Below are positions 1 through 64,000 of a stretch of 64,000 bases of DNA, piece by piece (position 1 is the stretch's first letter; the number at the start of each line of letters is the position of its first letter). Origin of the DNA: Gluconobacter sp. Dm-62 (GTDB lineage Bacteria; Pseudomonadota; Alphaproteobacteria; Acetobacterales; Acetobacteraceae); assembly GCF_018256155.1 (NCBI RefSeq), contig NZ_JAERLY010000006.1, positions 1 through 64,000 of the forward strand, given 5' to 3'. Position numbers and translations under genes: made by a program. The notes below the pieces were generated by a model that did not search any database, had not been told where the DNA came from, and saw only the letters and a program-made list of their open reading frames with translations.

Positions 1-70
1 CTTGCCCATAAAACCCGTCCTCTCTCAGGTCGGATTATAGCTTAGACACCTGTCCGAAAAATGGGGGCCA
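1..70 (-). mobile_element. Terminus of an insertion sequence (IS3-like), start of its transposase gene
   Basis: Read on the minus strand, the segment begins with TG and a C-rich end (GGCCCCCATTTTTCGGACAG). It then has a TATAAT box (plus-strand positions 34-39), a purine-rich GAGAGAGGA ribosome site, and an ATG at 9-7 whose first codons (Met-Gly-Lys) run off the left edge. A TG...CA boundary and an outward-running first reading frame fit an IS3-type element. The plus-strand edge falls at CA 69-70, exactly where homology to the broken dehydrogenase begins. The family is an inference because almost all of the element lies outside the window. Confidence 0.55.
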
Positions 71-355
71 CCTCTGGGGGACGGCAATTTCCACACCCTC
101 ATCATCACGGACGACACCGCCGAAGGACACCAGCTTGCCCTTGATCTGGACCGCAAGATCGTGGCCCGCGCCCTGTCGCTGAACGGGTCATGCAGCGGTG
201 AACATGGCGTCGGCATGGGCAAGCTGGAGTTTCTGGAAACCGAGCATGGCGCAGGAAGCCTCAGCGTGATGCGTGCCCTGAAGAACACGATGGACCCGCA
301 CCATATCCTCAATCCCGGCAAGCTCCTGCCGCCCGGTCCTGTTTACACGGGCTAA
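71..355 (+). pseudogene. 3' remnant of an FAD-linked D-lactate/glycolate dehydrogenase gene, cut by the IS
   Basis: About 93 codons remain of an FAD-linked oxidase C-terminal domain (GlcD / D-lactate dehydrogenase type). The conserved metal and substrate-site motifs GDGNFH (from base 77) and SGEHGVGMGK are present, as is the usual tail with a DPHHILNPGK-like sequence. Reading upstream in the same frame, family similarity stops at base 71-74 and a stop codon lies at 38-40 inside the insertion sequence. The FAD-binding half is therefore missing here. A short ATG reading frame from 161 remains open but would make only 64 residues. Intact family members are about 450-550 residues. The gene ends 56 bases before mqo and runs in the same direction. 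Confidence 0.8.
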
Positions 356-411
356 GCTTTCAGGGATCTTTCAGCCAGCTTTCTTTTCAGTCCCTTCCGG
401 ATTTCAGCACC

Positions 412-1911
412 ATGTCATCACTCTCCAGCCTCTGCCCCGATGTCGTCCTGATCGGTGCCGGGATCATGAGTTCCACGCTCGCCGCCCTGCTGCGGGAGCT
501 GGACCCGTCGCTTTCGATGATAATATTCGAAACGCTGAGCGATTGCGGGCAGGAAAGTTCCTATGCCTGGAACAATGCCGGGACCGGACATGCAGGCAAC
601 TGCGAGCTGAACTACACGCCCCAGCGCGCGGATGGCAGCATCGATATCTCCAAGGCGCTGTCCGTTAATACGGAGTTCGATCTCTCGCGGCAGCTCTGGG
701 CCCACTGGGTGCGTGAAGGCCGCATTAACGATCCGGCTTCCTTCGTTCAGCCCTGCCCGCATATCAGTCTGGTCTGGGGGACCGAGGACGTAGCCTTTCT
801 CAAGGCCCGCTATGAAGCCATGGTCGCCCATCACTGCTTTGCCGACATGGAATATACGGACGACCCTGCCGTCATCGCACAATGGGCGCCGCTCGCCATG
901 GCAGGGCGCGACACGACGCAACCCGTTGCGGCCACACGCATCAAGGAAGGAACGGACGTCAATTTCGGCGCCCTGACCCATGCCCTGACCGCGTCGCTCA
1001 AGGCAGACCGCAACGTCTCCATCCGCTACAACCATCGCGTCACCGATCTGACGCGGACCGAGGACGGACGCTGGCGCGTTACCGCGACGGATACTGAAAG
1101 CGGCCATGTTATAACGGTCCTAACGCGCTTCGTGTTCATCGGCGCGGGCGGCAATGCGCTGCCCCTGCTTCAGGCATCCGGCATTCCCGAAGCGACGCAT
1201 TATGCGGGTTTCCCCGTGAGTGGCGTGTGGCTGCGCTGCACCGATCCTGCCATCACGCGCCAGCACCACGCAAAGGTCTATGGCAAGGCTCCCGTCGGCT
1301 CCCCCCCCATGTCAGTCCCGCATCTCGACACGCGCGTGATCGACGGAAAATCCTGCCTGCTCTTCGGCCCCTATGCCGGTTTTTCCACGAAATTCCTCAA
1401 AAGCGGTTCCTGGACGGATTATTTCCGCTCCCTGACGCCAAAAAACATCATTCCCGCTCTGACCGCTGGCAAAGACAATCTCGGCCTGCTGGATTATCTG
1501 GTGCGTCAGGTGATCCAGACGAACGATGCGCGTTTCCAGGCACTTCTGGATTTCTATCCGAATGCCCGACCGGAAGACTGGAGCAAGGTCGTGGCCGGTC
1601 AGCGGGTGCAGATCATCCGGCCAGACAGCGGATTATATGGAAAACTCCGCTTTGGAACGGAACTCGTGAAAAGTGCCGACCACTCCATCGTGGCCATTCT
1701 GGGCGCCTCTCCCGGAGCCTCTGTCACAGCGTCCGTGGCTCTCCAGGTCGTACAGAGCTGCTTTTCCGAGCGGCTTACGGAAACCGACTGGTTCCCGCGT
1801 CTGCGTCAGGTTTTCCCCGCCTATGGCGTGGATCTCACGCGGGACGCAGATGCCTGTGCGACGCTTCGTCATGACACGGCACGGGTTCTGGGGATTAGGG
1901 CCGAGGCGTGA
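412..1911 (+). CDS. mqo: Malate:quinone oxidoreductase
   Basis: This peripheral membrane flavoprotein oxidises L-malate to oxaloacetate and passes electrons to ubiquinone, replacing or supplementing soluble malate dehydrogenase. The 499-residue product has the normal Mqo length. It carries an N-terminal FAD Rossmann motif (GAGIMS, residues 15-20), the family sequence SSYAWNNAGTGHAGNCELNYTP near residues 45-65, and a conserved C-terminal FAD-binding segment with ILGASPGAS. Strong periplasmic-facing respiratory metabolism is typical of acetic acid bacteria, where this enzyme is common. The ATG at 412 fits the family N-terminus. A DeoR-type regulator gene follows on the same strand. Confidence 0.95.
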   Translation: MSSLSSLCPDVVLIGAGIMSSTLAALLRELDPSLSMIIFETLSDCGQESSYAWNNAGTGHAGNCELNYTPQRADGSIDISKALSVNTEFDLSRQLWAHWVREGRINDPASFVQPCPHISLVWGTEDVAFLKARYEAMVAHHCFADMEYTDDPAVIAQWAPLAMAGRDTTQPVAATRIKEGTDVNFGALTHALTASLKADRNVSIRYNHRVTDLTRTEDGRWRVTATDTESGHVITVLTRFVFIGAGGNALPLLQASGIPEATHYAGFPVSGVWLRCTDPAITRQHHAKVYGKAPVGSPPMSVPHLDTRVIDGKSCLLFGPYAGFSTKFLKSGSWTDYFRSLTPKNIIPALTAGKDNLGLLDYLVRQVIQTNDARFQALLDFYPNARPEDWSKVVAGQRVQIIRPDSGLYGKLRFGTELVKSADHSIVAILGASPGASVTASVALQVVQSCFSERLTETDWFPRLRQVFPAYGVDLTRDADACATLRHDTARVLGIRAEA

Positions 1912-1975
1912 TAATCGCCTTTTTGCAGCCATATCCTGCTCATCGGACGTTACAGAGCCATCCGGGCCTGTTATG

Positions 1976-1997
1976 ATGAATGTGATTTTACATTCAT
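1976..1997. promoter_or_regulatory. Perfect 8-bp inverted repeat upstream of the DeoR-family gene, candidate operator
   Basis: ATGAATGT (1976-1983) and ACATTCAT (1990-1997) are perfect inverted repeats around the 6-base AT-rich spacer GATTTT. They lie 36-57 bases before the DeoR-family start codon. A partial half-site (TATTCA) follows near 2005. The low GC and position fit a self-regulatory operator better than a terminator for mqo. That role is an inference. Confidence 0.45.
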
Positions 1998-2032
1998 CTG
2001 TTTGTATTCACGCTCAGGAATCGATTTGAAAC

Positions 2033-2851
2033 ATGACTGATGGTTCGGGCTCCGTGATTACCACCGCCTCACCGCAGGGTTCAAAACGACGGGACAATTC
2101 CGCCCGCCAGAAACAGATTTTGGACGTGCTTCTCGAAGCTGGCAGCGCCACCATCGAGGGTCTGGCGGAACGTTTCGACGTCAGCCGGATGACGATCCAC
2201 CGGGATGCCCATGCGCTGGTTCAGCAGGGTCTGATCGACAAGCTGCATGGCAGTATCGTCCTGCGCAACAAGGTCACGACCCAGAAAACCGTCAATTTCC
2301 GCCGTTCGCGCGCAACGGATCTCAAGGATGCTATCATCCAGCGCGCCGTCTCGCTGATCCAGCCAGAGCAGGTTCTGGTCCTCGATGATTCCACAACCGT
2401 GGCCGCGATGCTCCCGCTCCTCCCGGCTCTGGCACCGCTGACGATCATCACCAATGCCGTCGGCGTAATCCAGGCACTGTCGCCCTATCCCAATCTGAAA
2501 CTGATCTGCCTTGGTGGCGACTACAATCCGCCGCGCAATGCGTTTTTCGGTCTGGTCTGCGAGCAGGCCGCGCAGTCCCTGCGAGCGAACATGATGTTCC
2601 TCTCGACGTCCATCATCCATAACGGGACCGCGTTCCAGAACGATCAGGACGTGGTGAAGGTCAAGCGGGCCATGATGGACATCGCAGACCAGTGCGTCCT
2701 GCTGGTAGACAGCACAAAGTTCCGCAAGGGCGGGTTGCACCGTCTGGCGTCCCTGTCAGAGTTCGACCGGGTCCTGACAGACTCCCAGCTCAAGCCATCA
2801 ATTGCCAAAGCGCTGGCTCAGGATGACGTAACGCTCGAAATCTGCACCTGA
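2033..2851 (+). CDS. DeoR/GlpR-family transcriptional regulator
   Basis: The 272-residue protein has an N-terminal DeoR winged helix-turn-helix at about residues 26-80 (RQKQILDVLLEAG...VSRMTIHRDAHALVQQG). A DeoR C-terminal sugar-phosphate sensor fold follows, with the conserved VLVLDDSTTVAAM segment and a late LLVDSTKF motif. Proteins of this family repress carbohydrate or polyol catabolic genes and respond to a phosphorylated sugar. The target cannot be read from the sequence: neighbours are mqo upstream and the convergent mntR downstream. The palindrome at 1976-1997 is a candidate binding site. Confidence 0.88.
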   Translation: MTDGSGSVITTASPQGSKRRDNSARQKQILDVLLEAGSATIEGLAERFDVSRMTIHRDAHALVQQGLIDKLHGSIVLRNKVTTQKTVNFRRSRATDLKDAIIQRAVSLIQPEQVLVLDDSTTVAAMLPLLPALAPLTIITNAVGVIQALSPYPNLKLICLGGDYNPPRNAFFGLVCEQAAQSLRANMMFLSTSIIHNGTAFQNDQDVVKVKRAMMDIADQCVLLVDSTKFRKGGLHRLASLSEFDRVLTDSQLKPSIAKALAQDDVTLEICT

Positions 2852-2860
2852 GTGCAGTTC

Positions 2861-3352
2861 TCAGGCGTCGGGCAACGTTTGCATAAACTGTTTCAGGTTG
2901 CCCCGAATTGCTTTTTCAAACAGGGCAAGCGTTTCACTTCCCACGTAATGTTCCACGCCCTCGGAATCGACGCGGGCATTCTCTTCGCTGACGCCCAGCG
3001 CCAGAAGAAATGCCTCAACGATCCTGTGCCGGTGCCGTGCCTTGTCCGCCATGTCCTGCCCCGCAGGCGTGAGGAAAACGCCCCGATAGGGCTTTTGCGT
3101 GACGTAGCCTTCCGTTGCGAGACGGGCGAGCATCTTCGCCACAGTTGGCTGTGACACGCCCAGACGTCCGGCGATATCGACCTGCCGAGCCTCCTGTCCT
3201 TCCGATAGCAGATCGGAAATCAGCTCCACGTAATCCTCGACCAGCACATTGCGACGGGCTTCACGGTTGGCGCGGAACCCTTCGGAATGGGTTTCGACAT
3301 CGGGCAGCGTCTCTTTAGGCGCGAGGTCCTTCAGCCGTTTTTTCCGTTCCAT
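2861..3352 (-). CDS. mntR: Manganese transport regulator MntR (DtxR family)
   Basis: A 163-residue metal-dependent repressor. Residues about 38-95 form a winged helix-turn-helix ([28 protein letters not shown]). The C-terminal half is the metal-sensing and dimerisation domain, with the helix around [18 protein letters not shown] and the HYVGSE segment seen in proteobacterial MntR. It probably binds Mn2+ and represses mntH, which starts 148 bases away on the opposite strand. The N-terminal extension of about 30 residues is usual for proteobacterial MntR. The intergenic region contains several short palindromes. Confidence 0.9.
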
Positions 3353-3435
3353 TTGCGTCCTGTGCCTCTATGCAGAAAACATTATTCACGGCGGAATAAA
3401 ACATTCCCGACTGTCCTGCCAGTACGATCCATCAC

Positions 3436-3507
3436 AATATCCCGATATTCAGTGTTTTTCATGAGGCTCATCAATATAGCACATTGAATACTGATCCCGA
3501 ATGGGAT
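3436..3507. promoter_or_regulatory. mntR-mntH intergenic palindromes, candidate MntR operators
   Basis: Three inverted repeats lie just before and over the mntH start: AATAT-CCCG-ATATT (3436-3449), TCAAT-N7-ATTGA (3471-3487), and ATCCC-GAAT-GGGAT (3494-3507), the last spanning the ATG at 3501. Placement between a divergent Mn-sensing repressor and its transporter suggests control. Which repeat is the true MntR site is not decided by the sequence alone. Confidence 0.45.
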
Positions 3508-4856
3508 TGAATATCTTCCTGATGTCAGACGCCCCTACTCCCCGCACCGCTTCCTCCGAAATCCGCCAGAGCCTGCCCGATGCGTTTTCCAGCATCCGCG
3601 TGCCGGGAGCGGACGCGTCGTGGTTCAGCCGCTTCATGGCGTTTGTCGGGCCGGGCTTCATGGTCTCGGTCGGCTATATGGATCCCGGAAACTGGGCCAC
3701 GGATCTTCAGGGTGGGTCGCGCTACGGCTACACGCTGCTGTGTGTGATCATGCTGTCGAACCTGATGGCCATCCTCCTTCAGGCTCTGTCTGCGCGGCTG
3801 GGGATCGCGACGGGGCGTGATCTGGCTCAGGCCTGCCGGGAGCATTTTTCTCCACGCGTGAACATCGTGCTGTGGCTGGCTTGCGAACTGGCCATCATCG
3901 CGTGCGATCTGGCGGAAGTTATTGGCACCGCCGTAGCGCTTCAGCTCCTGTTCGGACTGCCTCTTCTGGGCAGCGCACTGCTCTCCATTCTGGACGCCCT
4001 GATCGTCCTGCTGCTGATGAACAAAGGATTCCGCTATCTGGAGGCGTTCGTGATTGCGCTTCTCGGCATCATCGCCCTGTGTTTCGGAATCCAGCTTGTC
4101 GCGGCAGCCCCTCCCATACACAGCATTCTGACCGGTCTGCTTCCCAACCCGAAAATCGTGACGACGCCCGGGATGCTCTATGTCGCAATCGGTATTATCG
4201 GCGCGACCGTCATGCCGCATAACCTGTATCTGCATTCCTCGATCGTGCAGACCCGCGCCTATGACCGCACACCGGCCGGACGTCGGGACGCCATCCGCTG
4301 GACGACGTGGGACAGCACGATTGCCCTCACGCTGGCGCTGTTCATCAATGCGGCGATCCTGATCGTGGCGGCGGCAGCATTCCACAATTCCGGCCATCAG
4401 GACGTGGCGGAAATCCAGGACGCCTACCGGCTACTCTCCCCAATCCTGGGGCTTGGCATGGCCTCTACGTTGTTCGCGCTGGCCCTTCTGGCGGCAGGTA
4501 CGAACTCGACAATCACGGGCACTCTCGCCGGGCAGATCATCATGGAGGGCTTCCTGCACCTCCGCATCCCGCACTGGGCACGACGGCTTCTGACGCGCGG
4601 ACTGGCGATCGTGCCCGTGGCCATCGTCACGCTGATTTACGGCAACCGGGGCGTGGGCGATCTGCTGATGGCCAGTCAGGTTATTCTTTCGCTGCAACTG
4701 CCCTTTGCCGTCATACCGCTGGTGATGTTCGTCTCGGACCGTCGGAAAATGGGTGAGTTCGTGATTTCCGCACCCGTTCGCGTCATCTCATGGGGCGTTG
4801 CGGGGCTGATCCTGCTGCTGAACTTCAAACTGCTTTACGACACGCTGGCGGGCTGA
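3501..4856 (+). CDS. mntH: Nramp-family Mn2+/H+ symporter MntH
   Basis: This inner-membrane divalent metal importer couples Mn2+ uptake to protons. The 451-residue product shows the Nramp metal-site motifs: DPGN in the first membrane helix (residues 61-64) and [10 protein letters not shown] in the sixth, with about 11 hydrophobic segments. The first ATG (3501) sits inside a small palindrome and lacks a clear ribosome site. The ATG at 3522 (MSDAPTPR) is an alternative and would remove seven residues. It is divergent from mntR, which supports Mn-dependent regulation. Confidence 0.93.
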
Positions 4857-4859
4857 GCG

Positions 4860-5816
4860 TCAGGTCGGGTTGGCAACCCACGGGTTCGCCCGGAAAACCG
4901 ACCAGCCCGTATGCTGCACAAGCCGTTCCAGCGCGCGCGTCCCAAGCAGGGAGTTGCCCTGAGCATTCAGCCCTGGCGACCAGACGGCAATAGACGCTAC
5001 GCCCGGCGCAATCGCCAGAATACCGCCCCCCACACCGGATTTTCCGGGCAGTCCGACGCGGATGGCAAAGGCGCCAGAGCCGTCATAGTGGCCGCACATC
5101 ATCATCAGGGCGAGGATCGTCTGGGCGTTGCGCTCTGACATGACCTGCTCGCCCGTGCGCGGATTGCGGCCGCCCGTCATGAGATAGGTGCCGACCTGTG
5201 CGAGCTGGTGGCAGCTCATGGTGAGCGCGCACTGGTGGAAATAGAAATCCAGCGTATCCTCGACCACATTGCGGATATTGCCGAAGGTCCGCATGTAGTT
5301 CGCCAACGCCATGTTGCGAAAACCGGTCTCACGCTCCTGCCGGGCCACATCTGTGTCGATGTCGATTGAGGACGGGTCACTTACCAGAGGACGCAGGAAA
5401 TCCAGCAAACGGGTCTGCGCGTTTTCACGGCCATAGCGGGACACCAGAATGTCGGCAATGACGATGGCGCCTGCATTGATGAACGGATTGCGAGGGATCC
5501 CCTGCTCGTTTTCCAGCTGGACGATGGAATTGAACGCGCTGCCTGACGGCTCCTGACGCACGCGGCCCCACAGCTCTTTTCCCATGGCATTGAGCGCCAT
5601 ACTCAGGCTGAACACCTTGGACACGCTCTGCACCGAGAACGGGATTTCCGCATCTCCAACTGTATGCGTTTCCCCGTCCATCCCCACGACTGCCATGCCG
5701 AAACGGTTCAGATCCACCCGTGCGAGCGGCGGAATATAATTGGCCACCGTGCCCCGTTCGGACGCCGTGCGCATTTCCTCTGCGATCGAGACGATACTGG
5801 ACGCAAGTGTGGTCAT
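4860..5816 (-). CDS. glsA: Glutaminase A
   Basis: Hydrolyses L-glutamine to glutamate and ammonia in the cytoplasm; the family belongs to the serine beta-lactamase-like fold. The catalytic Ser-x-x-Lys motif is visible as SVSK (S64, K67), and the family segments [16 protein letters not shown] and [10 protein letters not shown] are present. The product is 318 residues, close to the usual 305-310. I chose the ATG at 5816 because GAGG lies 7 bases before it and the family begins here. A longer in-frame start at 5921 would add 35 residues with no similarity to expect. Confidence 0.92.
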
Positions 5817-5922
5817 GGAGCCTCGGTGAATGGAGCGCGATGTGACTGAAAGAGCAGGAGTTTCACAGGCTGGTGCGGGTCCGGGCAACCCGCGCAGGCA
5901 TGAAGAGGGATATGCACCCAAA

Positions 5923-5955
5923 GCATGGCTGGGAAGACGGACCTTCCCGCCATGC
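5923..5955 (-). terminator. Hairpin downstream of cysG
   Basis: GCATGGC-T-GGGAAG-ACGGAC-CTTCCC-GCCATGC forms a 13-bp stem with one bulged base. It lies just after the minus-strand stop of cysG and before glsA. Reading on the minus strand it is followed by TTTGGG, a weak T tract. It probably separates cysG transcription from glsA. Confidence 0.6.
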
Positions 5956-5963
5956 AGGACGCA

Positions 5964-7433
5964 TCAGGGGGAAATCACGCGATGCCGCACCACCTGCCCC
6001 ACGATGACCAGCGCAGGTGATTTGACCTGCGCTTCAGCGGCCTGTTGCGCGATGCTGGACAGCGTCCCCGTCAGGACCCGTTGCGTAGGCTGCGTTCCAC
6101 GCTCGACGATGGCCACCGGCCAGTCGATGGGAAGTCCTTTCGCCAGCAGTCCGGCAGCAAGCTGCGGCAGGGTCGAGATCCCCATATAGATCACGACTGT
6201 CTGTCGCCGATCGGCCATATCGTCCCACGGCAGATCCAGAACACCATCGGCTTTTGCATGTCCTGTCACGAACAGACAGGCCTGGGCGCAGTCGCGATGT
6301 GTCAGGGGAATGCCAGAATAGGCCGCGCATCCATTGGCCGCGGAAATGCCAGGCACCAGCCGGAACGAGACGCCTGCTTCTACCAGAGCCTCGATTTCCT
6401 CACCGCCCCGTCCAAAAATGAAGGGGTCCCCCCCCTTGAGGCGCAGAACGCGCTCGCCGGCCTGCGCACGCCGGACCATTTCACGATTGATCTCTTCCTG
6501 CGGCAGCGCGTGACGGTTCCGCTGCTTGCCAACGAAAACAAGTTCGGCGTCACGACGCACCATATCCAGCAGGGCCGGAGACAGCAGATTGTCATAGAGG
6601 ACTGAATCGGCGTTCTGCATCAAATGCAGGGCCTTGAGCGTCAGGAGATCCGGATCGCCCGGGCCAGCACCCACCAGCCAGACTTCTCCGGGCTTGCGAT
6701 CCGCGTCCAGAAGCGCCCCCAAAAACACATCCGAGCGGCTTTCATCGCCAGCGCGCGCAGCCTCTGCTCCCGGACCGTCCAGAAAGCTTTCCCAGATGCG
6801 CTTACGGTCCTGAACTGCGGGATAACGACCGGAAACCAGTGCACGACGGGACTGCATATAGGCCGCGAGACGTCCAGTCCCGTCGGGGAGAAGTGTCTCG
6901 ATCTGTTCACGCAGACGACGTGCCAGAACGGGCGCTGCTCCGCCGGTGGAGACCGCCACACGCACCATCCCCCGCCGAACCTGCGCAGGCGTGATAAAAC
7001 TGGAGGGCTGGGGATCGTCCACTGCGCAGACGGGAATATTCAGTTCGTCCGCAAGGGACGCAACCCTCCGGTTGATGTCCCGATTGTCCGTCGCGGCATA
7101 TACCAGGCGACAGCCCGGCAGATAAGATCTCAGGGCTGTATCATCAGCCCGGCCGCCGACGTGATAGGCCCGACCTTCGTCAATCCAGCCCTGAACAACG
7201 GGATGAAGATCCTCGGCCAGAATATCGATGCGCGCGCCATGATCGAGCAGGAGACGCCCCTTGTTAACGGCGATTTCTCCTCCACCCACCAGCAGGACAC
7301 GGGCGCCTGAAAGCCGAATGGAGATCGGGAACCAACCCGTCTCGGGATTTGCCTCAGGGGAAGATACGGTAGGCTGGATGTTCATCGAGGCGCGGGTTTC
7401 CGGATTAGGACATGTCATTGGCTTATGTGCCAT
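5964..7433 (-). CDS. cysG: Siroheme synthase CysG (uroporphyrinogen-III methyltransferase / precorrin-2 dehydrogenase / ferrochelatase)
   Basis: A trifunctional cytoplasmic enzyme that makes siroheme, the cofactor of sulfite and nitrite reductases. The N-terminal CysG(B) half has the NAD-binding GGGEIA motif (residues 50-55) and a dimerisation region. From about residue 230 the C-terminal SAM-dependent methyltransferase (SUMT) domain begins with VGAGPGDPDLLTLKAL and continues with GGDPFIFGRGGEE and GIPLTHRDCAQA-like motifs. At 489 residues it is slightly longer than usual. The internal Met at 7385 is an equally plausible start and neither has a clear ribosome site. No sulfite reductase gene is adjacent. 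Confidence 0.92.
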   Translation of the reverse strand: MAHKPMTCPNPETRASMNIQPTVSSPEANPETGWFPISIRLSGARVLLVGGGEIAVNKGRLLLDHGARIDILAEDLHPVVQGWIDEGRAYHVGGRADDTALRSYLPGCRLVYAATDNRDINRRVASLADELNIPVCAVDDPQPSSFITPAQVRRGMVRVAVSTGGAAPVLARRLREQIETLLPDGTGRLAAYMQSRRALVSGRYPAVQDRKRIWESFLDGPGAEAARAGDESRSDVFLGALLDADRKPGEVWLVGAGPGDPDLLTLKALHLMQNADSVLYDNLLSPALLDMVRRDAELVFVGKQRNRHALPQEEINREMVRRAQAGERVLRLKGGDPFIFGRGGEEIEALVEAGVSFRLVPGISAANGCAAYSGIPLTHRDCAQACLFVTGHAKADGVLDLPWDDMADRRQTVVIYMGISTLPQLAAGLLAKGLPIDWPVAIVERGTQPTQRVLTGTLSSIAQQAAEAQVKSPALVIVGQVVRHRVISP

Positions 7434-7488
7434 ATTCAGCGACAGGTAAGCCTCAACGTCAAATCTGAAAGAGAGCCTCGGTCAGGAA

Positions 7489-7522
7489 ACGGGGCGCATG
7501 GCCTGAACACCACACGCCCCGT
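7489..7522 (-). terminator. Hairpin after the small His/Gly-rich lipoprotein gene
   Basis: ACGGGGCG (7489-7496) and CGCCCCGT (7515-7522) are perfect inverted repeats. On the minus strand the hairpin is followed by TTTCCT. It sits just past the stop of the minus-strand lipoprotein gene and before cysG. The T run is weak, so termination may be partial. Confidence 0.55.
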
Positions 7523-7531
7523 GAGAGGTTG

Positions 7532-7756
7532 TTACCAGCCGCCCTGACGTCCCGGCCCATTGCTCTGGCCGCCCATGCCGCCCCCATTCATACCGGGGCC
7601 ACCCATGTTCTGCCCGCCCATATTCTGACCATAGCCCTGATTTCCATGACGGTGATGATGGTGTCCGTCATCACGACGACCATCGTAGGGGCCGTCGCAA
7701 GCTGCCAGCGATAAAGAAAGACCGGTACCAAGCGCCAGAGCGATAATCTTTTTCAT
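7532..7756 (-). CDS. Small His/Gly-rich secreted lipoprotein
   Basis: I do not recognise a named family. The 74-residue product starts MKKIIALALG, has a short hydrophobic signal and a lipobox LSLAAC (Cys at residue 20), so it is probably lipid-anchored. The mature part is only about 55 residues: a DGHHHHRHG histidine cluster followed by repeated GQNMGG, GGPGMNGGGMGG units. GGAG six bases before the ATG at 7756 supports this start over the upstream ATG codons at 7759 and 7768. The histidine run suggests metal binding, but that is an inference. A hairpin follows it. Confidence 0.72.
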   Translation of the reverse strand: MKKIIALALGTGLSLSLAACDGPYDGRRDDGHHHHRHGNQGYGQNMGGQNMGGPGMNGGGMGGQSNGPGRQGGW

Positions 7757-7963
7757 CATGTTCTCCATCGAAACTGTCTTGGCCCCGATTATGTCGGGCA
7801 GAATATGGTGTTCTCAAGGACAGAACGTAACGGAGGATAACAATCCTGGCTTACCGCGAAGAAAGTCCAGCAGACATTCTGATAGAATGTTATAATCGGC
7901 CCCAGAAAAGAGACGGGTTGACTGATCCTTCCTCATCACACTGCTTTTTATGGAACATGTCCT

Positions 7964-8089
7964 GTGCCTGGATTGATCGTCAAAATCTTCAAGTCCATTC
8001 AGGACGGCCCCGGTTTTCTTATTCTGCTCGGAATTCTGGCGGTTGCCGTCTTTGTGGGATATGTCATCCTGCATGCACTTGTCGGCTAA
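7964..8089 (+). CDS. Possible 41-residue single-span membrane protein
   Basis: A short frame with a GTG start (TTG at 7973 is an alternative) encodes a basic N-terminus (IVKIFKSIQDG) followed by one strongly hydrophobic segment of about 20 residues and a stop at 8087-8089. It lies 49 bases before the HD-domain gene in the same direction. The membrane-like composition and the positive-inside start argue for coding, but no clear ribosome site is visible and the family is unknown. Bases 7757-7963 hold only the lipoprotein gene's upstream region, with no other gene that I can see. Confidence 0.4.
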   Translation: MPGLIVKIFKSIQDGPGFLILLGILAVAVFVGYVILHALVG

Positions 8090-8138
8090 GGCATCCGCCC
8101 CGGCAGACAAGCGCATCGCCACAGACAGGACCCTCTGC

Positions 8139-8726
8139 ATGACCAAAGGCGATCTTGAAAAGCGCCTCGATTTTCTTCGGGAAGCCTCCCGCCTCAAGGA
8201 TATTCTCAGACGGACCTATACCCATAGCGGCCAGACCGAAAGCACGGCCGAACACACCTGGGCCCTCTGCCTTCTGGTCATGACCTTCGCCGACCAGCTT
8301 GAAGGTATCGATCTTCTGAAGCTTCTGAAAATCTGTATTCTGCATGATCTTGGCGAAGCCATTCACGGCGATGTTCCGGCGATTTCGCTTCATGCTTCTG
8401 CCAATAAGGCGGCACAGGAGCGCGAGGATCTGCTGACAATCATGGCGCCGTTGCCCAGCGATCTTCAGGCCGAGTTTCTGGCCCTGTGGGACGAGTATGA
8501 AAACGCGGCCTCTCCCGAAGCCCGTCTGGCCAAGGCCTTTGACAAAATTGAAACCATCAGCCAGCACAATGCCGGCCTCAATCCCGATGATTTCGACCAC
8601 ACGTTCAATCTGACTTATGGCCGGAAATATACTGACACCACGGAACTGACCCGACGGATCCGCGCCATTCTGGACGATGAAACGCGCCGGAACATGCTGC
8701 GAAGCCAGAACATGGTCGCGGGCTGA
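8139..8726 (+). CDS. HD-domain hydrolase (YfbR/HDDC2-like)
   Basis: The 195-residue product has the HD metal-site pattern of the YfbR/HDDC2 group: H39 in TAEHTWALCLL, H69-D70 in ILHDLGEAIHGD, and a later KAFDKIETISQH segment supplying the last Asp. Family members are 5'-deoxynucleotidases or related phosphohydrolases acting on small phosphate esters; the substrate is not shown by the sequence. The ATG at 8139 (MTKGDLEKRL) begins the family domain. A longer frame from 8043 adds 32 residues of low-complexity shadow sequence. It may be co-transcribed with the tiny membrane protein upstream. Confidence 0.82.
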   Translation: MTKGDLEKRLDFLREASRLKDILRRTYTHSGQTESTAEHTWALCLLVMTFADQLEGIDLLKLLKICILHDLGEAIHGDVPAISLHASANKAAQEREDLLTIMAPLPSDLQAEFLALWDEYENAASPEARLAKAFDKIETISQHNAGLNPDDFDHTFNLTYGRKYTDTTELTRRIRAILDDETRRNMLRSQNMVAG

Positions 8727-8856
8727 AACGCCCTTTCTGCTCGACACAGCGATACAAACCCGCCAGAAACGGCTCCAAATGGCCTTCAGTCGTTACGATA
8801 CCCTTACAGAATCGTGACATTCTGCATTTGATGCGGACGATCAGGCCCGCACGACA

Positions 8857-11529
8857 ATGCAGGAGCAGGCAGAAGAACGCATGCCGGATCATGACCTGAA
8901 AACTCAAGTCGCCGCATCGCTGGCACGCCCCATGGTCCGCCCTGCTCTCAGCCTTGTCTGGGGTCTTGGCAGCCTGTTCTCAACCACTTTCGCACTCGCA
9001 CAGACCACCGCACATTCCACCACATCCCAAAGCAGTGGCACGACCGTGACCACGTCCACGACGTCCGTAAACGGGGGCGAGAAAATTGTGGTCAAGGGCT
9101 ATAAGCCCGCCAGCGCCGTGCTGGGGGATGCCAAACCAATCATGCAGATCCAGGCGGACGAAATCCGCTCCTATGGCGTCGATACCGCAGCCGATCTCCT
9201 GACGGCCATTGCACCGGAAACGCGCTCAGGACGTGGCGCGACAGGCAATACGCCGGTCGTCCTGCTGAACGGCAAGCGCATTTCCGGTATGCAGGAGGTT
9301 AACAATCTGCCGTTCGAGGCCATCGCACGCATCGAAATCTTCACCGAGGAAGAAGCCCTGCGTTACGGCTATCCGGCTGACGAGCGCGTGGTGAACATCA
9401 TTACCGTGAAGAATTTCCGGGCCGTACGGATGCGGGCGTATGGCAGCACATCCACGGATGGCGGCGGCGATGATGGCGTCCTGGGGGCCAGCTTCACGAA
9501 ACTTTCCGGAGAGCGCCGGATCAATCTGAGTGCGCGCTATGAAGCGCAGGCACGCCTACTCGACAGTGATCGTGGCGTTACGCCCCCTTCCGCCAGCAGT
9601 CTCTATTCCAATGCCGGCAACATCGCGTCGGCCAGCGGGGGCAGCCTTGACCCGGCACTGGATGCTCTCGTTGGACAGAGCGTGACCTCGGCGGGTGTCC
9701 CGTCTCTCGCGAGTGGACAGGTCCCGACGCTTCAGGACTTCACGACTTACGCCAATGCGCCGCATGTCAGCTCAAATGCCTCGGACTACAGTCTTCAGCC
9801 CAGAACGCATGATCTGGAACTGAATGGTGTCTATGCGGATCAGATTTTCAAGGCCGTCTCGGCCTCGTTCAACGCCAGTTACACCCACAGCAATTCCGAG
9901 AGCCTTCAGGGACCGGCACGCGGCATCCTGACGCTTCCAGCCGACAGCCTGTACGCACCGTTTTCGCAGGATACGCTGCTGTACCGGGACTACACGAGTG
10001 TCTCCGCCTTGCAGCAGACCTCACATACGGATGCCGTACATGCAGGGCTGAACTTCAACGGAGATGTGGGGGACTGGAAATGGAACAGCACCGAGAGTTT
10101 CGACCGCTCCACTACCTCGACCAACAGCCAGACCGGTCTTGATCTGACATCTGCACAGACTGCCCTGACGGACGGAATGGCTGGCTTCGATCCATTCTCG
10201 GACGTTGCCCGGAACTGGCTCAATACCCGTCTGGTCAATCACGGACATACCACCGGCACGACCGGCAAGATCACGGGCCTGCTGTCCGGATCGCTGTTTT
10301 CCCTGCCCGCTGGCGATGTTTCGACCAGTATTGCCCCAACAGGCACACTGACCGAGCAGAACGCGACGTCTCTCAGTCAGGGCAAACTGCAACGCACCCA
10401 TATCAGCCGCAGTGTCGGCACACTTCAGATCAACGGCGATATTCCGATTGCCAGTGCGCGAAAACATGTCCTGTCGTTTCTGGGCAAGCTCGATGCGAAT
10501 ATCAACGGTGCCGTCAGTCAGGTGTCCCATTTCGGAACACTGGGAACAATCGGCGGAGGTGTGACATGGGAGCCGGTATCCTGGGTCCAGTTTCCGTTCT
10601 CGGTAACCAACCGCACAGAGGCGCCCGCAGCAACAGATCTCATTGCGCCCCAGATCGAAACCCCCAACGTCACGACCTATGATTACGTCACCGGACGCTC
10701 CGTACAGGTAACGACCATTTCAGGAGGCAACAGAAGCCTTCAGGCGGCGGACCGGCACGAGATCAGTATCGGCACGATCATTTCCCCGACTTTTCTCGAT
10801 GGTGCGCGGCTGCATGTCAATTACGTGCGGGATCGCAATCATAACCCGGTCATGAGCCTTCCGACCGCCACGGCCGCCATCGAGGACGCCTTTCCGGACC
10901 GTTATCAGCGCAACTCGGATGGTATCCTCGATGTCGTCGATATCCGTCCCGTCAATGCGCTTATGGAAAAGCGGAACGAGTGGAACGCGACGTTCTCGTT
11001 TTCCCGACCGCTCGGAAAAAAACCTGCCGGGAAAGGCGGGAAACATGCCGCTGGAGGCCGGTATTACATTGTCCTGACGCAGGTATGGCGCCTCAAGGAC
11101 ACAGTGCAGTTGCGCAGGGGCCTGTCACCGATCGACCTGCTCAATGGAGGCACAATCGGCGGAACAGGCGGCCAGCCGCGGCATGACGTCGAGCTTCAGG
11201 GGGGCGTGTTCAGGAACGGGTTCGGCTTCCGCCTCGTCACAAAATGGCAGTCTGCAACTTCCACCCTTGCCAGCACCCACGCCAACAGCCTGTTCTTTAG
11301 CGACCTTGCGACCGTAAACACCACAGTCTTTGCCGATCTGGGAGAAATACCCCGCTGGCAGAACCGAAACTGGGCGAAGAATTTTCGAATTAATGTGTCG
11401 GTCAGCAATCTGTTCAACAGCCGCATCCGCGCCAGGAATGGTTCCGGCATAACGCCTGCCGGCTACGAACCGGCCTTTCTGGACCCGCTTGGCCGAACCG
11501 TATCGTTTTCAATTCGAAAATCGGTCTGA
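8857..11529 (+). CDS. TonB-dependent outer-membrane receptor
   Basis: An 890-residue outer-membrane transporter driven by TonB. A long signal sequence ends near residue 48 (TTFALA/Q). A plug domain spans about residues 75-185 (IQADEIRSYGVDTAADLLTAI, VVLLNGKRISG, ADERVVNIITV). The remainder is a beta-barrel ending in a typical aromatic-poor strand (RTVSFSIRKSV). A Ser/Thr-rich linker follows the signal. The substrate is unknown: no iron or vitamin gene is adjacent. The ATG at 8881 would also keep a signal peptide. It faces alr tail to tail, 6 bases apart. Confidence 0.88.
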   Translation: MQEQAEERMPDHDLKTQVAASLARPMVRPALSLVWGLGSLFSTTFALAQTTAHSTTSQSSGTTVTTSTTSVNGGEKIVVKGYKPASAVLGDAKPIMQIQADEIRSYGVDTAADLLTAIAPETRSGRGATGNTPVVLLNGKRISGMQEVNNLPFEAIARIEIFTEEEALRYGYPADERVVNIITVKNFRAVRMRAYGSTSTDGGGDDGVLGASFTKLSGERRINLSARYEAQARLLDSDRGVTPPSASSLYSNAGNIASASGGSLDPALDALVGQSVTSAGVPSLASGQVPTLQDFTTYANAPHVSSNASDYSLQPRTHDLELNGVYADQIFKAVSASFNASYTHSNSESLQGPARGILTLPADSLYAPFSQDTLLYRDYTSVSALQQTSHTDAVHAGLNFNGDVGDWKWNSTESFDRSTTSTNSQTGLDLTSAQTALTDGMAGFDPFSDVARNWLNTRLVNHGHTTGTTGKITGLLSGSLFSLPAGDVSTSIAPTGTLTEQNATSLSQGKLQRTHISRSVGTLQINGDIPIASARKHVLSFLGKLDANINGAVSQVSHFGTLGTIGGGVTWEPVSWVQFPFSVTNRTEAPAATDLIAPQIETPNVTTYDYVTGRSVQVTTISGGNRSLQAADRHEISIGTIISPTFLDGARLHVNYVRDRNHNPVMSLPTATAAIEDAFPDRYQRNSDGILDVVDIRPVNALMEKRNEWNATFSFSRPLGKKPAGKGGKHAAGGRYYIVLTQVWRLKDTVQLRRGLSPIDLLNGGTIGGTGGQPRHDVELQGGVFRNGFGFRLVTKWQSATSTLASTHANSLFFSDLATVNTTVFADLGEIPRWQNRNWAKNFRINVSVSNLFNSRIRARNGSGITPAGYEPAFLDPLGRTVSFSIRKSV

Positions 11530-11535
11530 GCCTGT

Positions 11536-12639
11536 TCAGGCGTTCGGCTCATAAACCCTGTGGAAACGGCTTCCCAGCGAGGTCAGAACCTCATAGCCGA
11601 TTGTCCCTGCTGACCGGGCCAGCGCATCCACATCCTGTTCAGGTCCCAGCACAGACAACACATCCCCCGCTTTCAGGCCGTCTGGAGCGTCGGTGAGATC
11701 AACCGAAATGCTGTCCATCGAGACACGCCCAATCACCGGAAGTCTTGTCTGGCCATGCCAGACAGCCCCTCGCCCAGCCTGAGCGCGGAAGAAGCCGTCC
11801 GCATATCCCAGTCCAAGCGTGGCGATCCGTGTGGATCTCGGTGCCATCCAGCCCAACCCGTACCCCACGCGATCTCCGGCCTGTATCGTCCGAATCTGTA
11901 CGATCCGCGCATCGAGCGAGATGACCGGCTTCAAAGCACGGTTCCCTTCAGCGGGGGCGATCCCGTAAAGAGCCGCCCCTGGCCGGATCAGTTCGAAATG
12001 ATATTCCGGACCAAGGAAAATTCCGGATGATGCGGCCAGGGAACGCGGCACTCCCGGAAAGGCCATGGCCATGTCCACAAAGCGACTTCGCTGCATCATG
12101 TTGGCAGGATTGTCGGGCGTATCCGCGCAGGCCAGATGACTCATCACCAGTTGCAGGTTCAGGCCTTCGAAAACAGACCGATCCTGCAGATCTGCCTCGC
12201 TCAGCCCAAACCGGGACATCCCGGTATCGAACTGAAGCGCGGCCGGAAAGGCATAGCCCTGTTCTGCGCAAAGCTGCACCCAGCTTCGCACCTGATCGAG
12301 ATCGTTGAGAACGGGCACCAGACCATAGGCCTGCATGCTGCCCTCGCATCCGGGCATGAACCCATGCAGTACGAAAATGCGGGTATCCGGCAGGCTTGCG
12401 CGTAATGCAATGCCCTCATCAAGATGCGCCACAAAGAAGGTTTTCGCGCCGCACCCAGCAAGCGCCAGGGCCACACGCGCCGCCCCCAGCCCATAGGCAT
12501 CCGCCTTGACCACGGCAGCGCATTCCGCCCCTGCGCCAAGCCTGGCAACATGAGCATAGTTGTCAGCAATGGCCTTGAGGCTGACGGTAAGCCATGCCCC
12601 GGCCCGGGCAAACGCCGGATCCTGATTTTCTGTCTGCAT
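11536..12639 (-). CDS. alr: Alanine racemase
   Basis: A PLP-dependent cytoplasmic enzyme that interconverts L- and D-alanine for peptidoglycan. The 367-residue product has the PLP lysine in AVVKADAYGLG (K45), the phosphate-binding region around IRPGAALYG, and the second catalytic Tyr region RVGYGLGWMAP. The C-terminal domain carries RVSMDSISVD. Length and motifs are standard. It lies alone on the minus strand between a TonB receptor gene and the sphingolipid locus, with 222 bases upstream that probably hold divergent promoters. Confidence 0.93.
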   Translation of the reverse strand: MQTENQDPAFARAGAWLTVSLKAIADNYAHVARLGAGAECAAVVKADAYGLGAARVALALAGCGAKTFFVAHLDEGIALRASLPDTRIFVLHGFMPGCEGSMQAYGLVPVLNDLDQVRSWVQLCAEQGYAFPAALQFDTGMSRFGLSEADLQDRSVFEGLNLQLVMSHLACADTPDNPANMMQRSRFVDMAMAFPGVPRSLAASSGIFLGPEYHFELIRPGAALYGIAPAEGNRALKPVISLDARIVQIRTIQAGDRVGYGLGWMAPRSTRIATLGLGYADGFFRAQAGRGAVWHGQTRLPVIGRVSMDSISVDLTDAPDGLKAGDVLSVLGPEQDVDALARSAGTIGYEVLTSLGSRFHRVYEPNA

Positions 12640-12861
12640 CGAGCTGTCCGTAAGGCTACGATGCTTTCTTATGGCACTCCTGCCGCACGACGCAACGGCG
12701 GCGCACTCTTTTCAGAACAGGAATTCTGGGCAACAAGACGGAACGCGTCGCATCCGAACGCAATCTTCGGTCACAAAAAGTGAGTTCAGATTTCCGGGGA
12801 AATGCCTATTTCTGGTGCCTAACAGGATTAACGGCAAGACTGTCACGAAAGTTTCCATAAA

Positions 12862-14232
12862 TTGATGTCAGACGACTCTTCGTCTTCTCAGGCTGCAAGA
12901 CCCGGCGGTGTCCAGCGCGTCATGAGCAATCTGGGTGTCCTTCTGGGAGGACGCGCAGTCAACGCGCCGTTAAGCCTCATTCATATCTGGCTGGCGACCC
13001 ATCTGCTGGGAAGCTACAGTTTCGGCCTCGTTGCAATGATGTATGCCTTTGCGCGAACGATGGGCGATATCGTTGACTTCCAGTCCTGGCAGACGGTGCT
13101 GCATTATGGTCTGAAGCCACTGACGCAAGGTGATCGTCGCAGTTTCCAGAAAATCGTTTCCTTCAGTCTTCTGCTGGACAGTCTTGGCGGCCTGCTGGGC
13201 TTTGGCGGCGGTATCCTCATCAGTCTCCTGGCCATGAATTTTCTAGGCTGGCCACCTCAGATCCATATCACTGGCGTCGTTTACTGCGTCTCCATCCTCT
13301 TCATGGCTTCTGCCACGGCAACTGGCCTTCTGCGGGTTTTCGACCGGTATGATCTGCTGGCCGTACAGGGCACCGTCGCGACTATCGTCCGTGTGATCGG
13401 CACGGCCTCAATGGCTCTGGGCTGGGCGTCGGTGACGGCGCTTGCGAGCGTCTGGATCGCCGCGGAAGCCGCTGCATGGAGCACCATCTTCTTCATGGCG
13501 GCCCGTGAAATGTACCGCCGCGATCTGATCCGCGGCCTGTTTCACGAGATGCGCGGCATTCTGCCCGAAATCCTGAGTGGGCAGTTTTTCCGCACCTATC
13601 CGGGGATCTGGCGTTTCGCGCTGAACACAAACCTCAATTCCACCCTCGCCCTCGCGTTCGGTCATATTGGAACACTCGTGGTTGGCGCCTTTGTCGGCCC
13701 GACGAGTGCTGGCTATTACCGGATTGCAAGTCAGATCGCGGCGGGGATCGCCAAGCCCGCCACCCTGATCCAGACAACCGTCTATCCCGAAATGGCCCGG
13801 CTGTGGCGTGACCGGGCCATGAACCGCCTGTATCGCATGACGGGACAAATCGCTCTGATGGCGGGCGGCATTGGCACGGCCCTGCTTCTGCTGACCCTGT
13901 TCGCAGGACGCCCTCTCCTGCAACTCTACATTGGCCATAAAGGGGCGACTGAGGCCCTGCCGGTCACGCTGTGGCTGCTTGCCGCAGAAGTGGTCACCGT
14001 CTGGGGGCTCCCCCTTGAGCCACTGCTGTTCACCACGAACCGCTCGGGTGCAGCAATCGGGGCCCGCATCCTCGAGTGTCTGTTTTTTCTCCCGGTCCTT
14101 GTGATGATGGTTCGCCAGTACGGGCTGAGCGGCGTCGGACCGGCCACATTGTGTGGCGTCACACTGCTGATCACGATCCAGCTTGTTTTTGTCGTCCGTG
14201 CCGCCCGCAGCCCTACGGGAATTCCGGCATGA
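12862..14232 (+). CDS. Polysaccharide/lipid flippase of the MOP (Wzx-like) superfamily
   Basis: A 456-residue inner-membrane protein with about 12 hydrophobic helices, matching Wzx/MurJ-type flippases that turn lipid-linked saccharides across the membrane. After a Ser-rich 20-residue cytoplasmic start, the first helices read GRAVNAPLSLIHIWLATHLLG and SYSFGLVAMMYAFARTMGDI. It opens a five-gene block that continues with a glycerophosphotransferase-like gene (ATGA overlap), an acyl-AMP ligase, an acyl carrier protein and serine palmitoyltransferase. That context suggests it handles a decorated lipid, possibly a glycosylated ceramide. This role is an inference. Confidence 0.8.
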   Translation: MMSDDSSSSQAARPGGVQRVMSNLGVLLGGRAVNAPLSLIHIWLATHLLGSYSFGLVAMMYAFARTMGDIVDFQSWQTVLHYGLKPLTQGDRRSFQKIVSFSLLLDSLGGLLGFGGGILISLLAMNFLGWPPQIHITGVVYCVSILFMASATATGLLRVFDRYDLLAVQGTVATIVRVIGTASMALGWASVTALASVWIAAEAAAWSTIFFMAAREMYRRDLIRGLFHEMRGILPEILSGQFFRTYPGIWRFALNTNLNSTLALAFGHIGTLVVGAFVGPTSAGYYRIASQIAAGIAKPATLIQTTVYPEMARLWRDRAMNRLYRMTGQIALMAGGIGTALLLLTLFAGRPLLQLYIGHKGATEALPVTLWLLAAEVVTVWGLPLEPLLFTTNRSGAAIGARILECLFFLPVLVMMVRQYGLSGVGPATLCGVTLLITIQLVFVVRAARSPTGIPA

Positions 14233-15359
14233 AAGTGGCCTTTCCCCTTATCGGGCAGCGTCACCAGACCCTGCATGCCCTGCCAATCGCGCTGGAAATC
14301 TCCGCACGTCACCCCGACGTCGCGGTCCACGTGTCCTGCCTGACCGTAAGCCATCTCGAACTGGCCCGTTCGCTGGCGACACTCTATCCCGAAGCCCGGG
14401 TACAATTTGATCTGCTACCCATTTCTCCGAAGCTCCGCCGTCGGATCGAACAGCATGGCCTGCGGGTCGTGGACCGCTTGATCGGACTTTTCGCCTCCCG
14501 GCACTATTTCCGGACCTTTGATGCGATCATCGTGCCGGAAGCGACGTCGTTGCAACTTCGTCGTGTGGGGGTGCGCCGCCCGAAAATGATCTGGACCGGG
14601 CATGGCGCCGGGGACCGGGCGATCGGATTTGCCAAACATCTCGGAAAATTCGACTTCCTGCTGGTCCCCGGACGCAAGGTGGAACAGCGCATGCTGGAAA
14701 AAGGCATCATCCGCCCCGGCGCCTATCATCGCGGGACCTATGCCAAGTTTGATCTCGTGCGGCGCATGGATGCGAAACGACCCAAGCTCTTCAACAACAG
14801 CCGGCCGACGATCCTGTATAATCCGCACTTCCTGCGCCGCCTGTCATCATGGCCGGAAATGGGGCAGCAGATCCTGAAGTTTTTTGCCGACCAGGATCGC
14901 TACAACCTTGTTTTCGCGCCTCATTTCCGACTCTTCGACAATCACCGCGAGGAGGGGGAAGCCCTGAAACGACAGTATGGGCACCTTCCGCACATGCTGA
15001 TTGACCCGGGCAGCCACCGCAGCATCGACATGACCTACACGATGGGCGCAGACCTCTATCTGGGCGATGTCAGCAGTCAGGTGGCCGAATTCATGATCCG
15101 CCCGCGCCCTTGTCTCTTCCTCAACGCCCACCATGTGAAATGGCATGGCAATCCGGATTACCAGTTCTGGAACCTGGGGCCGGTGACGGAAAACGTGTCG
15201 GATCTGGGCCGCAAGATCGAGAATGCCTTCGAAACGCATCCTCGTTTTCTTGAGGCGCAGCGCCAATATGTATTAGAGACATTCGAAACACTGGGTGATG
15301 AGCCCACCGCACCCGCTGCTGCGGATGCAATTGTCGATTTTCTGAAAAGGGCTGCCTGA
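14229..15359 (+). CDS. CDP-glycerol:glycerophosphotransferase-like protein
   Basis: The 376-residue product starts at an ATG that overlaps the flippase stop (ATGA). It has a GT-B-like layout: an N-terminal Rossmann half (MKVAFPLIGQRHQTLHAL) and a C-terminal half with GADLYLGDVSSQVAEFMI followed by RPCLFLNAH. That is the pattern of TagB/TagF-type CDP-glycerol transferases, where a Ser-Ser motif and a downstream Pro are conserved. It may add a phosphoglycerol-type group to a lipid or glycan. The family is assigned by motif only. The next gene begins at its stop codon (TGATG), so the genes are translated together. Confidence 0.65.
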   Translation: MKVAFPLIGQRHQTLHALPIALEISARHPDVAVHVSCLTVSHLELARSLATLYPEARVQFDLLPISPKLRRRIEQHGLRVVDRLIGLFASRHYFRTFDAIIVPEATSLQLRRVGVRRPKMIWTGHGAGDRAIGFAKHLGKFDFLLVPGRKVEQRMLEKGIIRPGAYHRGTYAKFDLVRRMDAKRPKLFNNSRPTILYNPHFLRRLSSWPEMGQQILKFFADQDRYNLVFAPHFRLFDNHREEGEALKRQYGHLPHMLIDPGSHRSIDMTYTMGADLYLGDVSSQVAEFMIRPRPCLFLNAHHVKWHGNPDYQFWNLGPVTENVSDLGRKIENAFETHPRFLEAQRQYVLETFETLGDEPTAPAAADAIVDFLKRAA

Positions 15360-17170
15360 TGTCAGGCGATCCAAACGGAGCTAGTCCAGGTTTGACCGAG
15401 GCCAACCAGAACCCAACCGCCAATCCCGTTCCGACGCCAAGCCGTTCCGGCTTGGAAAGACGTTACGGTGATTTCCCCAGCTTTGCAGCCGCACTTGATT
15501 ACGCGGCTCAGGGTGAGAGCGGATTCAACATCTATTCCGGCCGGGGGCAGCTTCTTGAAGCGCTGCCTTACCGTCTGCTGCGCGAGCAGGCCCGCTCCAT
15601 GGCCTGCCGTCTGCTGGGCCTTGGTCTCGTTCCTGGTGACCGTGTTGCGATCGTTGCGGAAAGCGATGGCGATTTTGCGCGGATTTTCTTTGGCTGCCAG
15701 TATGCCGGCCTCGTTCCCGCGCCTCTGCCCCTTCCCGTCGCGTTCGGCGGAAAAGAAGGCTATGTGGGAACCCTGCGCGGCATGATCCAGGTCGCCTCAG
15801 CCCGTGCCGTTGTCGTGCCGGACGTGATCGGAAGCTGGACCGGAGATATCGTTGACGGTCTCGATCTGGTCTTCGGCGGCTCACCCGCAGATCTGTATCG
15901 CCATGCCGAAGCCCGGATCGAACTTCCGGAAATTTCTTCGACCGCCCTGTCCTATCTCCAGTTTTCTTCGGGCAGCACGCGCTTTCCGATGGGTGTTTCG
16001 GTCACACAGGCGGCGGGGATGGCCAATGCCCGCGCTATCGCCCGGGACGGCCTTCACGTTCATCCTGCGGAAGATCCTCGTGATGACCGCTGCGTCTCGT
16101 GGCTGCCGCTGTATCACGACATGGGTCTCGTCGGCTTCTTCCTGACGCCCCTGACCTGCCAGCTGTCTGTTGACCTGCTGCCGACCCGCGAGTTCGCGCG
16201 CCGCCCGCATGTCTGGCTGGACCTGATCTCCCGCAACCGCGGCACGATCGCCTACAGCCCGTCCTTCGGTTACGAGCTCTGCTCGCGCCGGAGCGGTCAG
16301 GCCGATCTGGACCTGTCGTGCTGGCGCATTGCTGGCATCGGTGGCGACATGATCCGCCATCACATCCTTGAAGGTTTCGCCGAGCGTTTCGCCTCCAACG
16401 GTTTCCGGGCCAGCGCCTTCGTTGCAAGCTACGGCATGGCTGAGGCGACCCTCGCCATCAGCTTTGCTCCGCTCGACACCGGCATACAGACCGACACGAT
16501 CGATCTGCGTCGCCTTGAGAAGGATGGCATTGCCGAGCCCTCCAACGACCCGTCACTTCCGCTGCGAACCTTCGTCCTGTGCGGTGAAGCCCTCCCCGAC
16601 CATCAGATCGAGGTTCGCGACGCAGCAGGCCGTGACCTGGCGGACCGCCAAGTGGGCACCGTCTATGTACGGGGGCCGAGTCTCATGTGTGGCTATTTCC
16701 GCCGTCCCGATGAGACGGAGGCCGTCCTGGATGCAGATGGCTGGCTGAACACCGGTGACCTTGGCTATCACCTTAACGGCCAGATCGTCGTCACCGGACG
16801 CGCCAAGGATCTCATCATCATCAACGGCCGTAACATCTGGCCGCAAGATCTGGAATGGTCCGCCGAAAGCGAGATCTCGACGCTGCGTTCACGTGACGTT
16901 GCCGTGTTCTCCATCGATGCTGAAGAAGGTGAAAAGATCGTAGCCCTCGTCCAGTGTCGCGCGACTGAGGATGCAAGCCGTAACCAGCTTCGCGATGAGG
17001 TTACGAGTCTGTTCCGCCGCCAGCATGGCGTAGATGTCGACGTCATTCTTGTGCCGCCCCGTATGCTGCCCCAGACATCCTCGGGAAAGCTGACCCGCGC
17101 GAAGGCCAAGACCATGCTGCTCTCCGGCCAGTTCGATCAGCAACCCGAAACCACGTCTTCGGTCGCCTGA
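15359..17170 (+). CDS. Fatty acyl-AMP ligase / acyl-ACP synthetase of the sphingolipid locus
   Basis: A 603-residue ANL-superfamily enzyme that activates a fatty acid as acyl-AMP, probably to load the carrier protein encoded next. Motifs seen are the phosphate loop SSGSTRFP (residues 203-210), LPLYHDMGLVGFFL, YGMAEATLAIS, the NTGDLGYHLNGQIVVTGR segment and a C-terminal SSGKLTRAKA lysine motif. This is the FAAL-like type found beside serine palmitoyltransferase in Caulobacter and related bacteria. It overlaps the upstream gene by one base. The first 30 residues are Pro/Asn-rich and probably disordered. Confidence 0.85.
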   Translation: MSGDPNGASPGLTEANQNPTANPVPTPSRSGLERRYGDFPSFAAALDYAAQGESGFNIYSGRGQLLEALPYRLLREQARSMACRLLGLGLVPGDRVAIVAESDGDFARIFFGCQYAGLVPAPLPLPVAFGGKEGYVGTLRGMIQVASARAVVVPDVIGSWTGDIVDGLDLVFGGSPADLYRHAEARIELPEISSTALSYLQFSSGSTRFPMGVSVTQAAGMANARAIARDGLHVHPAEDPRDDRCVSWLPLYHDMGLVGFFLTPLTCQLSVDLLPTREFARRPHVWLDLISRNRGTIAYSPSFGYELCSRRSGQADLDLSCWRIAGIGGDMIRHHILEGFAERFASNGFRASAFVASYGMAEATLAISFAPLDTGIQTDTIDLRRLEKDGIAEPSNDPSLPLRTFVLCGEALPDHQIEVRDAAGRDLADRQVGTVYVRGPSLMCGYFRRPDETEAVLDADGWLNTGDLGYHLNGQIVVTGRAKDLIIINGRNIWPQDLEWSAESEISTLRSRDVAVFSIDAEEGEKIVALVQCRATEDASRNQLRDEVTSLFRRQHGVDVDVILVPPRMLPQTSSGKLTRAKAKTMLLSGQFDQQPETTSSVA

Positions 17171-17176
17171 TACTCT

Positions 17177-17233
17177 ACCGGCTCCTGCTCCCCGAACGCC
17201 TGAAAAGGCAAAGGGGTGGCGAACGGGGCCGGT
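17177..17233 (+). promoter_or_regulatory. Structured leader between the acyl-AMP ligase and acyl carrier protein genes
   Basis: ACCGGC (17177-17182) pairs with GCCGGT (17228-17233). Inside it CCCC can pair with GGGG, and GCCT-GAAA-AGGC (17198-17209) forms a perfect small hairpin. There is no T tract. The 114-base gap is the only sizeable one in this five-gene block. A processing site or partial stop that sets carrier-protein levels is possible but unproven. Confidence 0.4.
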
Positions 17234-17284
17234 TTGGAGCATAAGGCTTGCCCAAGATTGCACAGACACCGAGAGTTGAAGTCC

Positions 17285-17539
17285 ATGACTGACAGCGTCG
17301 CCGGCATTTCCGGAATGATCATTGAGAAACTGCTTGCCAATCCGAAAGTTCCCCGGGACATCGATGGCAACAGCAAGATTGTCGAAGACCTTGCCTTTGA
17401 CAGCCTGGCCGTCATGAACTTCGTCATGGAAATCGAAGACGAGCTGGACGTTTCGGTACCGCTGGACAAGCTTGCGGACATCCGGACCATCAACGATCTT
17501 GCCGGTTGCCTGCACACGCTGAAGGTTGCCCACGCGTGA
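17285..17539 (+). CDS. Acyl carrier protein of the sphingolipid locus
   Basis: An 84-residue carrier protein, distinct from the housekeeping AcpP at 32420. The phosphopantetheine site is FDSLAVMNF with Ser40, in place of the usual ADSLD context. GAGAG upstream of the ATG at 17285 and the start of helix 1 here decide the start; an in-frame ATG at 17216 would add 23 basic residues. It probably carries the acyl chain from the ligase to serine palmitoyltransferase, the next gene, whose GTG start overlaps its stop (GTGA). Confidence 0.9.
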   Translation: MTDSVAGISGMIIEKLLANPKVPRDIDGNSKIVEDLAFDSLAVMNFVMEIEDELDVSVPLDKLADIRTINDLAGCLHTLKVAHA

Positions 17540-18729
17540 CTGATATCTTCGCCAAGCATCAAGGGCTGCGCGAAGCCTATGACGGCCTGACGGCCGCGTC
17601 ACCACGGAACCCGTTTGAGGTCGTGATCGAACGTCCGATTTCCGCCAGTGTGGGAATTATCGAGGGCCGCGAGACGCTGCTGTTCGGGACCAACAACTAT
17701 CTTGGTCTCAGCCAGTCGAAAAAGGCCATCAAGGCGGCTGTGGAAACGGCCGAGACGATGGGTGTGGGCACAACAGGTTCGCGCATTGCAAACGGCACTT
17801 TCGGCCTGCACCGCAAGCTTGAAGCCCAGCTCGCCGAATTCTTCCGTCGCAAGCACTGCATGGTATTTTCCACCGGATATCAGGCCAATCTGGGCACGAT
17901 TTCGGCTCTGGTGAACAAGGACGACGTCCTGCTACTCGATGCGGACAGCCATGCCAGCATCTATGATGGTGCCAAGCTTTCGGGCGCGCAGGTCATCCGC
18001 TTCCGTCACAACGATCCGGTCGATCTTGAAAAGCGTCTGGCACGCCTGAAGGACCACACGGGCGCCAAGCTCATCATCGCCGAGGGCATTTACTCCATGA
18101 CGGGCAATGTTGCCCCGCTGGACAAGTTCGTCGATATCAAGACACGCCACGGCGCGTATCTGATGGCTGACGAAGCGCATTCGTTCGGCGTTCTGGGTGC
18201 ACATGGCCGTGGCGTTGCCGAAATGCAGGGCTGTGAAGACGGGATCGACTTCGTGGTCGGCACCTTCTCCAAGTCCCTCGGGACCGTCGGCGGCTACTGC
18301 GTCACGAACCATGACGGCGTGGACCTGATGCGTCTGTGCTCACGTCCCTACATGTTCACGGCGTCTCTGCCCCCCGAAATCATTGCAGCCACCATGGCCG
18401 CGCTTGAAGACATGCAGGCCCGTCCCGAACTGCGGACGAAGCTTCAGGAGAATGCAGCACGTCTGCATTCCGGACTTCAGAAGGCTGGCCTGAAAACGGG
18501 CGAGCACGTCTCCCCGGTCGTTGCCGTAACGCTGGAGACCGTGGATCAGGCCGTGGGCTTCTGGAACGCGCTGCTGGAAAACGGGGTCTATGTGAACCTG
18601 TCACTCCCGCCAGCCACGCCAGACAACCGGCCGCTGCTGCGCTGCTCGGTCATGGCAGCCCATTCCCCCGAGGAAATCGACCGCGCCGTGGCCGTCTTCG
18701 CCGAAGTCGCCCGGCACTTCGGCCTTTAA
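17536..18729 (+). CDS. spt: Serine palmitoyltransferase
   Basis: A PLP-dependent alpha-oxoamine synthase that condenses L-serine with a fatty acyl thioester to give 3-ketosphinganine, the first step of sphingolipid synthesis. The 397-residue product has GTNNYLGLS, the FSTGYQANLG segment typical of bacterial Spt, DEAHSFGVLG (residues 212-221) and the PLP lysine in GTFSKSLGT (K246). Related enzymes (BioF, Kbl, HemA) share this fold. The neighbouring acyl ligase and carrier protein favour Spt. I chose the GTG start at 17536 because it overlaps the carrier-protein stop. It ends at a strong terminator. Confidence 0.9.
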   Translation: MTDIFAKHQGLREAYDGLTAASPRNPFEVVIERPISASVGIIEGRETLLFGTNNYLGLSQSKKAIKAAVETAETMGVGTTGSRIANGTFGLHRKLEAQLAEFFRRKHCMVFSTGYQANLGTISALVNKDDVLLLDADSHASIYDGAKLSGAQVIRFRHNDPVDLEKRLARLKDHTGAKLIIAEGIYSMTGNVAPLDKFVDIKTRHGAYLMADEAHSFGVLGAHGRGVAEMQGCEDGIDFVVGTFSKSLGTVGGYCVTNHDGVDLMRLCSRPYMFTASLPPEIIAATMAALEDMQARPELRTKLQENAARLHSGLQKAGLKTGEHVSPVVAVTLETVDQAVGFWNALLENGVYVNLSLPPATPDNRPLLRCSVMAAHSPEEIDRAVAVFAEVARHFGL

Positions 18730-18734
18730 TCCAT

Positions 18735-18767
18735 AAAAATGGGGGATCCACCGGATCCCCCATTTTT
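18735..18767. terminator. Bidirectional rho-independent terminator
   Basis: AAAAATGGGGGATCC (18735-18749) and GGATCCCCCATTTTT (18753-18767) form a perfect 15-bp stem with a 3-base loop and T runs on both strands. It lies between spt (plus) and the Tam41-like gene (minus), which ends at 18770. Confidence 0.95.
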
Positions 18768-18769
18768 AT

Positions 18770-19708
18770 TCAGACTGTCGGACGCTTCAGAAGCCTCCGG
18801 GCCCGCCACAGAAGCAATGGCAGCATCACAAGCGGATGCCGGCTCTCAAAGGGCGACAGCTCCATATCAAAACCCGTATGGCGCTGGATCTTCCAGGCAA
18901 GATAGGACGCGCCGTTTTCAAACGTGAAAGCGGCTTTCAGCAGTCTGGCTACATTACGCGGGCGGCCGGACGTCTGAATCAGCGCCCAGCGACGGGCCGC
19001 TCTCTGACGGAGGCCAGTGTCAATGACGGGTTCGAGCCGATCCCCGTGAGCCGAAAACTGAAGATGCCCCCGCGCCCATCCGAGAGGCAGCAAAGCGGCG
19101 TAACGGACCTCCTGCCCTTCCAGAATACTGTTACCCCGGCCTTTTTTCTCAACCCGAAGTTCTGAAGCGTAGGTATGAGCAAAAAGGGTCTGCCAGAAGC
19201 CCAGCGCCGTCATGGACGCCTCGCCCAGAAGAGCCGCCCAGCACGACGCCGTCGTCACGCAACCCGCAATCAGCGACAGGATGGCATCCGCACTTTCCGG
19301 ATCACGCACCCAGACCAGCCGTACCGGCTGGCAGAACCGCGCCCAGATTGTCGTATCCAGTGCGGCGAGACCGGTTCGGGCCTCGAATTGCGAGCGTGAT
19401 AGAACCGCGATTTTCGCTCTCAGAACACGGCCGCCATGATGGAACTCGGAATAGCGGACATTGGGCGGCAGAACGAGGTTGCCGGTTCGGGCAACCAGAC
19501 CGCCTGAAAAACCTTCGGCGTCTTCGGTGACGATATAGAAGTCGAGAATACCGTCCGGGTCAGCTTTTCGAAGCAGCGATCCGTAAAACAGCACGCCGAG
19601 CGGAAGAACGGGACACGCATGCGCCAGCGCATCGGCAAAGGCGACCACACCGGGATCAACCGGGGTCGTCAATTCGCCAATCAGGCGCTGCTCGAGCGCA
19701 TCAGGCAT
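18770..19708 (-). CDS. Tam41-like nucleotidyltransferase (candidate lipid-phosphate cytidylyltransferase)
   Basis: I read this 312-residue protein as similar to Tam41/Mmp37, the mitochondrial CDP-diacylglycerol synthase. The shared order of motifs is LFYGSLLRKADPDGILDFYIV (YGS at 42-44, LDF at 55-57), then LPPNVRYSEFHHGGR, RAKIAVLS, and a Trp-x-x-Phe-Cys-Gln-Pro-Val motif near 122-128. This matches the family's YGS...DF, LPP-V-Y, KYGV and GR-KPV pattern. The ATG at 19708 overlaps the upstream lipid-kinase gene by 8 bases, so the two are co-translated. A kinase followed by a cytidylyltransferase suggests ceramide to ceramide-1-phosphate to CDP-ceramide. The substrate is an inference; a plain nucleotidyltransferase is the alternative. 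Confidence 0.62.
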   Translation of the reverse strand: MPDALEQRLIGELTTPVDPGVVAFADALAHACPVLPLGVLFYGSLLRKADPDGILDFYIVTEDAEGFSGGLVARTGNLVLPPNVRYSEFHHGGRVLRAKIAVLSRSQFEARTGLAALDTTIWARFCQPVRLVWVRDPESADAILSLIAGCVTTASCWAALLGEASMTALGFWQTLFAHTYASELRVEKKGRGNSILEGQEVRYAALLPLGWARGHLQFSAHGDRLEPVIDTGLRQRAARRWALIQTSGRPRNVARLLKAAFTFENGASYLAWKIQRHTGFDMELSPFESRHPLVMLPLLLWRARRLLKRPTV

Positions 19709-20648
19709 GCAGGAACCGGAAACCGGGCGCACGTTCCAGATGCAGAACACCATCAGGCGCAGCTGTGAAGACTTCACCATCCAGCACGAAATCGCTCTCT
19801 GTCACCAGCGTCATGTCATCCGTGCGACCGCTGACATAGTCCGGATGACGGCGCAGCCATCGGGGGGCACGGCCGAACAGCAGCGCTGCCGTGGCCCGCA
19901 GGAGGCTGTCAGGGCGGGCGTTCACATCCAGATAGCGAAGGCCTTCGACATTGGGCTCAGCATCCCAGAACGGCCAGATCCCACGGGACAGGCAGGACAG
20001 GCCGGTGACGAGGAACATGAAGCTCTGTCCATCATAGGCATGGCCACCCGTCTCGATCCGCAGAGGATCCCCCTTGAGCCACGCTTCACGGCTCCGGCGG
20101 AACATAAGACTGACAAACGTGGTGAGCAGGGTAATACCGACAGCCAGATCATGCGGGGCAAAGCGCAGAACCGTAGGAGAATGGGCAATCCGCACGGCCC
20201 GCGCGAAGCCTGCACACCCGCCGAAAAGCCCCAGTACCGGCATACGATCTGTTCCAGGCCAGGACAGGCGGATCGGTGTGCGAATGCTGGAACGCAACGC
20301 GCCCTTGCGCAGACGATGGATCGCATCCATACCCCGCAGCCCGAAACCTACGTCACTCGCAATCAGGTTCGTATTCCCTGATGCCAGAACCACGATATCG
20401 GGAAGCTTATCAGCAGGGTAAGCCCGCGCAATAGCGGTCAGGGCAGTGCTGACCGTCCCGTCTCCCCCGTCGATGAGGATGGTATCAACACCACGCTCGT
20501 ACAGCTGACGGACATGGTCAGTGGTCCCTTCCCGGCTATCGGAAGGAACAAAATCCTTCCCCAGAAGGGCCTCGGCCTCGACAGCAAAACTGGAACCGTT
20601 CCGGCGGTTTTTCCGGCTACGGGCATTATGGATCAAGGCTATGCGCAC
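19701..20648 (-). CDS. Diacylglycerol/sphingoid lipid kinase (ceramide-kinase candidate)
   Basis: A 315-residue DAGK-family protein with the nucleotide-binding motif ILIDGGDGTVSTAL (GGDGT at residues 61-65), preceded by the usual N-terminal IHNARSRKN segment. Family members phosphorylate diacylglycerol, sphingosine or ceramide. In Caulobacter the comparable kinase CpgB phosphorylates ceramide. I chose the GTG at 20648 because the domain begins there. The frame stays open to an ATG at 20915, but that would overlap the divergent phosphoesterase gene by about 130 bases and has no family similarity. It overlaps the Tam41-like gene. Confidence 0.78.
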   Translation of the reverse strand: MRIALIHNARSRKNRRNGSSFAVEAEALLGKDFVPSDSREGTTDHVRQLYERGVDTILIDGGDGTVSTALTAIARAYPADKLPDIVVLASGNTNLIASDVGFGLRGMDAIHRLRKGALRSSIRTPIRLSWPGTDRMPVLGLFGGCAGFARAVRIAHSPTVLRFAPHDLAVGITLLTTFVSLMFRRSREAWLKGDPLRIETGGHAYDGQSFMFLVTGLSCLSRGIWPFWDAEPNVEGLRYLDVNARPDSLLRATAALLFGRAPRWLRRHPDYVSGRTDDMTLVTESDFVLDGEVFTAAPDGVLHLERAPGFRFLHA

Positions 20649-20786
20649 TAGGGAGGCAATCTTCGTATGGCGTTCGGCTATGCGGGCGGGTCTAGCACGG
20701 CTATGATGGAACTGCCAGAACAAGGCATCCCGGTGCGACCGGAAGCCGGTTCCTGGCGTGGATACTGACAAGGCCCTTTTCTGATC

Positions 20787-21722
20787 ATGACCCCTGACCT
20801 GCCCGCAGATCCCATCTCGTCGCGGCAAATGTCCCCTGTCCCCACGCCCGCTGTCACACCGACTGTCACACTGGCTCATATTTCGGACCCGCATCTCCCT
20901 CCTCCTCCGGTTCACTGGCGTGAGGCGCTCAACAAGCGGGCGTTAAGTCTCCTGTCATGGAAAAAGCACCGCCAGTACGTTCACCTCGCGCAGACCTGTG
21001 CGGCGCTAGTAAAGGATATCGGGAGATCGGACGTAGACACGATCCTGGTCAGCGGAGATCTGACCAATTTCGGAACGCCCGGCGAATTCGCCGAAGCCGC
21101 AAGCTGGCTCGAATCCTTGCCTGCCCCCGCACTCGTCATCCCCGGCAATCATGACTGCATGGTCCGCCAGCCGGCCTCCGCCGGTTTACAGCAGTGGGAG
21201 CGCTGGTCCGACCGGCAGTATCCGTATGTCCGCATCCAGAATGGCATTGCGATCGTCGGCGTCAATTCGGGCATTGCGACAGCCCCGTTCATGGCCTGCG
21301 GACGCGTCGGGCACAGACAGCGCGAGCGACTGGAAGCCCTCCTGGAACAGCTGGGTCGGGAAGGCCTGTGTCGGGTCGTGATGATCCACCATCCGCCGAA
21401 ACGTGGCCTCGTCCCCTGGCGCAAGTCCCTGCTTGATCATCGTGAGGTCGCGGGCGTCTTCAGGCGCGCAGGGGCAGAAATCGTCCTTCACGGTCACTCC
21501 CATGACGCGACCCTGACCCATATTGCCGGAACCGACATTCCGCTGCTTGGTGTGGCGTCTGCATCTCTGACGGATGACCGTCCGCATCGGCAGGCCTGCT
21601 GGAATCATCTGAGCATCCACCCATATGAGAAGGGCTGGAAAATCGATCTGGCACGTCACCGGCTCGATGGCTCGGTCAGTGAGCGGGCGTCGTGGAAGCG
21701 TTCAGGAAGGACAGTTGCGTGA
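20787..21722 (+). CDS. Calcineurin-like metallophosphoesterase
   Basis: The 311-residue product has all the dimetal phosphoesterase motifs: DPH (residues 34-36), GDLTNFG (90-96), GNHD (120-123), a HH pair in MIHHPPKRG, and LHGHSHD near residue 235. It is the first gene of a six-gene plus-strand block and its stop overlaps the GTG of the LptF-like gene. A lipid-head-group phosphatase role fits the locus, for example removing phosphate from a ceramide intermediate, but nothing in the sequence fixes the substrate. The ATG at 20829 is a possible shorter start. Confidence 0.85.
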   Translation: MTPDLPADPISSRQMSPVPTPAVTPTVTLAHISDPHLPPPPVHWREALNKRALSLLSWKKHRQYVHLAQTCAALVKDIGRSDVDTILVSGDLTNFGTPGEFAEAASWLESLPAPALVIPGNHDCMVRQPASAGLQQWERWSDRQYPYVRIQNGIAIVGVNSGIATAPFMACGRVGHRQRERLEALLEQLGREGLCRVVMIHHPPKRGLVPWRKSLLDHREVAGVFRRAGAEIVLHGHSHDATLTHIAGTDIPLLGVASASLTDDRPHRQACWNHLSIHPYEKGWKIDLARHRLDGSVSERASWKRSGRTVA

Positions 21723-22873
21723 AACAGCGGGCCCATATTCTGGACCGGTATCTGCTGACACAGATGGCGCCTCCATTTGCGATCGCGCTGCTGGCGATGC
21801 TGGTTGCCCTGCTGCTCGAACGCCTGCTGTCTCTTTTTGACTATCTGGCCTCTGCAGGCAGTTCGCTTGCTACCTGCATCACCCTCCTGACCGATCTTCT
21901 GCCCCATTATTTTGGCATTGCCCTGCCAGCGGCTCTCTGTATCGCGGTGTTTCTCACCATTCGCGGCATGAGCGACAATAACGAGATCGATGCGCTTCAG
22001 GCCGGACGGGTTTCGCTCATGCGGATCAGCCGTCCGTTCATGATCGTGGGGCTTCTTCTGGGCGCCGCAAGCGTGTTTCTGTATGGTTATATTCAGCCCG
22101 TGGCCCGATATGATTACCGCGCCGGGTTCTATTTTGCGGAGCATACCGGCTGGGCCCCGCATCTTCAGGCAGGAATGTTTGCCTCCACATCCAGCAAAGC
22201 CGTTATGACTGCCGACAGCGTCAGCCATTCCGGCACCCGCCTGAGACGCGTTTTCATCCGCGAGGTGAATGCCAATGGTGTGGCTCATATCATCACGGCC
22301 AGAACCGGCGCACTGACCATTTCGGAAAAAACCCGCAGTACACGCCTGGATCTGTGGAACGGCGAAATCGTGGACGATCCGTTTCAGGCGGCCAAACCTC
22401 ACAAGCCAACTGTGACCCATTTCGAACATGTCGTCCGTGTCATCGACCGGCCAAACAAGGAAACGACCTTCCGTTCCCGCGGGGCGGACGAGCGCGAACT
22501 GACGCTGTTCGAACTGGCACATGATCTGCGGTATGGGTTGCCCGGCATTGAATACCGCACACTTCGTGCCGAAATGGATTTCCGTATGGCCCGCGCCATC
22601 GCCATCCCCTTCATTCCGCCGCTGGCGGTCGCACTGGCCATCAGCGCCCGACGCAGAAAATCCGTCTGGGGCCTGATCGCCGTAGCCGTGATCCTGATCG
22701 GCTTTGACCAGACAATCATGTTCGGACACAGCCTGGCCTCGACCGGGCGCCTGCCGATCTGGCTGGCGATCTGGGTGCCGGAAGCCGTGTTCTGTATAGG
22801 GTGTCTGGCTGCCCTGCTCCGTCGATCCCGCGGGTCCTGGCGTCGCCGCAAGCTGACACGGGCTTCTGCATGA
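21719..22873 (+). CDS. LptF/LptG-family permease, first paralogue
   Basis: A 384-residue member of the YjgP/YjgQ (LptF/LptG) family: three N-terminal helices, a periplasmic beta-jellyroll-like middle and three C-terminal helices. Family features include an N-terminal LDRYLLTQMAPPF start and the coupling-region DNNEIDALQAGRVSLMRI. Canonical LptFG extract lipopolysaccharide with the LptB ATPase. Here the pair sits in a sphingolipid locus without lptA, lptB, lptC or lptD, suggesting a different lipid cargo. The GTG at 21719 overlaps the upstream stop (GTGA) and begins the family domain. Confidence 0.82.
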   Translation: MKQRAHILDRYLLTQMAPPFAIALLAMLVALLLERLLSLFDYLASAGSSLATCITLLTDLLPHYFGIALPAALCIAVFLTIRGMSDNNEIDALQAGRVSLMRISRPFMIVGLLLGAASVFLYGYIQPVARYDYRAGFYFAEHTGWAPHLQAGMFASTSSKAVMTADSVSHSGTRLRRVFIREVNANGVAHIITARTGALTISEKTRSTRLDLWNGEIVDDPFQAAKPHKPTVTHFEHVVRVIDRPNKETTFRSRGADERELTLFELAHDLRYGLPGIEYRTLRAEMDFRMARAIAIPFIPPLAVALAISARRRKSVWGLIAVAVILIGFDQTIMFGHSLASTGRLPIWLAIWVPEAVFCIGCLAALLRRSRGSWRRRKLTRASA

Positions 22874-23979
22874 CCGACTCTGCCCATCACATGCCGCGCT
22901 TCGTACTGATCAGGGCGCTCAACCGTGCCCTTCTGGGACGGTTCATGCTCTGCGGCGCCGTGCTCGTCTCCCTGCTGGAAATCCTGGCGCTTCTGGAAAA
23001 AACGACTCCAATCCTGAACCGCCATCTTGGCGTGCGCGGGATCCTGACATTCGCGTTTCTGCACCTGCCTGCCCTGAGCATCGATATCCTGCCGCTGGCT
23101 TTCATGGTGGGTGCTCTGTTTCTCCTCACACAGATGACGCTATCGAGCGAAATCTCGGCGCTGAGGGCTGCCGGGCTTTCAACGCCGGCACTCTATCGCC
23201 TTCTCCTTCCAGCCGTACTGATTGCCGGCATCGGCGGAACCTGCGCGCAGTACTGGCTTGTCCCGACCTGTGAGAACGCTCTCACGACATGGTGGAACCG
23301 GACGGATCCGCTGGCCGGACAGGAAGGACAGCCCGAGGACGATATCCTCTGGTTTCGAGCAGGTCCGACGCTGGTACGGATCGGACAGATCGCCCAGGGC
23401 GGCTCTTTTCTGCGGGACGTAACAATCTATCACCGGGATGGCACGGGCCTGTTGACCGGGACCGAACATACGAATGTCCTGATCTACAAGGACGGCCAGT
23501 GGCATCCTGATGGCGCGCAGGACCTTTCCCTTTCAGACGACAAATCGTTCGTCAATGTCACAAAGGGTGACAACACTTTCATCATCCCTGCCACGCCGTC
23601 AGCCATCATGACGCTCTCGCAAAACGGTGCATTTGTGACACCGGGTCAGATCAGCGCCATTCTTCACAAGGGCGCACCAGCAAGTCTACCAAGGGCAACA
23701 TATCGTATGGCCCTCTTCGGAGGCATGATTTTACCCATTGAAATTGCAGTAATGCTTCTATTGACGCTCCCGGTGATCTATATCCCACCCCGTGCGGGAC
23801 TTCGAAATCCGCTTCCGGTGTATGTGCTTGGCGCCGGAATGGGCTTCGTCATCCTGCAGGGAATGATTTCCGCACTTGGAAACGCGGGCACACTACCAGC
23901 ACCACTTGCTGTCAGTGTCGGGCCGTTGCTGGGCGCCCTTCTGGGGCTGACCTGGCTTTTGCGGATGGAGGAACGATGA
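22870..23979 (+). CDS. LptF/LptG-family permease, second paralogue
   Basis: The 369-residue partner of the preceding permease, with the same three-helix, periplasmic domain, three-helix plan. The coupling helix reads SSEISALRAAGLSTPALYRLLL and the first helix region FMLCGAVLVSLLEILALLEKT. The ATG at 22870 overlaps the previous stop (ATGA), and its own stop overlaps the hydroxylase start. Together the two genes encode a full LptFG-like heterodimer. A sphingolipid exporter that borrows a general LptB-type ATPase is my inference. Confidence 0.82.
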   Translation: MTDSAHHMPRFVLIRALNRALLGRFMLCGAVLVSLLEILALLEKTTPILNRHLGVRGILTFAFLHLPALSIDILPLAFMVGALFLLTQMTLSSEISALRAAGLSTPALYRLLLPAVLIAGIGGTCAQYWLVPTCENALTTWWNRTDPLAGQEGQPEDDILWFRAGPTLVRIGQIAQGGSFLRDVTIYHRDGTGLLTGTEHTNVLIYKDGQWHPDGAQDLSLSDDKSFVNVTKGDNTFIIPATPSAIMTLSQNGAFVTPGQISAILHKGAPASLPRATYRMALFGGMILPIEIAVMLLLTLPVIYIPPRAGLRNPLPVYVLGAGMGFVILQGMISALGNAGTLPAPLAVSVGPLLGALLGLTWLLRMEER

Positions 23980-24791
23980 GCAATTTCAACGCACCGTGGC
24001 GCAACATGTCCGCCATCCGGACAGGTCGCAGCTTCGATCTGGGAAAGATGAACCTCTCGCAATTGTGGTTCGCTTACCTCACCTACCCGACAATCCTGCT
24101 CTATTTCGCGCTGATCGCAGGGGCCGCCTGGGCGGCCCTGCATTTTTCGACTGCCCTGTGGACGACGCTCATTCCCGTTCCCGTCGTGATCGTGGTCTAT
24201 CCGCTGGCCTGGTATGCGATTCACCGCTTTATCCTTCACGGGCGCTGGCTGTACCGCAATCACTGGACGGCCTCGCTGTGGAAGCGCATCCATTTCGACC
24301 ATCATCAGGACCCGCATCTTCTGGACGTGCTGTTCGGCTCTCCGCTGAACACGGTGCCGACCATGGCCATCATCACGATGCCGATCGGTGGTCTGATCGC
24401 GGGCTGGAGTGGAGCGTTCTGCGCCCTTTCAACCGCGCTGATCATGACCTGCATTTACGAGTTCTTCCACTGCATCCAGCACCTGGCCTACAAGCCGCGC
24501 TGGAAATGGGTCGCGGACATCAAGCAGCTGCACGTCCTGCATCATTTCCACGACGAAGACGGCAATTACGGCATCACGAACTACGTGCCGGACCGTCTGT
24601 TCAGCAGCTTCTACCGCGAAGCCCGCGACCGACCCCGCAGCAAGCATGTGTTCAACCTCGGCTACGACATCGAGGAAGCGCACCGCTATCCGTGGGTCAT
24701 GGACCTGACGGGGACGCCCCCGAAGGACCGTCCCGACGGTGCCCGCCCGGCATCATCCCGCACGGCCCCCGACCGTAACCGCGCGGCATGA
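23976..24791 (+). CDS. Fatty acid hydroxylase / sterol desaturase superfamily protein
   Basis: A 271-residue integral-membrane diiron enzyme with the full set of histidine boxes: HRFILHG (83-89), HFDHHQDPH (106-114), HCIQH and HVLHHFHDEDGNYG. Several hydrophobic stretches lie between boxes. The family hydroxylates acyl chains or sphingoid bases. In this block it most likely adds a hydroxyl to the ceramide (2-hydroxy fatty acid or C4 of sphinganine). Acetic acid bacteria are known to make hydroxylated ceramides. The start overlaps the LptG-like stop. Confidence 0.85.
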   Translation: MSNFNAPWRNMSAIRTGRSFDLGKMNLSQLWFAYLTYPTILLYFALIAGAAWAALHFSTALWTTLIPVPVVIVVYPLAWYAIHRFILHGRWLYRNHWTASLWKRIHFDHHQDPHLLDVLFGSPLNTVPTMAIITMPIGGLIAGWSGAFCALSTALIMTCIYEFFHCIQHLAYKPRWKWVADIKQLHVLHHFHDEDGNYGITNYVPDRLFSSFYREARDRPRSKHVFNLGYDIEEAHRYPWVMDLTGTPPKDRPDGARPASSRTAPDRNRAA

Positions 24792-25543
24792 GCCTTCCGG
24801 TTCTGGTGCTCGCCGGCTCCCGGGACGGCGAGAATGACGTACTCGCAAAACTCGGGCAGGTCTCCCACAAGGCGCTTCTTCCCGTTGGCGGTCAGCCCAT
24901 GCTGGCCCGCGTGCTCGACACCATCGCCCACACGCCCGGCCTTGGCCCTGTCACAATCAGCATCGAAAACCCGGACTGCATAAGGGATCTGGCAGGCAAT
25001 GCCACGATCCTGCGCTCCGCGCCGTCCCCCAGCGAAAGCGTTGCCCAAGCCATCGCGTCCATCGGCACGCCCTGTCTGGTGACGACAGCCGATCATGCGC
25101 TCCTGCGGCCGGAATGGATTCAGGAGTTCCTCGCTAAGGCACAGGGCTGCGATCTTGCGGCCGGTGTGGCACTCCGCACGACGGTTGAGCGCGACGTGCC
25201 CGGCACGAAACGCACCTATATCCGCCTGTCGGACATGAGTTTTTCAGGCTGCAATCTGTTCCTGATTGGCACGCCAAAGGGGCGGAACGTCATCGAACTA
25301 TGGAAGCGCCTTCAGCAGAACCGCAAGCGCCCGCTCCGGATGGCGCTGACGCTGGGTCTTGGCACGTTGCTGCGCGCCGTGACGCGCACACTGGACTCCA
25401 CAGCCCTGTGCCGCCGCATCCAGACCCTCACCGGCGCCAGCGTCCGTCTGGTGACGCTGTCAGACGGCCGCGCGGCGGTCGATGTGGACAAGCCGTCCGA
25501 CCTGACGCTGGCTGAACAGATTCTGGCCCAGACGACCCCATGA
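24788..25543 (+). CDS. MobA/NTP-transferase-like nucleotidyltransferase
   Basis: A 251-residue GT-A nucleotidyltransferase fold. The N-terminus LVLAGSRDGENDVLAK and SHKALLPVGGQPML match the sugar-nucleotide/MobA signature (GGxxxR replaced by GSRDGEN), and TTADHALL supplies an Asp in the metal region. The C-terminus has VDVDKPSDLTLAEQIL, typical of the family. It may make an activated head-group donor for the neighbouring glycosyltransferase or phosphotransfer step. The start overlaps the hydroxylase stop and its own stop overlaps the GT4 start. Substrate is unknown. Confidence 0.72.
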   Translation: MSLPVLVLAGSRDGENDVLAKLGQVSHKALLPVGGQPMLARVLDTIAHTPGLGPVTISIENPDCIRDLAGNATILRSAPSPSESVAQAIASIGTPCLVTTADHALLRPEWIQEFLAKAQGCDLAAGVALRTTVERDVPGTKRTYIRLSDMSFSGCNLFLIGTPKGRNVIELWKRLQQNRKRPLRMALTLGLGTLLRAVTRTLDSTALCRRIQTLTGASVRLVTLSDGRAAVDVDKPSDLTLAEQILAQTTP

Positions 25544-26610
25544 AAATCGCCTACATCATCAATTCGCTCGAGTGTGGCGGCGCGCAGCTTCCCATTCCGG
25601 ATATTGTATCCGTTCTGAAGGCCCGCGGCGGGGACGTGACCGTCTTCGCACTGGCCCGCAAGGACGGCCTGGCCATCCCGCTGGTCGAGGCCGCAGGCAT
25701 TCCCGTCCGCGTCCGTGAAGGCACAACGCGCGACCATATCGCAGCCTATCGCTGGCTGCGCGACGAGATGGAAGCCTTCCAGCCCGACCTGATCTGGACG
25801 TCCCTGAGCCGTGCAACACTTCTGGGACAACTCGTCGCCCTGCGCCACAAAACACCAACAGTCCACTGGCAGCATTGCGGACGCCTGAAGAAAGCCAATG
25901 CGTTCCTCCTCAGGCTGTGCCGCCCCTACACCACGCTCTGGGTCGCCGACTCCCAGTCCGTCATCACCTTCGCCGCCAAAGAACTCGGCCTCAGCGACAA
26001 TTTTGTAGCCTGGCCCATTTTCCGCGCCGATCCCAATGCGCCGCTGGCAACGCCCTGGCAGAACGGCGAAGTCGTGCGCGTCGGTTCACTGGGACGGCTG
26101 AATCCGGTCAAGGCTTACGATATCCTCTGCGAGGCCGTGGCCCTGCTGAAGGACCATCCCGACCTGCCACCGTTCCGTCTTCAAATTGCAGGCGATGGCC
26201 CCCTGCATGCCGCGCTTCTGGCCCGCATCGCAGACAAAAATCTGCCGATCGATCTTCCGGGCTATACGTCAAAACCCATGGATTTCCTGAAAACCCTACA
26301 CCTTTACGTCCAGTCGTCGCATTGGGAGGGCATGTGTGTTGCCGGGCACGAAGCCATGACCTGCGCCCTCCCGGTTGTCGCAACCCCCGCTGGGGAGCTG
26401 CCATCCAGCATTCTCGACGGCGAGACGGGGCGCATCGTGCCGTTCGACAACGCCCCTGCCCTAGCAGCAGCTCTGGCGGACCTGATTGGCAGACCGGCCG
26501 ACCTTGCGGCAATGGGCGAACGCTCCCGCGAGCGGGTTCTGGAGCGCTTCGGCCCGGAAGCCTTCACCCGCAACGGCAACGCCGTACTGGACCGTATTCC
26601 GGGCTTCTGA
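25540..26610 (+). CDS. GT4-family glycosyltransferase
   Basis: A 356-residue GT-B glycosyltransferase. The N-terminal half begins MKIAYIINSLECGGAQ, the acceptor-side glycine loop of GT4 enzymes. The C-terminal donor half has VGSLGRLNPVKAYDILCEAV, and the conserved GHEAMTCALPVVAT segment with the usual catalytic Glu in the EAM position. It is the last gene of the plus-strand block (ATGA overlap upstream) and probably transfers a sugar to the sphingolipid or its phosphate head group. A hairpin terminator overlaps its stop codon. Confidence 0.85.
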   Translation: MKIAYIINSLECGGAQLPIPDIVSVLKARGGDVTVFALARKDGLAIPLVEAAGIPVRVREGTTRDHIAAYRWLRDEMEAFQPDLIWTSLSRATLLGQLVALRHKTPTVHWQHCGRLKKANAFLLRLCRPYTTLWVADSQSVITFAAKELGLSDNFVAWPIFRADPNAPLATPWQNGEVVRVGSLGRLNPVKAYDILCEAVALLKDHPDLPPFRLQIAGDGPLHAALLARIADKNLPIDLPGYTSKPMDFLKTLHLYVQSSHWEGMCVAGHEAMTCALPVVATPAGELPSSILDGETGRIVPFDNAPALAAALADLIGRPADLAAMGERSRERVLERFGPEAFTRNGNAVLDRIPGF

Positions 26611-26622
26611 ACGCCCGGAATA
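26595..26622. terminator. Hairpin at the end of the GT4 gene
   Basis: TATTCCGGGC (26595-26604) and GCCCGGAATA (26613-26622) form a perfect 10-bp stem around an 8-base loop that contains the GT4 stop codon. No T tract follows on the plus strand. It can serve the convergent gene at 26631 as well. Confidence 0.6.
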
Positions 26623-26630
26623 CACGTCCT

Positions 26631-27521
26631 TCAGGCACCGAAGATCCGGCGCTTCATGTTCAGCAGATCCCGCTTCGGCCCGATCCCGATTTTCTTGACG
26701 TCGATCAGCGTCACCTGCCCGGCTGCGGAGAGCGTGTGCATGCCGTCCGGAAAGCGCCGGCGCAGGGTGGCCGGAATGGAAACCGTCAGCCCGGGCGTGA
26801 CTTTCGGCAGTTCACGCTCCAGCCCCTCAATCTCCAGAAGCCGAATGCCGCGCCCATAAGTGCCCTGGCAGTCCTGAGTCGGCAGGATGATCTTTCCATC
26901 CACGACAACCGGCGTGCCCCCGGGGCGCGCACCTGCACGGTCATTCAGGAAAAGCCCGAGATTCTTCCAAGGCCCCGTCAGCGTGTCCGCCACGGAAATA
27001 TTCAGCAGGCTCTGGCGCTCGGCCTTGCTGCCTGCAGGCGTCCAGAACATCCACCAGCGACCGGCATAATGAAGAGGGGTCGCATCGATTGCCGCTTCGG
27101 GGAAATCAAAAGCCTCGACCCGCTCCCACTCATGCGGAAATGACCTCGCACGGTAGAGCGAAAGACGCCCCGACGCACTTGCCTCGGGCAGCATATAAAC
27201 CGCACCCTCATGCTCGAACACGAACGGGTAGGACAGGTGCCAGGGCTCTTGCAGAACGGTTTCGCGCGACAGCATCCGCCCCGTACCGTCATAGATCAGG
27301 ACCTCGATCGTCCCTTTCGGGCTGCGGTAGTCGAAGGCCTCGGCAAAGACATACAGCTTCCCGTCACGCCAGACTCCGAACGGGTCCGCCAGAAAACGAT
27401 GGTCTCCGATATCGGGCAGCGTCGTGATGGGAAAACCGTTCAGACTGGCCGCCTCGACAACCTCCGCCAGAGGCGCGTGAACGATGGCGCAGCGCCAGTG
27501 ATCAGTTCGCAAAAATGGCAA
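26631..27521 (-). CDS. Beta-propeller protein related to the N-terminal domain of glucosamine inositolphosphorylceramide transferase
   Basis: A 296-residue protein with a five-bladed beta-propeller look: repeated FLADPFGVWRDGKLYVFAEAF, SYPFVFEHEGAVYMLPEAS and WWMFWTPAG-type strands, like GH32/GH43 folds. This pattern matches the N-terminal domain found in plant GINT1-type sphingolipid glycosyltransferases and in some bacterial proteins beside formyltransferases. It has no signal peptide, so it is probably cytoplasmic. Its place at the end of a sphingolipid locus supports a head-group role, as sugar transferase or sugar binder. Catalytic residues cannot be assigned from sequence alone. Confidence 0.65.
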   Translation of the reverse strand: MPFLRTDHWRCAIVHAPLAEVVEAASLNGFPITTLPDIGDHRFLADPFGVWRDGKLYVFAEAFDYRSPKGTIEVLIYDGTGRMLSRETVLQEPWHLSYPFVFEHEGAVYMLPEASASGRLSLYRARSFPHEWERVEAFDFPEAAIDATPLHYAGRWWMFWTPAGSKAERQSLLNISVADTLTGPWKNLGLFLNDRAGARPGGTPVVVDGKIILPTQDCQGTYGRGIRLLEIEGLERELPKVTPGLTVSIPATLRRRFPDGMHTLSAAGQVTLIDVKKIGIGPKRDLLNMKRRIFGA

Positions 27522-27602
27522 GGGGTAGTCTCCCGCAAAAATACCGCTTCAAAAAAACCTGTCGGGGCAGACGTAGAGCGCAGATCGGGGCAGGATGGAA
27601 CC

Positions 27603-28142
27603 ATGAGTGAGGCTCTTTCCGCAATTTCCGCAGACATCTCCTGCGGCCTACCTGAAACGCAACTGGCCATCCGCCGCGCCGTTCTCGGACTCTGCCGGAC
27701 AATGAACTGGGCGGCCATCAATGAATTTTCCCTCCCCGCCGCAGGGCGCAGGGCGGACATTATGGCGCTGCTGCCCGATCATTCCCTGACCTGTATCGAG
27801 ATCAAATCCGGCCTGCGCGATTTTCAGACCGATCAGAAATGGCCCGAATACCGCGACTGGTCCGACCGGCTGTTTTTCGCGGTGGATGACGGTTTTCCCG
27901 CAGACCTCATCCCGCCGGATGTGGGGCTGATCGTCGTCAGCGTGAGCGCCGTTCCCCCTGCCCTGCGGGACAGCGTTCTGGCAGAATGCACGATCATCCG
28001 GGAGCCAACGCTCCACAGGCTCGCTCCCGCCCGCAGGCGCACCCTGATGCATCTGTTTGCGACCACAGCCGCCAGCCGGCTCATGAGCCTTGAAGACCCC
28101 GCCATCACGGCGTCCCTCCGCGCCGCACGGCGCACAGACTAG
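27603..28142 (+). CDS. mmcB: MmcB-family DNA repair protein (putative endonuclease)
   Basis: A 179-residue alphaproteobacterial protein of the MmcB/DUF2-type restriction-endonuclease-like fold. The PD-(D/E)xK pattern is visible as ADIMALL...CIEIKSGLRDF, followed by KWPEYRDWSDRLFFAV. In Caulobacter MmcB is an SOS-induced partner in DNA damage repair; that link is family knowledge. I chose the ATG at 27603 because the family begins with the helix SEALSAISADISCGLPETQ. A longer frame upstream overlaps the divergent propeller gene. The phosphatase gene follows after 9 bases. Confidence 0.85.
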   Translation: MSEALSAISADISCGLPETQLAIRRAVLGLCRTMNWAAINEFSLPAAGRRADIMALLPDHSLTCIEIKSGLRDFQTDQKWPEYRDWSDRLFFAVDDGFPADLIPPDVGLIVVSVSAVPPALRDSVLAECTIIREPTLHRLAPARRRTLMHLFATTAASRLMSLEDPAITASLRAARRTD

Positions 28143-28151
28143 GACTGTTCC

Positions 28152-28940
28152 ATGACTTTCGATCCGATTGCCGTCCGCCTCGAAGCCGCCCGCAGCGTCG
28201 TCCGCGACGCAGCCCAGCTCGCCCTCTCCCTGCGCCCCGCTCCGGGCGGCCCGAGCGGAACCCTCAAGGGGCGGCAGGACTATCTGACCGAAGCGGACGG
28301 CGCCGTCGAAGCCCTCGTCAGCCGCCGCATCCAGGAGCTTTTTCCCGAAGACGGTTTTCAGGGCGAGGAAAACGGCACCACACGCGAGGGCGGTTTCCGC
28401 TGGGTCGTGGATCCGATCGATGGCACCTCGAACTATGCGCGTGGCCGGGACCGCTGGTGCGTCTCGCTTGGCCTTCTGGAGGGTGATGAGCCCGTCGCGG
28501 GTGTGATCGAAGCCCCGGCTCTGGGTGAAGTCTTCACGGCCCGGAAGGGCAAAGGCGCATTCCTGAACGGCAAGCCCATCAAGGCCTCCCCCATCACCAA
28601 TACGCAGGAAGCCATGATCGAAATGGGCTGGTCCTCCCGCGTTCCGGCCGGCGTTTTCAATGAAAAAATCGCCGCCATCATGGCGCTGGGCGCAATGCCA
28701 CGTTCGGGAGGTTCCGGCGCGCTCGCGCTGGCGGATGTGGCATGTGGCCGCTCCGACGGTTATCTGGAAATCGTCATCCAACTCTGGGATGTCGCGGCCG
28801 CACTGGTCATTCTCGCGGAATCCGGCGCGGCTGTATCGCCCTTCCTCCAGACCGGCGGCCTGACGGGCGGTGCGACTATCCTTGCAGCCGCACCCGGCGT
28901 CGCACAGGCTCTCTCAGCCGCGGTTGACGTGGAAATCTGA
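28152..28940 (+). CDS. Inositol monophosphatase family protein
   Basis: A 262-residue Mg2+-dependent phosphatase. The metal-site motifs are GEENG, VDPIDGTSNYARG, and a C-terminal QLWDVAAALVIL with the third Asp, in the standard order. The family includes inositol-1-phosphatase, histidinol-phosphatase and 3',5'-bisphosphate nucleotidase; the GTSNYARG segment and 260-residue length fit the SuhB/HisN-like group. A link to inositol-type sphingolipid heads is tempting because of the nearby GINT-like propeller gene, but it is not shown. It is co-directional with mmcB. Confidence 0.85.
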   Translation: MTFDPIAVRLEAARSVVRDAAQLALSLRPAPGGPSGTLKGRQDYLTEADGAVEALVSRRIQELFPEDGFQGEENGTTREGGFRWVVDPIDGTSNYARGRDRWCVSLGLLEGDEPVAGVIEAPALGEVFTARKGKGAFLNGKPIKASPITNTQEAMIEMGWSSRVPAGVFNEKIAAIMALGAMPRSGGSGALALADVACGRSDGYLEIVIQLWDVAAALVILAESGAAVSPFLQTGGLTGGATILAAAPGVAQALSAAVDVEI

Positions 28941-29028
28941 CATCCCCCTCGCCCCGCACTCGTGATTTGGCCGCATTTGGCGCATAGTGCGGGAAACATC
29001 TTTTCGATGACAGCAGAAGGTATCCTCC

Positions 29029-29907
29029 ATGACCCTGTCCGGTCTCCTGCGTATGACTACGCTCGTCGCCTCGGGCTGCATCGCCCTGTCAGCCTGCTCT
29101 GATGCGCCCCAGACCACAGCCAGCCAGCAGCAGCTCGTGGTCGATCGCGCCACGCTGGCCGTGCAGGATCTCTTCACGGGCACCACACCCGCGTCACGCT
29201 CCCAGAAACTTCTGGCGCAGGCCAAGGCCGTCATGGTCTGCCCGTCCGTGCTGAACATGTCGTTCGGGATCGGCGGCTCTGGTGGCCGCTGCGTACTGCT
29301 CAGCCGCGATGCGCGGGGCTCATGGTCCGATCCGGCGTTCTACCGTCTGAGCACGGCCTCGCTGGGACTACAGGTCGGCGTTCAGAGCGCGGAAACCATC
29401 CTGTTCATCATGTCCCAGCGCGGCATTCAGGCTATTCTGGACAGCCAGTTCAAGTTTGACGCCTCCGCTTCCGCATCCTTTGCCAGCATCGGCACGGGTC
29501 TGGAGGACAGCACGGCCGGCGCCCACAATACCGATATCTACGCCGCCCAGAAGAACGAAGGCCTGTATGCGGGTGCCGCGCTGGGTGGCTCGAAGTTGAC
29601 GGTCGATAGCGGTGCGAACCGCGCCTATTACAACCAGACGGTCGGCCCCGAAGACATCGTTGTAACGATGCGCGTCAACAATCCATCCGCCGATCCGCTG
29701 CGCCGCGCTCTGATGTCGGTCGCCCAGACTCCGGCAGCATCCACGGTCTCGTCCCGTGTGACGCAGGCCGCCGCCACAGCACGCAACACCGCCGCGCAGG
29801 ACGTTGTGGGCAACAGCCCCTACCCCACGACCTATGATGCCTCCCGTCCCTATTCGGCACAGGCCACCGGTGTTCAGAGTCAGAGCCTTGCTCCGTTGAA
29901 GCACTAA
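29029..29907 (+). CDS. SYLF/YSC84-domain lipoprotein
   Basis: A 292-residue protein with a lipoprotein signal (VASGCIALSAC, Cys at residue 24). Next comes a SYLF domain with the features KAVMVCPSVLNMSFGIGGSGGRCVLLSRD and AETILFIMSQRGIQAILDSQFKFDASASA. SYLF domains bind phosphoinositides in eukaryotes; bacterial members are periplasmic or outer-membrane lipoproteins of unknown role. The C-terminal 60 residues are Ala/Thr/Ser-rich and probably flexible. It is followed by a hairpin that separates it from the convergent mltG. Confidence 0.85.
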   Translation: MTLSGLLRMTTLVASGCIALSACSDAPQTTASQQQLVVDRATLAVQDLFTGTTPASRSQKLLAQAKAVMVCPSVLNMSFGIGGSGGRCVLLSRDARGSWSDPAFYRLSTASLGLQVGVQSAETILFIMSQRGIQAILDSQFKFDASASASFASIGTGLEDSTAGAHNTDIYAAQKNEGLYAGAALGGSKLTVDSGANRAYYNQTVGPEDIVVTMRVNNPSADPLRRALMSVAQTPAASTVSSRVTQAAATARNTAAQDVVGNSPYPTTYDASRPYSAQATGVQSQSLAPLKH

Positions 29908-29913
29908 TACACT

Positions 29914-29941
29914 GTCCCGCCCTCTCTCCGGAGGGTGGGAC
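29914..29941. terminator. Hairpin between the SYLF gene and mltG
   Basis: GTCCCGCCCTC (29914-29924) pairs with GAGGGTGGGAC (29931-29941) with one G-T wobble and a 6-base loop. It lies between two convergent genes. No clear T tract is present on either strand. Confidence 0.6.
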
Positions 29942-29942
29942 T

Positions 29943-30992
29943 TCAGTTCGGGTTTGCGGGTGCCGCTGTCAGATGCGCGTGATAGGCGCGGATGTTTTTA
30001 TCCTGATCGGCGAGCGTCTCGGCAAAATTATGCCCGCCCGTCCCCGACGCCACGAAATACAGCATTTTCCCGTCCGCCGGATGCGCAGCCGCGTCCAGCG
30101 AACTCTGCCCCGGCGAGCAGATAGGGCCGGGGGGCAGTCCCGCCTGTAGATAGGTATTGTACAGCCCCGGTGTCTGCAGGTCCTCATGCGTCAGGGGCGC
30201 GTCCAGCGTGCCTGCGCCATTGCTCAGGCCGTAGATCACGCTCGGATCCGTTTGCAGTCGCATACCCAGTTTCAGACGGTTCAGAAACACGCGCGCCACC
30301 ATGGGCCGTTCGGACGGCACAGCCGTCTCACGCTCGATCAGGGACGCCAGAACCAGCAGTTCCTGCGGAGACTGGACCAGCCCGTCCAGCGCCTCGACAT
30401 TCCGTCCGTCCCAAGCTGCGGCGAGCTTGGCCGCCATCATTTTCTGTAATTTTTCTGCCAGAGCCTGACGCTGCGTTCCCCAGACATAGGAGACAGTCTG
30501 CGGAAAAACCGTCCCTTCCGCGAGCGTCGGCAGATCACCGCTCAGTGCGGGGGCCTTGCTCAGAATGGCTGTGATTTTGGCCGCCGTCAGACCCTCAGGG
30601 ATTGTCACCTGATGGGAGACGGGTTTGCCATGACGGAGGATCTCAAGGACATGCGCGACAGAAACCCGGGAGGGAAACTGGAGTTCCGCCGCATGGATCT
30701 GGCCGTCACGATGCGTCAGAAAGGTCGCAATCCGGAAAAAAGTGCCGGAGGCCCAGGTCGGGGAAAGAATTCCATCGTCCTGAAGGGCTTTCGTCACACG
30801 GGCATTGTTGCCGTGCGGAATAACGAAAGTCTTCGGGTCCTGTAGCGGACCCGGATCAGTATAATGACCGTACCCCGCAGCCAGTCCGGCCACGAGCAGA
30901 AGCGGCGCCCCGAAGAGCGCCAGCTTGCGGCCAGCCTTTGGAGGAAGAACGAGCTTCCGCGGTTCTTCGCTGTCAGACTGGCCTTCAGACAT
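29943..30992 (-). CDS. mltG: Endolytic murein transglycosylase MltG
   Basis: Cuts nascent glycan strands and so terminates peptidoglycan chains; located in the inner membrane facing the periplasm. The 349-residue product has a single membrane anchor at about residues 24-41, a LysM-like/YceG middle part, and the catalytic Glu in LASLIERETA (E220). Downstream come the conserved RLQTDPSVIYG and YNTYLQAGLPPGPICSPG segments. It begins 17 bases after fabF and so extends the fatty acid operon, an arrangement also seen elsewhere. AGGAAGGG precedes the start. Confidence 0.92.
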   Translation of the reverse strand: MSEGQSDSEEPRKLVLPPKAGRKLALFGAPLLLVAGLAAGYGHYTDPGPLQDPKTFVIPHGNNARVTKALQDDGILSPTWASGTFFRIATFLTHRDGQIHAAELQFPSRVSVAHVLEILRHGKPVSHQVTIPEGLTAAKITAILSKAPALSGDLPTLAEGTVFPQTVSYVWGTQRQALAEKLQKMMAAKLAAAWDGRNVEALDGLVQSPQELLVLASLIERETAVPSERPMVARVFLNRLKLGMRLQTDPSVIYGLSNGAGTLDAPLTHEDLQTPGLYNTYLQAGLPPGPICSPGQSSLDAAAHPADGKMLYFVASGTGGHNFAETLADQDKNIRAYHAHLTAAPANPN

Positions 30993-31009
30993 TAAAAACG
31001 AACCCTTCC

Positions 31010-32296
31010 TCAGTCCTTGAAGCGCTTGAGGATGATGCTCGCATTCGTCCCGCCAAAGCCGAAGCTGTTGGACAGGGCAACGTCGATCTTGCGCTTCTGC
31101 GCCACATGCGCAACGCGGTCGATCACGCTTTCACGCGCCGGGTTGTCCAGGTTCAGCGTGGGCGGCACGATACCGTCACGGATGGCCTGAAGGCAGAAGA
31201 TCGCCTCAACCGCACCGGCCGCACCCAGAAGATGGCCGATGGCCGACTTCGTGGAGGACATGGCCAGACGCTTGGCGTCATCGCCAAAGAGGCGCTCGAC
31301 CGCATCAAGCTCAAGGTCATCCGCCATGGTGGAGGTGCCGTGAGCGTTGACATAATCGATGTCGGCTGTGGTCAGGCCACCGCTGTTGCGCAGCGCGGCC
31401 TTCATGGCACGGAACGCACCGTCATGTCCCTCGGCCGGAGCCGTGATGTGATGGGCGTCGCCGGACATGCCGTAGCCGCCGATCTCGCCATAGATTTTCG
31501 CACCACGGCGCTTTGCGTGCTCAAGCTCTTCAAGCACGACCACACCAGCACCCTCACCCATGATGAAGCCGTCGCGATCCTTGTCCCACGGGCGCGATGC
31601 CTTGGTCGGATCGTCGTTGGAGCCGGTGGAGAGCGCACGGGCCGAGCAGAACCCGGCAATACCGAGCGAGCAGATAGCGGCTTCCGCACCGCCAGCCACC
31701 ATGACATCAGCGTCGCCATACTGGATGAGGCGTGAGGCGTCACCGATGGCGTGAACGCCGGTCGCACAGGCCGTCACGACAGCATGGTTCGGTCCCTTGA
31801 ATCCGTAGCGGATCGAAAGGTGACCGGAAATCAGGTTGATCAGCGCCGCGGGAATGAAGAACGGCGACAGACGGCGGGCCTTGCCGCTCGAAACCGTCAG
31901 GGCACCGTCATAAATCGTCTGGAGACCGCCGATACCCGAGCCGATCATCACGCCTGTGGCACAGCGATCGTCCTCGTCCTCAGGCTTCCAGCCTGAATCC
32001 TCGACAGCCTGAATGGCTGCGGCAAGGCCCAGATGGATGAAGCGATCCATCTTCTTCTGGTCCTTAACCGGCACCCAGTCGGACAACGTGAGACCACCTT
32101 CCGCCGTCGGGCCGTCCGGAACCTGTCCAGCGACCTGGGCAGGAAGTTCGGAAGGATCGAAATGCGTGATCCGGCCAATGCCGGACTGTCCTTCGATCAG
32201 CCGCTTCCATGTCAGTTCCGCGCCCACAGCCAGTGGGCTGACAACACCGATACCGGTTACGACGACACGCCGCCCGTTAGTTGCAGTCCCGCTCAT
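31010..32296 (-). CDS. fabF: Beta-ketoacyl-ACP synthase II
   Basis: Elongates fatty acids by condensing malonyl-ACP with acyl-ACP (KAS II). The 428-residue product has the active-site Cys in VVTACATGVHAIGDA (C177), the two catalytic His regions (NAHGTSTMADD and KSAIGHLLGAAG), and the final Gly-rich FGFGGTNAS segment. I chose the ATG at 32296 because GAGG lies 8 bases upstream; an in-frame ATG at 32314 adds six residues. It follows acpP, from which a GC-rich hairpin separates it. Confidence 0.95.
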   Translation of the reverse strand: MSGTATNGRRVVVTGIGVVSPLAVGAELTWKRLIEGQSGIGRITHFDPSELPAQVAGQVPDGPTAEGGLTLSDWVPVKDQKKMDRFIHLGLAAAIQAVEDSGWKPEDEDDRCATGVMIGSGIGGLQTIYDGALTVSSGKARRLSPFFIPAALINLISGHLSIRYGFKGPNHAVVTACATGVHAIGDASRLIQYGDADVMVAGGAEAAICSLGIAGFCSARALSTGSNDDPTKASRPWDKDRDGFIMGEGAGVVVLEELEHAKRRGAKIYGEIGGYGMSGDAHHITAPAEGHDGAFRAMKAALRNSGGLTTADIDYVNAHGTSTMADDLELDAVERLFGDDAKRLAMSSTKSAIGHLLGAAGAVEAIFCLQAIRDGIVPPTLNLDNPARESVIDRVAHVAQKRKIDVALSNSFGFGGTNASIILKRFKD

Positions 32297-32391
32297 CGAT
32301 GCCTCTTGTCTCACGTTATGTCCGGGTCTTGCAGTCGGGCCTCATGAAAAGCCCGACTGTTCTTCCGCCTTGTCTGGCAAGACGGGCATCC

Positions 32392-32411
32392 GGAGCCGGA
32401 AAACCGGCTCC
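32392..32411 (-). terminator. Hairpin between acpP and fabF, likely partial stop
   Basis: GGAGCCGG-AAAA-CCGGCTCC is a perfect 8-bp stem with a tetraloop, just past the acpP stop. A second weaker GCCCG/CGGGC pair lies nearby. There is no long T run, so it may only reduce reading into fabF, which fits the known need for more ACP than FabF. Confidence 0.55.
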
Positions 32412-32419
32412 AGTCAGCC

Positions 32420-32659
32420 TCAGGCTGCTTTCTGCTTTTCGATATAGTCGATGGCATCCTTGACGGTTGCGATCTTCTCGGCTGCATCTTCCGGGATTTC
32501 AACGGAGAAAGCTTCTTCGAAAGCCATGACCAGCTCGACCGTATCGAGGCTGTCAGCGCCCAGATCGTCGATGAACGACGCGTCCGGCGTTACCTTGCTT
32601 TCGTCCACACCGAGGTGCTCGACAACGATCTTCTTTACCTTGTCAGCAATATCGCTCAT
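32420..32659 (-). CDS. acpP: Acyl carrier protein
   Basis: The housekeeping fatty-acid carrier. The 79-residue acidic product has the phosphopantetheine site [12 protein letters not shown] (Ser37) and ends in EKQKAA. AAGGAAC precedes the ATG at 32659; an in-frame ATG at 32680 is outside the family start. It lies between fabG and fabF in a standard fab operon, with 222 bases upstream that probably hold its own strong promoter. Compare the divergent carrier protein at 17285. Confidence 0.96.
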
Positions 32660-32745
32660 CTGTCTGTTCCTTATGCCCATCCGGGACCCTGTTGCCCGTC
32701 CGGTGCGTTACATCAAAACTCGTACTGCCGTCTGCCAGTCCGGAA

Positions 32746-32766
32746 GCCCGGAGATCCCTCCCGGGC
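32746..32766 (-). terminator. Hairpin in the fabG-acpP gap
   Basis: GCCCGG (32746-32751) and CCGGGC (32761-32766) form a short perfect stem with a 9-base loop, downstream of fabG and upstream of acpP on the minus strand. There is no T tract. It may fold in the acpP leader. Little else is visible in this 222-base gap. Confidence 0.35.
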
Positions 32767-32881
32767 AGAGCCACCCCCGTCAAAGGGGAAGCATTGCCGC
32801 CGGAAGAACCGGACATCAGCCTCAAGCAGGCCGGGCAAAGCAGCGCGCGATTAGCATGCTTTAACCAAAAAGGCCAAGCAT

Positions 32882-33622
32882 TCACACCATCGCCATGCCA
32901 CCATTGACGTGCAGGGTCGTACCCGTGACCCATGCCGCCTCATCGGAAGCCAGATATACTACTGCGGACGCCACGTCACCAGTATTCCCCATCCGACCGA
33001 GCGGAATGGACCCAACCAGCTTCTCACGGACAGTTTCCGGCAGCACATCCGTCATCGGCGTAGCAATGAAACCGGGAGCCACGACATTGACCGTGACACC
33101 ACGCGGACCGGCTTCCTGCGCCAGAGACTTGCTCATGCCCACGATGCCGGCCTTGGCGGCGGCGTAGTTGGCCTGACCGGCATTACCCGTCGTGCCTACC
33201 ACGGATGCGATGGAGATGATGCGCCCCGCACGACGGCGCAACATGCCTTTGAGGGCAGCGCGCGCCAGACGGAACGGGCTTTCCAGATCCACGGTCAGAA
33301 CCTGCGACCAGTCACTGTCCTTCATGCGGATGGCGAGCGTATCGCGCGTCAGGCCGGCATTGTTGACCAGAATATCCAGCGGAGCCCCCGCAACAGCTTC
33401 GGCCTTGGCGACGAGGCCGTCAGCCTCGGCAGGGTCTGACAGGTTGGCGACGGCGATATGGGCGCGCTCGCCCAGGCTGTCAGCCAGTTCCTGCAGGGCC
33501 GCTTCGCGCGTGCCGCTAAGCACGACCGTTGCGCCCTGTTCATGAAGCTGGCGGGCGATCGCAGCGCCGATGCCGCCTGATGCGCCCGTGACGAGGGCCG
33601 TCTTGCCGGTAAGAGAGAACAT
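32882..33622 (-). CDS. fabG: 3-oxoacyl-ACP reductase
   Basis: NADPH-dependent short-chain dehydrogenase for the first reduction of each fatty-acid elongation cycle. The 246-residue product has TGASGGIG at the cofactor site, the NNAG motif (ILVNNAGLTRD), a catalytic Ser-Tyr-Lys set with NYAAAKAG, and the FabG-type C-terminus GTTLHVNGGMAMV. It follows fabD by 12 bases and precedes acpP. The standard length and the operon context leave little doubt. Confidence 0.95.
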   Translation of the reverse strand: MFSLTGKTALVTGASGGIGAAIARQLHEQGATVVLSGTREAALQELADSLGERAHIAVANLSDPAEADGLVAKAEAVAGAPLDILVNNAGLTRDTLAIRMKDSDWSQVLTVDLESPFRLARAALKGMLRRRAGRIISIASVVGTTGNAGQANYAAAKAGIVGMSKSLAQEAGPRGVTVNVVAPGFIATPMTDVLPETVREKLVGSIPLGRMGNTGDVASAVVYLASDEAAWVTGTTLHVNGGMAMV

Positions 33623-33634
33623 GATCGGTTGTCC

Positions 33635-34579
33635 TTAAAGGGTCTTGAGCAGGGCTTCGATTTCCGCGGGCGTTCCGGCATTGCTGGTCGCCAGTTCCGG
33701 CGCGATACGACGTGCCAGACCGCACAGGACCTTGCCTGCACCGAGTTCATGCATGTTCGTCACACCCATCGCCACCATAGCCTGCACGCTTTCGCGCCAC
33801 CGTACGGTGCCCGTCACCTGCTTCACGAGAAGCTCGCGGATGGTTGCCGGATCGGTCACCTTGGCTGCCGTGACATTGGCAATGACGGGAACAGACGGCG
33901 CATTCAGCGTGGCGGTTGCCAGCGCTTCTTCCATCTCGCGCGCGGCCGGGGCCATCAGCGAGGAATGGAACGGCGCGGAGACCGGCAGCTTCACGGCGCG
34001 CTTGATGCCATGCTCCTTGGCGACGACGATGGCGCGATCAATCGCGCTCATCACACCTGACACCACGATCTGGCCACCACCATTGTCGTTGGCGATCTCC
34101 AGCGTCTCGCCCTGGGAGGCCTCATCGCAGATCGCACGGGCCTGAGACGCATCCACACCCAGAAGAGCCGCCATACCGCCCTCCCCGGCCGGAACGGCGC
34201 GTTGCATGGCCTGACCGCGCAGACGCAGCAGACGTGCACCTTCGGCAATGCCCAGCGTACCAGCAGCGGCAAGCGCGGAATACTCGCCCAGCGAATGCCC
34301 GGCCAGCAGGGCAGCCTTGTCTGCAAGCTTAAAGCCGCCTTCGCTTTCCAGCGCGCGCACAGCGGCCAGCGAGACCGCGAACAGCGCGGGCTGGGCATTT
34401 TCCGTCCGTGTCAGCTCATCCGCATCACCAGTGAACATCAGGCGCGACAGATGATCGCCAAGCGCCTCATCCACTTCCTGAAAAACGGCACGGGAGGATG
34501 CAAAAGCTTCGTGAAGGGCCTGACCCATCCCGACGGACTGGCTCCCCTGTCCGGGAAAGACGAACGCGTGAACCGACAT
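33635..34579 (-). CDS. fabD: Malonyl-CoA-ACP transacylase
   Basis: Transfers malonyl groups from CoA to ACP. The 314-residue product starts MSVHAFVFPGQGSQSVGMG and carries the nucleophile motif GHSLGEY (Ser96) and the conserved His/Arg region (VSAPFHSSLM). AGGGGGATCC precedes the ATG at 34579, which fits the family start; an in-frame ATG at 34636 adds 19 residues that do not. It is the first gene of the minus-strand fab operon. Confidence 0.95.
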   Translation of the reverse strand: MSVHAFVFPGQGSQSVGMGQALHEAFASSRAVFQEVDEALGDHLSRLMFTGDADELTRTENAQPALFAVSLAAVRALESEGGFKLADKAALLAGHSLGEYSALAAAGTLGIAEGARLLRLRGQAMQRAVPAGEGGMAALLGVDASQARAICDEASQGETLEIANDNGGGQIVVSGVMSAIDRAIVVAKEHGIKRAVKLPVSAPFHSSLMAPAAREMEEALATATLNAPSVPVIANVTAAKVTDPATIRELLVKQVTGTVRWRESVQAMVAMGVTNMHELGAGKVLCGLARRIAPELATSNAGTPAEIEALLKTL

Positions 34580-34651
34580 GGATCCCCCTGCTGGCAGTGA
34601 ATTTAAGGTTTCGCGTGATGCGTCCTCACGGTCCATCTGTCAAATCCCGCG

Positions 34652-35398
34652 TCAGTTTTTACGCTTGAGCGTAAAAAATTCATCCGTCGGCACTTTCACA
34701 CGGATCATGGAAAATGGCCTGTCAGAGCGGAACACGGTCCCGGCCTGATAGTCCTGCGGCCGGAGAATGAACGTGTAAGGCACGGACCCCTGATTATCGA
34801 CCAGAAGCCGCGCCGCACCGTTTTCCACGGCCTCAAACCGCGCGCCTGGGGCCACATCGACCTTCAGACGATGCGCATCCGGGGCCAGAAAAGCCAGAAC
34901 TACACCGAAAAAATCGCTGATGGAGGCATTGATCTCTCCAAGCCATACCTGCGCCTGCTCTTTCGTAAAAGACGGCGTTGGCAAAGGTGCAACTTCAATC
35001 GCCAGTTCAAGCTGGACCTTTCGGTCGGACGGCAGGGTCAGCAAAACGGGCGGATTTTCAGCCAGAAGCGCATCCGAACGGGGAAAATGCATCCCGCGGT
35101 CCTGCCCGACGAAAAGCGGGATATCGCCACTTTTCGCATGAAGCACGACATGCGCCTCTGACGGCACGGCATGATCGGGCAGGATGTCTCCCAGAAAATG
35201 CAGCGAAAGGTCCTTCCGGGCCTGCTCCGGCAGGCGGTCGAACCGCTCATAAACCCAGTGGATACCTTTGTAGCTGCCGACACGCATGGCGTGCTGTCCG
35301 GTGACAGTCACGGTCTCCGTTGTCTGGGCAAGAGTGACGGAGAGCGGCATGCAGACAAGAGCTGCAAACAGGACCGCACCAGTAATGGCTTTTCTCAA
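34652..35398 (-). CDS. Secreted protein of unknown function
   Basis: I do not recognise a family. The 248-residue product has a clear Sec signal (MRKAITGAVLFAALVCMPLSVTLA, cleavage near residue 24) and a mature N-terminus TTETVTVTGQHAM, similar to a short TonB-box-like stretch but without any barrel. The rest is predicted globular, with beta-rich segments such as PPVLLTLPSDRKVQLELAIEV and a basic end. It is divergent from nothing obvious and lies between the fab operon and a methyltransferase gene on the same strand. A periplasmic location is likely. Confidence 0.72.
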   Translation of the reverse strand: MRKAITGAVLFAALVCMPLSVTLAQTTETVTVTGQHAMRVGSYKGIHWVYERFDRLPEQARKDLSLHFLGDILPDHAVPSEAHVVLHAKSGDIPLFVGQDRGMHFPRSDALLAENPPVLLTLPSDRKVQLELAIEVAPLPTPSFTKEQAQVWLGEINASISDFFGVVLAFLAPDAHRLKVDVAPGARFEAVENGAARLLVDNQGSVPYTFILRPQDYQAGTVFRSDRPFSMIRVKVPTDEFFTLKRKN

Positions 35399-35439
35399 AC
35401 CCCGCTCCTCATACCGCGCGACATCATGACAAATGATGA

Positions 35440-36318
35440 CTATCCGATCTTCTGCATCACGATCAGGACCTGTGGCAACCGCACGGGGTTGTCCATGTAT
35501 TCGATCAGGCGAAACAGGCCACCCCAGGCCTTGATGATATAATTCCGCGGTATAATCGCCTCGCCATAATGCGCGCCTGGTTGCGGCGGTTTCGACGACG
35601 CTGCATGCAGGAAACGTCCGGCCTCGAACTCCGCATTGGCGCGGGCCTCATCGATAAAGCTGTCGGCGCAGACTTCGTGCCAGGGATGCTCCAGCCTGAT
35701 TCCGGAAGCGCGCTTGAGGCGCTGCTCCGCACAGAAGGCGATGAACCTCCGGCTCTGCGTGGTCATGACCAGCATCCCGCCCGGTTTAAGCAGGCGATGG
35801 AACTCCCGCACCCAGTGCCCGGCCAGAAACTCATCCAGATGAGAGAACACGGACCATGACGTAATCAGGTCAAAACTTTCGGGCATCAGGAGTGTGGGCG
35901 GAACAAGACCGCAGCCCAGAAAGTTGAGCGCCGGATTGGCCCGTCGCGCGGCCATAAGAAAGCGGTCCGTCGTCTCCACACCATACAGATTGGACGCGCG
36001 GATATCTTTCATGAAGAGCCGTGCAATACGCCCCCACCCACAGCCAAAATCCAGCAGCGTCGTCTCCGGCCCGACCGGTCGCCCCGCATAAGCGCAATAT
36101 GCTTTGATTTCCCGAAAGAAGACATGCGCCTCATGGATGGAAATTTCTCCATGATGCCCATGGATTTCCCGCTGAAGGTCATCCGGCGGGAAGGCAGGCA
36201 TCGGCACACCCCGGATTTCAGGAATGTGGACGGACGACACCAGGACCTGAAGCCATTCCTCGTCGCTGATACCACCAAAGGTATCAAAAACGGCGCTAAT
36301 GCATTCCGATTGGTTCAT
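35440..36318 (-). CDS. Class I SAM-dependent methyltransferase
   Basis: A 292-residue protein with SAM-binding motif I LLDFGCGWGRIARLF (residues 88-102), motif II in YGVETTDR-like sequence, and the acidic region FDLITSWSVFSHL. The class and family are clear, the substrate is not. It resembles the methyltransferases that modify small molecules or lipids. It lies 40 bases downstream of nothing transcribed with it for certain; the next gene on this strand is the secreted unknown. No regulatory signal is visible. Confidence 0.8.
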   Translation of the reverse strand: MNQSECISAVFDTFGGISDEEWLQVLVSSVHIPEIRGVPMPAFPPDDLQREIHGHHGEISIHEAHVFFREIKAYCAYAGRPVGPETTLLDFGCGWGRIARLFMKDIRASNLYGVETTDRFLMAARRANPALNFLGCGLVPPTLLMPESFDLITSWSVFSHLDEFLAGHWVREFHRLLKPGGMLVMTTQSRRFIAFCAEQRLKRASGIRLEHPWHEVCADSFIDEARANAEFEAGRFLHAASSKPPQPGAHYGEAIIPRNYIIKAWGGLFRLIEYMDNPVRLPQVLIVMQKIG

Positions 36319-36567
36319 TAATTCCCGCCAAAGACCTGTCGTAACGTTTATTTAACGCATCCTCGCAGGCACGGAAACACATGACCAGAGCATGGTTATG
36401 AAAATCGCAGCAGCTCTCACGAGCGGCTTCCATCCGCATTGACACAATCCCGTGTCACTTTTGAGAAACGGGCGGTTTTTTGTGGAATGCATAAAATAAA
36501 GGAGCGATTGTTCCCGCCGTCATGGCAGTCACATGCTGGTGACGGACAATCGAAGGATCTTTTTTCA

Positions 36568-37347
36568 ATGTCCCTTTCTGGAAAAGTTGCCGCCGTTACA
36601 GGCGCGGCCCAAGGTATCGGCAAGGCCATTGCCCTCCGTCTGGCCAAGGACGGCGCAGACGTCATCCTGCTGGACGTCAAGCAGGACATTCTTGTTCAGA
36701 CGGCCAAGGAAGTTGAAGCTCTCGGCCGCCGCGCGGTCGCACTCACGGCCGATATCAGCAATCGTGACCAGTTCGCCACGACCTTGAGCGAAGGCGCGAA
36801 CACACTGGGTGGCCTGGACATCATGGTCAACAATGCCGGCATCTGTCAGGTCAAGCCGGTCCTGGACATTGAACCTGCCGAAATCGAAAAGATCTTCAGC
36901 ATCAATGTGCAGGGCGTCCTGTGGGGCATTCAGGCAGCAGCAAAAATTTTCAAGGAAAACGGTACGAAAGGCAAAATCATCAATGCCTGTTCGATTGCCG
37001 GGCATGAAGGCTACCCGCTTCTGGGCGCCTATTCTGCAACGAAGTTCGCTGTCCGCGCCCTGACACAGTCCGCCGCCAAGGAGCTGGCCTCCTCGGGCAT
37101 TACGGTCAATTCCTACTGCCCCGGCATTGTCGGCACGGATATGTGGGTGACGATCGACAAGCGCATGGCCGAAATTACCGGCACGGAAGTTGGTGCAACT
37201 TACAAGAAATATGTCGAGGGCATTGCTCTTGGTCGGGTAGAAACCGGGGACGATGTCGCAGGTTTCGTCGCCTATCTCTCCAGCAGCGACGCCGATTATA
37301 TGACAGGCCAGTCCGTCCTGATCGACGGTGGTCTCGTTTTCCGCTGA
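36568..37347 (+). CDS. Short-chain dehydrogenase, acetoin/butanediol dehydrogenase type
   Basis: A 259-residue NAD(H)-dependent SDR that probably interconverts acetoin and meso-2,3-butanediol or related diketones. The cofactor motif TGAAQGIG (11-18), NNAG in IMVNNAGIC, the catalytic AYSATKF and the BudC-like end QSVLIDGGLVFR are present. GAAGGATC about 15 bases upstream supports the ATG at 36568; longer frames add unlike sequence. A strong terminator follows. Related polyol dehydrogenases are possible substrates as well. Confidence 0.78.
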   Translation: MSLSGKVAAVTGAAQGIGKAIALRLAKDGADVILLDVKQDILVQTAKEVEALGRRAVALTADISNRDQFATTLSEGANTLGGLDIMVNNAGICQVKPVLDIEPAEIEKIFSINVQGVLWGIQAAAKIFKENGTKGKIINACSIAGHEGYPLLGAYSATKFAVRALTQSAAKELASSGITVNSYCPGIVGTDMWVTIDKRMAEITGTEVGATYKKYVEGIALGRVETGDDVAGFVAYLSSSDADYMTGQSVLIDGGLVFR

Positions 37348-37351
37348 GACC

Positions 37352-37390
37352 AAAAAAAGGGGGGGGGCCGGTTTCCCGCACCCCCCTTTT
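37352..37390. terminator. Rho-independent terminator after the butanediol-type dehydrogenase
   Basis: A run of A (37352-37358) and G (37359-37367) pairs with CCCCCC and a T run (37381-37389) around a Gly-rich loop. It works for the plus-strand gene and, by symmetry, for the convergent gene ending at 37393. Confidence 0.85.
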
Positions 37391-37392
37391 TA

Positions 37393-38118
37393 TTACCGAC
37401 CGATCAGACGGCCGCGCTGCCAGGCTTCGGCAGCACCTTCAGGGTCCTGCCCTTCAACGGAAATGACGTAGTCTAGGGCGCTCATGACCTTGTTGCCCAG
37501 CATCATTTCTGAAAGCTCGTCGAGCAGATCGCTATCTGCCTGACGGGCTACGTCTTCACGCAGGATCATCCGGGCCGACATTTCCCCACCCAGCAGACGC
37601 GCCGGGTCCTCGATTACTGTCAGCAGATCCGTATGGAAGACTGCGTGCGGCTGCATCGCAACGACCAGCGGTTTCTCTCCAGCATCACGGGCCTTTTCAA
37701 GACGCTCGATCAGCGCCCCCTCCCCGATGCTTTCAATCGGCAGAACCGACAGGGCCGGAAGCTGCTTGAGAGCCTCTTCCAGTGCCTGACGGCTGTCATC
37801 GCTGACGATGATGCGATCCACATCCGCAGAGGTCAGGGTACTGACAGCGCCCAGCGGCGTGAGGGCCGCAAAGCTGACGACAGGCTGATAGAGATCGCCC
37901 AGAACCCGACGCCCCGGCCCGGCAAGATTTTCATCCCGCGGGAACCAGGCGGACACGAGAAGATCCACTTCCCCCTGTTCCAGAGCCTCTTCGACGTCAT
38001 CGGGATCCAGATCAACGTATTCGACCTCGACCTCATAGGCCTCAAGGACGCGCGCGACCGCGCTGGCACAGCCCGCATGCAACGAGGTGTACAGATGGCC
38101 GATCGTCATTTGCGTCAT
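37393..38118 (-). CDS. OpuAC-like glycine betaine-binding domain protein without a signal peptide
   Basis: A 241-residue substrate-binding fold of the glycine betaine/proline transporter type. The N-terminal IGHLYTSLHAGCASAV...YEVEVEYVDLDPDDVEEALEQGEVDLLVSAWFP segment matches the OpuAC binding lobe, and VAMQPHAVF a late loop. However it begins MTQMTIGHLYTS with no Sec signal and no lipobox, so it is predicted cytoplasmic. No permease or ATPase gene is adjacent. It may be a cytoplasmic ligand-binding or regulatory relative. The ATG at 38109 (MTIGH) is an alternative start. Confidence 0.7.
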   Translation of the reverse strand: MTQMTIGHLYTSLHAGCASAVARVLEAYEVEVEYVDLDPDDVEEALEQGEVDLLVSAWFPRDENLAGPGRRVLGDLYQPVVSFAALTPLGAVSTLTSADVDRIIVSDDSRQALEEALKQLPALSVLPIESIGEGALIERLEKARDAGEKPLVVAMQPHAVFHTDLLTVIEDPARLLGGEMSARMILREDVARQADSDLLDELSEMMLGNKVMSALDYVISVEGQDPEGAAEAWQRGRLIGR

Positions 38119-38192
38119 GAGAATGGGTCCGTCAGGCAGAAAATTGAAACGTGAGACCGTGATTAGGCCCCACGTTCCGATTTGTCACGACC

Positions 38193-40289
38193 TTACCAGA
38201 TCTTTACGCGCTGATCCGGTGCCAGATAGAGCTTCTGGCCGGGCTTCACGTCGAACGCATCATACCAGGCATCGATGTTGTGAGCCGGGATGTTGACGCG
38301 GGTGACGGCCGGGGCGTGCTCGTTCGAGAGCATCTGCTGACGCAGCGCATCCGGACGATCCTTTTCACGCCAGACCTGCGCCCAGCCGAGGAACACGCGC
38401 TGATCGCCTGTCAGACCATGCACGACTGGTGCAGGCTTGCCGTGAAGCGAGTCATGATACGCCTGAAGACCAAGGTTCAGACCGCCGGAATCCGCGATAT
38501 TTTCGCCCATGGTCATCTTGCCGTTCACATGCGCGCCTGGCAGGACTTCCTGCGCGTCATACTGAGCGCCCAGACGGTCGGCCAGCTTCTGGAACGCATC
38601 CGTGGACGCCTTGCTCCACCAGTCGCTCAGACGGCCATGCTCGTCATAATGACGCCCCTGATCGTCAAAGCCATGGCTCATCTCGTGCCCGATCACGCCG
38701 CCGATGGCACCGTAATTGACAGCCACATCGCCCTTCGGATCGAAGAACGGCGGCTGAAGGATCGCAGCGGGGAACACGATCTCGTTCATGGTCGGATCGT
38801 TGTAGGCGTTCACCGTCTGCGGCGTCATGCCCCATTCGTCACGGTCAACGGGCTTGTCGAGCTTGTCCAGATCATGCTGCCAGCTGAAGGCCGCACCACG
38901 CACGGCATTGCCGTAAACGTCGCCCTTGCGGATATCGAGCTTGCTGTAATCCCACCACTTCTTCGGGTAACCGACCTGAATGGCGAAATGATCCAGCTTG
39001 TTCAGCGCGGCCTTGCGGGTCGGCTCGTCCATCCAGCTGTTGTGTTCCAGACGCTCGTGGAAGGAGGACTTCACCTTCTGCACCAGATCCGTGATCTGCG
39101 CCTGTGCTGAAGGCGGGAAGTAGCGCGCAACATATTCGCGGCCCAGTGCCCAGCCCAGAGCCCCGTTTGTTACGCGTACACCACGCTTCCAGCGCGGAGA
39201 CTGCTGCGCGACACCCGACAGCGTATGGCTGTTGAACTCGAAGGACGCGTCATAGAAGTCGCTGGACAGGAAGCCTGCTGCATTGTCCCCGAGGTGGAAC
39301 GCCAGCCAGGCGCGCAGCGTCGCAGGGTCTGCAGCCTTGAGAACGGTGGCCATTGCCTTGATCCCGGCAGGCTCGCGCACGTCGATCTTACGGCTTTCCA
39401 GCCCTTCAGCCGGCAGACCAGCACTGGTCAGGAACGTCACCCAGTCGAAATCAGGCGCGAGCTTCTGAAGCTCGGACACTGGCATCGGATTATAGATCTT
39501 GAGCGGATCGCGGGTCTGATCGCGGGGCACCTCAACCTTGGCCAGAGCCGTTTCGAGATCGACCACTGCCTGCGCGTTCTTCGCGGCATCCGACCAGCCC
39601 TCAAGCGTCAGCATCTTGGCGATATAGGCCTGATAGGCCTTCTTCTTGTCCGCAAGCTTGGGGTCCGTGTAGTAGCTCGTGTCCGGAAGACCGAGGCCAC
39701 CGCTCACACCAATGCTCATGCCCTGATCAAGCATCAGCATGTAGCGTTCCGGATCCTTCTGGTCCTGCTCCACGCCGATCTGGAACGTGGAAAACATCAT
39801 GGACTTCAGGGACGTACCAAACGCCGCAGCGAGAGACCTGCTGTCATTGACGGCACGAATTGTTTCAAGGTCGGCTGCTAGCGGCTTGCCACCCAGACGG
39901 TCCACGGCCTTCTGATCCAGGAAGCTGGCGTAAAAGGTTCCGATCTTTCCCATCTCGTCCGCAGGCTGGGCAGCAACCTTTTTTGCGGCTTCGTCGAGAA
40001 TGGTCTTCTGACGCGACAGGGAAAGTTCGTAAAGAATCCGGAATGGGCCGTAGCTGCTCATATCTCCGGGAATCTTAAGATTTTTAAGATACGTGCCGTT
40101 GGCATACTCGAAGAAATTATCACCCGGCTGAACCGCATGGTTCATGCCAGCTTCATCAAAGCCCCAACCTGAATTGTACCCGGCGGCCTGGGCTCCGGAG
40201 ACAATCAGCCCTGCCGCCAAAGCCAGCAGACTTGCGCTGTGTTTCAGAGTATGTCGTGATGTAAGGAATCGCTTCACATTAAACCTCAT
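38193..40289 (-). CDS. M13-family (neprilysin-like) metallopeptidase, PepO-type
   Basis: A 698-residue secreted zinc peptidase. A signal sequence occupies about residues 1-35 (cleavage near GAQA). The zinc site is VIGHEMSHGFDDQG (HExxH with the His near residue 535), with the third ligand Glu in MGENIADSGGL. The N-terminal half is the large M13 cap domain. Length and motifs match PepO/neprilysin homologues that degrade short peptides in the periplasm. It stands alone on the minus strand. Confidence 0.92.
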   Translation of the reverse strand: MRFNVKRFLTSRHTLKHSASLLALAAGLIVSGAQAAGYNSGWGFDEAGMNHAVQPGDNFFEYANGTYLKNLKIPGDMSSYGPFRILYELSLSRQKTILDEAAKKVAAQPADEMGKIGTFYASFLDQKAVDRLGGKPLAADLETIRAVNDSRSLAAAFGTSLKSMMFSTFQIGVEQDQKDPERYMLMLDQGMSIGVSGGLGLPDTSYYTDPKLADKKKAYQAYIAKMLTLEGWSDAAKNAQAVVDLETALAKVEVPRDQTRDPLKIYNPMPVSELQKLAPDFDWVTFLTSAGLPAEGLESRKIDVREPAGIKAMATVLKAADPATLRAWLAFHLGDNAAGFLSSDFYDASFEFNSHTLSGVAQQSPRWKRGVRVTNGALGWALGREYVARYFPPSAQAQITDLVQKVKSSFHERLEHNSWMDEPTRKAALNKLDHFAIQVGYPKKWWDYSKLDIRKGDVYGNAVRGAAFSWQHDLDKLDKPVDRDEWGMTPQTVNAYNDPTMNEIVFPAAILQPPFFDPKGDVAVNYGAIGGVIGHEMSHGFDDQGRHYDEHGRLSDWWSKASTDAFQKLADRLGAQYDAQEVLPGAHVNGKMTMGENIADSGGLNLGLQAYHDSLHGKPAPVVHGLTGDQRVFLGWAQVWREKDRPDALRQQMLSNEHAPAVTRVNIPAHNIDAWYDAFDVKPGQKLYLAPDQRVKIW

Positions 40290-40360
40290 TCCAGAGTGGT
40301 GCCTCTAGAATGAGGGATGAAATATCATTTCGTCAAAAGGACGGAATGCAGACCCTGCGT

Positions 40361-40996
40361 CTAGCGAGCTGAACGGGCTTTTTTTATTTTCGATGTAGTG
40401 CCTGCAGGAGAGATGGTAGCCGCGACCGTATAATCGAAAACGACAACCTTCTCGAGGTAAGGCGCTGCGAATTCCTTGAAAGCTTCATGGGCCGGATCAA
40501 AGAACGCAGGGTCTGTCACAACGGGTTTTCCGACATAATAATTCCGATCCCCTTCGGAGCGGAACGTCACGAGGAATGCCTGCTGCAGACCGTCATCCGC
40601 CCCTTCCCCGCTGCTCTGGAAGCCGGTTTCGATGCTGACAACAGCCGGCTTGCCATCCGCACGACGGCTGTCCTGCACCAGATGCAGGAAACGCCCCGAC
40701 ACTTCGGCACGCTGGGCCGTCGTCGAATCCTTCGTGTAGCGGAACATCACCATGTGACGAACAAGGCCGACACGCCAGTCAGGCGAAGTGAACTGCGCAT
40801 AGCCAATCTGTTTCGCCAGCTGTTGCGCCGAGAGAGTCGCTGCGCTGACCGTATCGGTCTTGACCGGCCCTGATGAGGCGATCGGCAGGGAATAGGGATC
40901 CGCTTTGGCCGTTGGAAACCGATACTGCCCAACAGCGCAAAGAGCCAGAGTTGCGCCGTAGACGGCACGACGGGAGAAAATGGCGGAAACGGTCAT
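40361..40996 (-). CDS. Dabb (stress-responsive alpha/beta-barrel) domain protein with a Tat-like signal
   Basis: A 211-residue protein. Its start MTVSAIFSRRAVYG has a twin-arginine-like signal followed by a hydrophobic stretch, suggesting export. The C-terminal half is a Dabb domain: VRHMVMFRYTKDSTTAQRAEV ... AFLVTFRSEGDRNYYV ... FAAPYLEKVVVFDYTV. Dabb proteins form dimers and often act on small aromatic or unknown ligands. GGAGAT seven bases upstream supports the ATG at 40996 over the one at 41038. Function is not known. Confidence 0.75.
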   Translation of the reverse strand: MTVSAIFSRRAVYGATLALCAVGQYRFPTAKADPYSLPIASSGPVKTDTVSAATLSAQQLAKQIGYAQFTSPDWRVGLVRHMVMFRYTKDSTTAQRAEVSGRFLHLVQDSRRADGKPAVVSIETGFQSSGEGADDGLQQAFLVTFRSEGDRNYYVGKPVVTDPAFFDPAHEAFKEFAAPYLEKVVVFDYTVAATISPAGTTSKIKKARSAR

Positions 40997-41096
40997 CGAG
41001 ATCTCCGGACGCAAGCGAAATAAACAGGTGCCTTTCATGGCACAGACGCCCGGTTTCGTCTTCTTTTTTCAGTATCCCAATGTTTCGCGGATGCCG

Positions 41097-41918
41097 TCAG
41101 GCCTGAACCTGCTTCCTGAACACCCTCTGGCGCCACTGGATCAGTCGGAAGACCAGTGAAGAGGCCAGCTTCTGCCAGCGCGAATGCGGCGTGAAGCCAA
41201 TGGTCTTGAAGATCATCGCCGTCACACGATCAATATGCCGGGGCTGATAAAAACCCATCGCCTTGGACATATAGGCCGCAATGCAGCGCTGGTGGTCGTA
41301 AGCCATACCTGGCGGCTCGTTGGTCGTGTGATAGGCCGAGGCCAGTTCGTCGTCCTCGCTCTCCGTCACACGGCCCAGCGCGATGCGTGTGCGTGCCCAA
41401 ACACCCAGCTTTTCGCGCTTCAGATATCGGCGCATGTGATCGTAGAACAGCTTGAAATGCCGGTATTCGTCCGCCGCGATCTGCTTGCAGATGGCCTTGA
41501 GAAGGGGCTCCTCGGTCGCATCGGCCAGCGCTGTATAGAATGACGACGTGCCGGTCTCTACCATACAGCGCGCAATCAGTTCACCCGTGCGCGAGCCGCG
41601 GATCGAGGCGTCCACATCGGCATCGATCTTGTACGATGCCCGGTAACGGTCAAAGGCGGTTTCATAATCCCAGGACGGGTCGGCGAGCATGGCCCAGCGA
41701 CCAAGCGCGTCTCCATGCTGCACTTCCTCGACGGCCCAGTTCTCGGCTGCCTTGCTGAAATCCGGGTCACCCACGAAGACGCGACGCAGGTACTGGGCAT
41801 AGTCGAGACCGTTTTTTTCCACCACGGAAGCGGCCTTCACGAGAGGGATGATTTCGGGATCCACGCGGGACGGATCAAAGGACTTCCAGTCCATCTGATC
41901 GATATGCCAGTGTTTCAT
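41097..41918 (-). CDS. Ferritin-like diiron protein (acyl-ACP desaturase/hydroxylase-type)
   Basis: A 273-residue helical protein with two diiron-type Glu-x-x-His motifs: WAVEEVQHGDALG (E65, H68) and ADEYRHFKLFYDHM about 85 residues later, plus other Glu/Asp at helix starts. This is the plan of ferritin-like oxygenases, close to the acyl-ACP desaturase group. The substrate is unknown. GAGG precedes the ATG at 41918, and an upstream open frame to 42092 would overlap bioB. The gene is divergent from bioB across a 103-base region with a palindrome. Confidence 0.72.
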   Translation of the reverse strand: MKHWHIDQMDWKSFDPSRVDPEIIPLVKAASVVEKNGLDYAQYLRRVFVGDPDFSKAAENWAVEEVQHGDALGRWAMLADPSWDYETAFDRYRASYKIDADVDASIRGSRTGELIARCMVETGTSSFYTALADATEEPLLKAICKQIAADEYRHFKLFYDHMRRYLKREKLGVWARTRIALGRVTESEDDELASAYHTTNEPPGMAYDHQRCIAAYMSKAMGFYQPRHIDRVTAMIFKTIGFTPHSRWQKLASSLVFRLIQWRQRVFRKQVQA

Positions 41919-41943
41919 TCTGCGACCTCGTCCGTTTTCCGGC

Positions 41944-41956
41944 TCACTAATAGTGA
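41944..41956. promoter_or_regulatory. Perfect palindrome in the bioB/diiron gene intergenic region
   Basis: TCACTA-A-TAGTGA is a perfect 13-bp palindrome, 25 bases before the diiron gene start and 66 bases before bioB. It could be an operator for either gene. It does not match the BioR site (TTATCTATAA-type) that I know from other Alphaproteobacteria. Confidence 0.45.
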
Positions 41957-42021
41957 CGATCAGATGACACGGTGGGACAATTTTGGGTAGGTGTGATGCA
42001 GCAACCCTTGGAGATTGATCC

Positions 42022-43062
42022 GTGACGGCCACCCATACGCCCCACCCAGACGTCCGCCACGACTGGACCCGCGACGAAGTCGAAGCCCTCATCAGCCTGC
42101 CTTTCCCCGAGCTGATGTACCGCGCGCAGACCCTGCATCGCCGCTACTTCGACCCCACAAAAGTGCAGATTTCCACGCTTCTTTCGATCAAGACGGGCGG
42201 TTGCCCGGAAGACTGCGCCTACTGTCCGCAGAGCGCACTTCACGAAAAAAGCGTCAAGGCCGAACGCCTGATGGCCGTGGAATCCGTTCTGAAGGAAGCG
42301 CGCGCTGCCAAGAAAGCCGGTGCGGGCCGATTCTGCATGGGGGCCGCCTGGCGCACGCCGAAGGATCATGACCTCGACACCGTCTGCGAAATGATCGAAG
42401 GCGTGAAGTCACTTGGGCTGGAAACCTGCGTGACGCTCGGAATGCTCGACGCGCAGCAGACGGAGCGCCTGAAGACGGCGGGGCTGGATTATTACAACCA
42501 CAACCTCGATACGTCCGAGGAGTTCTATGGCTCCATTATTTCCACCCGCACCTACCAGCAGCGTCTCGACACGCTCTCCAACGTGCGGGACGCAGGCATC
42601 AATGTCTGCTGCGGTGGAATCGTGGGCATGGGCGAAGACCTGTCCGACCGTGCAGGCCTGCTTATGACGCTCGCCAACCTGCCCAAGCACCCCGAGAGCG
42701 TGCCGATCAACCTGCTCGTCCGCGTTGAAGGCACCCCGCTGGGTGAGGCCGAGGCCGTCGATCCCATCACCTTCGTGCGCATCATCGCCACCGCCCGCAT
42801 CATGATGCCGGAAAGCCATGTCCGCCTCGCCGCAGGCCGCGAAAACATGACCGACGAAGCCCATGCGCTGTGTTTCCTCGCGGGTGCGAACTCGATCTTC
42901 TGTGGCGAGAAGCTCCTGACCACGCCGAACCCGGCCGAACACCGCGACCGCCAGCTCCTCTCCGCGCTCGGCATGTCGCCCATGGTGCAGTCCGAAGCCG
43001 AGATGGGCACGATGCGCCCCGCCGTGACGGAAGAAGCCGTCTGTGAGATGGCTGCGTCCTGA
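42022..43062 (+). CDS. bioB: Biotin synthase
   Basis: A radical-SAM enzyme that inserts sulfur into dethiobiotin to form biotin. The 346-residue product has the [4Fe-4S] motif [13 protein letters not shown] (C61, C65, C68), the Fe2S2 ligand region and conserved VSADAGLL-like helices. Start GTG at 42022 follows GGAG by 9 bases and agrees with the family. Other bio genes are not in this window. A strong terminator follows. Divergent from the diiron protein gene. Confidence 0.95.
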
Positions 43063-43079
43063 TCCTCGGTCCACGCATG

Positions 43080-43116
43080 AAAGGGGAAGTGTTCGAAAGG
43101 GTGCTTCCCCTTTTTT
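43080..43116 (+). terminator. Rho-independent terminator after bioB
   Basis: AAAGGGGAAG (43080-43089) pairs with CTTCCCCTTT (43104-43113), with a 14-base loop and a continuing T run to 43116. It clearly ends bioB. Confidence 0.92.
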
Positions 43117-43185
43117 ATGCTTGGCCTTTGACGGCTTCTTCCCTAAACCCACGCCCTTTGCCCAAACCGGAAGAAAGCAGGACCA

Positions 43186-44487
43186 ATGACGGCGCCCGGA
43201 CACAACCAGACCAAAATCCGCGTCGGAATTGACTTCGGCACCACCAACAGCGTGGTCGTGATCGCAGATGAGAACGGCAATACCCACCCTGCCCGTTTCG
43301 TCTTTACCGACCACGACACCAGCGAAACCTGCCGCACCCTGCTCTGCCTGTGGATGGATCAGGACGGACGACGCCGCGTCATGAAAGACGCGATCGGACT
43401 GGACGCCATCGAGGCCTATCTGGACGATCCGGCCGAGAGCCGTCTGATCATGTCCATGAAAACCTATCTCGCACAGGGCTCCTTTCGCGAAACACGGGTT
43501 TTCAGCAACGTCATGACGCTTGAAGCCCTGATCGCGCGCTTCCTCACGTCCCTGATGGACAAGGCCGGGCTGAACCCTTCTGATGTAAGTGCCACGATCG
43601 GCCGTCCCGTGCGGTTTGCGGGCGAACTTGCTGATGATTCGCTCGGTGTGGACCGTCTGCGCGAAAGTTTTCTGGAAGCAGGCTTTCCCGAGCCCAATAT
43701 CGTCCTCGAACCCGAAGGTGCGGGCTGGCGCTTCATGCAGCGTCTGGACCGCCCGGCGACCGTTCTCGTTGGCGATTTTGGCGGCGGCACAAGCGATTTC
43801 TCGATCATGCGCTTTGATCCGAACACCAGCCCGCGCGTCACGACGCTGGGTCATTCGGGCGTGGGCATCGCAGGCGACCAGTTCGATTACCGCATCATCA
43901 GCAACGCCGTTGCCCCGGCACTGGGCCGGGATGCGACCTATCGCGTCATGGGCGGACAGCCCCTGCCCGTCCCGGCGGAATGGTTCGCAAGCCTTGGCCG
44001 CTGGCATCGCCTGTCCCTGATGCGCACGCCCCAGACCCTGCGGGACATTGCAGACGTCGCCAAGACGTCCTCCGAGCCGGAAAAACTGCGAAGCCTGCTG
44101 CGATTGATCGAGGATCAGGAAGGCCAGAACCTCTATCGCGCGGTCGGACAGGCCAAGAGCGACCTGTCCCGTCAGGACAGCACCGTTCTGCGCTTCATCC
44201 ATCGTGATCTGAAAATCGAAGAAACCATAACCCGTGCGGATTTCGAACGCTGGATCGCCCCCGATCTGGCCCGTCTGGACGACGCCATCGAAGGCGCCAT
44301 GCATCAGGCCGGACTGGGGCCGGACGATATCGACCGGGTGTTCCTGACGGGGGGGACGTCATTCGTTCCGGCTGTCCGTAACCTGTTTGATCGCCGTTTT
44401 GGCGCGGATCGCGTGGATGGTGGATCAGAGTTCGTCTCTGTTGCTGAAGGTCTGGCCCTGATCGAACGGGAGCGCCAGCAGGCCTGA
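43186..44487 (+). CDS. Hsp70-like (YegD-type) chaperone-related ATPase
   Basis: A 433-residue actin/Hsp70-fold protein with the DnaK nucleotide-binding motifs: IDFGTTNSVVVIAD at the N-terminus, VGDFGGGTSDFSIM in the middle, and a FLTGGTSFVPAVRN adenosine motif near the C-terminus. It has only the ATPase part and lacks the substrate-binding domain and GrpE-dependent lid of DnaK, as in the YegD group. The role in this group is not settled. AGGA precedes the ATG. It stands alone between bioB and an OprB porin gene. Confidence 0.85.
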   Translation: MTAPGHNQTKIRVGIDFGTTNSVVVIADENGNTHPARFVFTDHDTSETCRTLLCLWMDQDGRRRVMKDAIGLDAIEAYLDDPAESRLIMSMKTYLAQGSFRETRVFSNVMTLEALIARFLTSLMDKAGLNPSDVSATIGRPVRFAGELADDSLGVDRLRESFLEAGFPEPNIVLEPEGAGWRFMQRLDRPATVLVGDFGGGTSDFSIMRFDPNTSPRVTTLGHSGVGIAGDQFDYRIISNAVAPALGRDATYRVMGGQPLPVPAEWFASLGRWHRLSLMRTPQTLRDIADVAKTSSEPEKLRSLLRLIEDQEGQNLYRAVGQAKSDLSRQDSTVLRFIHRDLKIEETITRADFERWIAPDLARLDDAIEGAMHQAGLGPDDIDRVFLTGGTSFVPAVRNLFDRRFGADRVDGGSEFVSVAEGLALIERERQQA

Positions 44488-44786
44488 TCAGGTCCCGGTA
44501 CAGTCAAGAAAACTCCATCGTCAGGCCGTTTCTGTTTTAAAAAAATCTGTTCAAGCTTACCCGAAGTGACGGGAGCACCTCACTCGGACAGGACAACAAA
44601 TTATACTTTTTTATTTAGTGAAGAAAATTCCGGATTATGTGATTGGGAATTTTCTTCATTAAAGACTTTATCTTTCCTTGAAACACCATAAGCATGCGCT
44701 ATGCAGCCGGTGATGTTCTGTTTTCGAGCAGCATATTTACAGTAATGCACCCTGTTCAATTATGGGGGCGGGAAAGAATACTAAAG
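44488..44786. other. AT-rich 299-base gap upstream of oprB
   Basis: No gene is visible. The region is AT-rich compared with the surrounding sequence, with T tracts (near 44606-44616) and a 13-bp inverted repeat described separately (44619-44658). Promoter-like sequence probably lies here for the OprB-type porin. Confidence 0.5.
44619..44658. repeat. Perfect 13-bp inverted repeat upstream of the OprB porin gene
   Basis: TGAAGAAAATTCC (44619-44631) and GGAATTTTCTTCA (44646-44658) are perfect inverted repeats around a 14-base spacer. They lie about 130-165 bases before the chosen start of oprB. The repeat is AT-rich, with no following T tract, so an operator or a mobile-element footprint fits better than a terminator. 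Confidence 0.7.
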
Positions 44787-46343
44787 ATGTCTCGTCAGTA
44801 TTTTTTAAGGGTTTTCCTTCAGATCAATATTCTTTCGGCTATCGGCACGACCCCTTTTGTACTTCATGCCCAGGACACGTCCCCGCCACTCCAGCAGACG
44901 CTGCCACAACCCACAGCCCGCCAGCTATCGTCTACAGGCTCGGCGATTGCTCTTCCGCCGGTCCCGAAGCCTGCCAGCCGTCCTCACCCGCCAGCACCAT
45001 CAGCCGATCATCTGGGGGCAATCTTCGATACGGAGAGCATATCCTCCCTTCTCAACCGCAATAACGATGCGCTGCGACGCAGCGATCTGACGGCCGGTTA
45101 TTACGTCCCGGCGGAAGCCTTCGGTCATATCGCACCCCAGCTCTCCCCCTATCGGAACTGGCTCGCCGAGCGCGGATTCAGCTTCGAGTTTTCCTACAAG
45201 GGCGAGGCGATGGCGAATGTCGGCGGCGGTATCAGCAAGGGCATGTCCTACGCCCATGAACTGACCTTCAACACACGCTGGGATCTGGGGCGGCTACTGG
45301 GGTTGGATGGATGGATTTTGCATGCGGTGATGATGGAGCGCGCGGGCCGTCAGGTCTCTTACGACCATGTCGGGGACCATCATATCCTTCTGAGCGAAGT
45401 CTACAGCCTCTCGGGCCATGCGGCGGCCCATCTGGCGGACATTTATCTCGAAAAAGCATTCTTCAACAATCGTCTCAATATCAATATCGGCCGTATCACG
45501 CTGACGCATACCTATGCGACCTCCGTGCTGCTCTGCACCTTCATGGTTCAGTGCTCGGCACCGCCCGCCATCAAGGCCGATGAGGGCTGGAGCGTTTATC
45601 CAAAAGCCACCTGGGGCGGCACATTGCGCTTCAAACCCACCCGCGACCTGACCCTACGCACAGGCGTCTACAGGGTCGGCGCACTGACGGAAAACCCGAG
45701 TGGCTGGGCCTGGGGCAGTGAACGCTCGACGGGCGTCATGCTGCCGATCGAACTGACCTGGGAGCCCTTTATCGGTCCAGATAACCTGCCGGGCCATTAC
45801 AAACTCGGCTTCGCCCATGATACCTCCCCTTACGCGGATCGCCTCGGGACCATACCGGCGATGTTTGCGAAAGAGGTTTTTCATGACGCCACCAAACCGC
45901 GGGACACGTTCTATATCGAGGCCGACCAGATGGTCTATCGCAAGGGCGGTCAGCACCAGATGGCGGGCGGATACATCCTTGCAGGCTATGTGCACAACAC
46001 GCCCAGCGTCTCGACGTTTTCAGATCAGGTCTATGTCGGTGCATCGCTGCTGGGCATCATCCCCCGCAGACCGTTTGACCGTTTCGGCGTGATGTATTCC
46101 TATTACCAGATGAGCCCCGCTATTACGCTCGGCCAGCGCCTGCGACAGCTCGCTGGCATGTCCATGGGCGCCTTCGTAAACGGCCCCCAGACCCATTCCG
46201 CCATTCTGGAAGCGTATTACGGCGTGCCTATCCGGCCCGGTCTCGTGGTGCAGCCGGAGTTTGAATACATGATGCGCCCGGGTCAAACCTCGGTCATCCC
46301 GAATGCGACACTGGTGGGCCTTAAGGTCCTTGGAAACCTGTAA
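44787..46343 (+). CDS. OprB-family carbohydrate-selective porin
   Basis: A 518-residue outer-membrane porin for sugar uptake. After MSRQYFLRVFLQ a signal sequence ends near HAQD. A proline-rich linker of about 60 residues (QTLPQPTARQLSS, PPVPKPASRPHPPAPS) precedes the OprB barrel, with WLAERGFSFEFSYKGEAMANVGGG and a C-terminal YGVPIRPGLVVQPEFEYMMRPG segment typical of the family. I chose the ATG at 44787 as the first with a signal peptide; an in-frame ATG at 44694 adds 31 residues. Glucose or gluconate-related uptake suits this organism, but the substrate is not shown. Confidence 0.87.
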   Translation: MSRQYFLRVFLQINILSAIGTTPFVLHAQDTSPPLQQTLPQPTARQLSSTGSAIALPPVPKPASRPHPPAPSADHLGAIFDTESISSLLNRNNDALRRSDLTAGYYVPAEAFGHIAPQLSPYRNWLAERGFSFEFSYKGEAMANVGGGISKGMSYAHELTFNTRWDLGRLLGLDGWILHAVMMERAGRQVSYDHVGDHHILLSEVYSLSGHAAAHLADIYLEKAFFNNRLNINIGRITLTHTYATSVLLCTFMVQCSAPPAIKADEGWSVYPKATWGGTLRFKPTRDLTLRTGVYRVGALTENPSGWAWGSERSTGVMLPIELTWEPFIGPDNLPGHYKLGFAHDTSPYADRLGTIPAMFAKEVFHDATKPRDTFYIEADQMVYRKGGQHQMAGGYILAGYVHNTPSVSTFSDQVYVGASLLGIIPRRPFDRFGVMYSYYQMSPAITLGQRLRQLAGMSMGAFVNGPQTHSAILEAYYGVPIRPGLVVQPEFEYMMRPGQTSVIPNATLVGLKVLGNL

Positions 46344-46491
46344 AACAAACTCACCAATAACAGATCCGTTACTTACGGTTTAACAGAAATGTTATCTTGA
46401 AATATTTAAATTACCTGTTCGTGATTTGATTATAAATATTTATTTACATAACCTCAGTACAGACAAGGACCAGTGCCAAAGGGCTTTTCAC

Positions 46492-46782
46492 ATGAAACCG
46501 TTGCTTGCTTCTTTCTTCGTTCTTGGACTTCTGGGCGGAACAGCGCTCGCGCAGGAGCCAAAGGTTGAAAATGCCGTCGCCAGCAGCGCTTCGAACGAGA
46601 AACCTCAGGTCACACAGGCGGCAGACCACAAGAACAGCGAGACCTGCAATCAGGTCTGGGTGAACACCGCCACTCATGTCTATCACGTGCAGGGCAGCTT
46701 CTGGTACGGCGCCACGTCTCATGGGACGTATATGTGCGAGGAAGACGCCAGGCGCGCAGGCAATACCCGCGGACAGTTCTGA
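46492..46782 (+). CDS. Small secreted protein with a Trp/His/Tyr/Cys-rich C-terminal motif
   Basis: A 96-residue protein with a Sec signal (MKPLLASFFVLGLLGGTALAQ, cleavage near residue 20). The mature end carries a compact conserved-looking pattern: CNQVWVNTATHVYHVQGSFW, then YGATSHGTYMCEEDARRAG, which I have seen in other small exported proteins of bacteria without a settled role. AAGGG precedes the ATG at 46492. An AT-rich stretch (46344-46480) with AATATTTAAATT separates it from oprB. Two Cys could form a disulfide. Confidence 0.7.
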   Translation: MKPLLASFFVLGLLGGTALAQEPKVENAVASSASNEKPQVTQAADHKNSETCNQVWVNTATHVYHVQGSFWYGATSHGTYMCEEDARRAGNTRGQF

Positions 46783-46842
46783 GTCTTTTTATCGAAACAG
46801 CATCAGACCCTACACAATATGGGCCAGATGCTTCAGGCCTGT

Positions 46843-47745
46843 TCAGTCGGTCGCGCCGACCCCGGACTGGTCAGCCGGGGTTCCACGCACCTGCACCGTG
46901 ACCTTTCCGGGTTCCTGCGTTTCAGCAGAGGCATCTTTGGGCGTTGACCCATTGTCTCCAGCCTGTTTTGCAGCCATCTGCTCGCTGATTTTTTCCTGCT
47001 GTCGCAGTGCCATGGCCTGTGGCTGATGTCCCGAGCCTTCAGCGGCATCAGCCGCCAGGGCAAGCGCACGACGCATCCCGCGATAATCCAGAACATCCCT
47101 GCGGCTTTTCACCACGGAAAGCGCCGCGCTGTAAGCCAGTTCCGGCTGACCCCGCAGCAGGTTCAGACGCGCCACCAGTTCCTGCCGGTCAACCGTCGCG
47201 CTGGTCTCATGAAAGATCGTCAGATCATTCACGCGCTGCGCCAGAACCGTATCCTGCCTCAGATCCGCAGCGATCAGACCCGACAGGTACAGCGCCCGTT
47301 CACGGATCCCCATATCCGAAGACTGAAGCGCACGCCCTACAGCCTGCGATGCGAATACGGTGTCATAAAGCCGGTATAGGGCGGCTGCGCGAATTACGGC
47401 CAGATCAGACGTATCGGAGAAATTGCGCAGGCTCAGCGCGGCCTCAGTCTCGCGGAGGCTTTGCAACGCCTTCTGAGGCTCGTCTTCCGCCAGTAGCACC
47501 GTCGCCAGATTGAAACCGGCTTCGTGAATAGCGCCCGCATCGTCCCGCATCAGGGCGCGGTCCATGGCCGTCCGGTACTGAGCCTCGGCCTGTGTCGCCT
47601 GACCAATCCCATAGACACTTTTGCCAGTATCCATGGCATCTTCATAAGGCTGATCAGGCTTCGGAGCCTTCGTCGCGGTCGAGGACGAGCAGCCGCCAAG
47701 CGTCAGGACCATGAGGCCCGTACAGGCCAGAAGAACGCGCTTCAT
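46843..47745 (-). CDS. Auxiliary lipoprotein of the MCE operon
   Basis: A 300-residue lipoprotein (MKRVLLACTGLMVLTLGGC, lipobox LGGC). The mature protein is mostly helical and Ala/Gln-rich, with TPR-like repeats (AGFNLATVLLAEDEPQKALQ and ELVARLNLLRGQPELAYSAAL) and an acidic C-terminal tail. It is the last gene of the minus-strand operon; its ATG overlaps the stop of the MCE gene (ATGA). Periplasmic auxiliary lipoproteins are common partners of Mla-type transporters. I cannot place it in a named family. Confidence 0.72.
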   Translation of the reverse strand: MKRVLLACTGLMVLTLGGCSSSTATKAPKPDQPYEDAMDTGKSVYGIGQATQAEAQYRTAMDRALMRDDAGAIHEAGFNLATVLLAEDEPQKALQSLRETEAALSLRNFSDTSDLAVIRAAALYRLYDTVFASQAVGRALQSSDMGIRERALYLSGLIAADLRQDTVLAQRVNDLTIFHETSATVDRQELVARLNLLRGQPELAYSAALSVVKSRRDVLDYRGMRRALALAADAAEGSGHQPQAMALRQQEKISEQMAAKQAGDNGSTPKDASAETQEPGKVTVQVRGTPADQSGVGATD

Positions 47746-48698
47746 GGCCGCACCGCCTGCGCCGGAAGACGACGCGAAGGTTCCTGTTCCGCACCTCCAC
47801 CGCCCAGCAGCCACAACCCGCGCAACTGATCCGTCAGCTTGCGCAGACTGCTCGCACTTGCTTCCGCCTGCGCCAGAAGAGCGGGAAGCTGCGCCGTGGC
47901 CGTATTGGCATGAGCCACGGTCTGCTGAACCTGCGGCATGCTCTGACGCAGACTTGCCGTCGCGGCCCGGGCATTGGCCATCGTTCCATCCACCTTCGTC
48001 ATGACGCCCCCTGCCTGTTTTTCGATGGGCCGAAGATCCGCAATGACGCCATCAAGATGGGTGAGGGCCTCGTTGGCCTTGTCCAGCACGTCATCCTTGA
48101 CCAACAGCCCACCGATCGTGCCCTGTCCCTTGCGCATGTCGGTCAGCATGTCGTTCACCTGCGCGGTAATGAGCTGGACGTTGTTCATGGCCGGGACGAG
48201 CTTGTTGCGCAGATCCGTGACGGTCTGGGTAATCACGTCCGCCGGGTTGGCCTCGACCGTCGCCTGAAGAACTGCATAGTCCCAGTCGAGCGGCTTGCCC
48301 TTGCCCCGACCCAGCTCAATGTAACTCGCACCCGCCACGATCAGCCGATGGCGAATGATGGCTGTGCTGTCCTGCCGGATGAAATTGGCGAACTGCGGGT
48401 CCAGATCCCCTTCGGCATACATGCGTCCCGTCTCATTGAGCTTGAGGCGGCGGATTTCGCCCGCATGAACCCCCATGACTTCGATGTCATTGCCGATTGC
48501 AAGCCCTGCGACCCCACTTTCGGGGAGCACGAAATGCAGTTTCTTCTCCGGGGTCAGCCACTGGCGCAGGAAACCGGCCTCTACGACGGCCACCGAGAAC
48601 ATGACGATCGCGGCAAGGACAAGCAGCCCGACCCATTCATCCGCATAGCGGTTCTGAAAGAGCGGACGGGCGGTCTCGGTCTGGCGTACGCGAAACAT
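47742..48698 (-). CDS. MCE/MlaD-domain lipid-transport protein
   Basis: A 318-residue inner-membrane protein with a single N-terminal helix (about residues 22-43) and an MCE domain (LPESGVAGLAIGNDIEVMGVHAGEIRRLKL, ATEANPADVITQTVTD region). The C-terminal 150 residues are long helices that could form a coiled-coil needle. MCE proteins bind phospholipids in Mla and related systems. The start overlaps the upstream ATPase-like gene by 3 bases and its stop overlaps the lipoprotein ATG. Confidence 0.88.
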   Translation of the reverse strand: MFRVRQTETARPLFQNRYADEWVGLLVLAAIVMFSVAVVEAGFLRQWLTPEKKLHFVLPESGVAGLAIGNDIEVMGVHAGEIRRLKLNETGRMYAEGDLDPQFANFIRQDSTAIIRHRLIVAGASYIELGRGKGKPLDWDYAVLQATVEANPADVITQTVTDLRNKLVPAMNNVQLITAQVNDMLTDMRKGQGTIGGLLVKDDVLDKANEALTHLDGVIADLRPIEKQAGGVMTKVDGTMANARAATASLRQSMPQVQQTVAHANTATAQLPALLAQAEASASSLRKLTDQLRGLWLLGGGGAEQEPSRRLPAQAVRP

Positions 48699-49417
48699 CA
48701 GGAACCTCGCATCGAAAACAGTCCGTCATCATAAAGGCGCAGGCGGATGGTGGCGTCGGACGCATAATCCCCCCACCCGCTTTCATCCGGAGCCATCCAC
48801 ACAACCGCGCATCCCCGGTCCCGCAGATCGGTCACGAGAGACAGGAACGCATCCATCAGGCTAGCCGAAGCCCCTTCCATCGGATGCTCCAGCAGCAGAA
48901 GGGCCGGCTCCCCCATCATCGCCCGCACACAGGCCGCGCGCTGACGGTCCATGGACGACAGACGACCCGGCGGAATCACCGGCAGTCCCGGCAGACCGAG
49001 CCGGACGGCAAGATGCACGGCCTGCGACTGCAATTTGTCGATCGGGGTGCGTGTATGATGCAGTTGTGGCCATAGGATGTTCATGTGCGTCCCGTACAGG
49101 TCCACCCATCCCCCCGTGACCACGACGCGCCCGATCCGCCCCCGCAGCGCATTGCTCCGCCGTTCGTCCAGATCGGCCCAGTCCAGCCCCATGCAGCGGA
49201 CATGCCCGTCACCCAGCGGAATGAGTCCGACGCACATATCCGCAAACAGGGCCGCCTGCCCCATGTCCCGACACTCGATCAGGGCACATTCGCCGGGATT
49301 GAGACGCAGGTTGTAGCGGCTCGACACCAGCCCGCTTTCATCGAACTGCGGTTTGGCGTCCAGAAGCTCCAGCCGGGCATCCAGCGAATTGGGGAAAACG
49401 TCGTCGGTTTCAGCCAT
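48698..49417 (-). CDS. ABC-ATPase-like protein of the MCE operon, with degraded catalytic motifs
   Basis: A 239-residue protein that aligns by order with MlaF-type ATPases but has lost the key residues. The Walker A position reads ALIECRDMGQAALFAD (residues 45-60), where the phosphate-loop Lys and Gly residues are gone. The Q-loop region reads GRVVVTGGW, the signature RLSSMDRQRAACVRAMM lacks LSGGQ, and the Walker B region reads LLLLEHPMEG, with Asp-Glu replaced by Glu-His. I infer it does not hydrolyse ATP. I chose the ATG at 49417 (8-base overlap with mlaE). A longer frame to 49561 is not family-like. Confidence 0.72.
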   Translation of the reverse strand: MAETDDVFPNSLDARLELLDAKPQFDESGLVSSRYNLRLNPGECALIECRDMGQAALFADMCVGLIPLGDGHVRCMGLDWADLDERRSNALRGRIGRVVVTGGWVDLYGTHMNILWPQLHHTRTPIDKLQSQAVHLAVRLGLPGLPVIPPGRLSSMDRQRAACVRAMMGEPALLLLEHPMEGASASLMDAFLSLVTDLRDRGCAVVWMAPDESGWGDYASDATIRLRLYDDGLFSMRGS

Positions 49418-50234
49418 CGAAGCACACACTGAAAACGACGTTGATGACCATGATGGAGAGCATTCCACGCGCAAACCCGCGCGGCAGCATGCTCGACAGG
49501 TCGTCCTCGGTCGTGACGTCCATGCCGGACAGGCACGAGCAGACCCCCACGGCATAACCACTGAAGATGAACTTGGCGGGGATCACGAAATAGTCGATCG
49601 GCTTCACGCTACTCACGACCTGATCCAGAAACGCCCAGATCGGCATCGTGATCGCGTCCTCGACCCGGCAGACCGCATAGCCAACCAGCAGGGCCGTCAT
49701 GCTGAAAATGACGCCAAGCGTGAAACCGCTGATCGTCATGGCCAGGCTACGCGGCACCAGGAACGAAATGAACGGATCGACCCCCATCCCGGTCATGGCG
49801 CGCATCTGGCCACCCGTCGTGAGCGTGCCAAGCTCGGTGAGCATCAGCATCCCCGAGCGGCCCAGCAGGATCACCCCCACCAGAACCGGCGCGATCTCAC
49901 GCACCAGAACCGTGGAGAGGATGGAGCCGGTCATCTGCGCCATGCCCGCGAAACCGAGCCAATAGACGGTCTGCGCCACGATGCCGAAACCCGTCAGCGC
50001 GGCCGTCACCAGTGTGCTTAAAATACCGCCGCCCACGGCCTGATGCAGGGACGCCCAGAACTCGATCCGGACCGTCCGCCGCCAGGTCGTCAGGCGCGTC
50101 GCCTCGCGCATGATCCCCCAACCCGCACCGATCATCATCAGCGTAAAGCGCATCTGCGTGCGGGAAAAATACCCCAGATGCACCAGCATGCTCCGGACCA
50201 TCGTGATCCGGTCTAGGTTGCGCAGCCCTCTCAT
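49410..50234 (-). CDS. MlaE-family permease of the MCE operon
   Basis: A 274-residue inner-membrane permease with about five or six helices. MlaE features are the cytoplasmic motif ELGTLTTGGQMRAMTGMGVDP near residues 130-150 and the FISFLVPRSLAMTISGF segment. MlaE pairs with an MlaF ATPase and an MCE protein to move lipids between membranes. Its ATG overlaps the stop of the upstream cyclase-like gene (ATGA), and its stop overlaps the ATPase-like gene. The direction of lipid movement cannot be read from sequence. Confidence 0.9.
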   Translation of the reverse strand: MRGLRNLDRITMVRSMLVHLGYFSRTQMRFTLMMIGAGWGIMREATRLTTWRRTVRIEFWASLHQAVGGGILSTLVTAALTGFGIVAQTVYWLGFAGMAQMTGSILSTVLVREIAPVLVGVILLGRSGMLMLTELGTLTTGGQMRAMTGMGVDPFISFLVPRSLAMTISGFTLGVIFSMTALLVGYAVCRVEDAITMPIWAFLDQVVSSVKPIDYFVIPAKFIFSGYAVGVCSCLSGMDVTTEDDLSSMLPRGFARGMLSIMVINVVFSVCFDG

Positions 50235-52594
50235 CGACGACCCGCCAGAATGAAGCTGCGGGTGATCCCGCTGTTAGGCAGGTAGAACATGCCCCGCGCC
50301 CGGAAGAGGAAATGTTCGCGCAGGATCATATAAGCCTGTTCGGACACCTGGATCGTACCCGCATCCGGCGCGCTGCCGGTCAGGAGTTCAGCTCCGTTGA
50401 GCGCATCGCCCCAGATATTGAAGACAGAGGGCGCTTCGCCAAGTTCCGACGCCATGACAGACCCCACATCCATGCCGATGCGGAACACGGGGTCCAGATC
50501 CGCCGCAGCCAGCGAGGACAGGCAGGCTTCGCGGATCGAAACCGCCGCGTCCGCCAGCCGCACAGCCGCGGACGGGTCGGGCGTCTGCGAACATCCACCT
50601 ACGAGAACGAGCCGGTTGCTCACGACCTGAACGGAGAACAGCCCGCTGTCACGCGCGATTTTCTGGATTTCCAGACTGAGCGTGCGGATCACAGTCATGG
50701 CGCGCGCAATACTGTCACGGTCAGGCGCATAGGGGTCCACAAAGGAAATGACCATGACCGGCACCTGAGGATATACGCCAGCCGCAACCGGCTCTCCGGC
50801 CTGAGCTGAGGGTTCCAGAAGAAAGCCCTCGTCAAATCGCGTGTCATGCTTTTCAGCCGGAACGGAGAGGCCCGAACTGCCTTCGGCCGCCGCTGCGTCG
50901 AAAGGCTTGGCAAAACGCAGTGCCACGACTGAGGCCACAATGGCGATGATATGCTCTATCGCCTCCGACTGCCCCGGATCTTCCAGCACAATCGCCCCAA
51001 CCGTCTTGTGAGCATTGCGAACCGGCTGAAACAGCAGCGTATTGGCACCCACCGCACGCATAATGACGCGCTGGAAGTTCTGCGTCCGCTCGTCCTGCGA
51101 GGCATCCGCGATCGACAGGGTGTGCCCCTCTTCCAAAGCCTCGAACAGCTTGCCGTTGTCCCGCCGGCTGATCTCAACGCCCGTGCTGTGCACGTCACGC
51201 GACGGATCAAAGGCATCTTCGCACAGCATACGATCGCCATCCGGCAACAGCCGCCACAGGCTGGCGCGTCGGGCACTGGTCCGGGCCGTCAGAGCTTCAG
51301 TCAGGATGGGGACTTCATGCGCGGGATCGAACAGATCGGGTGTACTGGCGATTTCCAGAAGCGAAGCGTTCTCTGCCTTGATCTGGTCCCGACCCCGCTG
51401 AAGCCGCTTGCGCAGACGCTCGACATGCCGCCCCTGAGCCACCAGTGCGAGCGCAAGCATCGAGGCCAAGCCCACAACCAGCAGCGAAAATCCGATGTTC
51501 TGCCGTCGTGCCGTTTGCGCGAAATCCGCAAAGTCACTTTCCGGCGCATTCAGCAGCAGAACCCAGTGCCGATGCACAAACGGCAGTTCAGAAGCAATGG
51601 TGACGTAATTCCGGCCATTGGCCTCGACCACGCCGGTCCCCGGTCCCTTGATGCGGAACCGGTTGAGCGCATGCGTGAAGACCGGCTGTGTCTTGGGATC
51701 GAGAAAAACGTTTCCCGGGTCAAAGGTCTTCGGATCCTGCCCGGCGGCAACATTATGCCCGGCAATGATCTGGCCATGCATATCCACGATCACCGCCTGA
51801 CCGCTCCGCCCGACCTGAAGCCTGTTGAGGAAGGACGTCAGCTGGTTCAGCGAAATATTGATCGCAAAGACCGATTTGTGCCCGTCATGCCCGTCATAGG
51901 CGAGAGACGCCGTGATGATGAACTGATGTGTGGAAATATAGGCGTAAGGATCGGTCCAGTGGAGCTGGCGGTCGGGGTCGTTCTGATGTTTGACAGCCTT
52001 TGCGAACCAGGGCCGTGTCACGACATTATAGCCGTCCGCCGGGTCTGCGCCCTCACCGGTAATGTTGCCGTCCTTGTCCGTATAAACGTGGTGATAAACC
52101 TGCCTGCCGCTGTCGATCTGGAAATGGGTCTGCTCGAACCCGTCCTGACCGTGGCGCGTAATCATCCAGAACTGGCCCTGATCATTCGCAATATAAAAGC
52201 TGTCCACCTGAGGCGTATGCGTCAGGATAGAGCGCCCATAGAGCATGAATGTATCAGGCGTCGCGTTTGTCAGCGGATCGCGGAACATGTCCTGCGCGAT
52301 CAGGGAACCAATGGAGGCTGGTGCAAGATAATCGCTGACTTCCTGTGTCACGTAACGCTGCTGGCTGCGCAGAAGATCGTTAGACAGCGAAATCGCGCCC
52401 TTGCGGGTCGTCTGGTAATTATGGAGGCTGATGCCCGTAATCGCGGCGATGACCAGCAGCACGCCTACAAGCGGTCCCAGGATCTGGAAGATCCGGCGCC
52501 GGTCACTGGCAGGGCTCTTGGTTGGGTCCACGATTTCTGCGGCTGACAAGGTATTTTCTCTCCGGACAGGCACGGGGTCGCGGAACAGGGCCAT
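50231..52594 (-). CDS. Cache-GAF-cyclase-like membrane sensor, cyclase domain apparently degenerate
   Basis: A 787-residue protein with two membrane helices at about residues 36-57 and 365-385. Between them is a double Cache sensor domain (DSFYIANDQGQFWMITR, RPWFAKAVKHQND). A GAF domain (about 420-560) and a class III cyclase homology domain (about 590-770, IGMDVGSVMASELG, NIWGDALNGAELL) follow. The cyclase lacks the second metal Asp (SNRLVLVGG in place of the usual GD) and the N-x-x-x-R Arg (NGAELL), so catalysis is doubtful. It leads an operon with an MCE transporter, an unusual coupling. Confidence 0.82.
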   Translation of the reverse strand: MALFRDPVPVRRENTLSAAEIVDPTKSPASDRRRIFQILGPLVGVLLVIAAITGISLHNYQTTRKGAISLSNDLLRSQQRYVTQEVSDYLAPASIGSLIAQDMFRDPLTNATPDTFMLYGRSILTHTPQVDSFYIANDQGQFWMITRHGQDGFEQTHFQIDSGRQVYHHVYTDKDGNITGEGADPADGYNVVTRPWFAKAVKHQNDPDRQLHWTDPYAYISTHQFIITASLAYDGHDGHKSVFAINISLNQLTSFLNRLQVGRSGQAVIVDMHGQIIAGHNVAAGQDPKTFDPGNVFLDPKTQPVFTHALNRFRIKGPGTGVVEANGRNYVTIASELPFVHRHWVLLLNAPESDFADFAQTARRQNIGFSLLVVGLASMLALALVAQGRHVERLRKRLQRGRDQIKAENASLLEIASTPDLFDPAHEVPILTEALTARTSARRASLWRLLPDGDRMLCEDAFDPSRDVHSTGVEISRRDNGKLFEALEEGHTLSIADASQDERTQNFQRVIMRAVGANTLLFQPVRNAHKTVGAIVLEDPGQSEAIEHIIAIVASVVALRFAKPFDAAAAEGSSGLSVPAEKHDTRFDEGFLLEPSAQAGEPVAAGVYPQVPVMVISFVDPYAPDRDSIARAMTVIRTLSLEIQKIARDSGLFSVQVVSNRLVLVGGCSQTPDPSAAVRLADAAVSIREACLSSLAAADLDPVFRIGMDVGSVMASELGEAPSVFNIWGDALNGAELLTGSAPDAGTIQVSEQAYMILREHFLFRARGMFYLPNSGITRSFILAGRR

Positions 52595-52829
52595 ACTACC
52601 GCGATAAGATAGAACAATATCCTCCGAGTATTGCCAGACTGCAACCCGCAGCCACGAACTGAAACACGCCCTTACATTGGAAATTTACCATTTCCATATG
52701 ATCCGTCAGATGCTTTTCAGCTCTTCCGCGCTGAACCAGAGATGGCGAATGATGGATTTGGCCGCTATGGTCAGGCGTTTTTCCAATGCGGTGGTTTTGC
52801 TGGAAGCCGTCCGAACTGCGGTGTCTTAC

Positions 52830-53642
52830 ATGCATAAATATCTTTCTCACCGCGCCGTCCTGTCATTTACAGGAACGGACCGCGCCAGCTTTCTTCAGGG
52901 GCTCGTCACCAATGACGTCCAGGCCCTGACGGACAGCACGGCGGTCTGGAGCGCCCTGCTCACGCCGCAGGGACGGTGGCTGAGTGAATTCTTTCTATAT
53001 GATGCCCCTGACCGCATCCTGATGGACTGCCCGGCCAATCATGCGGATATGCTCGTCAAACGCCTGTCGCGCTTTCGCCTGCGTGCGGATGTTCAGATCG
53101 AGAAGACAGGCCTGCATATCGTAACAGGCACGGAAAACAGTCCTATGCCGGAAAGTGCGGTCACAAACGCCCCGGACCCAAGATGCGATGATGCAGGATG
53201 GCGGGCTATCGTGACCGAATCAGGCACTAGCGGTGAAACACCTGCCGAATTTCTGGAGCGCCGTCTGACGCTGGGATTGCCAGACGTCATGGATTTCGAG
53301 AGCGAACAGACACTGGCGCTCGAAGCCGACATGGATCTGTTGCACGGCGTGTCGTGGAAAAAAGGCTGCTACATGGGGCAGGAACTGACAGCCCGCACGC
53401 ATTACCGCGGCCTCGTCAAACGCCGCCTGCTACCGGTCGTTCTATCGGACGGCGTGTTCCCGGATGAAGGCGGCGTTATCGTTTCCGGCGAGCGTGAAGT
53501 GGGCGACATCCGTTCCCGCAGCGGCAATCGGGCGCTCGCCATGTTGCGGCGGGATGCATGGTCTGCGCCGGAGCTGACATGCAACGGACAGCCACTTTCT
53601 GTAGTCTGGCCCGTCTGGTTTCCCGAGGAGATGCGTTCGTGA
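52830..53642 (+). CDS. ygfZ: Folate-binding protein YgfZ
   Basis: A 270-residue protein of the glycine cleavage T-protein fold, which supports iron-sulfur cluster assembly using folate. The diagnostic KGCYMGQE motif is present around residue 170. I chose the ATG at 52830 (MHKYLSHRAVLSF); a longer frame from 52677 adds 51 unlike residues. Its TGA overlaps the GTG of hisI (GTGA), so these two are translated together. The pairing is not usual for these functions but is only short-distance gene packing. Confidence 0.88.
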   Translation: MHKYLSHRAVLSFTGTDRASFLQGLVTNDVQALTDSTAVWSALLTPQGRWLSEFFLYDAPDRILMDCPANHADMLVKRLSRFRLRADVQIEKTGLHIVTGTENSPMPESAVTNAPDPRCDDAGWRAIVTESGTSGETPAEFLERRLTLGLPDVMDFESEQTLALEADMDLLHGVSWKKGCYMGQELTARTHYRGLVKRRLLPVVLSDGVFPDEGGVIVSGEREVGDIRSRSGNRALAMLRRDAWSAPELTCNGQPLSVVWPVWFPEEMRS

Positions 53643-54049
53643 CCTATATTGCCCCCGCCCCGTCCGCCGTCGATGAGATCATCGCAAAGGTGAAATTCGA
53701 TGCGAACGGCCTGATCTCCGCCCTCGCGCAGGCGCCGGACGGCGTGGTGCTGATGCTCGCCTGGATGAACGCCGACGCCCTGCGCGAGACGCTTCTGACC
53801 GGTCGCGTCTGTTACTGGTCCCGCAGCCGTCAGAAGCTCTGGCGCAAGGGCGAAACCTCCGGCCAGCAGCAGAAACTCATTGAAGCGCGCCTCGACTGCG
53901 ACATGGATGCTGTTCTGATGATCGTCGATCAGACCGGCGTGGCCTGCCATACCGGTCGCCGGAGCTGTTTCTATCACGGCGTGACGCCGGACGGGCTGCG
54001 TGACACGTCGCAGCCCGAAATCAGCGCCGAAGAGCTTTACGGCCGCTGA
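53639..54049 (+). CDS. hisI: Phosphoribosyl-AMP cyclohydrolase
   Basis: Catalyses the third step of histidine synthesis, opening the purine ring of phosphoribosyl-AMP. The 136-residue product has the HisI features LMLAWMNADALRETL, the Zn-site RSRQKLWRKGETSG, and the Cys/His metal region DCDMDAVLMIVDQTG and CHTGRRSCFY. Start GTG at 53639 overlaps the ygfZ stop. The other his genes are not in this window. It meets the RNase T2-like gene tail to tail with a 13-base overlap. Confidence 0.93.
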   Translation: MTYIAPAPSAVDEIIAKVKFDANGLISALAQAPDGVVLMLAWMNADALRETLLTGRVCYWSRSRQKLWRKGETSGQQQKLIEARLDCDMDAVLMIVDQTGVACHTGRRSCFYHGVTPDGLRDTSQPEISAEELYGR

Positions 54050-54801
54050 TCGACCACAGTCGCAGCGGTCCAGCCCGGCACGAGGAACGTAGCCGGGCAG
54101 CCGTTCTGATCGTCTGGTGAGGACAGATAGGCCCCCTCATACGGGAAACGCGACAGCTTCTTTGGGTCCAGCGTAAACCAGAGCTGCGTCAGGACCATCT
54201 GGCCATTATGCGCAGGCTCGCAACGCACCTGAAGAGCGCGGCTGTCCCGGACATTCATCAGACGCGCGAAAGTGGCCAGCATGTCATCGCGGTTGACCTG
54301 AAACCCGGCCTGCTGCGACAGCCACAGCCCGAACGCCGAAGCGGCAAGCCGGTCCCGCATTTCCATGGACGTGACGAAAAAGCGGTCCGCATCATAGCCA
54401 AAGCAGCGGGCATGTTTGGTGTATTCATGCACGTAAAGCGGCTTCTTCAGATGCGGCACAACACCCCGCAGCGCCTCAACCGTTGTCGGCAGAAGCTGCG
54501 GCGGCGTGTCGTCGTGGTCGTAGAGATCACAGCCCTTGGACCACCACTCCTGTACCGGCACACCCTGCGCTTCCAGAGCATGGGGCTCTGAAGCCCACAG
54601 CCCGTGCAGGCCGATCGAGATGCGATGCGTCTGGTCCGCTTCACATCCACCACCGGAAGCACAGAAACCCGGCTGCCAGGTCAGCGCCAGCGTGTCATGC
54701 CGGAAATCAGTATGGGCCGTGGGGGTGAGCGAAGGCCCGCTCGGAACCTGCGAGACGCAGCCTCCCAGCAGAAAAAGAGCAGCAAGAACGGAACGCTTCA
54801 C
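54037..54801 (-). CDS. RNase T2-family lipoprotein
   Basis: A 254-residue protein with a lipoprotein signal (LFLLGGC, Cys at residue 15), so it is probably anchored to a membrane and faces outward. The RNase T2 active-site segments are present: GLHGLWASEP (CAS1, His) and YVHEYTKHARCFG (CAS2, Glu-x-x-Lys-His). These residues act in a 2',3'-cyclic-phosphate mechanism. It is the last gene of the adhC-fghA operon, with a 4-base overlap upstream. It is odd that a secreted ribonuclease is translated with a formaldehyde pathway. Confidence 0.85.
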   Translation of the reverse strand: MKRSVLAALFLLGGCVSQVPSGPSLTPTAHTDFRHDTLALTWQPGFCASGGGCEADQTHRISIGLHGLWASEPHALEAQGVPVQEWWSKGCDLYDHDDTPPQLLPTTVEALRGVVPHLKKPLYVHEYTKHARCFGYDADRFFVTSMEMRDRLAASAFGLWLSQQAGFQVNRDDMLATFARLMNVRDSRALQVRCEPAHNGQMVLTQLWFTLDPKKLSRFPYEGAYLSSPDDQNGCPATFLVPGWTAATVVDQRP

Positions 54802-55646
54802 GCGGATAGCCCTCTGGCATGATGGGTCAGATGGTCCGCAATAAAACTCTGCACGAACCAGTAGGAATGGTCATAGGCGGCATGGCGGCGCAGTTCGAGA
54901 GACTGTCTGCCCTCTTTTGCAGCCCCTTCCAGTGCCTCGGGACACAGATCCGTCAGATACTGGTCCATCAGTCCCTGATCCACGAGAATGGTGGACGGGT
55001 GCGTACGCCCTGAACGCAGCAGCAGCGTGGGGTCGCAGCTCTGCCATTTTGCCGGATCGCCGCCGAAATACGCATCGAACGCCTTCTGCCCCCAGGGCAC
55101 CGTGCTCGGATGGCAGATCGGCGCGAAAGCCGAGACGGTCTTCCAGCGATCGGGGTGTTTCAGCGCCTGAAGCAGCGCGCCCATCCCCCCCATGGAATGC
55201 CCCATGATGCCGCGCCGTGCACCGTCCAGCGGATAGAGCCGCTCGGTCAGCGCAGGCAGCTCTTCGCCAACATAGGTCTCCATGCGGTAATGCCGGCTCC
55301 AGGGCTCGGAGGTGGCATCAATATAGAACCCGGCCCCCGATCCCAGATCATAGGAATCATCCTCGCCTTTTGTGCCCGTATGGCGCGGAGACGTGTCGGG
55401 GGCGACCAGCGCGATGCCATGTTCAGCGGCAAAGCGGAGCGCATTGGCCTTGATGAGGAACGTCTCCTGCGTCGCCGTCAGGCCGCCAAGGACATGAATG
55501 ACCGGGACTGCCTGCCCCGCGAGCGCTTCTTTCGGCAGAAACACTCCAAACGTCGCAGGCACGCCCAGAGCTTCGGAATTGTGCCGGACAAACCGCAGGG
55601 AGCCGTCAAAACAGGCGTGATGCGCCAGAACTTCAATGTCGGACAT
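54798..55646 (-). CDS. fghA: S-formylglutathione hydrolase
   Basis: An esterase that frees formate and glutathione from S-formylglutathione, the second step of glutathione-dependent formaldehyde oxidation. The 282-residue alpha/beta hydrolase has the nucleophile elbow GHSMGGMGAL and the catalytic Asp/His region DQGLMDQYLTDLCPEAL and HAAYDHSYWFV, in the D-class esterase pattern. It starts 2 bases after adhC and overlaps the RNase T2-like gene. Confidence 0.94.
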   Translation of the reverse strand: MSDIEVLAHHACFDGSLRFVRHNSEALGVPATFGVFLPKEALAGQAVPVIHVLGGLTATQETFLIKANALRFAAEHGIALVAPDTSPRHTGTKGEDDSYDLGSGAGFYIDATSEPWSRHYRMETYVGEELPALTERLYPLDGARRGIMGHSMGGMGALLQALKHPDRWKTVSAFAPICHPSTVPWGQKAFDAYFGGDPAKWQSCDPTLLLRSGRTHPSTILVDQGLMDQYLTDLCPEALEGAAKEGRQSLELRRHAAYDHSYWFVQSFIADHLTHHARGLSA

Positions 55647-55648
55647 AC

Positions 55649-56764
55649 TCAGTACTCCACGACAGTACGGATGCTCTCGCCACGGCTCATCATGTCAAAA
55701 CCCAGATTGATGTCGGACAGCTGGAGCTTGTGTGTGATGAGAGAGTCGATATCGATCCGGCCTTCCATGTACCAGTCCACGATTTTCGGCACATCGGTCC
55801 GCCCGCGCGCGCCGCCGAACGCCGATCCGATCCAGCGCCGCCCCGTGACGAGCTGGAACGGCCGTGTGCTGATTTCCTGCCCTGCCCCGGCCACACCGAT
55901 AACGCAGGACACACCCCACCCACGATGCGCGCTCTCAAGCGCCTGACGCATCAGGGTCGGGTTGCCGACACACTCAAATGTGTAGTCCAGACCACCGCCC
56001 GTCATCTCGATCAGATGGCCGACGAGATCTCCATCCGGCCCCAGATCCTTCGGGTTCACAAAATCCGTCATGCCGAACTGGCGCGCGATCGCCTCGCGTT
56101 CGGGGTTGATGTCGATGCCAATGATCCGGTTGGCCCCGACCATTTTCGCACCCTGAATGACATTCAGGCCAATGCCTCCCAGCCCGAACACTGCAACGGT
56201 TGCGCCGGCTTCGACCTTGGCCGTGAACAGCACGGCCCCGATGCAGGTCGTCACACCGCAGCCGATGTAGCAGATCTTGTCGAACGGCGCGTCGGAGCGG
56301 ATTTTCGCCAGCGCGATTTCCGGCAGGACCGTGAAATTCGCAAAGGTCGAGCAGCCCATGTAGTGATGGATCGTCTGGCCTTTGTAGGAGAAACGGGACG
56401 TGCCATCCGGCATCAGCCCCTTGCCCTGCGTGCTGCGGATGGACGTGCACAGGTTCGTCTTGCGCGACAGGCAGGACGGACATTCCCGGCACTCAGGCGT
56501 ATAGAGCGGAATAACGTGATCGCCGGGTTTGAGGTGTTTCACCCCGGCGCCAACCTCACGGACGATCCCCGCACCTTCATGTCCAAGGATGGCTGGAAAC
56601 AGACCTTCAGGGTCCTGACCGGAGAGCGTGTATTTGTCGGTATGGCACAGCCCCGTAGCCATGATCTCGACCAGGACTTCCCCGTCGCGCGGGCCTTCGA
56701 GCTGAACCGTGTCGATTTCCAGCGGTCTGCCGGCTTCGAACGCAATGGCGGCGGTTACGTCCAT
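55649..56764 (-). CDS. adhC: Class III alcohol dehydrogenase / S-(hydroxymethyl)glutathione dehydrogenase
   Basis: Oxidises S-(hydroxymethyl)glutathione to S-formylglutathione with NAD+, the first step of formaldehyde detoxification. The 371-residue zinc enzyme has the catalytic C40 and GHE (61-63), the structural zinc cluster CRECPSCLSRKTNLC (C92, 95, 98, 106 approx.), and VAVFGLGGIGLNVIQGAKMVGA for NAD. I chose the ATG at 56764 with AGAGGAGAG upstream; an open frame further back is not family-like. It is divergent from the bestrophin-like gene. Confidence 0.94.
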   Translation of the reverse strand: MDVTAAIAFEAGRPLEIDTVQLEGPRDGEVLVEIMATGLCHTDKYTLSGQDPEGLFPAILGHEGAGIVREVGAGVKHLKPGDHVIPLYTPECRECPSCLSRKTNLCTSIRSTQGKGLMPDGTSRFSYKGQTIHHYMGCSTFANFTVLPEIALAKIRSDAPFDKICYIGCGVTTCIGAVLFTAKVEAGATVAVFGLGGIGLNVIQGAKMVGANRIIGIDINPEREAIARQFGMTDFVNPKDLGPDGDLVGHLIEMTGGGLDYTFECVGNPTLMRQALESAHRGWGVSCVIGVAGAGQEISTRPFQLVTGRRWIGSAFGGARGRTDVPKIVDWYMEGRIDIDSLITHKLQLSDINLGFDMMSRGESIRTVVEY

Positions 56765-56944
56765 AACATCACTCTCCTCTGAAACGGTCTGGACAGGGTG
56801 TCGTATCAGAGGGCATCGCGGCAAGAGCCCGCTGCAAAAGAAAGTAAAGTGACAGACACCCTTTGGTGTTGGCCGGGGACAGACTTCACCGCTACGCTCG
56901 CCCGCAACGTCCCAGCATATCCCGTCATCCGAGGAGACAGCCGT

Positions 56945-57820
56945 TTGATCGTCAACCGTCCACATGGACTGGCCATTCTTTTCCGGGAATCCCTGCCCCC
57001 CCTGATCATCCTGACGCTGTGGGACTTCGTGGTGGTCGTCCTGTTCCAGATCTTCCATCAGGACTGGATGGAACAGCCCTCCCTGCCGATTTCCCTGATG
57101 GGTTCGGCGCTGGCAATCTTCCTGAGCATGCGCAACAACGCGGCCTATAACCGCTGGTGGGAAGGCCGCACCCTGTGGGGAGCGATCACCAACAACTGCC
57201 GCTCCTTTGGTCGTGAAGCCGCGACCCTTCTGGGCGGGCGTCCGGATCTGGCCCGTGCCATGGCTGCATACCCGCATGTTCTGCGGGCGGCGCTGAGAGG
57301 CGATCCGCCCAATGAGGACACAAAGAGACTGCTGACCCCTGAGATGTACGAGAAGGTCTCGTCCTGCTCAAACACGGCCAACATGCTGCTCTATCAAATT
57401 GGTCTGGGCGTGCGGGACGAGGTCGAGCTCAAAGGAATCGATGGCGCAGTTCACGGGACGGTAGACCGTATCCTGTCCGACATTGCCAACGCCCAGGGCG
57501 GACTGGAGCGTATCAAGAACACTCCGCTGCCGGCTCAGTATTCCCTGCTGCCTGAAATCGCGACGCATCTGTTCTGCATCATCCTGCCGCTTTCGGCTGT
57601 TCAGACGCTCGGCTGGATCACGCCACTGGGCTCCAGTATCATAGGAATGCTCTTCCAGATGCTCGACCGCAGCGGCCGCGACCTTCAGGAACCCTTCAAG
57701 AAGAGCGTTCACGCCCTGCCGATGCTCACCATGGCCCGCACGATTGAGCGCGATCTGCTGCAACCGATCGGGGATACCCCGCCCGATCCGATCCAGCCCG
57801 TCCACGGCGTTCAGCCCTGA
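56945..57820 (+). CDS. Bestrophin-family (UPF0187) membrane channel-like protein
   Basis: A 291-residue inner-membrane protein of the bestrophin/YneE type, thought to form anion or other channels. It starts MIVNRPHGLAILFRES, the usual family opening, followed by LRRAF-like and RNNAAYNRWWEGRTLWGAITNNCR, the highly conserved segment. I chose the TTG at 56945 because GAGGAGA lies 7 bases upstream and the family starts there; an ATG at 56798 adds 49 residues with no similarity. It is divergent from adhC across about 180 bases. Confidence 0.8.
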   Translation: MIVNRPHGLAILFRESLPPLIILTLWDFVVVVLFQIFHQDWMEQPSLPISLMGSALAIFLSMRNNAAYNRWWEGRTLWGAITNNCRSFGREAATLLGGRPDLARAMAAYPHVLRAALRGDPPNEDTKRLLTPEMYEKVSSCSNTANMLLYQIGLGVRDEVELKGIDGAVHGTVDRILSDIANAQGGLERIKNTPLPAQYSLLPEIATHLFCIILPLSAVQTLGWITPLGSSIIGMLFQMLDRSGRDLQEPFKKSVHALPMLTMARTIERDLLQPIGDTPPDPIQPVHGVQP

Positions 57821-57841
57821 TACGGCTGTAAAAGAAGCCCC

Positions 57842-57885
57842 CAGAAAACCCTGTGAACAGACCAAGACAGGAGGGGGTTTTTCTG
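57842..57885 (+). terminator. Imperfect hairpin between the bestrophin-like gene and carD
   Basis: CAGAAAACCCTGT (57842-57854) can pair with ACAGG-AGGGGG-TTTTTCTG (57867-57885), with a bulge in the second arm. The T tract follows inside the second arm. It probably ends the bestrophin transcript 16 bases before carD. Confidence 0.5.
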
Positions 57886-57900
57886 CTATAAGCTGCGGCT

Positions 57901-58488
57901 ATGAACACGTTCAAAAGCCCCCAGAAGGGCGGCATGACCGATGAAATGGCTCGTGTCGCAGCCAACAATACTGCCCGTCAGACCGACCCGGACCACGATA
58001 CGGACCCGTTCCGCGAAGGTGACTCCATTGTTTACGCCGCCCATGGTGTCGGGCGCGTGGACAAGATCGGCATGGTCGATGTCGCTGATACCGTGATCGA
58101 GATGATCCAGATCTCCTTCCCCGGCAACCAGATGACGCTGCGCATCCCGCTGGCCAAGGCCCGTAAGGCCGGTCTGCGCAAGATCGTCACGCGTGATATC
58201 GTCGACAAGGCGATGACCGTCATCAAGGGCAAGCCGCATGTCAGCAAAGGCATGTGGGCCCGGCGCGCCGTCGCGTATCAGGAAAAGATCAACTCCGGTG
58301 ATCTGATCCAGATTGCCGAGGTTCTGCGCGATCTGCGCCGCAACGTTGACAGCCTCGACGGCAGTTTCTCCGAGCGCAAGCTGTTCGAAGCCGCACAGGA
58401 ACGTTTCGTGGCCGAAGTGGCCGTCCTCGAAAACGTCGATCCGGCACAGGTTCTCGAAAACCTGACCAAGACGATGAAGGCCGCCTGA
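57901..58488 (+). CDS. carD: CarD-family transcriptional regulator
   Basis: A 195-residue protein that binds RNA polymerase (RID domain) and promoter DNA, and stabilises open complexes at rRNA and stress promoters. The N-terminal domain reads DSIVYAAHGVGRVDKIGMVDV...FPGNQMTLRIPLAKARKAGLRKI, and the C-terminal helical DNA-binding part RRNVDSLDGSFSERKLFEAAQE. The N-terminus has a 35-residue extension. CarD is typical of Alphaproteobacteria. It stands alone, followed by a sugar dehydrogenase gene. Confidence 0.93.
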   Translation: MNTFKSPQKGGMTDEMARVAANNTARQTDPDHDTDPFREGDSIVYAAHGVGRVDKIGMVDVADTVIEMIQISFPGNQMTLRIPLAKARKAGLRKIVTRDIVDKAMTVIKGKPHVSKGMWARRAVAYQEKINSGDLIQIAEVLRDLRRNVDSLDGSFSERKLFEAAQERFVAEVAVLENVDPAQVLENLTKTMKAA

Positions 58489-58649
58489 AGCGCAGTTTGA
58501 AAAGCCTTCGTTTCTCCAATATGGATCAGGATGTGGTTTTCTTCGCATCCCGGACGGGGTCTCTCGCGTTGGCGACACGAGAGACCTTTTCCGTGATGTG
58601 TTTTCAGTCACGGTTTCAAACCTGCATTCACAAGGAGAGGTGAGGCCCT

Positions 58650-59450
58650 ATGCCTGCCCCTTACAAAAACCGTTTCGCCGGCAAAAAAGTCCTCGTCACC
58701 GGGGCATCCCAGGGAATTGGCGAGGCTACTGCGCTTCGTTTTGCCGAAGAAGGCGCGCAGGTCGCCCTTAACGGCCGCAAGGAAGACAAGCTGATCGCCG
58801 TCCGCGAGAAGCTGCCCAAGGTCTCCGGCGGAGAGCACCCGATCGCCACGGGTGACATCTCCAAGGAAGACGACGTCAAGCGTCTGGTCGCTGACAGCAT
58901 CAAGGCCATGGGCGGTCTGGACGTTCTGGTCTGCAATGCGGGCTATCAGATCCCGTCGCCCTCCGAAGACATCAAGCTTGAAGACTTTGAAGGCGTGATG
59001 GCCGTCAACGTTACGGGCGTGATGCTGCCGTGCCGCGAAGTTCTGCGCTACTGGCTGGAAAACGGCATCCAGGGGTCGATCATCGTGAACTCCTCCGTTC
59101 ACCAGATCATCCCAAAACCCCATTATCTGGGCTATTCCGCCTCCAAGGGTGCTGTTGGCAATATTGTCCGCACGCTGGCGCTGGAATATGCCGGACGTGG
59201 CATCCGCGTAAATGCCGTGGCTCCCGGCGCCATCGTGACGCCGATCAACATGTCGTGGGTTAACGACCCCGAACAGTACAAAGCCGTCGCCAGCCACATC
59301 CCAATGAAGCGCCCTGGCGAAGGCCGTGAAATCGCAGATGCCATCACCTTCCTTGCCGCTGAAGACAGCACTTACATTACGGGCCAGACCCTGTATGTGG
59401 ATGGTGGTCTGACGCTCTATGGCGACTTCGAAAAGAACTGGTCCTCGTAA
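58650..59450 (+). CDS. Short-chain dehydrogenase, glucose 1-dehydrogenase type
   Basis: A 266-residue NAD(P)-dependent SDR. The cofactor motif TGASQGIGEAT (17-27), the ILVCNAG region, the catalytic YSASKGAV and the C-terminal LYVDGGLTLYGDF are present. Overall it looks like the soluble glucose dehydrogenases of Gluconobacter, which work in the cytoplasm beside the membrane-bound sugar oxidases. Other polyols or cyclic alcohols are possible. GGAGAGG precedes the ATG. A receiver-domain gene follows after 5 bases. Confidence 0.82.
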   Translation: MPAPYKNRFAGKKVLVTGASQGIGEATALRFAEEGAQVALNGRKEDKLIAVREKLPKVSGGEHPIATGDISKEDDVKRLVADSIKAMGGLDVLVCNAGYQIPSPSEDIKLEDFEGVMAVNVTGVMLPCREVLRYWLENGIQGSIIVNSSVHQIIPKPHYLGYSASKGAVGNIVRTLALEYAGRGIRVNAVAPGAIVTPINMSWVNDPEQYKAVASHIPMKRPGEGREIADAITFLAAEDSTYITGQTLYVDGGLTLYGDFEKNWSS

Positions 59451-59455
59451 CCAAA

Positions 59456-59836
59456 ATGGCCCCTTCCCTTACTGTTCTGCTGATCGAGGATGACTTCCTG
59501 ATCCGAACCTGTCTGGCAGAATTCCTGCTCGACAGCGGCCTTACGGTCAGGGAAGCGGATAATTGTGCTGAGGCCCGCGCCATCATTGGCGCGGAGCCGA
59601 AGCTGGACGCCCTTGTGGCGGACATGACCCTTCCGGACGGGGATGGCATGAACCTTATCCACCCCGCTCGCGAAAGGTGGCCAGATCTTCCCGTCATCTA
59701 TATCAGCGGTCATGGCGACCTGCGGCGGGACGAGACGTCCGGCGATCCCGCACGGGACCGTTTCATCTCCAAGCCTTATACGCTAGCAAGCATTCTGGAG
59801 GCCCTTCTGGACATGACATCGGCGGCCTCGGACTAG
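59456..59836 (+). CDS. Single-domain response regulator
   Basis: A 126-residue receiver domain with no output domain. The acidic pocket is DD (12-13), the phospho-acceptor D56 in LVADMTLPDGDG, and the conserved Lys in FISKPYT near residue 105. Such stand-alone receivers act through protein contacts or phosphorelay. No histidine kinase gene is adjacent. Its start lies 5 bases after the dehydrogenase stop, and the TPR/GT9-like gene follows by 9 bases, so all three may be co-transcribed. Confidence 0.85.
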   Translation: MAPSLTVLLIEDDFLIRTCLAEFLLDSGLTVREADNCAEARAIIGAEPKLDALVADMTLPDGDGMNLIHPARERWPDLPVIYISGHGDLRRDETSGDPARDRFISKPYTLASILEALLDMTSAASD

Positions 59837-59845
59837 GAGATCCGT

Positions 59846-61474
59846 ATGTCTGCCAGTCTGGACAGGCCAGCACTCGACGATCCAGCCGCGGCACCTGAGG
59901 AAGATCAGGTCAGCCCTTCAGACCGTCTGGCCCATGCGCAGGACGCCATGGCCCGCAAAGATCCTGAACAGGCGCTGAAAGCGGCGGGCCCATCTCCGGA
60001 TGGTGCAACGGAAATTCCCGCCCTGCATTATGTCCGGGCCCGCGCCCTGTTCCATCTTCACCGCTACGACGAGTGTGCAGAAGAGCTTGAAAAAGCCAGT
60101 GCCAATGTGGGACCGCATGCCATCGCCCTGCTGCTAGACGAAGCCGTTTCCATGCGGCGGCGGGACGATCTTCTGCCTCTGCTGGAGATCTGCCGCAGGC
60201 GCAAACCGGACGATGCCCGACTGATGGATGCCGAGGCCACGGTGCTGATCCAGCTTGCACGTTTCGAGCAGGCAGAACTTCTTCTGCGCCAGAGCCTTCA
60301 GCGCCGTCCCGGGAACCGCAGCACGCTCAACCTGCTTGCCCTCCTCCTGACAGAAACCGGACGTTTCGATGGTGCCCTCGCGGTTATGGACGGTCTACGT
60401 GAGAGCGACCCGGATGACTGGGAGCCGCTGTGCAACATGGCCTGCATCCTCAGCAGCCTGGGCCGGATGGAAGAAGCAGCCAACCTGTACCGTCAGGCGG
60501 TCCCCATGGCCCCGCAGGATCCGCGCCTGCGTCTGAACCATTCCATCACTATGCTCAAGAGTGGACGCATGGCGCAGGGTTGGACAGAACATGAATGGCG
60601 CTTCGGCCTGCCGGGCCATACCAGTATGCCGCTGGACCGCCTTCTACCCAATATTTCTCCTGAGCTGGATCTGAGAGGCAAGCGCGTCCTCATTACGCAG
60701 GAAGAGGGCTTGGGCGATACGCTCATGTATCTGCGCTACATCCCGCCCCTCTCCCGCACAGGGGCGATCATCCATATCTGGGGCACAGAAACCTTGGCCG
60801 CGATCTGCGAACGCGTCTCCGGGGTCGCGGAAGTGCAGTTTGGCGGCGGAACACCGGAATACGACTATCACTGCCCCTTCATCAGCCTGCCCCGCGCCTT
60901 TTCCGGAACGCCCGACGCAATGGGGGCACCCGTCCCCTACCTCAGCGCTGACCGTCGGAAAGCCGAAATGTGGCGCCAGCGCCTTCAGGACGATCACAAA
61001 TTGCGGGTCGGTCTCGTCTGGGCCGGGGCCGCGCGTCCTGAAGACACGGCGGCGCTCATGGTGGACCGCCAGCGCTCCATGCCGCTTTCGACCCTTGCCC
61101 CTCTGGCTGATATCGAGGGTGCAAGCTTCTATGCCCTGCAAAAAGATCGTCCGGCTGAACAGATCCCCGATTTCCCATGTGAGCTGATCAACTTCATGCC
61201 CGAATGTCACACAATGGACGACACGGCGGCCCTGATGGTGAACCTCGACATCATCGTCTCGGTGGATACGTCTGCTGTTCATCTGGCCGGAGGCTTGGGC
61301 AAACCTGTCATCATGATGGACCGCGTCAACAACTGCTGGCGCTGGCTGCATGGGCGCGATGATACGCCCTGGTACCCGCAGATGACGATCGTCCGCCAGA
61401 CCCGCTTTGCGGACTGGTCGGACGTTGTGGAGCGCGTGAAACGGCTTCTCGAAACCGCCGTTGCCACCCATTAA
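59846..61474 (+). CDS. TPR protein with a glycosyltransferase-9-like C-terminus
   Basis: A 542-residue protein. Residues about 30-250 form TPR repeats (ARALFHLHRYDECAEELEKA and LNLLALLLTETGRFDGALAVM). The C-terminal half resembles ADP-heptose/GT9-type glycosyltransferases: GEGLGDTLMYLRYIPPL, a VGLVWAGAARP segment and IVSVDTSAVHLAGGLGKPVIMM, the last typical of nucleotide-sugar binding. A role in modifying a protein or cell-surface glycan is possible. GGAG precedes the ATG. It ends 3 bases from the convergent tamB. Confidence 0.78.
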   Translation: MSASLDRPALDDPAAAPEEDQVSPSDRLAHAQDAMARKDPEQALKAAGPSPDGATEIPALHYVRARALFHLHRYDECAEELEKASANVGPHAIALLLDEAVSMRRRDDLLPLLEICRRRKPDDARLMDAEATVLIQLARFEQAELLLRQSLQRRPGNRSTLNLLALLLTETGRFDGALAVMDGLRESDPDDWEPLCNMACILSSLGRMEEAANLYRQAVPMAPQDPRLRLNHSITMLKSGRMAQGWTEHEWRFGLPGHTSMPLDRLLPNISPELDLRGKRVLITQEEGLGDTLMYLRYIPPLSRTGAIIHIWGTETLAAICERVSGVAEVQFGGGTPEYDYHCPFISLPRAFSGTPDAMGAPVPYLSADRRKAEMWRQRLQDDHKLRVGLVWAGAARPEDTAALMVDRQRSMPLSTLAPLADIEGASFYALQKDRPAEQIPDFPCELINFMPECHTMDDTAALMVNLDIIVSVDTSAVHLAGGLGKPVIMMDRVNNCWRWLHGRDDTPWYPQMTIVRQTRFADWSDVVERVKRLLETAVATH

Positions 61475-61477
61475 AAC

Positions 61478-64000
61478 TCAGTAGCTATAGCCGTAGGACA
61501 GACCGATGCTCGATCCCGGATCGTTTTCCGGTGTCGTAAAGCCCGTAACCTGACCACCCGTCCCCACCGTTGTGTTGAACTTCAGCCGCTTCGTCAGGTC
61601 GATCTGCACCTGCGCCTGCGTTCCGGAACCGGACGTTGCCTGCTTGGCACCAACATACACGCCCTTCATGACGTATTTCCCGGCCTCGACACTGGTGCCA
61701 CCATTATCCACGCCACTGCCGCCACCGACGGCCAGACGGTCCAGCCCCAGCAGGTTGCGCACCTTGCTCAGCGGATCGAAGGCCGAACCACCTGCAAGCT
61801 GGACAACGGCTGCGCCCAGTTCCGCAAGCTGCGTTGTGGAGAGCGAGTGGCTATCGGTGCCGAACAGCAGGATGGACAGGACCTGATCGCGCGGCAGGCT
61901 GGGCGTGGAGGCGAAGTCGATCTTCGGGGCGCTGGCGTAACCCGACACCAGAAGGCTCGCGAGTATGCCGCTGGCATTGCGGTCCGCACGGAAATCAAGT
62001 GTCGGATCAAGCTTGTGGTTCACACCCGAACCGTTGAACGCCACACGCCCGTTGGTGAAGTTGAGATTGATCCCACCCAGATTGAAATTGCCGCGCTTGA
62101 GATCGAACCCACCATTAACCGACGGCTCCGCACTCGTGCCGCGCACACGCAGACGGCCCTGCATTTCCGCAAACACGCCGTGCCCGCGCACGAAGAACTC
62201 GCCTGGCGAAATCACATCTATGCCCAGACCGATAATCAGGCTCGAACCCGAACTGCCAGCCGGTTTCTGTCCCGGACGGATCACATCGAGCTGTGGCACG
62301 GATGCAGGCATCGAGTCCGGAATATTAATCGTGGCGTTGGGAATGGTGACCTTGCCGTCCACATCCAGTCGGGTCGTGGCCTGACCATGAATATGCAGGT
62401 CGGTATTGATCGTCGCGGTCAGCAGATCGCTCGAAACAGGCCGCGCTTTTTCAGACGTGATGTGCAGATCGACCGGAAGATCCGGTCGGAACGCTCCAAC
62501 AGTTCCGTCCAGCGCAATCGTTCCTGGACCTGCATGGGCGACAATGTGGTTGACGGCGATGCTGTCTCCGGATGCGACTAGGGCGCCGTTGATGTGATTG
62601 AGATGCACACCCTGCGCGTAGTGATCAAAGGAGGCGTTCTCCAGTGTGACCTGTCCTGTCGCCCGTGGTTGGGCAGCAGTACCGGCGACATTGAGGTTAA
62701 TGCCGACTTTGCCGGCCACTCCCATGCCACTGGCACCAAGAACGGCATTTCCAACGGACAGATCGACATGACCTGTGGTTGCAAGCGCCATCGCGCCTGT
62801 GCTGGAGAGGGGCGCGGTACCCCGTACGGCCAGCGCCACGGACGGTCCGGCACCCAGGGTCGCATCCACCTTCGCGGAAGTGCCGGCCAGTCCCACATTG
62901 GCCAGAATCTGTGCCGCCGGAAGAGACGCTGCAGGTCCGGTCCGCATCCGCAGATCACGCCCCGTCAGTGAGACCGTTCCCGTTGGAGCGGCCAGCGTCC
63001 CGCCAAGCCTAGCGTTGAGCGAAATCGCACCGGTTGCCGAAAGATCGGGCGCAAAGGGTTTGGCGATCGCAGGCGTGATATGATCCAGACGCGCCGTGAG
63101 CGCGAGCGCCGGTTTCAGCGTACCCGCAACATCGATCGTCGCAGGCGCAACGCCCTGCGGCGCAATCGTCGCCAGCAGATGGTCCACACCCATCGTCTTG
63201 CCGAACGACACGACGGCCGGACGGCTCAGACGCAGGCTCTCGCCCTTGGCCAGAGCCGTCAACTGCCCGAGGCGCACCGTCTTTTCAGGCACGTTCAGCA
63301 TAAGCGCTGTGTCGATGTTCGCGGGCGCATCCATCACGTTCTGGAAGGCCGCATTCAGTGCAATGGCCATAGCGGTCTGCGGGCCCTTGATCGTGGCGTG
63401 CGCCTTCCCCGTCATGGCCTGATAACGCATCCCGGCCAGATCCAGCACCAGAGCGGGTTCGGGGGCGTCGATCGGGTTCGTGATGGTCCCGCTGACCTTC
63501 AGCGACTGGACGGCGGCCTGCGCCATCGACAACATCCCGTCGAGCCCGACCTTCACGACAGGCGGCGCATTTTCAGCTTCCGTAGTGTGCAGGCCCAGCG
63601 TCAGGTGGCCTGAAATCGCCTGCCCGATCAGACGCCTGAAATCGCCCAGATTGCGGATCGAGACATCCAGATCCCCCAGCGGCACCTTGGCCCCCTTGGG
63701 CAGCCGGAGCTTGCCTTTCCCGCTCAGACTGTTCCAGTCCAGCGTATTCAGATCCAGATGATATGCCCCTGCGTCATCCTGCTGAAAGGCCGTATCGAGC
63801 ACCAGCGGCGCATGATCCAGCGTTCCCTTGGCCGTCAGCGTTCCGTCCGGGTGAGACGGCAAATGCTGGACGTCGGCATGAAGCGCCACAGGGCCTTTCG
63901 CCACGTCTTTTGTGCCGAAATCCCCGCTCAGATCAGCCTTCACTGTCAGATCGTCAGTCGGACCGTCGGCCGTAGCTGTCAGCGTCGTATTGCCGAGGAT
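61478..64000 (-). CDS. tamB: TamB translocation and assembly protein, C-terminal part (runs off the right edge)
   Basis: About 840 C-terminal residues of a TamB/AsmA-like protein that bridges inner and outer membranes in lipid transport or barrel assembly. The frame is open to base 64000, so the start lies outside the window. The C-terminal DUF490-type domain is clear: SLIIGLGIDVISPGEFFVRG, LRVRGTSAEPSVNGGFDLKRGNFN, and the final strand GSSIGLSYGYSY. Long repeated beta-strand runs (GTLAAPTGTVSLTGRDLRM) mark the groove. In Alphaproteobacteria tamB usually follows tamA. It is convergent with the TPR/GT9-like gene. Confidence 0.92.
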   Translation of the reverse strand: MLGNTTLTATADGPTDDLTVKADLSGDFGTKDVAKGPVALHADVQHLPSHPDGTLTAKGTLDHAPLVLDTAFQQDDAGAYHLDLNTLDWNSLSGKGKLRLPKGAKVPLGDLDVSIRNLGDFRRLIGQAISGHLTLGLHTTEAENAPPVVKVGLDGMLSMAQAAVQSLKVSGTITNPIDAPEPALVLDLAGMRYQAMTGKAHATIKGPQTAMAIALNAAFQNVMDAPANIDTALMLNVPEKTVRLGQLTALAKGESLRLSRPAVVSFGKTMGVDHLLATIAPQGVAPATIDVAGTLKPALALTARLDHITPAIAKPFAPDLSATGAISLNARLGGTLAAPTGTVSLTGRDLRMRTGPAASLPAAQILANVGLAGTSAKVDATLGAGPSVALAVRGTAPLSSTGAMALATTGHVDLSVGNAVLGASGMGVAGKVGINLNVAGTAAQPRATGQVTLENASFDHYAQGVHLNHINGALVASGDSIAVNHIVAHAGPGTIALDGTVGAFRPDLPVDLHITSEKARPVSSDLLTATINTDLHIHGQATTRLDVDGKVTIPNATINIPDSMPASVPQLDVIRPGQKPAGSSGSSLIIGLGIDVISPGEFFVRGHGVFAEMQGRLRVRGTSAEPSVNGGFDLKRGNFNLGGINLNFTNGRVAFNGSGVNHKLDPTLDFRADRNASGILASLLVSGYASAPKIDFASTPSLPRDQVLSILLFGTDSHSLSTTQLAELGAAVVQLAGGSAFDPLSKVRNLLGLDRLAVGGGSGVDNGGTSVEAGKYVMKGVYVGAKQATSGSGTQAQVQIDLTKRLKFNTTVGTGGQVTGFTTPENDPGSSIGLSYGYSY

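Follow-up and report, generated by a model that had tools for sequence, protein, structure and literature searches.

The closest described system is the phosphosphingolipid locus of Caulobacter crescentus, formed by genes CC_1168-CC_1152 (PMC11324152, PMC12275187). The proteins CC_1153 and CC_1158 act in the conversion of CPG to CPG2, and CC_1167 was judged to be probably unrelated to the pathway (PMC11324152). CerR resides in the Caulobacter periplasm, a place without free NADH (PMC11087976). In Gluconobacter oxydans 621H, aasR, acpR and spt are GOX2058-2056, whereas aca is GOX2417 and epi is GOX1849 (PMC9386255).

Gene content of the locus

The window, which is the whole 64,000-nucleotide stretch analysed (contig positions 1-64,000 of Gluconobacter sp. 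Dm-62), contains 14 genes at 12865-27521. They are best read as a rearranged relative of the phosphosphingolipid cluster of Caulobacter, and as a variant of that type. Eleven proteins of the C. vibrioides locus have a homologue in the window according to blastp: AasR, AcpR, Spt, CpgB, CpgC, CC_1158, CC_1153, CC_1166, CC_1167, LptF2, and LptG2. To this set the window adds a PF04116 hydroxylase, a GT4 glycosyltransferase, and a GINT-like gene. With blastp at E 1e-3, no homologue of CerR, CerS, CpgA, CpgD, HIT, or LptC2 (a query named by its position) was found in the window or in the 20 kb that follow it. The genes are, with percentages referring to comparisons with C. vibrioides proteins:

12865..14232, + strand: MOP-type lipid flippase, CC_1166 homologue (PF01943, E 8.4e-11; 36%)
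14229..15359, + strand: TagF-like phospho-alcohol transferase candidate, CC_1167 homologue (PF04464, E 0.018, under cut-off; 39%)
15359..17170, + strand: AasR, acyl-ACP synthetase (PRK09192, 901 bits, cut-off 600; 54%)
17285..17539, + strand: AcpR, specialised acyl carrier protein (matches to ACP models with E as low as 4e-11, under cut-offs; 46% over 57 aa)
17536..18729, + strand: Spt, serine palmitoyltransferase (NF047599, 618.8 bits, cut-off 500; 55%)
18770..19708, - strand: CpgC, Tam41-like nucleotidyltransferase (41% to CC_1161)
19701..20648, - strand: CpgB, ceramide kinase (DAGK_cat, E 2e-10; 32% to CC_1160; GTG start)
20787..21722, + strand: metallophosphoesterase, CC_1158 homologue (PF00149, E 1e-15; 41%)
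21719..22873, + strand: LptF2, lipid export permease (PF03739, E 7e-51; 36%)
22870..23979, + strand: LptG2, lipid export permease (PF03739, E 7.4e-64; 30%)
23976..24791, + strand: FA_hydroxylase, probable ceramide hydroxylase (PF04116, E 1.1e-17)
24788..25543, + strand: MobA-like nucleotidyltransferase, CC_1153 homologue (PF12804, E 9.9e-13; 40% to CC_1153)
25540..26610, + strand: GT4 glycosyltransferase, variable accessory gene (PF00534, E 6.7e-26)
26631..27521, - strand: stand-alone GINT1_N-like propeller, variable accessory gene (PF24793, E 1.8e-35)

The first-pass annotation of this DNA had described a locus that makes a sphingolipid, adds its head group, and exports it, and had likened it to the one in Caulobacter; the 11 homologues bear this out. 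Every kind of gene that it named was found at 12862-27521. The likeness that it drew to CpgABC holds for CpgB (32%) and CpgC (41%), but CpgA has no match in the genome. The complete path that it suggested is borne out only in part: the locus lacks CerR, CerS, CpgA, and CpgD. The TagF-like gene at 14229-15359 is a locus gene that had not been listed.

The short overlaps of 1-8 bases noted before are present at nine of the 13 junctions. Eight measure 1 or 4 bases, and the kinase/Tam41-like overlap of 8 bases rests on the start codons ATG at 19708 and GTG at 20648, both of which were read. The four remaining junctions have gaps of 114, 40, 138, and 20 bases. The gene set recurs class-wide in 20-kb neighbourhoods, which indicates that the arrangement is beyond chance. 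Homologues lying away from spt had been named as an observation that would speak against the locus, and this is the case in part: CpgC adjoins spt in 21 of the 25 genomes of the genus in which both positions are known, and is located elsewhere in four.

The neighbourhood counts suggest that CC_1153, CC_1158, the hydroxylase, and LptFG2 generally accompany CpgB/CpgC, with CpgA and CpgD being optional. They also suggest that CC_1167 belongs to the sphingolipid pathway. The presence of the GT4 and GINT-like genes varies between loci of the host family, Acetobacteraceae.

Conserved enzymes of the locus

The genes aasR, acpR, and spt stand together in the window. Spt passes the curated equivalog cut-off of NF047599, and scores 456 bits with the AlphaP model NF047603, under its cut-off of 670. 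The DSL motif is visible in AcpR, the matches of which are under the NCBIfam cut-offs. The sole PDB match of the hydroxylase is the yeast ceramide hydroxylase Scs7, which is weak (E 0.056).

CpgC resembles the Tam41 mitochondrial CDP-diacylglycerol synthase family (PF09139, Tam41_Mmp37), which is matched by two of 25 CpgC relatives at E up to 10; one family member, relative L059, passes the cut-off with 29.3 bits versus 24. In the CpgC family alignment the nucleotidyltransferase-type residues YGS...D are invariant, and a profile of the 25 relatives matched one nucleotidyltransferase chain with E 0.0086. Unlike Tam41, CpgC from the window has no Pfam match of any kind, and its expected substrate is ceramide-1-phosphate. 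Neither the Tam41-like nor the TagF-like protein had a usable match when the PDB was searched by sequence, and a single-sequence AlphaFold2 prediction of the CpgC-like protein had a mean pLDDT of 39.5. CpgC is a probable CTP:ceramide-1-phosphate cytidylyltransferase. The idea that its role as a ceramide activator is new was dropped, because PMC11324152 had put forward that CC_1161 yields an NDP-activated ceramide. The term CDP-ceramide was not found in the literature searched.

An SDR-CerS pair outside the locus

A CerS homologue, 34% identical to the query, is encoded on contig C22 from position 261832, and a short-chain dehydrogenase/reductase (SDR) lies divergent from it at 260853-261656. 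The divergent SDR-CerS pair is present in all 30 host-family loci examined, from 25 genera; these are the best CerS loci of the family, with 19 weaker CerS matches left out. The pair occurs in none of three outgroup loci whose spt loci carry CerR. The SDR-linked CerS proteins form a clade apart from in-cluster CerS, three of which are from the host family, with a support of 100/100. In relative G361 the SDR and CerS are positioned within the locus, but identity to its Spt-like protein is no higher than 33%, and the 20 kb inspected there showed neither AasR nor AcpR.

Among the 120 host-family genomes, all 31 that carry CpgC also have CerS (Fisher p 2.3e-16, uncorrected for relatedness and scored on CpgC, not Spt). 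Two genomes, G422 and G513, contain the SDR-CerS pair and have no match to CpgC. The SDR is a generic one: its best NCBIfam match reaches 150.8 bits versus a cut-off of 266, and the 25 NCBIfam matches listed for it include no ketosphinganine reductase model. Both strict SDR motifs are matched by 31 of 36 SDR rows, duplicates included. Two core steps of ceramide formation are encoded outside the locus, and the SDR seems to have taken over the reductase step from CerR.

Identity of the reductase and of the head group

An epimerase-type CerR might still perform the reduction, with the SDR beside CerS serving another purpose. The CerR query does match a protein encoded on contig C44 (E 5.8e-19), which would then be a diverged CerR, and GOX1849 is given as the G. 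oxydans counterpart in PMC9386255. That epi assignment differs from our reading of the C44 protein as a paralogue, but the two genes may not be the same. The C44 protein, the best CerR match in the genome, is a paralogue: it reaches 236 bits against a Caulobacter paralogue, far above its 85 bits against CerR. Furthermore, four of nine host-family genomes have no match to the 269-aa part of CerR used as a query, and the SDR is kept next to CerS across 25 genera. Retention of CerR as the reductase is thus an unlikely reading, and replacement by the SDR is preferred.

The product of the locus should not be CPG2, since CpgA was not found and CpgD is only marginal. CpgA has no match in the Dm-62 genome and short weak matches in five other host-family genomes; CpgD is marginal in Dm-62 (E 2.9e-4 over about half of the query) and in four others, and absent from the remaining four searched. 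Both are strong in the controls G313 and G295. TagF-type enzymes use CDP-linked donors, and it has been considered that the TagF-like and MobA-like proteins replace CpgA and CpgD as unrecognised enzymes, so that CPG or CPG2 is still made. The retention of CpgB, CpgC, CC_1153, CC_1158, and CC_1167 homologues fits this proposal, but the TagF-like family match is under its cut-off, and both stand-ins occur in C. vibrioides alongside CpgA and CpgD, which makes the proposal rather improbable. The MobA-like protein was also considered as CpgD itself and dropped: it matches CC_1153, has no blastp match with CpgD, and is a separate protein. An inositol-phosphate-based glycolipid, to which the GINT name and the GINT1_N domain (E 1.8e-35) could point, is very improbable. 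GT64 is the catalytic domain of GINT1. The GINT-like propeller named in the first-pass annotation is genuine but is similar to no more of plant GINT1 than its N-terminal domain, GT64 had no match in the eight relatives scanned, and some host-family loci lack GINT altogether; with the propeller alone present, inositol is not implied. An IMPase-superfamily gene lies close by at 28152-28940, and would suit an inositol lipid. However, the best score of its product is to histidinol-phosphatase, under the cut-off, and it was rejected as a member of the locus, as it keeps with MmcB/Ysc84 in the GINT-less loci L235, L239, and L242. The head group is probably other than CPG2; the literature listings consulted contained no head-group structure for lipids of acetic acid bacteria.

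Proposed pathway

On balance we lean towards a Caulobacter-type variant in which an unlinked SDR-CerS pair would build the backbone, CpgB and CpgC would provide phosphorylation and CTP activation, and the head group would not be CPG2. By orthology, AasR would load a fatty acid onto AcpR, and Spt would condense the AcpR-borne acyl group with serine to 3-oxosphinganine. The SDR encoded on C22 may be a cytoplasmic ketosphinganine reductase replacing CerR, and together with the separate-clade CerS it may finish the backbone. The hydroxylase may hydroxylate the ceramide, CpgB would by orthology phosphorylate it, and CpgC may convert ceramide-1-phosphate and CTP to an activated ceramide. A phospho-alcohol head group may be built or trimmed by the MobA-like enzyme, the TagF-like transferase, and the phosphoesterase, and a sugar may be added by GT4. 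The flippase and LptF2/LptG2 would, judging from their orthologues, move the lipid towards the outer membrane, a role that is itself only proposed in Caulobacter.

Several observations count against this explanation: no transferase for CDP-ceramide was identified, the CC_1153 and CC_1158 homologues are kept without CpgA and CpgD, G422 and G513 carry the pair without a CpgC match, and the SDR score is generic. For the host family as a whole, a more tentative possibility is that CerS and periplasmic CerR were replaced by the separate-clade CerS and a cytoplasmic SDR reductase, which would restore reduction fed by NAD(P)H. The ceramide might subsequently be phosphorylated, converted to CDP-ceramide, and given a non-CPG2 head group varying by gain or loss of the glycosyltransferase and the propeller.

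Comparison with related systems

The mechanism and step order of bacterial 3-ketosphinganine reduction are disputed. A group of bacteria in which an SDR adjoins a distinct CerS, and in which CerR is not detected, makes the dispute testable. A bacterial reductase for 3-ketosphinganine has been proposed before, namely BT_0972 of Bacteroides (PMC11087976), and the SDR described here is likened to it by proposed activity. The consulted part of the G. oxydans 621H account describes no head-group block and no SDR beside cerS; however, its aasR, acpR, and spt are likewise consecutive without cerR between them, and its cerS (aca) is likewise unlinked (PMC9386255).

Gene content of the locus

The window (C49:1-64000) belongs to a genome of 3.46 Mb in 52 contigs. 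Reading frames and profile scans of the window upheld the gene list of the first-pass annotation. Nine of the 13 junctions between the 14 locus genes are overlaps of 1, 4, or 8 bases, with start codons checked.

Genes of the locus; percentages are blastp identities to C. vibrioides DSM 9893 proteins
12865-14232, +, flippase (Flip; CC_1166 homologue), 36%
14229-15359, +, TagF-like (CC_1167 homologue), 39%
15359-17170, +, acyl-ACP synthetase AasR, 54%
17285-17539, +, acyl carrier protein AcpR, 46% over 57 aa
17536-18729, +, serine palmitoyltransferase Spt, 55%
18770-19708, -, CpgC, 41%
19701-20648, -, CpgB, 32%
20787-21722, +, phosphoesterase (CC_1158 homologue), 41%
21719-22873, +, LptF (LptF2 homologue), 36%
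22870-23979, +, LptG (LptG2 homologue), 30%
23976-24791, +, hydroxylase
24788-25543, +, MobA-like (CC_1153 homologue), 40%
25540-26610, +, GT4
26631-27521, -, GINT-like

MmcB-like, IMPase-superfamily, and Ysc84 genes (27600-29907) form a conserved locus edge and stay together even in loci lacking GINT. About 3.5 kb past the locus, at 31010-34636, is a cluster of genes for fatty acid synthesis (FabF, FabG-like, FabD-like).

GT4 and GINT vary among loci of the family. GINT occurs without GT4 in L065, L067, L243, L244, and L231. L235 and L242 have GT4 but no GINT, L239 lacks the two genes, and other loci, L085 and L091 among them, carry the two together. GINT-like proteins were found in 22 of 385 class genomes. 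Two of eight scanned relatives are propeller-sized; the other six (L183, L185, L188, L191, L193, L196) are GINT1_N proteins in longer open frames of 486-650 aa, the N-terminal part of which has no Pfam match. The matches of the GINT-like protein to the PDB are weak, the best being arabinanases (E 6e-4).

CpgC and its companions

CpgC was found in 34 of 289 class genomes and in all 26 genus genomes. The proposal that homologues keep to the neighborhood of spt holds for 21 of the 25 genus genomes with both positions known (G412 is outside the count) and fails for G001, G009, G012, and G022, in which CpgC lies elsewhere. The Spt match of G012 is in two adjacent pieces (C1:1602012-1603189; L028, L083), which looks like a frameshift or sequencing error.

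Companions were counted around CpgC in 28 stretches no longer than 20 kb, of which three are from the family; the counts are lower bounds, because some stretches stop at contig ends. They are at least 24 for CpgB, 22 for LptF, 21 for Spt, 20 each for AcpR, LptG, and the hydroxylase, 19 each for MobA-like, AasR, and CerS, 17 each for phosphoesterase and CerR, 11 for CpgA, six for HIT, three each for flippase and GINT, and two each for TagF-like, CpgD, and GT4, one of the GT4 cases being a locus that carries generic GT4 genes.

No Pfam model matches the CpgC of the window. Y-G-S and D are invariant in an alignment of 25 rows, and two of 25 relatives match Tam41_Mmp37, one above the cut-off. A role of CpgC as ceramide activator is not new, since nucleotide-activated ceramide from CC_1161 is already proposed in PMC11324152.

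A reductase gene paired with CerS

The most useful new lead from the locus is a short-chain dehydrogenase/reductase (SDR) gene paired with CerS elsewhere in the genome, a probable second module for making the backbone. The complete path once ascribed to the locus is not contained in it: neither CerR nor CerS has a match in the window plus the 20 kb that follow. CerS was found in all 12 genomes searched (nine from the family plus G036, G295, and G313 (C. vibrioides)), in the host genome at C22:261832-262971 with 34% identity. A 269-aa part of CerR matched in eight of the 12, with none in four family genomes. Its host match, on contig C44 (E 5.8e-19), reaches 236 bits against another Caulobacter protein versus 85 against CerR, and is therefore taken for the counterpart of that paralogue. 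For G. oxydans, PMC9386255 lists GOX1849 as the CerR counterpart.

An SDR lies beside CerS on the opposite strand in all six family loci read first. CerS is present in 49 of 120 family genomes, and the divergent SDR in all of the best 30 of these 49 loci (25 genera; 19 weaker ones are outside the count), as well as in four further genus genomes (G005, G006, G009, G016). The CerS loci of G313, G295, and G036, all with CerR in the spt locus, have no divergent SDR. CpgC occurs in 31 of 120 family genomes, treated as one set with the CerS draw of the same kind; all 31 have CerS, SDR-linked in 28. CerS is within the cluster in G472, G479, and G510, where the retrieved stretch shows no such SDR; G479 has CerR as well. 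G422 and G513 have SDR-CerS without CpgC. In G361 (L231), SDR and CerS are inside the locus, adjoining a diverged Spt-like gene (33%), and CerR, AasR, and AcpR were not seen within its 20 kb. This one locus also holds two TagF-like genes and GINT.

In a midpoint-rooted tree of 12 CerS proteins, with four forks open, SDR-linked CerS of the host, G280, G050, and G361 split from in-cluster CerS with 100/100 support, and the in-cluster side includes G472, G479, and G510 from the same family as the host. This is read as replacement rather than relocation. No report of an SDR adjoining cerS in these bacteria was found in the open-access literature searched.

Comparison with the Caulobacter cluster

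The reference cluster is from the C. vibrioides DSM 9893 genome; named Caulobacter records were among the 18 matches of a cpgD primer given in PMC12275187. The cluster runs LptC2 (a position-based name), TagF-like, flippase, AasR, CerR, AcpR, and Spt, followed on the opposite strand by CpgC, CpgB, and CpgA; after these come phosphoesterase, HIT, LptF2, LptG2, CerS, MobA-like, and a convergent CpgD. Genes were equated with CC_1168-CC_1152 of PMC11324152 by order, except that this analysis assigns TagF-like to CC_1167 and the phosphoesterase to CC_1158. Caulobacter sp. 602-1 has a second spt-like gene (G314:C241:27192-28367; L136), 53% identical to the window Spt.

CpgA and CpgD matches are strong only in G295 and G313 among the 12 genomes; CpgA has no match in the host and weak short ones in five other family genomes, and CpgD matches more weakly in G036 (E 3.1e-10 over part) and the host (E 2.9e-4).

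The likeness to Caulobacter asserted earlier is borne out by 11 cluster proteins that match window proteins (blastp, 30-55% identity). In contrast, CerR, CerS, CpgA, CpgD, HIT, and LptC2 of the Caulobacter cluster gave no blastp match at E 1e-3 in the window plus the following 20 kb. The window locus is a real, conserved phosphosphingolipid locus and a new version of the Caulobacter-type cluster.
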